Shown: positions 1 through 20,169 of the stretch, one piece after another
Numbering within the stretch: the stretch's first letter is position 1
How the letters are laid out: each line of letters opens with the position of its first letter
Virus record (IMG/VR): IMGVR_UViG_3300009159_000431
Location: 1-20,169 of that record
Source of the DNA: a virus
DNA length: 20,169 bases
Strand: one strand, 5' to 3'
The notes under the pieces: generated by a model
What the model was told of the DNA's origin: nothing
Seen by the model: the letters and a program-made list of their open reading frames with translations, nothing else
The model's database searches: none
Position numbers and translations under genes: made by a program

Positions 1-1103
1 GGTAATCTACTAACAATCTCTTTACCTGCATTAACTCTATCTACTAGGATCAATGTATTGCCACTCTCTTTAATTTTAAGAATCAATTCAGCAATAGCAT
101 CTAATCTATGCGTATCTTCAAGTAAATGTTTTAACTCGCTTTGGTAATTGCTAAACTCTACATCATCTTTTAGTTGTACAATATTAACGTGACATTGTGC
201 AAGTACACCCTGATCTTGTAGTTCACTTGCTGATAACTTACTGATAACAGGGCCTAAACTAACAAACAATGATTGTACTTCAAACTTAGCTTTAGGAATA
301 GTTCCAGTCAGCCCCCAACGAATTGGTACCTTAGCAAACACTCCAGTCAGTAATGTTTTTAGTGCATCTGCTTTGGCCATGTGGACCTCATCAACCATGA
401 CACAGACAACACCTTCAATGAAGTCCATAATATCTGCTTCACCGGCTTTTGTTTTCTTAAGCATATTGTTAAGACTTTGCCAAGTACAGATAGTATGTGT
501 CTTATTGTACTCTTTGCGATCACCAAAATATACACCAACATCTAATCCTAGATTAATATAATCAGCTTCTGTTTGTGTTACTAAACTCTTGTTAGGTACA
601 ATAACAATACTACGACCATACTTCTCAACACTAGAACTTAGTGCGGCTGTCATTAATGTTTTACCTGCACCGGTTGCAATTTCTTGTAATGATTGTGGAT
701 TCTTTAGAAAGTTGTTAACAATAGTAATTTGATAGTCACGCAATACTACAGGTGTGCCTTCCTGCGGGTGACCTTTGGGCCAATTTTTATGCTTGAACGT
801 ATCCTCGGACACTTCAGCAAATTCGAACATAGTTTGATAATCTCTGTTATCATCTAACTCAATGTCATACCCTGCTTGATCTAATAATGGAAGAATTTCA
901 GGCAATAGATTAATGTATGTGCTACCACCTAGGCTGAAGTAACTCATTTTGCCATTCCATCTACCTAACCTTACTGCAGGTAGATACCTCGCACCGGGTA
1001 TTTCATATTCAAACATTTTCATCAATGTCTTACGATCACCCAATTCTAAGCCCTCAAGTTTGACATTTACTTCATCTCTAATTATTAATTTACATTCTTT
1101 CAT
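1..1103 (-). CDS. uvsW: UvsW-like DNA/RNA helicase, 3' end outside window
   Basis: I translated this frame by hand; it starts at ATG 1103 and stays open to the left edge, giving about 367 residues of a protein that is about 500 long in T4. Superfamily 2 helicase motifs are clear: a Q-motif-like LRDYQ near residue 122, Walker A ATGAGKT at about 143-149, Walker B/DEVH (VMVDEVH) at about 235-241 and motif III LTGT at about 265-268. The first 110 residues (with GARYLP, GRWNGKMSYF) match the N-terminal DNA-binding module of UvsW. In T4, UvsW unwinds branched recombination intermediates, regresses stalled forks and removes R-loops, so switching replication from origin-driven to recombination-driven. 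The start lies inside the end of the upstream gene (14-base overlap), so the two are translationally linked. The family call is firm; the C-terminal RecA-like domain is only partly visible. Confidence 0.93.
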   Translation of the reverse strand, partial: MKECKLIIRDEVNVKLEGLELGDRKTLMKMFEYEIPGARYLPAVRLGRWNGKMSYFSLGGSTYINLLPEILPLLDQAGYDIELDDNRDYQTMFEFAEVSEDTFKHKNWPKGHPQEGTPVVLRDYQITIVNNFLKNPQSLQEIATGAGKTLMTAALSSSVEKYGRSIVIVPNKSLVTQTEADYINLGLDVGVYFGDRKEYNKTHTICTWQSLNNMLKKTKAGEADIMDFIEGVVCVMVDEVHMAKADALKTLLTGVFAKVPIRWGLTGTIPKAKFEVQSLFVSLGPVISKLSASELQDQGVLAQCHVNIVQLKDDVEFSNYQSELKHLLEDTHRLDAIAELILKIKESGNTLILVDRVNAGKEIVSRL

Positions 1104-2139
1104 TTATAAAATTCTTTGTTGTAGTGCTGTTAGCTAAAAATATATTCTTTGCTAGAAAAGGAACACTATCGTGGTTATACTTTAACATTCCTACATTTAT
1201 GTTAACTGGCATTTCATATTTTCTATAATCAACATATTGTTCTTTATCAGTGGTTAAAATTTTACCCCTTAATACTTTAACTTTGATGTTATTTGCTTTT
1301 AAGTTGTTTGCCAATTCCATTACAAAATCTTTATTTTTCATAAACCATTCTGTAAGTACAACTAAATCTGCCTTTATTAATAATAAAAAATTTATTATAG
1401 TCTCTATACTAAAATTGTCTATAGTCACATCACCCGAAATAACATCATTCATTGATTCATCAACCAACTCAGGATCTATGATAATTCCCATTCTAGTTAA
1501 TCTAGCAAGAGTAGAGGGAGTAGTATCCAATGTAATGAAAGATATTGCATCCATGACTTCTGCATTTGCCGCTACTATATACAAGTTGCCATTAATTCTA
1601 GTAAGTGTAGGATTCCAAAATTTAGCTGTTTCATAAACATATAAATTATCTATGATTGTTTTTATCTCTGAGCAAAAATTCACATTATTAAAATGTTCAT
1701 CAGTTAAGTTGATTATTTTTTTAAGAATGAATTCAGCTTTAGGAGCCGACCATAATTTATCATCACGGTTCCATTTTAAATATTGAATTTCTTTTATCTG
1801 CTTAACAAATTCTTTTTTATAGGGGGTTCTTAAAATAATTTCATCACCCTCTAATGAAACATGTGCTTGCGTATATTGTGGACTACTTTCTATTGGCGGT
1901 AGTGTCCACAACAAGTTAATTAATTCTTTACTGTCTATTTCTTTTTTAGCCAACTGTCTATGATATCTAACTAAAATTTTATCTAATAATTCAGCTTGAT
2001 TTGTCGTAACAGGTTTCCTTTGAGCAACATTAAGCTGTAACAAATTAGTCAGAAATTTTTTGTCATAGGTTCCTAAACTAAGATACCTAATTAGATAATC
2101 TATTGTTTGTTCTTTTGTATTTGGCTTCACTTTTGACAT
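1090..2139 (-). CDS. Unknown protein with HARP-like domain, coupled to uvsW
   Basis: This 349-aa protein is not one I can name. Residues about 92-150 (HVSLEGDEIILRTPY, then YLKWNRDDKLWSAPK) look like the HARP-type domain found in SMARCAL1-like annealing helicases and at the front of some phage helicases: a strand pattern with a conserved 'KW...DK.W.AP' core. Residues about 265-300 (ADLVVLTEWF, LANNLKANNIKVKVL) resemble one RecA-like fold segment but have no Walker motifs, so helicase activity by itself is unlikely. It overlaps uvsW by 14 bases, which suggests a partner or DNA-targeting subunit for UvsW (inference). The gene is visibly more AT-rich than its neighbours. A sigma70-type promoter lies directly before it and its -10 box ends only six bases before the ATG. 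The start at 2139 is the only reasonable ATG. Confidence 0.8.
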   Translation of the reverse strand: MSKVKPNTKEQTIDYLIRYLSLGTYDKKFLTNLLQLNVAQRKPVTTNQAELLDKILVRYHRQLAKKEIDSKELINLLWTLPPIESSPQYTQAHVSLEGDEIILRTPYKKEFVKQIKEIQYLKWNRDDKLWSAPKAEFILKKIINLTDEHFNNVNFCSEIKTIIDNLYVYETAKFWNPTLTRINGNLYIVAANAEVMDAISFITLDTTPSTLARLTRMGIIIDPELVDESMNDVISGDVTIDNFSIETIINFLLLIKADLVVLTEWFMKNKDFVMELANNLKANNIKVKVLRGKILTTDKEQYVDYRKYEMPVNINVGMLKYNHDSVPFLAKNIFLANSTTTKNFINERM

Positions 2140-2145
2140 TCTCTT

Positions 2146-2174
2146 ATTATATACTTATATCAATCATAAATCAA
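2146..2174 (-). promoter_or_regulatory. sigma70-type promoter for the HARP-like gene and uvsW
   Basis: On the minus strand, -35 TTGATT (2174-2169), a 17-base spacer and a perfect -10 TATAAT (2151-2146). The predicted start of transcription falls on or next to the A of the ATG at 2139, giving an essentially leaderless mRNA. Confidence 0.7.
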
Positions 2175-2184
2175 GCATACAGGC

Positions 2185-2208
2185 AAAAAAAGGGGACCTA
2201 AGTCCCCT
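2185..2208 (-). terminator. Intrinsic terminator after the AAA+ ATPase gene
   Basis: Read on the minus strand, a perfect 7-bp stem AGGGGAC / GTCCCCT (2208-2202 with 2197-2191) closes a 4-base loop and runs straight into seven T residues (2191-2185). It follows the ATPase stop codon by about 20 bases and precedes the next promoter, so it separates two transcription units. Confidence 0.9.
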
Positions 2209-2230
2209 AACCTAAAGCAACTACTGAAAA

Positions 2231-3259
2231 TCAATTCTTCATACATGTAGCTTTAGCAAGATTTTGCCAATTGCTAGGACTGATTTTTACCAAATCAGCA
2301 ATCTTCAATGTCATACGTAAACTGATTTCACGCAACTTAGTGTGATTGTCCCACATAAAGTTTAGAACAGTGTTTTCTTCTTCTTTAGAAAAACCATAAT
2401 CAACAAACAGTCCGGGGTCAGCATCACGATGCACTTGCTTGATACGCAACATTTTGTCACGTTCAGTATTGATAGTCAAATCCAAAAAGTGACTACGAGA
2501 CTGCAACGCATCTAAGTGGGGTTGAATCTTTGTCGCACGTTTGTTATCAAACGTTTTGTTAGTGATAAAGATAATTGAACCATGAAAATCAAAAGAGTTA
2601 GGAACACCTTCTTCACGCAACATACGACTGTCTTTGTTGTAACTAATTCTACGTGTCTTACCTGAATCTAATGCACCTTTGAGAATGTTAACTGCATCTT
2701 GATCTTCCCAAATATCACAATCATCAAACACTAAAACGTTCTTAGTGTCAGAATATTTGTACAACAATGCAAACAGACCAATAGCCGACATTGTGCCTTT
2801 GACAATTTCAAAACGAACACGGCGTCCAGCAATTTTGTCAAACATGCTAGCTTTTTCCATTTGTGTAGTAACACCAAAAGACTTACCGACACCAGGCGGG
2901 CCTGTCACAATCATAGAACGAATATCACCGGCAATACATGCCTTAGACATTTCATCAAGAATACCAAAACGCTCTTTGATTCGGTCCATTGCTTCTACAT
3001 CAGTTTCAATTGTAGACTCAACTGTAGACTCAACAACTGTTTCAGTAGCAACCGGTGTTGCACCATTAATAAATTCAATAGCATTCATGTTTAAAACCTT
3101 AACTTTAATTTCATTACTGTAACCTGGAAAGTTACCTTCATTTTTTACAGTCACATAACTACCTTTTTTACTAGTTTGAAAACCCTTGACTAGTGTGAAA
3201 ACACCACCATCAACAGATTGATTGCGATATGAACCTGAAACGATACGAATTGTTGACAT
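2231..3259 (-). CDS. AAA+ ATPase with N-terminal beta-rich domain
   Basis: This 342-aa protein carries Walker A GPPGVGKS (120-127), Walker B VLVFDDCD (175-182), a sensor-1-like segment GSIIFITNK (227-235) and a candidate arginine finger in QSRSHF (R255), so it is an active-looking AAA+ ATPase. Residues 1-65 are beta-rich (GSYRN, GSYVTVKNEG), compatible with a small KOW/SH3-like barrel. An acidic, repetitive linker (VESTVESTIETD, about 76-88) joins the two halves; its DNA has a short direct repeat near 3011-3033. The gene has a private promoter, a GGAG Shine-Dalgarno sequence seven bases before the ATG and a private terminator, so it is a single-gene early unit. It is not the clamp loader gp44 or the gp41 helicase by its motifs. 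Its substrate is unknown; remodelling of a replication or host protein is only a guess. Confidence 0.85.
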   Translation of the reverse strand: MSTIRIVSGSYRNQSVDGGVFTLVKGFQTSKKGSYVTVKNEGNFPGYSNEIKVKVLNMNAIEFINGATPVATETVVESTVESTIETDVEAMDRIKERFGILDEMSKACIAGDIRSMIVTGPPGVGKSFGVTTQMEKASMFDKIAGRRVRFEIVKGTMSAIGLFALLYKYSDTKNVLVFDDCDIWEDQDAVNILKGALDSGKTRRISYNKDSRMLREEGVPNSFDFHGSIIFITNKTFDNKRATKIQPHLDALQSRSHFLDLTINTERDKMLRIKQVHRDADPGLFVDYGFSKEEENTVLNFMWDNHTKLREISLRMTLKIADLVKISPSNWQNLAKATCMKN

Positions 3260-3293
3260 ACATTTTCTCCGTTAGTTAACTGTTTAAGATTCT

Positions 3294-3322
3294 ATTATAG
3301 CACGATATCCATTTATTGTCAA
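3294..3322 (-). promoter_or_regulatory. Consensus sigma70 promoter, cassette copy 1 (AAA+ ATPase)
   Basis: Minus-strand TTGACA (3322-3317), spacer of exactly 17 bases, TATAAT (3299-3294). The predicted transcript starts near 3287, leaving a leader of about 28 bases that holds the GGAG ribosome site. It shares spacer and leader sequence with copies 2 and 3. Confidence 0.9.
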
Positions 3323-3323
3323 A

Positions 3324-3584
3324 TTACATTGACCAATAAGTTTCGCTAGCGGGGTTGCAACAGTTGGGGGTATCCGCATCAATTTCAATAAGTTTTCCGG
3401 TCATTAAATTTTTGACGGTTTTCTTGGGGAATGTAGATTTAGGGCTAAGAACCTTGAATGCTTCTATTGTTTTCATGGGCTGTGCTAATGGATTTTTTGC
3501 AATAAAATCCATTGTTTCCATAACGCTCAAACCCAAAAAGAAGGCTTCTTTTTGAATAACTTTAAGTGCTGTTTCTACTTTCAT
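3324..3584 (-). CDS. Small unknown early protein (86 aa)
   Basis: I place the start at ATG 3584 (MKVETALKVIQKEAF), not at an upstream codon at 3641, because 3641 lies inside the -35 box of this gene's own promoter and the transcript should begin near 3606. A GAAAGG Shine-Dalgarno-like sequence precedes the chosen ATG. The product is 86 aa, with an amphipathic N-terminal helix and a C-terminal segment TGKLIEIDADTPNCC ending in ETYWSM that contains two adjacent cysteines. I do not recognise a named family, though similar Cys-containing tails ending in YWSM feel familiar from small proteins of marine T4-like phages. Expression from a perfect consensus promoter suggests an early role. No function can be assigned. 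Confidence 0.75.
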   Translation of the reverse strand: MKVETALKVIQKEAFFLGLSVMETMDFIAKNPLAQPMKTIEAFKVLSPKSTFPKKTVKNLMTGKLIEIDADTPNCCNPASETYWSM

Positions 3585-3612
3585 ACATAACCTTTCAACT
3601 GAATAAGACTCT

Positions 3613-3641
3613 ATTATATACCCAGATCCATTTATTGTCAA
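3613..3641 (-). promoter_or_regulatory. Consensus sigma70 promoter, cassette copy 2 (86-aa gene)
   Basis: Minus-strand TTGACA (3641-3636), 17-base spacer, TATAAT (3618-3613). The spacer begins ATAAATGGAT exactly as in copy 1, and the first transcribed bases (AGAGTCTTATTCAGTT) match copy 3. Confidence 0.92.
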
Positions 3642-3644
3642 ATT

Positions 3645-3932
3645 TTAGCGTTTGTCGCAATACTCAAAAAGTATCCATTTTGCACGATTTAGAGCTTGAC
3701 GGGCGTCCTCGGCTCTCATGAAGTCAATGTCACCATACTCAGTGTTAATCATTTCTTGGGCATCAGACATAAGACTTGCGGCCATCATTGTAGGACCTGA
3801 GAAACGAAAAGTAATACTTTGTTCTACAGCTTCTTTCATCTGGGCTTCAGTACAACCATACATGCGGATTTGACGTTTTTCTTGCTCATTTGTAGCAATC
3901 ATTTCACCTACTGTTTCGTATCGTAATGTCAT
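3645..3932 (-). CDS. Small unknown early protein (95 aa)
   Basis: This 95-aa, probably all-helical and soluble protein (YETVGEMIATNEQEKRQIRM..., ending AKWILFEYCDKR) has no signal peptide or membrane segment and no motif I recognise. The ATG at 3932 is preceded by AAAGGAGT, one of the strongest ribosome sites in the window, seven bases upstream. It has its own perfect consensus promoter, and its stop codon is only four bases from the -35 box of the next promoter, so each of the three genes in this block is an independently promoted unit. That arrangement is typical of phage early genes that act on the host; the specific job is unknown. Confidence 0.82.
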   Translation of the reverse strand: MTLRYETVGEMIATNEQEKRQIRMYGCTEAQMKEAVEQSITFRFSGPTMMAASLMSDAQEMINTEYGDIDFMRAEDARQALNRAKWILFEYCDKR

Positions 3933-3965
3933 TTCAAACTCCTTTAATTAACTGAATAAGACTCT

Positions 3966-3994
3966 ATTATAAGCCCAAATTCAATTATTGTCAA
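3966..3994 (-). promoter_or_regulatory. Consensus sigma70 promoter, cassette copy 3 (95-aa gene)
   Basis: Minus-strand TTGACA (3994-3989), 17-base spacer, TATAAT (3971-3966). The downstream leader AGAGTCTTATTCAGTTAA is shared with copy 2. Predicted transcription start near 3959. Confidence 0.92.
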
Positions 3995-4023
3995 ATTTTG
4001 GGTAGTTGTGTTTTAACAACAGT

Positions 4024-4044
4024 TTTGCTTAAATATTAAGCAAA
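4024..4044 (-). other. AT-rich perfect hairpin at an operon end
   Basis: A perfect 9-bp inverted repeat, TTTGCTTAA / TTAAGCAAA, with a 3-base loop spans the stop codon of the 279-aa gene. It lacks a T run on the minus strand, so it is not a standard intrinsic terminator. It may still protect the mRNA 3' end of the uvsX operon. Confidence 0.45.
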
Positions 4045-4868
4045 TTCCAATCTGATACACTAAAGTATTCAAAATTATCTCTTTCTTTAAGAAAATAATG
4101 ACCTCTGATAGAAAGTAATTCTTTTGTTTCAAACATGTGGTCCCAAATATGCTCTAGGGGATTTTTATTGTCAAATGATAATACTACACCACCGTCTGTA
4201 TGCACATCTTTAAACCAATATTGTTTTTGTTTTAATCGCTTATTTACAAATTTAATTTTTGCAATTGGTTCAAGTGATTTGTCTTGTGGTATACCTTTAC
4301 CGGGCATTTTAATTACATTAGAAATCAAATCAGTAGTTTTTACTTTTTCACGTACCTCATCTAACTCATTGTCGTATGTGTAAAATTGTGGCAAATAGTA
4401 AACCATACCAAAAACATCTTCACGGAATTTCATTCCATCACTGTGAATAAAGGTGTTTAAGTCTGTACGATACGGAGTGAGGTCGATACCTTTTAACTTT
4501 AACATCATAATTTTTTTACTATAGTAATCACGGATTTCATTTGCGACAGTTCTATCTTCAGGTATAACCAAAGAAAACAAAGTACGGTCTAACAATTTAC
4601 TAACAGTACCGTGTACGCCGGCATCTCGTAAACGCTTCCATGCTACACTCAGTACTAAAATATCTTCCGGGCTTTCATAAATTTCATACTTTTTAACACC
4701 AGGGTGCATATTATGATTAAACAACTCATTTGAATTAAACCCGTTAAGTGAGTTAATTGAAATTGTGTTTAAGTTACCATAAGAATTTGTGTTGTAAGAA
4801 CCACCTATAGTAACGTTAGGGGATAAATTTACCTGATTCAATGTCTGCCGCATTTGTTTTCCTGTCAT
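4029..4868 (-). CDS. Unknown phage protein (279 aa), end of uvsX operon
   Basis: I do not recognise this 279-aa protein. It has a low-complexity Asn/Ser/Gly-rich N-terminus (residues about 10-55), then a mixed alpha/beta body with DILVLSVAWKRLRDAG, a region YRTDLNTFIHSDG and an aromatic stretch FGMVYYLPQFYTYD. No catalytic motif, signal peptide or membrane segment is evident. It is the last gene of a run that contains gp32, uvsX and a uvsY-like gene, 18 bases after the latter, with no strong ribosome site (ACGGAC is the only candidate). Its position suggests an accessory recombination, repair or replication role, but this is inferred only from neighbours. Confidence 0.78.
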   Translation of the reverse strand: MTGKQMRQTLNQVNLSPNVTIGGSYNTNSYGNLNTISINSLNGFNSNELFNHNMHPGVKKYEIYESPEDILVLSVAWKRLRDAGVHGTVSKLLDRTLFSLVIPEDRTVANEIRDYYSKKIMMLKLKGIDLTPYRTDLNTFIHSDGMKFREDVFGMVYYLPQFYTYDNELDEVREKVKTTDLISNVIKMPGKGIPQDKSLEPIAKIKFVNKRLKQKQYWFKDVHTDGGVVLSFDNKNPLEHIWDHMFETKELLSIRGHYFLKERDNFEYFSVSDWNLLNI

Positions 4869-4886
4869 TTGTAGTCCGTTTAAAAG

Positions 4887-5345
4887 TTATGATATAGATA
4901 TATCTTCCATACCAGCTGTACGCAATCTGACAATGTGACCCATTTGCCATTGTTTAGCATCAATGCCTTTTAGAATTCCTAACCAACGATTACGCAGTAA
5001 TGCAACCTCATTGATAAGAGTTTCAAAATCAATTACTTCTTGTTCGCCATCAACATACTTTTCAGCATCACGACTTGTCAATGCTCTATTATACGCTTCT
5101 AAATACTTTTGAAAATGTTTTCGGCGAATTTTCCGTAATTGAATATTAAGATAAGACAATACTGCTTCAATCTCTTGTAATTGGTTAAACCGTTGTTCAG
5201 TGATACCAGGCAAAGCGGCAATGTTCTTTTCAACATTGCCGTAGATTTTTACATCTTGTTTTGCCTTGATGAGTTCAGACTCATAATGGGCAATGAAGTC
5301 CGGTATTACAGTAAGGTCTTGTGTGATCCTTGTATACCAGTTCAT
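4887..5345 (-). CDS. uvsY: UvsY-like recombination mediator
   Basis: This 152-aa protein is helical and strongly charged, with a basic central segment (LRKIRRKHFQKYLEAYNRAL, about 71-90), an acidic patch (DGEQEVIDFETL) and a C-terminal helix pair, RNRWLGILKGIDAKQW followed by HIVRLRTAGMEDIS. The end resembles the T4 UvsY pattern 'YWGILLDF...AIKHIQDMRAFEAG', and its size is close to T4 UvsY (137 aa). UvsY loads UvsX on gp32-covered single-stranded DNA. The gene sits two cistrons below uvsX and in the same operon as gp32, which is the expected company. Its ATG follows the preceding stop codon directly (TAAATG), implying translational coupling, since no good Shine-Dalgarno sequence is visible. 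The family assignment rests on pattern similarity plus context. Confidence 0.62.
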   Translation of the reverse strand: MNWYTRITQDLTVIPDFIAHYESELIKAKQDVKIYGNVEKNIAALPGITEQRFNQLQEIEAVLSYLNIQLRKIRRKHFQKYLEAYNRALTSRDAEKYVDGEQEVIDFETLINEVALLRNRWLGILKGIDAKQWQMGHIVRLRTAGMEDISIS

Positions 5346-5594
5346 TTAATCCCAATCTTCTTGGTCTTCGTCTTCTTCGTGTTCTTCGTATTCTTCTTCT
5401 TGGAAGTGTTGTTCAGCATAGCCCTTAAGTGCTTTAGTAATGTCTTTATCCTTGAATGCATCCTTGATATCGTCAACTTCATAGTTGTTATCCATCAAGA
5501 AATTTACTAAGGTATCTGCCGCTTCATTTCTGTCGTTAAAGTCTATATGCTCACGCAACGCTTCCCAGACTTCTGTAATCAAATTTAAACTCAT
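5346..5594 (-). CDS. Small acidic protein between uvsX and uvsY
   Basis: This 82-aa protein begins as a helical domain (LITEVWEALREHIDF, then AADTLVNFLMDNNYEVDDI) and ends in a very acidic tail (residues about 66-82, nearly all E and D with H, Y and W). The domain has the look of a small helical UBA-like bundle; the tail could mimic DNA and bind the basic UvsY or gp32/UvsX machinery (inference). It overlaps the uvsX stop in ATGA fashion, is preceded by a strong GGAGGAGG site and abuts the uvsY-like gene. Small acidic genes in this slot seem to occur in other marine T4-like phages, but I know of no assigned function. Confidence 0.8.
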   Translation of the reverse strand: MSLNLITEVWEALREHIDFNDRNEAADTLVNFLMDNNYEVDDIKDAFKDKDITKALKGYAEQHFQEEEYEEHEEDEDQEDWD

Positions 5595-6661
5595 TCTGTG
5601 ACCTCCTCCTCCGAATTAGTCACAGTACTTATCTTAGTATTTGATTTTTCTTCATACTCTGCCATAACCTTGTCTAAGCACCCATCAGTATTTGCTTCCC
5701 ATGCTTTACGAAACTTCTTAATGATTTCACCATCAAGTGTTGTATACACAAGACTGTTACCTTCTTTCTTAACAAGTTCAGCTTTCTCAATCATGTCTAA
5801 TAGACCTGAGTAAGGACTCATACCTGTTTCATAAGGAATCTTAACTTGAACAGATTCAAATGGTTTTGCATAACGAGTTTTCATAATCTTACATGCGGCA
5901 CGAATACCTCGTACTTCACTAACCTTATTACCATCTTCATCTTCTTTAAGTTTTAATTTCTTCATAGCAACAACGATACTTGAAGCATAAACAAAACCTT
6001 GTCCACCTGAGATTTTATCATCAGGATCAAACATATCTTGTGAAGCATATGTATGATTAGTAGCGATTAATCCTACATTATGACTACCAAACATGTTTAC
6101 GCAGTTACGAACAAGTGATGTAAGTGCTTTAGGCTTACGACCCATATCACCTTTCATATCACCCGCTTCAAACTGATTAACGTCAGTTGGTGTTAATAAC
6201 ATACCCAATGAATCAATAATGAACAAAACTTTTGGCTTGTCTAATTCAGGTAATGTTTTATAAGATTTCATAAATTCTGAAATCGTTTTAGCTACATCAT
6301 CAATCATAGCCATGTTAAGTTTTAAAAGTTTCGCTTCTGACGTATCCACTCCAAGATTGTGCAACCAGGTTTCATCCAAGGCATTTTCTGAGTCAATGAG
6401 CACCACAAAGATCCCTTGTTCTTGTGCATGTCTGACAAGATTTCCTGAACAAATGTAAGACTTACCAGAACCAGATTCTCCAGCAAAGACAGTAACCTTA
6501 CCCAATGGTACGCCCTTATTAAAGTCACCGCTAATAAGATAATTAAGGGCATAATTTCCTGTAGATACCCAATCAGTAGGGTCGTTAAATCCAATGCTTA
6601 ATCCTTCTATACTTTTTGTAATTTCTTTTCTAAACTTTGAAACATCAAATGGTTTTACCAA
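5591..6661 (-). CDS. uvsX: UvsX RecA-like recombinase (TTG start)
   Basis: This 356-aa protein is a RecA-family strand-exchange ATPase: Walker A GESGSGKS (61-68), Walker B VLFIIDSLG (145-153), an L1-like region after it and L2 around ATNHTYASQDMFDPDDKISGG (about 200-220). UvsX polymerises on single-stranded DNA, with UvsY and gp32, to drive homologous pairing and recombination-dependent replication. The start is chosen at TTG 6661 because an AGGAG ribosome site sits six bases upstream and no in-frame ATG exists nearby; the next in-frame Met is about 118 residues in, beyond the Walker A motif. The C-terminus is acidic (NSEEEVTE). It overlaps the next gene by four bases. Identification is secure; only the initiator codon is unusual. 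Confidence 0.95.
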   Translation of the reverse strand: MVKPFDVSKFRKEITKSIEGLSIGFNDPTDWVSTGNYALNYLISGDFNKGVPLGKVTVFAGESGSGKSYICSGNLVRHAQEQGIFVVLIDSENALDETWLHNLGVDTSEAKLLKLNMAMIDDVAKTISEFMKSYKTLPELDKPKVLFIIDSLGMLLTPTDVNQFEAGDMKGDMGRKPKALTSLVRNCVNMFGSHNVGLIATNHTYASQDMFDPDDKISGGQGFVYASSIVVAMKKLKLKEDEDGNKVSEVRGIRAACKIMKTRYAKPFESVQVKIPYETGMSPYSGLLDMIEKAELVKKEGNSLVYTTLDGEIIKKFRKAWEANTDGCLDKVMAEYEEKSNTKISTVTNSEEEVTE

Positions 6662-6680
6662 TTTCTTCTCCTAATAATAC

Positions 6681-6914
6681 TTATGATCGCCGCATGCCGT
6701 TAACACGTAGCATAAATTGTTCTTTGTCAAGCAAGTCTGGACATTTTTCTGCCATGAGTCCCAATTCATATTCACTGGGGTAATGACGCAATGCACCTCT
6801 TGCTCGGTCTCTAACTATGCTTGGTACCCTAGGTGTTTTACCCGGATCGCATAATTCTTCCAATAGTTTTTTACCTTGTGCCAAAGCACGGTATCGTTCG
6901 TCTGGTAGTGTCAT
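6681..6914 (-). CDS. BPSL0761-like small protein
   Basis: This 77-aa protein (MTLPDERYRALAQGKKLLEEL, then PSIVRDRARGALRHYPSEYEL) follows the pattern of the BPSL0761 family, short proteins common on proteobacterial chromosomes with 'PDER.RA...ARE.L..L', a central 'VR..A..LLRHYP' and no known function. It sits between gp32 and uvsX, 19 bases before the latter, with a strong AAGGAG site seven bases before its ATG. A GNRA-capped hairpin lies just upstream of that site. The presence of a bacterial-type gene inside the recombination operon suggests capture from a host (inference). A role in DNA metabolism is suggested only by position. Confidence 0.7.
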   Translation of the reverse strand: MTLPDERYRALAQGKKLLEELCDPGKTPRVPSIVRDRARGALRHYPSEYELGLMAEKCPDLLDKEQFMLRVNGMRRS

Positions 6915-6930
6915 AAAATTCTCCTTAATA

Positions 6931-6950
6931 GAGAGAGGTTTCCCTCTCTC
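6931..6950 (-). other. 8-bp hairpin with GAAA tetraloop between gp32 and BPSL0761-like gene
   Basis: On the minus strand GAGAGAGG, loop GAAA, CCTCTCTC forms a perfect 8-bp stem capped by a GNRA tetraloop, 7 bases after the gp32 stop and 8 bases before the next AAGGAG site. There is no T run, so it is not an intrinsic terminator; it is more likely an mRNA stabiliser or a processing or translational control element. Confidence 0.7.
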
Positions 6951-6957
6951 ATTTCAA

Positions 6958-7956
6958 TTAAGCAGTTTTATTTTGTCTAGCACGAATCATTGCTAGAATG
7001 TCTTGTGCTTTGTCACTTGATGGTTGTGCTGTAGGAATCTTAATAGATTCGGCTGCTGCCACTGCATCTTCTTCCCATGGTGCTGAAGTTTCTGCTACGG
7101 GTGCTGTTGCGGGTGCTCTAGTTTCAGTAGTAGCTGTTTGTTTTTCCGCGGTCGCGCCTGCAGGTGCTTCTAATCCATAAGGACGATAGTAACTACCCCA
7201 ACGATCATTGTCGTATGGTTGTCCATCAACACTTGCCTCAAACATTTCTTTCATAATGCGTAGTTCTGCTTCACCGGGCTTCTTAGGTAAGAAGTCTGCT
7301 AAGTTGAACAAACTATGTGCTTCAATGGCCGCTGCCTCTGCTTCAGTTAGTGCTGATTCTTTACGTGCCCAGTTACTTGTAGAATAATCTGCGTAACCAC
7401 CTTTGCTTGTTTTCTTAATATTAAAATCAAGACCACGCAAATAATCTGTTGGCAATTCTTCCATCTCTGGATCCATCAAACTTGATTTGATGATAGTAAA
7501 GATTTGTGGGCTGATAACAAATCTACGAATTGGATTCGCTGGTTGCTTATCATCGCCTAGTGGGTTTTGACGAACAAAACCTTGGAACAAATATGAACGC
7601 TTCTTCCAATATTTGTTAGCCATTTCTTTCAATGTTTCATCCTTATACCAAGGACGAACTTCTGCCAAGATAGGGCAGTTATCACCATACATTTCTACGC
7701 ATGGTACTTGTACTTCAACTCGTTTGACATTAGGATCACCCTTAACACCATTGAATGGAAGTTTAATAATTTGTCTTTCAACCCAGAAAAATGTATTGCT
7801 TGCATTTGCGTCTGGCAAGAAACGAATAGTACCAGTAGTACCTTCATCCATATTCCAGTGGGGATAAATTGAGTTATCAGATTGGGTTCCAGAACCCTTT
7901 GTTGATTTGTTTTCTTGTGCCGCGATACGAGCACGAATGTCTGCTAATGATGCCAT
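6958..7956 (-). CDS. 32: gp32-like single-stranded DNA-binding protein
   Basis: This 332-aa protein matches T4-type gp32: a basic/serine-threonine N-terminal patch (ENKSTKG, 15-21) like the cooperative 'LAST' motif, an OB-fold core with CPILAEVRPWYKDE (94-107) and the hallmark KYWKKRSYLFQGFV (115-128), and a C-terminal Ala/Thr/Pro-rich linker ending in a helix QDILAMIRARQN. In the core the metal-site pattern is incomplete: Cys86 and Cys94 are visible, but the T4 'CxxC' second cysteine is replaced (CPIL). gp32 coats single-stranded DNA and organises replication and recombination. It heads the operon with uvsX and uvsY-like genes. Its leader carries an early promoter, a late promoter and hairpins. 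AAGGA precedes the ATG by ten bases. Confidence 0.93.
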   Translation of the reverse strand: MASLADIRARIAAQENKSTKGSGTQSDNSIYPHWNMDEGTTGTIRFLPDANASNTFFWVERQIIKLPFNGVKGDPNVKRVEVQVPCVEMYGDNCPILAEVRPWYKDETLKEMANKYWKKRSYLFQGFVRQNPLGDDKQPANPIRRFVISPQIFTIIKSSLMDPEMEELPTDYLRGLDFNIKKTSKGGYADYSTSNWARKESALTEAEAAAIEAHSLFNLADFLPKKPGEAELRIMKEMFEASVDGQPYDNDRWGSYYRPYGLEAPAGATAEKQTATTETRAPATAPVAETSAPWEEDAVAAAESIKIPTAQPSSDKAQDILAMIRARQNKTA

Positions 7957-8001
7957 AATAATATTTCCTTGTAAATTGAGATGGTCTCTTTTTTAGTATT
8001 C

Positions 8002-8020
8002 GTCACTACCTATTAGTGAC
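8002..8020 (-). promoter_or_regulatory. Hairpin in gp32 leader, candidate autoregulatory operator
   Basis: GTCACTA / TAGTGAC forms a perfect 7-bp stem with a 5-base loop, 46-64 bases before the gp32 ATG. Between it and the ribosome site is an A/U-rich stretch with only one tiny hairpin (GAGA-CCA-TCTC, 7978-7988). T4 gene 32 mRNA has a folded element followed by an unstructured A/U-rich leader that gp32 coats to repress its own translation; the arrangement here is alike. Confidence 0.55.
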
Positions 8021-8033
8021 TAACACAAGTGTA

Positions 8034-8062
8034 AGTATAGCAAACACTTACAAGTATGTCAA
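8034..8062 (-). promoter_or_regulatory. sigma70 promoter of the gp32 operon
   Basis: Minus-strand TTGACA (8062-8057), 17-base spacer, TATACT (8039-8034). Predicted transcription start near 8027, giving a leader of about 70 bases before gp32. Confidence 0.88.
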
Positions 8063-8065
8063 TAG

Positions 8066-8073
8066 TATTTATG
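8066..8073 (-). promoter_or_regulatory. T4-like late promoter octamer upstream of gp32
   Basis: CATAAATA followed by CTATT on the minus strand, three bases upstream of the -35 box of the early gp32 promoter. The same ATAAATAC core recurs before late genes in this window, so gp32 probably has tandem late and early promoters. Confidence 0.6.
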
Positions 8074-8084
8074 CCAGATATGGT

Positions 8085-8109
8085 AAACCTCACCTTTTTA
8101 GTGAGGTTT
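8085..8109. terminator. Hairpin after the 631-aa gene, possible bidirectional terminator
   Basis: AAACCTCAC / GTGAGGTTT is a perfect 9-bp inverted repeat with a 7-base loop, placed just after the stop of the minus-strand gene ending at 8118. On the plus strand it runs into TTTTT; on the minus strand the trailing T run is only three bases, so termination of the minus transcript would be weak. Confidence 0.55.
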
Positions 8110-8117
8110 TTGTGAGT

Positions 8118-10013
8118 TTATTTACCCAACAAGTGTTTAATTCTTATTAACGGGTCAACACTTTCAGTAGCACCAACTAAGCTACCGGGTCTAGCAAATT
8201 TATCTTTTGGACTAAACTGTCCTGCAGATTTTTGTTCTGAGTCTAGGTTTTCTGATACTTCTTTTTCCTTTTGTCGCTGTCCTAGTTCATCGCTATATTG
8301 GCGCAGTTTTTCACGGAAGCTCTTTTCCTGTTCTGGAGTGGGTCCAGACTTGGGAGTCGATTTACGGGCATCATATTGACCAGTGTCTACTTCTTCTGAT
8401 ACACTTCCTCCATTAAGTTCTCTCTCGACTTGCTTAACCCAACCACTAACATCACTACTACCGATTTCATCTGTATCTCCAACAAAGTCAGCAACATCGT
8501 CAATAGCGGCTGTTACCTTTTCTGGACCGTATTTGGCTAATAAATCTGAACGTTGCATTAAGATTCTACGAGTAATAGCACTGGCTACTGGGTTATCAAA
8601 TGAATCTTCGCTTAAACCTTTTTCTTTAGCATCCCATGCCGCATCAGTTTTAACATTATGTTCTTTGCCACCAGCACCGATATCGGCAACACGACTTCCA
8701 ACCTCTTGCTGAGTCTTCACTCTTGCCATGTTGCTCTTGTCTACGCTCTTACTCAAAATGCTATGCATCTTTTTTGCAACATCTTGTCTACTGGGCTTAC
8801 CACTTTTAGGTGTGTCCATTTCGGATTCTTCCATACCTGTTGTTACACCAACTGGACCTCGTGTATCAGGTACACCGCCGGCTTTATTCAATGCAACACG
8901 TGCGGCATAATCACCACGGTCAACATCTTTAGCGGCTTGCTTAATAGCAGGGTTTTGATTTTTCTTCTCAATGTGCTTTAATGGATCAAACGAATCTTCT
9001 TCTTCAGTGATGCCACCACTAATTAAATTGTCAGCCCATTCGCTTAACTCATCAACTTCTGCCATCTCACTAATCTTCTTGTGAAGTTTAGATAAGATTG
9101 GCATTACTGATTCAATGCGTGGATCAACTGTTTCTTGTACGAACAATTCATTAATGTTACTTGTATCAGTTTCATCTTCCATTAAGGGCGGAGTCCATGA
9201 TTCAAAGTAAGCATTGTATCCACGATGACCTGCTAATCTACCCAAAGATTCACGCAATGATTGATAGTGATTTACCCCTTCATTGACCAATTGTTGTGCT
9301 GATTCATTAAATTGACCATTACGTACAGCACGAACAAATCCTGCCATCTTACTATATTCTTCGCATAAGCTACCAATGTGATTCCAACGATCATCATTTG
9401 CTTTGCCACCTTCAGCAATGTGACGGGCATAAACACGACCAAGACCTGGTTTGTTTGTTGGCAATAAGAATCGTTCACCTAATTGATTTTCAACAAATAT
9501 CTTTTCAATATGACGGAATCGTTTTTCACCTTCTTCCATTACTTTTGAATGTTGTATACGCATAGTAACAGTAGGTACAGCATCATTGTAGCTGGCTTTT
9601 TTGCCTTGAGGATAATAACCCTCATATACCTGTTCTTGTTTTTTTAAATGTTCTCTTTTAGCCATATCGTTTTCCAAATTATCTTGATTGCTTAGTTTAA
9701 AACTAAGTTGTCTTTGTGTAGCAAATTGCTTAAGTGTGCGTAATAGTTGTTCCCAAGATAAACCTCCTGGAACGCTTTTAGGACTATTAGCAACTTCATC
9801 ATTGAAATAAATTATCAGTTGATGTAAACCATCAATAGTTACATAAACTTTACCGTAATTTTTATCACCCTGAACTAATTCAAATTGAAATACTTCAGCA
9901 TCATCGGGTACAGGTGATGCTTTTCCGTCGCTTCCTAGACTAACAGGACTAAAACCCCTAGTCTTTAAGAAGTTGTATATTTCGTTTCGGATGGTTTCTT
10001 GTTTTTTTGACAT
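8118..10013 (-). CDS. Large unknown late protein (631 aa) after TerL
   Basis: The start is set at ATG 10013 (MSKKQETIRNEIYNF); an in-frame TTG at 10028 would lie within the late promoter and terL stop. The 631-aa product has an alpha/beta N-terminal third (VFQFELVQGDKNYGKVYVTI, 45-64), a central helical region with RHIEKIFVENQLGERFLLP and DDRWNHIGSLCEEYSKMAGF, then a long charged, Lys/Glu/Ser-rich region with low-complexity spacers. Near residues 480-540 it has a compact module RRILMQRSDLLAKYGPEKV followed by DEIGSSDVSGWVKQV. No enzyme motif is seen. It starts 12 bases after the terL stop behind a late promoter octamer, so a virion or assembly role is likely (inference). I cannot name a family. 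Confidence 0.8.
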   Translation of the reverse strand: MSKKQETIRNEIYNFLKTRGFSPVSLGSDGKASPVPDDAEVFQFELVQGDKNYGKVYVTIDGLHQLIIYFNDEVANSPKSVPGGLSWEQLLRTLKQFATQRQLSFKLSNQDNLENDMAKREHLKKQEQVYEGYYPQGKKASYNDAVPTVTMRIQHSKVMEEGEKRFRHIEKIFVENQLGERFLLPTNKPGLGRVYARHIAEGGKANDDRWNHIGSLCEEYSKMAGFVRAVRNGQFNESAQQLVNEGVNHYQSLRESLGRLAGHRGYNAYFESWTPPLMEDETDTSNINELFVQETVDPRIESVMPILSKLHKKISEMAEVDELSEWADNLISGGITEEEDSFDPLKHIEKKNQNPAIKQAAKDVDRGDYAARVALNKAGGVPDTRGPVGVTTGMEESEMDTPKSGKPSRQDVAKKMHSILSKSVDKSNMARVKTQQEVGSRVADIGAGGKEHNVKTDAAWDAKEKGLSEDSFDNPVASAITRRILMQRSDLLAKYGPEKVTAAIDDVADFVGDTDEIGSSDVSGWVKQVERELNGGSVSEEVDTGQYDARKSTPKSGPTPEQEKSFREKLRQYSDELGQRQKEKEVSENLDSEQKSAGQFSPKDKFARPGSLVGATESVDPLIRIKHLLGK

Positions 10014-10018
10014 AATAG

Positions 10019-10026
10019 TATTTATC
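10019..10026 (-). promoter_or_regulatory. Late promoter octamer abutting the 631-aa gene
   Basis: GATAAATA on the minus strand, then CTATT, then ATG 10013. The T of the terL TGA stop precedes and the GA opens the octamer. With the usual start of late transcription about six bases past the octamer, the mRNA would begin at the initiator ATG. There is no Shine-Dalgarno sequence. Confidence 0.65.
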
Positions 10027-11572
10027 AACCCAAGACTGCAAAAAAGGGTAGGGGAGCAATAAATTCTTCGTGGTCACGCATTTGACTGTCAATATTGCTA
10101 TGGAATTCTCCTATTTGTTGCATAATTCTTACTGCTAGTAATGAGGCCATAACCAAATCGTCAGTTTCACCTACTTTGGCCTCATAACTTCCACCCAATG
10201 CCACAAATGTTTTTAATTCTGAAATAAGACTATGACTACTAACCGTCATCTTTTTAGATTCTAATAAAGTTTTAAACTTAGCACAAGCGGCTAATTTGCT
10301 CTTGTTAGTTGTTGTGAACCCTCTTCTTTTCTTACCTGGTTCGCTGGTAAAGATTCCTGGTATATTTGATTCCCCGTATTCATTTAATGATACTAATGCA
10401 GCCTCACCTATGGTATTATTTTCAATTGAATAATATATGTTGTTTGGTTCGCCGGTACATTCAACAATATATTTGTTTATTTGTGACAATAACTTAATCT
10501 GACTAGGTATATCTGTTTTGTTGTGCTTCCACTCACCTATCTGAGTTGTAGTGTTAGCTTCATATATTTCAATAGCCGCGTTATCTCCACCTGTGCCAAG
10601 ACTTGGATCTAATGATACAGCATAGTAATTTCCCTTCATTGGTCTTTTGAACCAACGAATCTGTCCTATCCTATGAATAGGTTCTGTGCCAGTTAAATCT
10701 ATCAGAGTATTAGGGTTTATCAATGTTTCATCAGCAATAATAAACTCACAACCAATCTCTCGTCGGAATCTATCTAGACCCAGTTGAGATTTCATCTCTT
10801 CGGCCCATTTGTCATCACGATCAGGATGCTCTTGCCAATATGCACGGTATGCTCTAAAACCGTTTATTCCAACTTCTGTTTTGTTACCAAAGTCATCTTC
10901 CGTTTTATTAGCACCCTTCCAGATCAAAGCAAATTGATCTTCGTCTGAGTTAGGAGTGCTTGTAATAATACACTTACCGCCTGTCGCTAATGTTGGCGCC
11001 ATAGCAGTCCAAAATTCTGTGGCTATAGTAGGTCGAACGAATGCAAACTCATCAGCATACAATAATGAAATAGACATACCACGACCTGTGTTTTCAGTAG
11101 TTGTTGCACTTACAATGCGGGAACCGTTCTCAAAGTCTAATGAGCCCTTGTTGTATGTTGTTACACCTGCTTTAATATGTAGTGGACAGTTTTCATATGC
11201 ATAGCGTATACGTTGCATAATCTCCTGAGCACCTGTATACTTGTGTGCCGCAATAAGAATTGTACTGTCTGGAACAAACATAGCGTACCAAAGTAGATAG
11301 CCCGCGGCTGATGTTGACTTACCTGTTTGTCTTGGCATCAAACTAATTGAATAGCGATAACTATGATATGTATCAATCAATCGTTTTTGATATTCCCAAG
11401 GATGATAAACCATACTACCCCTTGTTGGGTGTTGTATGTAGAAAAAATTATCTAGAAAATACATTGGACCAGTAACTGGGTCACAACATTTTATAAAATC
11501 GTCAAGGTCCTTTTCTGTTTCAAACTTTGTTTTTACATAAGGATCTTTTACTAGAGTTGCAGGATTTGCCAT
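10025..11572 (-). CDS. 17: Terminase large subunit (gp17-like TerL)
   Basis: The gene encodes the DNA-packaging motor ATPase and headful nuclease. Starting at ATG 11572 (MANPATLVKDPYVKTK) gives 515 aa; the open frame continues upstream to 11707 but there it only re-reads the 3' end of the adhesin gene in another frame, so it is rejected. Visible motifs: Walker A MPRQTGKS (79-86), Walker B LLYADE (170-175), coupling motif ITSTPN (about 203-208) and the RNase H-like nuclease start SLDPSLGTGGD (about 320-330) with Asp322. It is somewhat shorter than T4 gp17 (610 aa). No Shine-Dalgarno sequence precedes the ATG; a TATAAATA late promoter lies 30 bases upstream and a weaker CTAAATA lies five bases before the ATG. 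No clear TerS gene is visible next to it. Confidence 0.95.
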   Translation of the reverse strand: MANPATLVKDPYVKTKFETEKDLDDFIKCCDPVTGPMYFLDNFFYIQHPTRGSMVYHPWEYQKRLIDTYHSYRYSISLMPRQTGKSTSAAGYLLWYAMFVPDSTILIAAHKYTGAQEIMQRIRYAYENCPLHIKAGVTTYNKGSLDFENGSRIVSATTTENTGRGMSISLLYADEFAFVRPTIATEFWTAMAPTLATGGKCIITSTPNSDEDQFALIWKGANKTEDDFGNKTEVGINGFRAYRAYWQEHPDRDDKWAEEMKSQLGLDRFRREIGCEFIIADETLINPNTLIDLTGTEPIHRIGQIRWFKRPMKGNYYAVSLDPSLGTGGDNAAIEIYEANTTTQIGEWKHNKTDIPSQIKLLSQINKYIVECTGEPNNIYYSIENNTIGEAALVSLNEYGESNIPGIFTSEPGKKRRGFTTTNKSKLAACAKFKTLLESKKMTVSSHSLISELKTFVALGGSYEAKVGETDDLVMASLLAVRIMQQIGEFHSNIDSQMRDHEEFIAPLPFFAVLG

Positions 11573-11601
11573 ATTACTATTTAGTAAACACAGGGGGACT
11601 A

Positions 11602-11609
11602 TATTTATA
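11602..11609 (-). promoter_or_regulatory. Perfect T4 late promoter TATAAATA upstream of terL
   Basis: TATAAATA on the minus strand exactly matches the T4 late promoter consensus. The TAA inside it is also the stop codon of the adhesin gene. It would give a leader of about 23 bases for terL. Confidence 0.8.
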
Positions 11610-13332
11610 ATCCGTATTTGCCGCGTAGTGCGTTGAAGTTTTGTTGAATTTGGTCTGAGTTTAATGCTTGTCCGTAGATAGCAACTGCGCCAATGTCGCC
11701 ACGCCAATAGTTATCTGATCGGGCCACTGCTTCTACTCCACTGTTTATAAATTGATAAAATGTTACGCCAGTATTTGGTGTGCCTATCTGTTGTCCATTG
11801 ACATAATAAGTTACTACCCCACCGGTGGTTTGTGTTGCGGCTACAACTATCCACTCATTATCTGTCACGGTAAAAGGTTCGGATGCCGAGTACGCCCATG
11901 GAGACGTAGGACCGGTGCTGAAATGCAGTCGCCAAGTAGTTCCTGATATATGATACATATAGGTATTGAAGTTGCGGACAGCGGTGCTACCACCAAACAA
12001 GTTACGATAAGTAGCATTGGCGGTGTTAGCATTTACAGTTCTAATTGCAAACATTGCGGTCTTGCCAGTCAGGGCCACATTCATTTTAGATGTTGTTACA
12101 GGAGCAAATTGATTAGTGCCATTAAAACTAAAATAACTTGCTGTACCGGCACTGGTAAAGGATGGACCGTTGGTCAAAGTGGCATCATTTTGATATGTAC
12201 TACGGTCCGTCCAAGTTGTTCCCGAGCCAGAATAACTGCTAGTGTCGCCGGCATCAATATATAATAGTTGACCTGATGTTACTATAGTATCTACCCTAGG
12301 ATTACCCGATCTATAAGTAAATCCAGTTATTACACCATTAACAGCAGTATACTCCCAGTATATGTCATTAGCTGGACTTGTGCCGCCTGCTAACTGGTTA
12401 CCCGGCATTAACAGCACCGGATCAACACCCGGTCCATATGGATATCCGCCAGCGCCATATGGGCATGTAACATTGTAAAAAATTCCGCCAGCTAGTTTAA
12501 AACTGATTGTGGCTTCACCATAGGTAAAAACCAAGCCTGTGTATACTTCTGAAGGTGCCCAAGGACGACCTTCTATTAGTCTGCTCTCGTTAGGATTGTC
12601 AATAATAGTGGTGCCGTCATACTGTATTGGCAATTGTGTGATATCATATGTTGCTCTAGGGTTGCCTAATGCGGCTCTATTTGTTTCGGCCAAATCAAGT
12701 TTGGCAATCTGTCTAGCCTCTTTGTCTGCTAGGCCGCCGGTGGCTGGTGTTATAGTCCATTGTGTTGTGGTTGTTTTAGCAACTCTCTGCCAAACACCAG
12801 TAGCGTAGATGCGCCAGTCTTGTTCACCATATGCAGGAAAGGCGCCGCTGGTTCCAGCAGTTGTTGTATCGTAAGCATCACCTTCTGTGCCAATACCATC
12901 AGTCAGTGTAGGAGTGTTAGTAAAAGCGTTCCACGTGCCTTTGTATGTTGCGACATTTATTACTGTTTCAATTAGTGGATTAGTGACTGCCCCACAAACA
13001 GCCGCGGCTTTGGCCATATAATTGTCTATTGTAGTATTGCCCTTTATGATGCCGATGCTAGTTCCATACTCATCATACAAGAAGTTGCCTGCTGTTACTG
13101 CATAATCACCGGTCTGATGACTGGTCAATGTGACGGCAGAGCCTATCCCCAACGATGTTACATATAATTTGTATGAAACATTATTTGTTGCTCCCAAAGC
13201 ACCCACATAATTTAAACTCCAAATAGCTGAGAAAGGAGCAACAATCTCAGTATTAGAATGCGGTGGACTGACATTTTTTGTGAGAGTGGATCCACTCGCT
13301 ATCATTAATGTTGATATTCCATTTAGTGCCAT
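11605..13332 (-). CDS. Tail-fibre/adhesin protein with C-terminal LamG-like domain
   Basis: This 575-aa protein is Ser/Thr/Gly/Asn-rich and modular. Residues about 127-185 (YKGTWNAFTNTPTLTDGIGT, then DWRIYATGVWQRV) match a fibre module common in phage tail proteins. Residues about 354-575 form a concanavalin A/LamG-type fold: LLYIDAGDTSSYSGSGTTW, YFSFNGTNQF, a strand NEWIVVAATQTTGGVVTYYVNGQQIGT split over the sugar-binding face, and a terminal helix LNSDQIQQNFNALRGKYGL. Such proteins sit on virions and bind host surface glycans (established for the domain type; inferred here). The DNA is clearly richer in G+C than its neighbours, suggesting modular exchange. AGGA precedes the ATG by seven bases, immediately after the 93-aa gene. 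Confidence 0.85.
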   Translation of the reverse strand: MALNGISTLMIASGSTLTKNVSPPHSNTEIVAPFSAIWSLNYVGALGATNNVSYKLYVTSLGIGSAVTLTSHQTGDYAVTAGNFLYDEYGTSIGIIKGNTTIDNYMAKAAAVCGAVTNPLIETVINVATYKGTWNAFTNTPTLTDGIGTEGDAYDTTTAGTSGAFPAYGEQDWRIYATGVWQRVAKTTTTQWTITPATGGLADKEARQIAKLDLAETNRAALGNPRATYDITQLPIQYDGTTIIDNPNESRLIEGRPWAPSEVYTGLVFTYGEATISFKLAGGIFYNVTCPYGAGGYPYGPGVDPVLLMPGNQLAGGTSPANDIYWEYTAVNGVITGFTYRSGNPRVDTIVTSGQLLYIDAGDTSSYSGSGTTWTDRSTYQNDATLTNGPSFTSAGTASYFSFNGTNQFAPVTTSKMNVALTGKTAMFAIRTVNANTANATYRNLFGGSTAVRNFNTYMYHISGTTWRLHFSTGPTSPWAYSASEPFTVTDNEWIVVAATQTTGGVVTYYVNGQQIGTPNTGVTFYQFINSGVEAVARSDNYWRGDIGAVAIYGQALNSDQIQQNFNALRGKYGL

Positions 13333-13333
13333 G

Positions 13334-13615
13334 TTATTTTCCTACTGGCTTTTCGCCTGTTAGATATGGTCTACTAAACCATAGTTGAAACCACTCGGGT
13401 GTACCGGGTCGTATATCATGCTTCTTCATTAGCTGGGCTTTTTCGTTCCCGGTAATGCTTATATTACTTTCTTCTCCAATAACTTGTGAAGTTACCCCGC
13501 TTAATCTTTTTAAATCATCTAGTGTGATATCAAGATTTTCCTGTGGAGTAGGAACGGTCTTGAGTTTTTCAAGACCGTTCTGTATTTTAGCTTGTTTCCA
13601 TACATCAAAGGTCAT
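13334..13615 (-). CDS. Unknown late protein (93 aa)
   Basis: This 93-aa protein contains a charged helical N-terminus (DVWKQAKIQNGLEKLKTV), a middle segment LDDLKRLSGV and a conserved-looking C-terminal patch HDIRPGTPEWFQLWFSRPY followed by GEKP. It ends one base from the adhesin gene, so the two are co-transcribed. A late octamer (AATAAATA) lies four bases before its ATG and there is no Shine-Dalgarno sequence. Its first 25 codons contain a perfect 12-bp inverted repeat. A small helical gene two genes upstream of terL could be a terminase small subunit or an assembly factor, but nothing in the sequence proves this. Confidence 0.75.
   Translation of the reverse strand: MTFDVWKQAKIQNGLEKLKTVPTPQENLDITLDDLKRLSGVTSQVIGEESNISITGNEKAQLMKKHDIRPGTPEWFQLWFSRPYLTGEKPVGK
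13552..13580 (-). repeat. Perfect 12-bp inverted repeat inside the 93-aa gene
   Basis: GAACGGTCTTGA and TCAAGACCGTTC (arms 13552-13563 and 13569-13580) flank a 5-base loop. The hairpin lies about 35 bases into the coding sequence. Neither strand has a good T run after it, so it is not a typical terminator. Confidence 0.8.
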
Positions 13616-13619
13616 GATG

Positions 13620-13627
13620 TATTTATT
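13620..13627 (-). promoter_or_regulatory. Late promoter octamer abutting the 93-aa gene
   Basis: AATAAATA on the minus strand, then CATC, then ATG 13615. It sits in the 17-base gap after the methyltransferase stop. Predicted leaderless or nearly leaderless mRNA. Confidence 0.6.
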
Positions 13628-13632
13628 ATGAA

Positions 13633-14334
13633 TTATTTAATATCTAATGGGCACTTTTTAGTAACCATCATAACATAGAACTTTTCACGCATTTTAACTT
13701 TTTCACCTTCAGGATCTTCTATATCTTTGGGTAATTCAATATCAAATTCTACTGTGTTACATGTATCAACCTTGAATCCTGCTCTGGTTAACAGTGCATC
13801 CCATTGATTAATACCCAAAACACTATAGTGGTTATCGTTGTATTCGTGCTTTCTATCTGTATCTGGTGCGGGAACCTCAATATACATTTTAGATTTATCT
13901 TTTAATATCCTATTATATTCTGCTAATGTAATAATAGGATAGGGACTGTGTTCTAATGAATGTCTACAGAAAATAAAGTCTACACTTTCATCATAGAATC
14001 CATCTTTTTGTGGAATAAAACTCATATCATAATTTTTAATTCTATGACCCTTATCTGTGCAATTAGTTGTGTCTTTTGGACTTAGTGTAATGCCGTACAT
14101 ATTGTCATATCCACGAGATTTCATTTCATCTAAGAAATACCCTGCTCCACAACCCATATCTAAAATAAGAGATTGTTTTGGTAAGTCTAACGGGTCAATA
14201 TAAGTCTTGACCATCTGAGTGGTAAGTTGTGCATGAAATGTTGCATCACCTTCATCATATAGATGTGCGGTATACAACCATTCATTAAAGAACTTTAATT
14301 TAATTAAATCCAGCGTGTTGTTAATATCAATCAT
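13633..14334 (-). CDS. Class I SAM-dependent methyltransferase
   Basis: This 233-aa protein has methyltransferase motif I ILDMGCGAGYF (57-67) for SAM binding, an acidic loop MYGITLS (motif II region), and the post-motif SVDFIFCRHSLEHSPYP (about 118-134), the pattern of Methyltransf_11/23-type small-molecule or glycan methylases. It has no target-recognition domain and no DPPY/NPPY motif, so it is not a typical DNA adenine methylase. It sits among virion genes, beside a fibre protein and an adhesin, so it may modify a surface sugar, a virion protein or a host polysaccharide (inference). The ATG is preceded by AGGAT five bases away. The substrate cannot be read from the sequence. Confidence 0.85.
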   Translation of the reverse strand: MIDINNTLDLIKLKFFNEWLYTAHLYDEGDATFHAQLTTQMVKTYIDPLDLPKQSLILDMGCGAGYFLDEMKSRGYDNMYGITLSPKDTTNCTDKGHRIKNYDMSFIPQKDGFYDESVDFIFCRHSLEHSPYPIITLAEYNRILKDKSKMYIEVPAPDTDRKHEYNDNHYSVLGINQWDALLTRAGFKVDTCNTVEFDIELPKDIEDPEGEKVKMREKFYVMMVTKKCPLDIK

Positions 14335-14385
14335 AATTATCCTGCAAATATGAATTACTTATTCGCAGAATGATGTAGTGAAAAA

Positions 14386-14754
14386 TTATTTGTAGCCTTT
14401 GAATCCTAGAACTGGACTTACGGTGTGAGTATCATCTAATTCTTTACTTTTCATATCACCGTGATTTAGGTCTTTATACTCTGCCCCTACAGCTTTATAT
14501 GCTTGTTTTAGCATTTCCTGTTCTTCCTTAGTATACGGGTGGGTTGATTTCTGTTTACCTATCCAACTTTTTGCTGGCATCTTAAGTGGATCTTTTCCAT
14601 TTGCACCTGCTACCGCCATACCTAAACGGTATGCAGTATAATCACCGCTCACATGTTCACTATCACCATAAGTGTTTAGCCCAGCTGTCGATTGAGCTTG
14701 TCTTTTAGAAATTTTCTTTTGGCTAGATTCCGAGATGAATTCATGCGCTCTCAC
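14386..14754 (-). CDS. Unknown MRAHEF-type protein (122 aa), GTG start
   Basis: The start codon is GTG at 14754, giving MRAHEFISE; AGGAG lies seven bases upstream inside the end of the preceding gene, and start and stop codons overlap. The 122-aa protein has a basic stretch KKISKRQAQSTAGLNTYGD, a core AYRLGMAVAGANG, and a C-terminal half rich in charged residues (HPYTKEEQEMLKQAYKAVGA, ending PVLGFKGYK). An MRAHEF(I) opening followed by an acidic residue recurs at the start of diverse proteins in marine T4-like phages, and may be a prohead-targeting or protease-processed leader (my inference). It lies among structural genes; function unknown. Confidence 0.8.
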   Translation of the reverse strand: MRAHEFISESSQKKISKRQAQSTAGLNTYGDSEHVSGDYTAYRLGMAVAGANGKDPLKMPAKSWIGKQKSTHPYTKEEQEMLKQAYKAVGAEYKDLNHGDMKSKELDDTHTVSPVLGFKGYK

Positions 14755-15590
14755 ACAAATACTCCTGTATCAGATTGGTATGAGAATAAGTGTTGTATGG
14801 CTAGATTGGGGATAGGTGAAACCATTAATCTAAGATTTCCATATGCAATATCAACATTGTATCTAGTTACTGCATTACCAATAAACACTGTTCCGAAAAT
14901 AGTATGTTGTGCCCTAATACCGTCGTGTCTTTTATGTACTACAATAGTAGCAGTTTGACTATCATTTGAATCAACTACATAGCTAGATATTTGAAACTTA
15001 ACTGTAGAAAAGGATAATTGCGGAAGTTCATATATTACTTGATTTGCTGTATTATTGGGTGTTGTAAAACTTTCAGAGTTAATTGAAATTCCACCATTCA
15101 GTCCTATCCCTCCCTGAATAGTCATAGTTCCGGTACTAGTTACGTTCCCAATAGAAAATATATCGCCACTAGAATAGATATTACCTACTTGAATATCAGA
15201 TTGTATTAAATTGTTTGCTTGATTGTAAAAACTTAAAACACCCAAATTCTCTCGAATACTTACATTACCGATGTGCAGTGAATCATTCTTTGCTAACCAT
15301 AAATTTGCATATCGCTTTTCATCACTGCCTAAATCAACTATATTTGTTGTAATAGGTACCATGTCTGTATTCATTCTAACAGCATTATTTGGTACATCGT
15401 ACACTAAATTAGCTGTTCCGCCACTTAATCCGTTATTGTTATACTGAATAGCTGTGTTTGGTCCACCCTGATTTAATGTGGGGATTCTAGCAAAATTATT
15501 GTTTATTTTGTCAAATGCTACACGAAGAGGATCACCTGTACCATCATTTGGTAGTTCTCCTATATCGATAAATTCAATTAATTGTGGCAT
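14751..15590 (-). CDS. Tail-fibre-like structural protein
   Basis: This 279-aa protein opens with a segment I recognise from phage tail-fibre and collar-type proteins: IGELPNDGTGDPLRVAFDKI followed by NNNFA (residues about 11-34), an attachment-type N-terminus. The middle is repetitive and beta-rich, with Asn/Gly/Ile turns (IYSSGDIFSIGNVTSTGT, then GGIGLNGGISIN), as expected for a trimeric fibre shaft. The end (about 200-279) is a globular beta domain with IVVHKRHDGIRAQHTIFG. It is the first gene of the late minus-strand run to the left of the divergent promoter pair, overlaps the next gene by four bases, and has a GAG ribosome site a few bases before ATG 15590. Whether it is a long-fibre, whisker or baseplate component is unclear. 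Confidence 0.75.
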   Translation of the reverse strand: MPQLIEFIDIGELPNDGTGDPLRVAFDKINNNFARIPTLNQGGPNTAIQYNNNGLSGGTANLVYDVPNNAVRMNTDMVPITTNIVDLGSDEKRYANLWLAKNDSLHIGNVSIRENLGVLSFYNQANNLIQSDIQVGNIYSSGDIFSIGNVTSTGTMTIQGGIGLNGGISINSESFTTPNNTANQVIYELPQLSFSTVKFQISSYVVDSNDSQTATIVVHKRHDGIRAQHTIFGTVFIGNAVTRYNVDIAYGNLRLMVSPIPNLAIQHLFSYQSDTGVFV

Positions 15591-15619
15591 GTTACTCTTT
15601 CACTAATAGTGTGTTACTA

Positions 15620-15644
15620 GTATTTATGATAAATTAATAAATAC
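15620..15644. promoter_or_regulatory. Divergent pair of late promoters in an inverted repeat
   Basis: GTATTTAT (15620-15627) and ATAAATAC (15637-15644) are perfect inverted repeats 9 bases apart. The left arm read on the minus strand is CATAAATAC, firing toward the fibre gene (ATG 15590); the right arm on the plus strand is AATAAATAC, firing toward the nuclease (ATG 15651). Confidence 0.75.
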
Positions 15645-15650
15645 ATAACT

Positions 15651-16091
15651 ATGAAAAAACTATTATTTATACTACTATTATCCACATCGGTGTCCGGGGC
15701 TATAGCTCAAACACAAAAAGCAGGTGTCACATATGATGCATTGATTACCAGAGTTATCGATGGTGACACAATTGCATTTCAAGCACCATTCTTACCGGCT
15801 CCGCTAAAACCCGAGCTAAGTATTCGTGTATTCGGTGTTGATACTCCCGAAAAAGGTTTCCGTGCTAAATGCCCAAGTGAGGCACAGCGTGGGGAGGCTG
15901 CAACCGCATTCACAAAACAACAAATTGCTAATGCACAAAAGAAGCAAATTATACTGATGGACTGGGATAAGTACGGCGGACGTGTTTTAGGTGACGTTAT
16001 TTTAGACGGCAAAAGTTTAAGAGGGATGCTTATCCAGCAGGGTTTTGCACGTGAATACTACGGTGAAGCCAAGACTTCGTGGTGTAATTAA
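15651..16091 (+). CDS. Secreted thermonuclease (SNase-like)
   Basis: This 146-aa protein is the only gene on the plus strand. It begins with a clear Sec signal peptide (MKKLLFILLLSTSVSGAIA, likely cut after residue 19), followed by a staphylococcal-nuclease fold: VIDGDT (35-40), RVFGVDTPE (59-67) with the family's Arg59, Asp64 and Glu67, and DKYGGRVLG (106-114) with Arg111, matching the SNase catalytic set Arg35/Asp40/Glu43/Arg87. Cys74 and Cys145 could form a disulphide in the periplasm. The family degrades DNA and RNA with calcium. It is expressed from a late-type octamer seven bases before the ATG. It is convergent with the lysis lipoproteins, and the two stop codons overlap in TTAA. A role in degrading DNA in or around the cell at lysis is inferred. 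Confidence 0.92.
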   Translation: MKKLLFILLLSTSVSGAIAQTQKAGVTYDALITRVIDGDTIAFQAPFLPAPLKPELSIRVFGVDTPEKGFRAKCPSEAQRGEAATAFTKQQIANAQKKQIILMDWDKYGGRVLGDVILDGKSLRGMLIQQGFAREYYGEAKTSWCN

Positions 16092-16345
16092 AATCCAAAT
16101 ATATTTTTAGGTAGTTCAATTACAACGGGTTGTCTAGCCTGTTGTAGTTGTTGTAATAATAAAGTCCCGTTCTGTCTAACACTAGGATCGGGACTTTTTA
16201 ACATCTCTGATATGGCTAACATACGAGTAGTTTCGGTGACAGTAATGTCTCTGGATATAGATTTCTGTGCTTCTACATACACAGAATAATCTTTACTAGC
16301 ACATCCCGAAATCATTAATGATACGAGTAGTATGATGTATTTCAT
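16088..16345 (-). CDS. Small lipoprotein, third gene of the lysis-like cluster
   Basis: This 85-aa protein begins with a lipoprotein signal (MKYIILLVSLMISGC) with lipobox ISGC and acceptor Cys15. The mature part is about 70 residues, mostly helical (VYVEAQKSISRDI, then GTLLLQQLQQARQ), with no membrane segment. It overlaps the preceding lipoprotein gene by four bases (ATGA), so it belongs to the same unit. Its reading frame carries, on the opposite strand, a hairpin with a T run that can end the nuclease transcript. It could be a second outer-membrane spanin partner, a periplasmic factor protecting against superinfection, or a regulator of the pair; the sequence does not decide. Confidence 0.78.
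   Translation of the reverse strand: MKYIILLVSLMISGCASKDYSVYVEAQKSISRDITVTETTRMLAISEMLKSPDPSVRQNGTLLLQQLQQARQPVVIELPKNIFGF
16161..16199 (+). terminator. Terminator for the nuclease, embedded in the opposing lipoprotein gene
   Basis: On the plus strand AAAGTCCCG, a 19-base loop, and CGGGACTTT continuing into more T residues (to 16199) form a 9-bp stem with a T run, 70 bases after the nuclease stop. It lies wholly within the coding sequence of the convergent lipoprotein. Confidence 0.65.
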
Positions 16346-16608
16346 TTGACTTCGTTAAAGATTTTCTTTTGAGCTTCATACCACTCTTGCCAACCTTCTA
16401 CTTTAGTAGAACATTCATGGTACAATGAATAATTGTGTACAATAACTTTTAACATTTCTGTTATAGCTACTTTATCACCCTGTATAAGTTTAAGACTTTC
16501 ACATTTTTCTTTGAGAACTTGAGGAGCTTCGGGGAACTTTCTAGCAACAGGAACAGTTGTACTGCATCCTGCAAGAATAATTACCAATGATACAATCAAT
16601 AATTTCAT
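16342..16608 (-). CDS. Outer-membrane lipoprotein, o-spanin-like
   Basis: This 88-aa protein has a classic lipoprotein signal: MKLLIVSLVIILAGC with lipobox LAGC and acceptor Cys15, followed by Ser-Thr (not Asp), which favours outer-membrane sorting. The mature part begins with a Pro-containing stretch (TTVPVARKFPEAPQVL) and then a helix ending VEGWQEWYEAQKKIF; two more cysteines sit in it (EKCESLK and HECSTK). In Gram-negative phages an o-spanin lipoprotein pairs with a coiled-coil i-spanin to fuse inner and outer membranes at lysis. The gene overlaps the upstream membrane coiled-coil gene by four bases, the arrangement typical of spanin pairs. The spanin call rests on architecture, not on a family match. 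Confidence 0.72.
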   Translation of the reverse strand: MKLLIVSLVIILAGCSTTVPVARKFPEAPQVLKEKCESLKLIQGDKVAITEMLKVIVHNYSLYHECSTKVEGWQEWYEAQKKIFNEVK

Positions 16609-17081
16609 TTCTTGTCCTTTGGTTCAGCGGCTTTGTTTAATATTGATATTGCGGCATCGTTATGTATATCAATAATTGCTTTAGGTACAGGACACGTTTC
16701 AATGTACTTGATAACTTCTTCAGTCTTAATGACTTCTTTATCAATGTACTTGATTATGTCTTTACCTTTTTCTCTGATAACTTTAGTCTGTGTTACAATC
16801 TTTTCTTGTACTTCCACATTCACCGTTTTAGCTTTTTCTTCAGCTACAGCTACTTTGGCTTCCATTTCCTTAACTCTAGCTTCCCATTCTTTATAGTCTG
16901 CTAATCCTCCCTCTAGGTATAATCCCAAAGAAAGTACAAGTAAACTAATGACTTGAATCGGTATTTTATATTGTTTGACTAAAGGAATCATTCCCAAAAC
17001 AAATCCAGCAACCGTGCCTATAATTCCCACTGTGAGAATTAGATGAAACGCCCATTCGGGCAAAATAGATATTATCCACAT
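16605..17081 (-). CDS. Membrane protein with coiled coil, i-spanin-like
   Basis: This 158-aa protein has two hydrophobic segments (about 10-35, AFHLILTVGIIGTVAGFVLG; and 42-60, IQVISLLVLSLGLYLEGG), then a long charged coiled coil (about 63-130, YKEWEARVKEMEAKVAVAEE onward, rich in K, E and V) and a short tail with VPKAIIDIHNDAA and AAEPKDKK. A coiled-coil arm anchored in the inner membrane next to overlapping lipoprotein genes fits an i-spanin. The two membrane segments are unusual, because most i-spanins have one; the N-terminus must be outside for the arm to face the periplasm, or the first segment may be re-entrant. A combined holin/spanin role is possible. A late octamer lies five bases before the ATG; there is no Shine-Dalgarno sequence. 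Confidence 0.7.
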   Translation of the reverse strand: MWIISILPEWAFHLILTVGIIGTVAGFVLGMIPLVKQYKIPIQVISLLVLSLGLYLEGGLADYKEWEARVKEMEAKVAVAEEKAKTVNVEVQEKIVTQTKVIREKGKDIIKYIDKEVIKTEEVIKYIETCPVPKAIIDIHNDAAISILNKAAEPKDKK

Positions 17082-17085
17082 AATG

Positions 17086-18048
17086 TTATTTATTAAAATA
17101 AGTAGAATTAGATAGCCATTCGTAGTAATTACGGAAACCTTCTTCTACATCAACTTTGGGGTCAAATCCAAAGTCTTTTCTTGCGGCATCAATATTCAAT
17201 GCTCCCCTGCTAGGGAAGTCCGGGTCTTTGTCACGGACATTTACTGTCCCTGACCCGGCAATACTAACTGCTAGATTTGCCGCATCTAGCAAACTGTAGC
17301 TATGACTTTTTGTTATATTGTAAGTCTTATTTTCTGTGTTATCACTCAATGCTGCCGCAACAATACCATCTGCCGCATCATCAACATACGTGAAGTCTAA
17401 TGTCTCACTCGCACCATTAACATTCAACGTGCCTCCTCGCATTGCAGTAAGCATAAACTTAGCAACAACCCTATCTTCTACGTCTAGAGGTCCGTAAACA
17501 GCACTAGGACGAATAATAGTATAAACCATGTTGTCCTTTCGTGCATAATCTTTAACTAGCCACTCGCCTGCTAATTTCATAATCCCGTATTGTCCTTGTG
17601 GTTTACATACGGCATCTTCAGTAACATCGTCAGTAAAATCTCCATACACCATTGAACTACTAATGTATACAAATTTGCGTACTTCATACTTAGCACTAGC
17701 TTCTAGCAAGTTGAGCAACCCTTCACTCATAACACGACTTCCCCTAGTGGGATTTGCGTTAACTACTTTTTGTCTTGGAAAGCTAGCCATATGAATTACG
17801 ATCTCCGGCTGTTCAATATTAAACACACTGTCAACATCATCATCATCACAAATGTCTTTAGAATAGATAAAACTCTCATCCCCGATTTTTTTCAATCGTT
17901 TACGCATCAAATAATCAATTTCATCGTAGGAGATAATTCCATAAGTTGTTTTGGTATCCATAATAGATATAATGTGACCTTCATCTTGTAATCGCTTGAC
18001 TACATTATGTCCGATAAGCCCCAAACCACCTGTTACTAGAATGTTCAT
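17086..18048 (-). CDS. NAD-dependent nucleotide-sugar epimerase/dehydratase
   Basis: An extended short-chain dehydrogenase of 320 aa. The Rossmann start MNILVTGGLGLIGHNVV holds GxxGxxG (7-13); the active-site set is SSSMVYG (Ser130-132) and YGIMK (Tyr154, Lys158), and RPSAVYGP (180-187) follows as in UDP-glucose 4-epimerase-like enzymes. I chose ATG 18048, which overlaps the upstream stop in ATGA, because it opens the Rossmann strand; the 15 extra upstream residues have no family support. Such enzymes remodel nucleotide sugars. In a phage this may alter host surface glycans or supply sugars for virion or DNA decoration (inference); the exact sugar cannot be read. It lies downstream of thyA in one operon. 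Confidence 0.9.
   Translation of the reverse strand: MNILVTGGLGLIGHNVVKRLQDEGHIISIMDTKTTYGIISYDEIDYLMRKRLKKIGDESFIYSKDICDDDDVDSVFNIEQPEIVIHMASFPRQKVVNANPTRGSRVMSEGLLNLLEASAKYEVRKFVYISSSMVYGDFTDDVTEDAVCKPQGQYGIMKLAGEWLVKDYARKDNMVYTIIRPSAVYGPLDVEDRVVAKFMLTAMRGGTLNVNGASETLDFTYVDDAADGIVAAALSDNTENKTYNITKSHSYSLLDAANLAVSIAGSGTVNVRDKDPDFPSRGALNIDAARKDFGFDPKVDVEEGFRNYYEWLSNSTYFNK
17087..17094 (-). promoter_or_regulatory. Late promoter octamer abutting the i-spanin-like gene
   Basis: AATAAATA on the minus strand, then ACATT, then ATG 17081. Part of the octamer overlaps the epimerase TAA stop codon. Predicted to switch on the lysis cluster late, with a leaderless mRNA. Confidence 0.6.
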
Positions 18049-18290
18049 TCGTATTTCAACTTCCAATATGTTAAGTCTTTTTCTTCTAACCATGCTATGA
18101 TATCATAGCTATGACCATAATTATAAGGATCAGGTGATCTATTCCACATAGGTTGTTCTTTACTATTTTCCATAATCCATTTACCGGCTTCTGTTTGTTG
18201 CCAGTTCCATATAGGTTCAGCCACATACAAATCAGGATCTTCAACGTCACCCATTTTAATTGTATGTACTTTAATCTTTATTGTTTTCAT
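18045..18290 (-). CDS. Unknown small protein (81 aa) between thyA and epimerase
   Basis: This 81-aa protein (MKTIKIKVHTIKMGDVEDPD, then EPIWNWQQTEAGKWIMENS and a Trp/Tyr-rich end DLTYWKLKYE) is beta-alpha with a striking number of aromatic residues (six Trp). The pattern 'EPI..WQQTEAG.W.ME' and a closing 'T.W.LKY' resembles small conserved proteins of marine T4-like phages, but I know of no function. Its ATG lies in an ATGA overlap with the thyA stop and its own stop overlaps the epimerase start, so the three are strictly coupled. Co-expression with thyA hints at nucleotide metabolism, without direct evidence. Confidence 0.82.
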   Translation of the reverse strand: MKTIKIKVHTIKMGDVEDPDLYVAEPIWNWQQTEAGKWIMENSKEQPMWNRSPDPYNYGHSYDIIAWLEEKDLTYWKLKYE

Positions 18291-19186
18291 ACTGCCATAT
18301 TCGCTTTAATTGCACCATGACTTTGATAGTTTTCTAAATGTATATCTGCCATTGTCATCTCAAAGATGTTTGTCTTTGAAGCATTTAACATCAATGTAGG
18401 CAATGGATGTGGTTCACGTGTTAATTGTTCTTTAACTTGGTCAACATGGTTTTTATAGATATGCGTATCACCGGTGCTGATAACAAGCTCTCCAACCTTT
18501 AGACCACAATGATGTGCTAACAAATGGGTGAGTAATGCGTAACTAGCAATGTTAAAAGGCAATCCCAAGAACACATCAACACTACGCTGATACATATGAC
18601 AAGATAGTTCTTTATTTTTGTTAACATAGAATTGGCTCATAACGTGACAAGGTGGCAATGCCATTTGGTCTAACTCGCTCACGTTCCAAGCACTGAGTAT
18701 GTGCCTGCGCCCATTAGGATCTTCAGTTAATCCTTTAATGAGATTTGCCAATTGGTCGACTTCCGTCCTATCCACTGCGAGGCGTGTGCCACCTTTGTGT
18801 GCCGGGCCCATGTCTTTTTCTGTACGGTATGTGTTCCAGTGACGCCATTGAACTCCGTAGACCCGCCCCAAGTCACCTTCGAATTTTGCTTTTGGTTTCC
18901 AATACGGTGAAAGCGCATTCGGCGTCCAGATAGTAACCGTTCCTTCGGAAGTACCATGGGTGAGTTCTGCCAATCTACGCTCATTACCAGAGCCTTCAAT
19001 AAACCAAAGAAGCTCACCGACGCAAGCCTTCCATGCCAATTTCTTAGTAGTGACTGCGGGAAAACCCCTACGCAAATCAAAGCGAATATGACGTCCAAAA
19101 ACACTATAGGTGCCAATACCAGTTCGGTCATCTTTAACTTCTCCGTCGTCTAAAATATCCTGTAATAGTTCTAAATATTGTTTCAT
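18287..19186 (-). CDS. thyA: Thymidylate synthase ThyA
   Basis: This 299-aa enzyme methylates dUMP to dTMP using methylene-tetrahydrofolate, supplying dTTP for phage DNA. Family motifs are intact: the phosphate-binding Arg loop DDRTGIGT (19-26), ELLWFIEGS (58-66), the catalytic PPCHVMSQFYV with Cys180, the second-subunit region NGRRHILSAW (158-167), SVDVFLGLPFNIASY (202-216) and GDTHIYKNH (239-247). It corresponds to T4 td but has no intron. It has its own perfect sigma70 promoter directly after a terminator. The -10 box ends eight bases before ATG 19186 and there is no Shine-Dalgarno sequence, so the message is predicted to be almost leaderless. Confidence 0.97.
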   Translation of the reverse strand: MKQYLELLQDILDDGEVKDDRTGIGTYSVFGRHIRFDLRRGFPAVTTKKLAWKACVGELLWFIEGSGNERRLAELTHGTSEGTVTIWTPNALSPYWKPKAKFEGDLGRVYGVQWRHWNTYRTEKDMGPAHKGGTRLAVDRTEVDQLANLIKGLTEDPNGRRHILSAWNVSELDQMALPPCHVMSQFYVNKNKELSCHMYQRSVDVFLGLPFNIASYALLTHLLAHHCGLKVGELVISTGDTHIYKNHVDQVKEQLTREPHPLPTLMLNASKTNIFEMTMADIHLENYQSHGAIKANMAV

Positions 19187-19194
19187 ATTTTTAT

Positions 19195-19223
19195 ATTATA
19201 TATGAAGATTTTTGCAATGTCAA
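19195..19223 (-). promoter_or_regulatory. Consensus sigma70 promoter of thyA
   Basis: Minus-strand TTGACA (19223-19218), 17-base spacer, TATAAT (19200-19195). Predicted transcription start about 19188, two bases before the thyA ATG. Confidence 0.92.
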
Positions 19224-19224
19224 T

Positions 19225-19250
19225 AAAAAAACCCACTAAGTGGGTTTTTT
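19225..19250. terminator. Bidirectional intrinsic terminator upstream of thyA
   Basis: ACCCA-CTAAG-TGGGT forms a GC core that extends into an A run on one side and a T run on the other (six or more bases each way), so both strands read as hairpin plus T tract. On the minus strand it ends the two-gene unit finishing at 19254; its trailing T tract touches the thyA -35 box. Confidence 0.92.
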
Positions 19251-19253
19251 ATT

Positions 19254-19550
19254 TTATAATCTATTTAAAAGTTTATCCGTTTCTGGTTGAACTGTTTCTG
19301 CTATACTTTCTACATTAAGAACAAACTCAAAACTAGTAATGAGCGGATCCAATTCATGTAGTTTACGAGAAATTACTTCCTCGACCTCTTCTGGGTCTAA
19401 TCCTTGTTTCATCAAATTCTGTACATTAATTGTATGCTGTTTTTTACCAGACATTTTTACTATAATTTTTTTAATGAACTGTACAGGTACTTTACTTTTT
19501 TCGATGTCCTCAAGAATATGTTCCCATTTTCTAATGTAATCTGGTGTCAT
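19254..19550 (-). CDS. Unknown small protein (98 aa)
   Basis: This 98-aa protein is highly charged and helical, with a basic segment (FIKKIIVKMSGKKQHTINVQ) and an acidic helix (DPEEVEEVISRKLHEL). No motif, signal peptide or membrane segment is visible; it might bind nucleic acid or a partner protein. It starts seven bases after the preceding stop and has a late octamer four bases before the ATG, with no Shine-Dalgarno sequence. Its stop lies four bases from the terminator hairpin. Function unknown. Confidence 0.78.
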   Translation of the reverse strand: MTPDYIRKWEHILEDIEKSKVPVQFIKKIIVKMSGKKQHTINVQNLMKQGLDPEEVEEVISRKLHELDPLITSFEFVLNVESIAETVQPETDKLLNRL

Positions 19551-19554
19551 GCTA

Positions 19555-19562
19555 TATTTATG
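19555..19562 (-). promoter_or_regulatory. Late promoter octamer abutting the 98-aa gene
   Basis: CATAAATA on the minus strand, then TAGC, then ATG 19550. The TAA in the octamer is the stop codon of the upstream gene. Confidence 0.55.
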
Positions 19563-20169
19563 CTAATGCTTTAGCCTTTGCAGGACGACCTCTCTTTTTA
19601 GCTGTATCAGATGTAGTAGATTCAACTATAACACCATCCAATTCTGCGGCTTCTTTCATTAATCGAGTTGATTCTGCTAATAAGCCTTTAGCTTCAGCAT
19701 CCATTTTAGATGCCTGTTGACGTAGATTGTTTGCGATTGCATTGTCAGATAATATATCACTTGATGCCACTTTAACAGGTGGAGACTTTTTATTATCACG
19801 CATTTTTTTAGCAACAGTTGCAGGATCTTGAATCCCTCGACTTTGATCAATTTCTGCTAGACGCTTTACTGCTTCTTCCCCTTGTTCCATTTCAGTCAAA
19901 ATTTTGTTCAAGTCAACTAATTTAATTTTAGTATTGGAATTAGGAGTCATAATGACAGCATCAGTTTGAACTTTTTTGATCAAACCTTCTGAATGTAAAA
20001 CTTGTAAAATATACTTGCCTTCAGCAGTATGAGTGCGATTTAACGCATCTGCTAAATTCTTACTATTCTGTCCAATATCACTTTCAATACATTTCATCAT
20101 TGGGTCATGTACATGACGATTCAATGTGTCGGTAAAAGTAACAAGCGCCATGTGTGGTTCGCCGGGTAC
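19558..20169 (-). CDS. Unknown protein with AT-hook-like tail, 5' end uncertain
   Basis: At least 197 aa are encoded from ATG 20151, but the frame stays open to the right edge (six more codons, GTA...CAC) and no Shine-Dalgarno sequence or octamer precedes that ATG, so the true start probably lies outside the window. The first 75 residues (SKNLADALNRTHTAEGKYIL, then HSEGLIKKVQTD) have the rhythm of a winged-helix-like domain. A long helical, alanine/lysine/glutamate-rich region follows (SKMDAEAKGLLAESTRLMKE). The protein ends in KKRGRPAKAKALA, a typical AT-hook core (RGRP flanked by lysines), suggesting binding to AT-rich DNA. The combination suggests a DNA-binding structural or regulatory protein; the family is unknown to me. 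Confidence 0.72.
   Translation of the reverse strand, partial: VPGEPHMALVTFTDTLNRHVHDPMMKCIESDIGQNSKNLADALNRTHTAEGKYILQVLHSEGLIKKVQTDAVIMTPNSNTKIKLVDLNKILTEMEQGEEAVKRLAEIDQSRGIQDPATVAKKMRDNKKSPPVKVASSDILSDNAIANNLRQQASKMDAEAKGLLAESTRLMKEAAELDGVIVESTTSDTAKKRGRPAKAKALA

Follow-up and report, generated by a model that had tools for sequence, protein, structure and literature searches.

The stretch of viral DNA analysed here (20,169 nt, hereafter the window) belongs as a fragment to a T4-like phage, a virus of bacteria, in which octamers of the T4 late-promoter type stand almost directly in front of start codons. We consider it highly probable that such gp55-class octamers give rise to leaderless mRNAs, and that this is a genome-wide habit of the phages concerned rather than a switch reserved for late genes. 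At the level of sequence, the motif, its spacing, its conservation and the contrast with T4, PA5oct and S-PM2 are established, and they make leaderless mRNAs in these phages very likely. In the mechanism we propose, the octamers would act as T4-type late promoters that presumably depend on gp55, and transcription would start on the A of the start codon or within about a base of it. The resulting mRNAs would therefore be leaderless, and the ribosome would recognise their 5'-terminal AUG instead of a Shine-Dalgarno (SD) sequence. This habit appears to span the genomes of a broad group of aquatic T4-like phages, most of them uncultured; several members of the group seem to place a subset of their sigma70-type promoters at the corresponding distance, while other genes of both promoter classes would receive SD leaders.

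Octamers in front of start codons in the window

The first-pass annotation had listed five minus-strand motifs, all of which are found where it placed them: GATAAATA-CTATT-ATG (ATG at 10013), AATAAATA-CATC-ATG (13615), AATAAATA-ACATT-ATG (17081), CATAAATA-TAGC-ATG (19550) and, ahead of terL, ACTAAATA-GTAAT-ATG (11572). Four of them are octamers of the T4 late type, NATAAATA, located 4–5 nt ahead of the ATG, whereas terL has the CTAAATA form. The octamers and the genes behind them are as follows.

8118..10013, minus strand: gene of 631 aa behind an octamer, weakly matching a virion structural family (phrog_13484, E 3.7e-6)
10019..10026, minus strand: late octamer GATAAATA, gap of 5 nt to ATG 10013, +1 predicted on the A of this ATG
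10025..11572, minus strand: terminase large subunit, terL (phrog_36964, E 2e-113)
11578..11585, minus strand: ACTAAATA, CTAAATA type, 5 nt before the terL ATG 11572
13334..13615, minus strand: gene of 93 aa, no family match
13620..13627, minus strand: late octamer AATAAATA, 4 nt before ATG 13615
16605..17081, minus strand: gene of 158 aa with hydrophobic N-terminus (phrog_4952)
17087..17094, minus strand: late octamer AATAAATA, 5 nt before ATG 17081
19254..19550, minus strand: gene of 98 aa, no family match
19555..19562, minus strand: late octamer CATAAATA, 4 nt before ATG 19550, overlapping the upstream stop codon, unconserved

Further promoters, which that annotation had missed, are predicted with short as well as ordinary leaders.

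6958–7956: SSB gene, downstream of the octamer at 8066..8073
8066..8073, minus strand: octamer CATAAATA, lying some 109 nt ahead of the SSB gene, adjoined by a sigma70-like site, ordinary leader
11602..11609, minus strand: perfect TATAAATA, 29 nt upstream of the terL ATG, second candidate promoter, leadered
15621..15628, minus strand: octamer CATAAATA, ordinary leader with GAAAGAG before ATG 15590
15636..15643, plus strand: octamer AATAAATA, 7 nt before ATG 15651, predicted 2-nt leader
18287..19186, minus strand: thymidylate synthase, thyA, ATG 19186 (phrog_160, E 4e-116)
19195..19223, minus strand: perfect sigma70-type promoter TTGACA-17-TATAAT, thyA ATG 8 nt past the hexamer, predicted 2-nt leader

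The 158-aa gene may head a lysis-like cassette (16088–17081), and its neighbour matches the Rz1-like LysC with a score below the family cut-off. A tRNA scan and an Rfam search at gathering score gave no match in the window.

Inside the window alone, the raw pattern TAAATA-N3..7-ATG is not significantly enriched, as it occurs 6 times against a shuffle mean of 3.57, a count that 17 of 100 shuffles reach. Restricting the count to octamers paired with ATG-ORFs of at least 60 aa places four of seven pairs at 4–6 nt where 0.5 are expected (p 5e-4). The weight of the case lies in the comparative tests.

Spacing and conservation in related phages

Across 81 related sequences, TAAATA precedes ATG-ORFs at 4, 5 and 6 nt in 51, 111 and 39 places, respectively, and at 9, 10 and 11 nt in 0, 0 and 1, with a second hump at 17–25 nt. 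The 4–6 nt peak recurs in two further sets of relatives and is absent from T4 (0/34), S-PM2 (1/28) and PA5oct (2/40), which have next to no such pairs. We also considered the gap at 9–15 nt as proof and dropped it, because S-PM2 (0/28) and PA5oct (2/40) show the same depletion, which is therefore nothing special to leaderless phages.

Counted over whole records, collapsed to protein families and set against a uniform, crude null in related sequences that are not independent of each other, octamers at 4–6 nt before the ATG make up 34 of 91 families in record G001 (5.9 expected) and 23 of 40 in G015 (2.6 expected). The corresponding fractions are 10/36 for G002, 6/23 for G003 and 9/16 for HTVC008M, against 0/27 for T4, 2/38 for PA5oct and 1/27 for S-PM2; G006 shows no significant excess (3/18, p 0.1). 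The pattern extends farther than the first-pass annotation had noticed. In total, 640 sites with the octamer spacing fall into 106 protein families, chance singletons included. Lowering the ORF limit to 50 aa yields four PA5oct octamers at leader 0.

TAAATA at 5 nt is also the top non-SD-like hexamer ahead of ATGs in G001 (30 vs. 3.7). AU-rich sequence near a start codon can help initiation in general, so the element might be a translation aid on leadered mRNAs rather than a promoter for the adjoining gene; ATAATA, which has the same composition and lies outside the octamer, does reach 25 at 4–5 nt in G001. TAAATA, however, reaches 55 at this distance while most other A4T2 hexamers stay at 9 or below, the identical octamer also heads SD leaders, and sigma70-type promoters behave alike, rendering a mere translation aid highly improbable.

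The promoter reading is further strengthened by orthologues, which were scored for TAAATA at 4–8 nt with in-frame ATGs from −40 to +25 codons accepted. The element is present in 74 of 80 terL orthologues, in 71 of 76 orthologues of the 10013 gene and in all 41 of the 17081 gene, the last at distances of 4 nt (1), 5 nt (19) and 8 nt (21), so that half of these would have a 3-nt leader. It is found in 10/20 orthologues of the 13615 gene, some others having an octamer farther upstream, and in 1/23 of the 19550 gene, where it is hence unconserved. For three of the five window genes, orthologues retain the spacing. Control orthologues in the same test gave none (uvsX 0/35, thyA 0/28, uvsY 0/27, an AAA gene 0/10, an epimerase 0/31), and the 11 of 48 SSB orthologues with a site at 8 nt have it away from the start of SSB itself, at which an SD-like AAGGA is present.

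Octamers could also come to lie near starts as a by-product of packing, through tiny intergenic gaps and a TAA that doubles as the upstream stop codon, with translation served by readthrough transcripts and coupling. Three of the four window octamers do have letters in common with the stop codon of the upstream gene, and many relatives of the unconserved 19550 case begin at or beside the upstream stop. T4, PA5oct and S-PM2 are compact too, however, and have almost no octamers at 4–6 nt. Together with the near-complete conservation at terL, 10013 and 17081, and with sigma70-type sites of matching preference, this makes packing a very unlikely explanation.

Start codons, transcription starts and sigma70-type promoters

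Octamers at 4–6 nt are followed by 405 ATG versus 10 GTG or TTG starts, compared with 290 versus 30 at 17–30 nt, the totals being sums over five partly overlapping sets; the AUG start known from leaderless mRNAs is found here as well. Starts in uncultured phages are predictions, and the true ones might lie downstream behind SD sequences. This is extremely unlikely: in 64 of 80 loci the TerL alignment starts with the first residue of the window protein, GTG and TTG follow the motif far less often than ATG does, and annotated CDS starts coincide with the ATG behind all nine HTVC008M octamers that lie exactly 5 nt away and all three at 5 nt in Melnitz. The ATGs concerned are at 6280, 7562, 16007 (minus strand), 18916 (minus strand), 19456, 31132, 49760, 75559 and 142360 in HTVC008M, and at 54825, 62263 (minus strand) and 121041 (minus strand) in Melnitz.

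An SD sequence had been described as lacking at these genes, which is true for all six window genes with TAAATA at 4–8 nt (0/6) and for those in four further counts (0/52, 0/17, 0/9 and 0/7), although this absence is mostly geometric because the octamer fills the SD position. Many octamer genes carry SD leaders, as do 51 of 74 in G001. The T4 octamer spans −13 to −6 according to PMC1524935, in agreement with the earlier rule that T4 late transcription begins about six bases past the octamer, and a 5-nt gap would therefore put +1 on the A of the ATG. The +1 at these ATGs is thus a predicted position borrowed from T4. At offset 5, leadered genes of two related sets (83 % and 74 %) and of T4 (74 %) show a local maximum of purines; the window's own clade has no peak there, A accounting for 54 % at 4, 37 % at 5 and 54 % at 6.

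Sigma70-type promoters stand at leaderless distance in four of seven related records. In G001, 13 of 95 pairs have a 0–1 nt leader where 3.7 are expected, with 6/26 in G003, 4/12 in G006 and 5/22 in G015, whereas no significant excess is seen in G002 (1/43), HTVC008M (2/22) and Melnitz (4/37, p 0.06). Controls with the −10 element only are near expectation (G001 47/1118 vs. 43.8). The preferred distance matches that of the octamer but is one to two bases longer. Judged by their N-termini, some of the putatively leaderless sigma70 genes look early (UvsW-like, dNMP-kinase-like and DnaJ-like).

These promoters bear on the stronger claim of the first-pass annotation that leaderless initiation is a late-only switch parting late from early translation. 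Five of the nine leaderless-spaced HTVC008M genes are virion or DNA-end genes, and the G001 set includes terL and structural families. Other members of that G001 octamer set, however, are a homing endonuclease, a 2OG oxygenase and phosphoesterases, next to many unknowns. Because early-type promoters do likewise in four records and numerous octamer genes retain SD leaders, the separation is unsupported, and we regard a late-only switch as very unlikely. Leaderless initiation as such is strongly supported by inference from the enrichment over many families, the conservation at three of five genes and the absence of the pattern in T4, S-PM2 and PA5oct.

Late-transcription factors, known systems and bS21

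A gp55-family gene was detected in 5 of 8 clade records and in 8 of 8 named phages; none was found among the 19 window proteins scanned, the window being a fragment. For gp45, phrog_223 recovers T4 only, of nine, while PF09116 recovers T4, S-PM2 and HTVC008M of 18 and not G001–G006, G012–G018, PA5oct or GAP32, and a divergent sliding clamp in the clade is possible. HTVC008M (gp197) and Melnitz have an annotated gp33. The clade resembles the gp55-gp33-gp45 system of T4 in its octamer (N)ATAAATA, the AT-rich sequence downstream and the gp55-family gene, which is annotated in HTVC008M, but differs in that a large share of its octamers lies 4–6 nt before an ATG-ORF.

Leaderless mRNAs occur in bacteria and archaea, with isolated phage cases such as lambda cI, and to our knowledge the phage cases are single genes; here, in contrast, some 10 to 40 gene families in each well-sampled record would be concerned. 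An AUG at the predicted 5' end, a strong AUG preference and the absence of an SD sequence are features in common with the cellular examples. Entry via 70S ribosomes and AUG preference are described for leaderless mRNAs in a review (PMC9031893). The late promoters of phiKZ are likewise from a jumbo phage and touch +1. Promoters of this TATG type were rejected as candidates, since their +1 falls on the G. They are read by a phage RNA polymerase, and the passages of PMC4666361 describing them make no mention of leaderless starts.

The textbook picture of phage translation is SD-driven and modelled on T4, and promoter-on-start leaderless expression looks like a widespread, overlooked mode of phage protein production. 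A broad T4-like set, including a cultured SAR11 virus, seems to do without the leader on many genes, which would change start and promoter calling in phage metagenomes. For pelagimyophages, late promoters were reported to escape standard prediction (PMC7029224), and leader loss may be the reason. HTVC008M is a cultured pelagiphage, a virus of SAR11 that infects 'Ca. Pelagibacter ubique' HTCC1062, whereas Melnitz has a Methylophilales host.

Ribosomal protein bS21 (PF01165) is encoded in 6/6 leaderless records versus 4/13 named phages without the spacing (Fisher p 0.011, table entered by hand), the six being records of at least 300 kb or complete ones (G001, probably a chimera, HTVC008M, and G012, G014, G016 and G018, which were classed as leaderless by pattern count). 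Outside this table stand G013 (5 vs. 0) and LR745206 (60 vs. 36 in the control), both with bS21, G015 and G017 (both bS21), G002–G008 (bS21 in G003 only), Melnitz (three sites, bS21 annotated) and AG-345-F15. As the records are related, the association is a lead only. For aquatic phages that encode bS21, two papers (PMC6375957 on HTVC008M; PMC9723584, Chen et al. 2022) propose preferential translation of phage mRNA, and the word "leaderless" appears in neither. A bS21 gene is present both in HTVC008M and in the large leaderless records; the HTVC008M protein is reportedly incorporated into ribosomes of E. coli (PMC9976891, PMC6375957). Tentatively, and with considerable doubt, we suggest that a large share of aquatic T4-like phages combines a genome-wide leaderless programme with the bS21 that many of them encode, which would remodel the 30S platform beside the anti-SD and favour 5'-AUG over host SD messages. 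Leaderless genes would then be one half of an initiation takeover and phage bS21 the other, and the unexplained bS21 genes of aquatic phages would gain a concrete target.

The promoters of bS21 itself show nothing consistent across eight loci, three of them in the wrong frame. The idea that leaderless phages do without the phage IF3 of their cousins (IF3_C in 0/8 clade records vs. 5/8 named phages of the first set) was dropped, as G013 and G014 carry IF3. No host was called from bS21; the nearest bacterial proteins to one G001 copy are 34–50 % identical and belong to mixed phyla.

Octamer-to-ATG spacing in the window and its relatives

The window, a virus record of 20,169 bases, carries T4-like genes mainly on the minus strand, comprising those for the terminase large subunit (TerL), gp32-like SSB, UvsX, UvsY, thymidylate synthase and structural proteins. 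Its TerL shares 49–51% identity with those of the phages PA5oct, Phosso and Atu_ph07, and every one of the 2531 matching phage records is less than 60% identical, while the 80 IMG/VR contigs retained from our scan are 79–90% identical to it. The first-pass annotation had placed T4-type late promoter octamers, which contain TAAATA, directly before five start codons, and each of these motifs was located in the window sequence, confirming the octamer-ATG fusion.

Octamer-fused starts in the window and orthologues keeping the TAAATA spacing (80 relatives, loci with at least 60 nt upstream)
ATG at 10013, minus strand: 71/76
ATG at 11572, minus strand, terL: 74/80
ATG at 13615, minus strand: 10/20
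ATG at 17081, minus strand: 41/41, 21 of these at 8 nt
ATG at 19550, minus strand: 1/23

Three of the five sites are thus conserved in the lineage, one is half conserved, and 19550 is not conserved. Five of six comparison genes gave no such spacing in their orthologues (0/35, 0/28, 0/27, 0/10 and 0/31); the sixth, SSB, gave 11/48, but away from its own start. The plain octamer-ATG pattern occurs six times in the window against a shuffle mean of 3.57, and six was reached in 17 of 100 shuffles, so the claim cannot rest on the window alone. Among window octamers leading to an ATG-ORF of at least 60 aa, four of seven lie at 4–6 nt (0.5 expected).

The expectation that the spacing exceeds chance across related genomes was borne out by a peak at 4–6 nt in the window clade and in two further IMG/VR sets, gathered with PA5oct TerL and Phosso TerL as queries. 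Across 953 kb, made up of the window and 80 relatives, counting TAAATA separated by k nt from a downstream ATG that opens at least 60 aa yielded 51, 111, 39, 11 and 28 sites at k = 4–8, 0, 0 and 1 at k = 9–11, and 7–21 per position at k = 17–25; GTG and TTG starts at k = 4–8 totalled 2 and 8. As 189 of the 240 ATG sites at k = 4–8 come from three protein families, these are not 240 independent events; all sets pooled, 640 sites fall into 106 families, chance singletons counted. In the PA5oct- and Phosso-query sets the density per 100 kb was 13.1 and 17.7 sites for k = 4–6 and 2.0 and 3.2 for k = 9–16, and GAP32 relatives (n = 11) had no peak at k = 4–6 (0.4 sites per 100 kb).

Whole records and cultured phages

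Octamer-to-ATG pairs at 4–6 nt; the same after protein-family collapse; sigma70-type sites with predicted leader 0–1 nt (n.s., not significant)
G001: 46/137; 34/91; 13/95 (3.7 expected)
G002: 10/40; 10/36; 1/43 (n.s.)
G003: 6/25; 6/23; 6/26
G006: 3/20; 3/18 (n.s.); 4/12
G015: 24/45; 23/40; 5/22
HTVC008M: 9/20; 9/16; 2/22 (n.s.)
Melnitz: –; –; 4/37 (n.s., p 0.06)
T4: 0/34; –; 1/18 (n.s.)
PA5oct: 2/40; –; 1/35 (n.s.)
S-PM2: 1/28; –; 0/11 (n.s.)

The excess at 4–6 nt survives protein-family collapse, which mattered because the related record G001, one contig of 524 kb, contains a mirrored counterpart of about 100 kb of its own sequence, protein identity being mostly 60–98% (about 15–120 kb against 430–513 kb, inverted; 0–15 kb against 175–191 kb). 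The likely cause is chimeric joining of two related phages, or else a very large inverted duplication; a single gp55 was detected in G001. SD-like hexamers are the most enriched upstream of its ATGs; leaving these aside, TAAATA placed precisely 5 nt away ranks first (30 against 3.7). When the 15 hexamers sharing its composition are compared at 4–5 nt, TAAATA reaches 55, ATAATA and ATAAAT 25 each, AAATAT 17 and all others at most 9; ATAAAT is contained in the octamer, ATAATA is not.

Set against a reversed control, the pattern/control counts were 20/0, 5/0, 15/6, 28/5, 17/6, 7/2 and 28/1 for the related records G012–G018 and 11/3 for HTVC008M, with a doubtful excess in LR745206 (60/36). It did not stand out over this control in 14 other named records (PA5oct 12/9, Atu_ph07 9/8, GAP32 5/5, 121Q 3/2, Phosso 0/1, XaC1 2/5, T4 2/2, S-PM2 2/2, Vibrio 2.275.O 2/2, Munch 5/2, AG-345-F15 1/2, Yut3 1/0, Vibrio 1.081.O 2/0, P-RSM1 1/2).

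In the cultured pelagiphage HTVC008M, nine octamers are separated from an ATG by exactly 5 nt, three by 7–8 nt and none by 9–16. All nine 5-nt ATGs are CDS starts in the GenBank record, belonging to genes for the tail tape measure, DNA end protector, tail tube cap, two baseplate wedge proteins, CsgF, a 2OG oxygenase, gp092 and a transcriptional regulator. The record also encodes a late sigma factor, a clamp and a putative late promoter factor; a passage of a pelagimyophage survey describes late-promoter prediction as unsuccessful for these phages (PMC7029224). Melnitz, a phage of a Methylophilales host, has three octamers at 5 nt, 3/3 at annotated starts, the majority of its octamers lying elsewhere.

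Start point and a second promoter class

An excerpt on T4 places the octamer at −13 to −6 (PMC1524935), whereby k = 5 puts the ATG at +1. Among octamer genes with longer leaders, the share of purines rises locally at offset 5: to 83% in the Phosso-query set combined with G015, where the flanking positions have 32 and 57, and to 74% both in T4 and in the PA5oct-query set, in which SD sequence rich in purines follows. Within the clade of the window, A peaks at offsets 4 and 6 (54% each; 37% at 5), which is compatible with the broader 4–6 nt spacing there but is no proof.

The window also holds four perfect sigma70-type promoters. At thyA (19186–19223) the ATG lies 8 nt past the −10 element, giving a predicted 2-nt leader; in the remaining three it lies 28–34 nt downstream with SD-like sequence in between. 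Several thyA orthologues have TATAAT 5–6 nt upstream of the same ATG, and others have no such site. Requiring at least 5/6 matches in both hexamers, sigma70-type sites were scored in other records for an ATG at predicted leader 0–1 nt (see table); in G001 the control of −10 without −35 stayed near expectation (47/1118 against 43.8). With its end at −7, the −10 hexamer stands off from +1 by one base more than the octamer does, and ATGs at sigma70-type sites prefer a spacing one to two bases longer than those at octamers. That two unrelated promoter elements converge on one +1 speaks more strongly for leaderless messages than any other single argument.

Judged from promoter spacing, octamer-fused genes very likely give leaderless mRNAs, as the first-pass annotation proposed. 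The gp55-class holoenzyme would most likely begin transcription on the A of the ATG, and the ribosome would most likely enter at this 5' AUG; we infer 70S entry from a review (PMC9031893). The accompanying proposal that leaderless initiation separates late from early protein synthesis is not supported, since sigma70-type promoters also lie at leaderless distance and both classes converge on the same +1, which removes the late-only idea.

Distribution and minor features

The gp55 family was found in five of eight clade records, those without it being fragments of 81–151 kb; gp45 was not detected in clade records with either of two protein families. On a quick TerL tree with 48 rows, in which 16 of the 45 inner branches had poor support, the leaderless-spacing trait is scattered through the jumbo branch and absent in PA5oct, Phosso, Atu_ph07 and the GAP32 group. 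It is separately present in HTVC008M, whose neighbours on the tree are P-RSM1 and AG-345-F15. There are at least 10 trait changes, counting single-site loci as positive; labels refer to the terL region only, where G012 scored negative, its whole record being positive. Searches of an open-access library listed no paper on late genes of T4-like phages being leaderless. A passage on phage AR9 gives leaders of 26–491 nt and calls phage transcripts often leaderless (PMC5312081).

Ribosomal protein bS21 (PF01165) is present in every record of at least 300 kb with leaderless spacing (among G001, G003, G012–G018 and HTVC008M), and also in four named phages without it. Further features of the window are:

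16088–17081: lysis-cassette look, three small genes (one membrane protein, two lipoprotein-like), one with a sub-threshold Rz1-like LysC match
15590–15671: back-to-back octamers, AATAAATA upstream of the plus-strand nuclease gene (15651) and CATAAATA upstream of the minus-strand gene (15590)
15664–15671, minus strand: third octamer, TATAAATA, within the nuclease gene

At four loci of relatives carrying the 13615 orthologue (L018, L067, L069, L075), the octamer merges, ahead of the ATG, into a small hairpin whose tail is rich in T, as it does upstream of terL in L015, so that promoter and terminator-like hairpin have letters in common.

What the first reader, a model, noticed from the sequence alone, without database searches (positions are those of the whole stretch)
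15651..16091. Signal-peptide-bearing nuclease as the only plus-strand gene, facing the lysis genes
A complete SNase active site (Arg59, Asp64, Glu67, Arg111) behind a Sec signal peptide means the enzyme is exported, away from phage DNA replicating in the cytoplasm. Driven by a late promoter and next to spanin-like genes, it could destroy incoming DNA of competing phages in the periplasm, break up released host DNA that would trap virions at lysis, or recover nucleotides.
Basis: partly seen in the sequence, partly recalled or inferred. Interest (0 to 1): 0.62.

Follow-up and report, generated by a model that had tools for sequence, protein, structure and literature searches.

The report
Exported nuclease carried by aquatic phages
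This phage carries one intact copy of a DNA-cutting enzyme that is built to be pushed out of the infected cell's cytoplasm, and relatives of it are common in phages from lakes, rivers and seas, often among the genes that burst the cell, which suggests that many phages deliberately clear DNA outside the cytoplasm.

Summary
Window 15651-16091 (+) encodes a 146-aa staphylococcal-nuclease homologue. All catalytic and metal-site residues are present, a type-I signal peptide precedes them, and the mature domain is under strong purifying selection. It is the only convincing plus-strand gene and meets a lipoprotein gene and an o-/i-spanin pair tail to tail. The window comes from a large T4-like phage.

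The export claim is now better supported. About 240 viral relatives in three groups nearly all keep a signal peptide of freely varying sequence. They also keep two invariant cysteines, which suggest a disulphide. Cyanophage SNases lack both. Rhizobium phage Y65 carries one enzyme of each kind.

The late-promoter claim is only partly supported: the AATAAATAC motif is real, but three of the four nearest relatives lack it.

The lysis link is real but not exclusive. In one phage group (C) the nuclease sits between holin and endolysin in essentially every locus. In the window's own group it also occurs inside the ribonucleotide-reductase cluster or near terminase and tail genes.

Best reading: a mobile, single-copy, exported nuclease that destroys DNA in the periplasm and the lysate. 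Whether the benefit is virion release, superinfection exclusion or nucleotide supply is unresolved.

The parts
15651..16091 (+). exported staphylococcal-nuclease-like enzyme (146 aa)
   Evidence: PF00565 E=6.1e-11; phrog_452; PDB SNase; fold match 1snd E=3e-9
15651..15707 (+). type-I (Sec) signal peptide, residues 1-19, predicted cleavage AIA|Q; no lipobox
   Evidence: sequence; conserved as a feature but not as a sequence in 80/80 close relatives; not tested experimentally
15825..15983 (+). catalytic residues Arg59 (15825-15827), Asp64 (15840-15842), Glu67 (15849-15851), Arg111 (15981-15983); metal ligand Asp39 lies upstream at 15765-15767
   Evidence: alignment to 4r8n; invariant in A1 and A2
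15870..16085 (+). invariant cysteine pair Cys74 (15870-15872) and Cys145 (16083-16085), likely disulphide
   Evidence: invariant in A1 and A2; absent from cyanophage SNases without signal peptide; bond itself inferred
15636..15643 (+). late-promoter-like AATAAATA; the ATAAATA core begins 14 nt before the ATG
   Evidence: kept in L006, lost in L002/L003/L005
15621..15628 (-). divergent late-promoter-like CATAAATA for the tail gene on the other strand
16088..16345 (-). small lipoprotein gene (85 aa, lipobox ISGC), overlapping the nuclease stop tail to tail
   Evidence: sequence; no family match above cut-off; kept in L002, L003, L005
16342..16608 (-). o-spanin-like lipoprotein (88 aa)
   Evidence: phrog_16495 and phrog_456 Rz-like spanin, E=2e-7 and 2e-5; LysC PF23793 below cut-off
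16605..17081 (-). i-spanin-like membrane protein (158 aa)
   Evidence: phrog_4952 E=3e-9, phrog_312 Rz-like spanin E=0.002
14751..15590 (-). tail-fibre-connector-like protein, divergent neighbour
   Evidence: phrog_677 E=1e-5

Best explanation
The gene encodes an active, Sec-exported, probably disulphide-stabilised SNase made by the phage during infection. Shown by sequence: intact catalytic site, SNase fold, signal peptide, cysteine pair, purifying selection, one exported copy per contig in the contigs tested. Inferred: it accumulates in the periplasm, kept away from replicating phage DNA. There it can cut any DNA that reaches the periplasm, and when holin, endolysin and spanins open the cell it mixes with the released chromosome, cuts it (Ca2+ being available outside) and frees virions from viscous host DNA. 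I take lysis-stage DNA clearing as the commonest selected benefit, with destruction of DNA in the periplasm before lysis as a possible second one.
For: Enzyme identity. Export: signal peptide in 80/80 (A), 80/80 (B) and 72/79 (C) relatives, while the signal sequence itself varies freely against a nearly invariant mature domain. Natural control: cyanophage SNases lack both signal peptide and cysteine pair, and Rhizobium phage Y65 has one enzyme of each kind. Single copy. Selection: dN/dS about 0.03-0.07. Lysis link: in group C a GH19 endolysin begins within 300 nt downstream in 52 of 52 testable loci, with a holin-like gene nearby in 55 of 58 distinct proteins. In group A there are spanin-endolysin-SNase-holin loci, and loci where an endolysin-domain protein abuts or overlaps the SNase start. 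Groups A and B both contain the window's arrangement, a SNase converging on spanins. The trees need several separate changes of context. Precedent: Spd1 of S. pyogenes was proposed to lower viscosity after lysis and help virions diffuse away (Broudy et al. 2002, as cited in PMC2658872).
Against: In the window the nuclease is not co-oriented with the spanins, and no endolysin or holin is in the window. In two 340-kb relatives the endolysin lies about 190-200 kb from the nuclease, which instead sits by terL. About a third of distinct group A proteins lie in the nrd cluster (21 of 62, against 14 of 62 near lysis genes). Only 5 of 58 distinct group B proteins are near recognised lysis genes. There are no expression, export or activity data. 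Start codons were chosen partly for hydrophobicity, which could inflate signal-peptide counts, although alignment A1 shows the same result.
Confidence: 0.45

Rival explanations
1. Superinfection exclusion: the exported nuclease cuts DNA of a second phage as it crosses the periplasm, replacing or adding to host periplasmic endonuclease. A sub-variant: it removes the periplasmic DNA thought to signal lysis inhibition in T4-like phages.
For: Right compartment and right substrate. Phages in the nrd context would probably make it before the late stage, when exclusion pays most. The window belongs to a T4-like phage, and T4 lysis inhibition is thought to respond to something like periplasmic DNA (PMC6832632).
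Against: Strong linkage to endolysin and holin in group C points to the end of the cycle. Tailed phages usually shield DNA during entry (general knowledge). No imm- or sp-like neighbour was noted.
Confidence: 0.22
2. Nucleotide or phosphate scavenging: the nuclease digests DNA outside the cytoplasm, host phosphatases release nucleosides, and these are taken up to feed dNTP synthesis.
For: In 21 of 62 distinct group A proteins the gene lies next to nrdA, nrdB, thioredoxin or thyX, often between nrdA and nrdB. A Rhizobium phage with a 44%-identical enzyme shows the same linkage. Group B has 7 of 58.
Against: No transporter or phosphatase gene was seen alongside. The window itself is not in this context. 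Group C phages never show it. Free DNA outside one cell is a small source compared with the host chromosome inside.
Confidence: 0.22
3. A passenger (moron-like) gene that moves between loci and gives the infected host or the phage population a diffuse advantage, such as loosening DNA-rich biofilm matrix after lysis, without a role in the infection cycle of the cell that makes it.
For: Many contexts in related phages and opposite orientation in the window. GIY-YIG-like genes (cluster 11) lie near the nrd copies, which could help movement.
Against: dN/dS well below 1 and near-universal signal peptide and cysteines; strict synteny in group C argues for a cycle-linked role there.
Confidence: 0.11

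Closest known systems
Staphylococcal (micrococcal) nuclease, PF00565
   Same: Fold, catalytic Arg/Asp/Glu/Arg set, metal-site Asp, secretion signal, about 30% identity
   Different: Phage-encoded, shorter C-terminus, KYGGR instead of KYGR loop, an added cysteine pair with a C-terminal WC motif
Cyanophage 'endonuclease' (SNase upstream of terL; T4-like GC 228 in P-SSM7 and P-HM2)
   Same: SNase domain in T4-like aquatic phages, sometimes directly upstream of terL
   Different: No signal peptide and no cysteine pair: presumably cytoplasmic
Exported SNase of Rhizobium phages RHph_Y65 / TM30 and Caudoviricetes sp. ct7L0027 (Manatee Spring)
   Same: Signal peptide, cysteine pair, same catalytic set; members of the same exported family
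   Different: 44-51% identity; placed by ribonucleotide reductase and by a GH19 endolysin respectively
Phage-encoded extracellular DNases of Streptococcus pyogenes (Spd1, Sda1)
   Same: Phage-encoded exported DNase proposed to aid virion escape after lysis (PMC2658872)
   Different: Gram-positive prophage enzymes, known as virulence factors; to my knowledge not SNase-fold (not tested)
SP-beta-type phage thermonuclease-family protein (Bacillus phage BUCT083)
   Same: Phage-carried SNase-family protein
   Different: Longer protein (891-nt gene) in a temperate Bacillus phage, outside lysis and nrd modules; about 30% identity to a group C query

Membership tests
SNase family (PF00565) | Score above the curated cut-off | tested here: met
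   43.2 bits against 21
SNase family (PF00565) | Catalytic Arg35, Glu43, Arg87 and metal ligands Asp21, Asp40 | tested here: met
   R59, E67, R111, D39, D64, invariant
SNase family (PF00565) | OB-fold nuclease structure | tested here: met
   AlphaFold2 model matches 1snd, E=3e-9, TM 0.60/0.67
SNase family (PF00565) | Ca2+-dependent cleavage of DNA and RNA to 3'-phosphates | not testable with these tools
   needs an enzyme assay
Sec-exported soluble protein (type-I signal peptide) | Basic n-region, hydrophobic core, AxA site, no lipobox | tested here: met
   sequence; conserved across relatives; no trained predictor was available
Sec-exported soluble protein (type-I signal peptide) | Actual export and cleavage | not testable with these tools
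   needs a reporter fusion or mass spectrometry
Phage lysis-cassette component | Adjacent to spanin, endolysin or holin genes in this window | tested here: met
   o-/i-spanins about 250-520 nt away, convergent; no endolysin or holin identified in the window
Phage lysis-cassette component | Co-oriented, presumably one transcript with the lysis genes in this window | tested here: not met
   opposite strands
Phage lysis-cassette component | Linkage conserved in relatives | tested here: inconclusive
   58/58 in group C, 14/62 in A, 5/58 in B distinct proteins
Phage lysis-cassette component | Needed for or helping lysis or virion release | not testable with these tools
   needs a deletion mutant
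Cyanophage-type cytoplasmic SNase | No signal peptide, no cysteine pair | tested here: not met
   window has both; cyanophage proteins have neither

The most novel reading that the evidence does not exclude
Aquatic phages commonly carry a further lysis-stage enzyme beside holin, endolysin and spanins: a pre-exported nuclease that cuts up the host chromosome as the cell opens, so that virions are released into thin rather than viscous DNA. It has been taken up repeatedly into lysis cassettes of unrelated phages.
Probability: 0.35. Interest if true: 0.75.

Novelty: new variant of a known kind. Interest (0 to 1): 0.52.

Why it matters
[quoted passage not shown] Here an exported nuclease under strong selection recurs in hundreds of aquatic phage contigs, in one group in essentially every lysis cassette examined. 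That makes the question directly testable, and a cultured relative exists (Rhizobium phage RHph_Y65 gp211). If true, it changes how virion release and DNA release from viral lysis are pictured in lakes and seas, since much of the dissolved DNA set free by such phages would already be cut.

Tried and rejected
(1) Bacterial origin or misassembly: a scan of 84,980 bacterial and archaeal genomes gave only three relatives above 38% identity, all on MAG contigs that I did not examine and that may be viral or misbinned; the rest are 30-38%. I read the family as phage-borne. (2) Late promoter as decisive: rejected, because the motif is absent from L002, L003 and L005. TATAAATA-like sites with one mismatch are not enriched over the whole window (40 found, 58 expected); only the exact ATAAATA placed just before starts is. 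(3) Lipoprotein anchoring: no lipobox in the window protein; 2 of 80 in group A matched a loose pattern. (4) sigma-70 promoter and terminator scans found nothing beyond chance. (5) Tree of contexts: only about 120 columns, most forks unresolved, so numbers of moves are minimum counts on a weak tree. (6) Literature searches for a SNase in a phage lysis cassette found none; most subscription journals are not held, so this is weak evidence of absence.

Full report
What is there. Window 15651-16091 (+) is an intact 146-codon gene. The protein matches Pfam SNase (E=6.1e-11, twice the cut-off score), phrog_452 endonuclease and solved staphylococcal nucleases. An AlphaFold2 model (pLDDT 85) finds SNase as its best match (1snd, E=3e-9). 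Against the nearest orthologues dN is 0.01-0.03 and dS 0.40-0.49, so the enzyme is under strong purifying selection.

Where it sits. The window is part of a T4-like phage: UvsW-like helicase, UvsX, UvsY, gp32-like protein and thymidylate synthase and a T4-type large terminase whose closest named relatives at 49% are jumbo phages PA5oct and Phosso. All convincing genes but the nuclease are on the minus strand. The nuclease shares a short divergent region with a tail-connector-like gene. Tail to tail it overlaps an 85-aa lipoprotein gene, followed by an o-spanin-like lipoprotein and an i-spanin-like protein. No endolysin or holin was identified in the window.

Export. The N-terminus is a textbook type-I signal peptide. 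The best test available here is comparative. Eighty close viral relatives (group A), 80 found with a Rhizobium-phage enzyme (group B) and 80 found with a Manatee Spring phage enzyme (group C) were extracted. By a strict rule (hydrophobic core, early basic residue, AxA site) 80/80, 80/80 and 72/79 have a signal peptide, and 79/80, 79/80 and 79/79 end in a WC motif. Start codons were chosen partly for hydrophobicity, so these counts could be inflated, but the alignment A1 shows the same picture with signal peptides that differ in sequence and length in front of a nearly invariant mature part. Cys74 and Cys145 are invariant in A1 and A2. SNases of six cyanophages have neither signal peptide nor this cysteine pair, and Rhizobium phage Y65 carries one enzyme of each kind, gp211 exported by the nrd genes and gp364 not. 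This is a natural control: cysteines and signal peptide come and go together. A disulphide in an oxidising compartment is the simple reading, though the bond itself is inferred.

Late promoter. ATAAATA occurs 9 times in the window, 5 of them within 60 nt upstream of a gene start on the same strand (p=1e-5). In group A loci the motif begins 11-14 nt before an ATG far more often than control heptamers (20 of 83 de-duplicated sites; controls 0 to 10 of 95-242, the highest being the overlapping heptamer AATAAAT). The nuclease has such a site, and its divergent neighbour has the motif 37 nt before its start. But L002, L003 and L005, the same locus in close relatives, lack it. So the nuclease is plausibly late in this phage, but that is not a conserved property.

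Contexts. Clustering of neighbours in group A and Pfam shows four settings for the same single-copy gene. First, lysis: spanins, GH19 endolysin, SNase and a GTA_holin_3TM-like protein in a row; or an endolysin-domain protein whose stop overlaps or abuts the SNase start; or, as in the window, spanins converging on it. Second, the dNTP-synthesis cluster: nrdA, SNase, thioredoxin, nrdB with thyX and primase upstream. Third, between tail genes and terminase. Fourth, a slot before a PP-loop (TilS-like) gene and DNA polymerase. Of distinct proteins, 14 of 62 in A, 5 of 58 in B and 58 of 58 in C lie within 1.5 kb of a lysis gene; 21, 7 and 0 lie near nrd genes. In group C the GH19 endolysin begins within 300 nt downstream in all 52 loci with enough sequence. 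The trees need several changes of context even on a poorly resolved topology. In two 340-kb relatives the endolysin is about 190-200 kb from the nuclease and terL is 0.3-2.5 kb away, so the lysis link is not a general rule for group A. In G016 (L162, the window's arrangement in group B) spanins adjoin, terL is about 5 kb away and the endolysin about 58 kb away.

Function. The enzyme can only meet DNA outside the cytoplasm: incoming DNA in the periplasm, or the host chromosome once the cell opens. I favour DNA clearing at lysis because of the group C cassettes, the repeated association with endolysin, holin or spanins in different arrangements, and the precedent argued for streptococcal Spd1 (PMC2658872). 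The nrd association, kept in a Rhizobium phage at 44% identity, is the main counter-evidence and may mean the enzyme serves different ends in different phages.

Comparison and novelty. The protein is a member of the SNase family by every feature tested. Phage SNases and phage-encoded extracellular DNases are known. What I did not find described is a large family of phage SNases that is uniformly exported and repeatedly placed in lysis cassettes or nrd clusters of aquatic phages; a 2022 review says active degradation of extracellular DNA by phages has not been reported (PMC9145820). I rate it a new variant of a known kind.

Limits. No expression, export or activity data exist here. Signal peptides were judged by rules, not a trained predictor. 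Contig collections are redundant; distinct protein sequences were used for counts but phage lineages are not independent. Spanin assignments rest on weak profile matches, and the holin and spanin counts in groups A-C rest on profiles built here from group A proteins.

Noticed in passing
window 13620-13627 (-), 15636-15643 (+), 17087-17094 (-), 19555-19562 (-); group A loci: Late-promoter-like NATAAATA: its ATAAATA core begins 11-14 nt before several start codons that lack a Shine-Dalgarno sequence, while other genes have GGAG-like sites. If T4 spacing holds, transcripts would start at or within about 3 nt of the ATG: near-leaderless late mRNAs. De-duplicated, 20 of 83 ATAAATA sites fall at this spacing, above all control heptamers.
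   Followed up: partly
L083 5893-6351 and L114 2285-2707 (NC_070967.1 gp211 and gp364): Rhizobium phage RHph_Y65 carries two SNases, one with signal peptide and cysteine pair by the nrd genes, one with neither inside a tRNA array.
   Followed up: partly
L195-L274, e.g. L198 and L266: Group C phages show a highly conserved order holin-like gene, (small gene), exported SNase, GH19 endolysin.
   Followed up: yes
L022, L040, L055, L167, L170, L185, L189: A Dps/ferritin-like gene is a direct neighbour of the exported SNase in several phages of groups A and B, on either strand.
   Followed up: no
L009, L019, L041, L056, L068, L071: Runs of one to several radical-SAM/SPASM protein genes lie between tail genes or SNase and terminase in jumbo phages.
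   Followed up: no
L013 4628-6004, L016 2-1375, L017 4628-6004: A 457-458-aa protein with a GH19-like endolysin domain at its C-terminus and a long N-terminal extension; its stop overlaps the SNase start by 4 nt.
   Followed up: no
L085, L086 (genome contigs): MAG contigs labelled Sphingobacteriales and Armatimonadetes encode 61-66%-identical SNases; possibly misbinned phage DNA.
   Followed up: no
window 16088-16345 (-): A conserved 85-aa lipoprotein of unknown function lies between the o-spanin and the nuclease and is kept in L002, L003 and L005.
   Followed up: no
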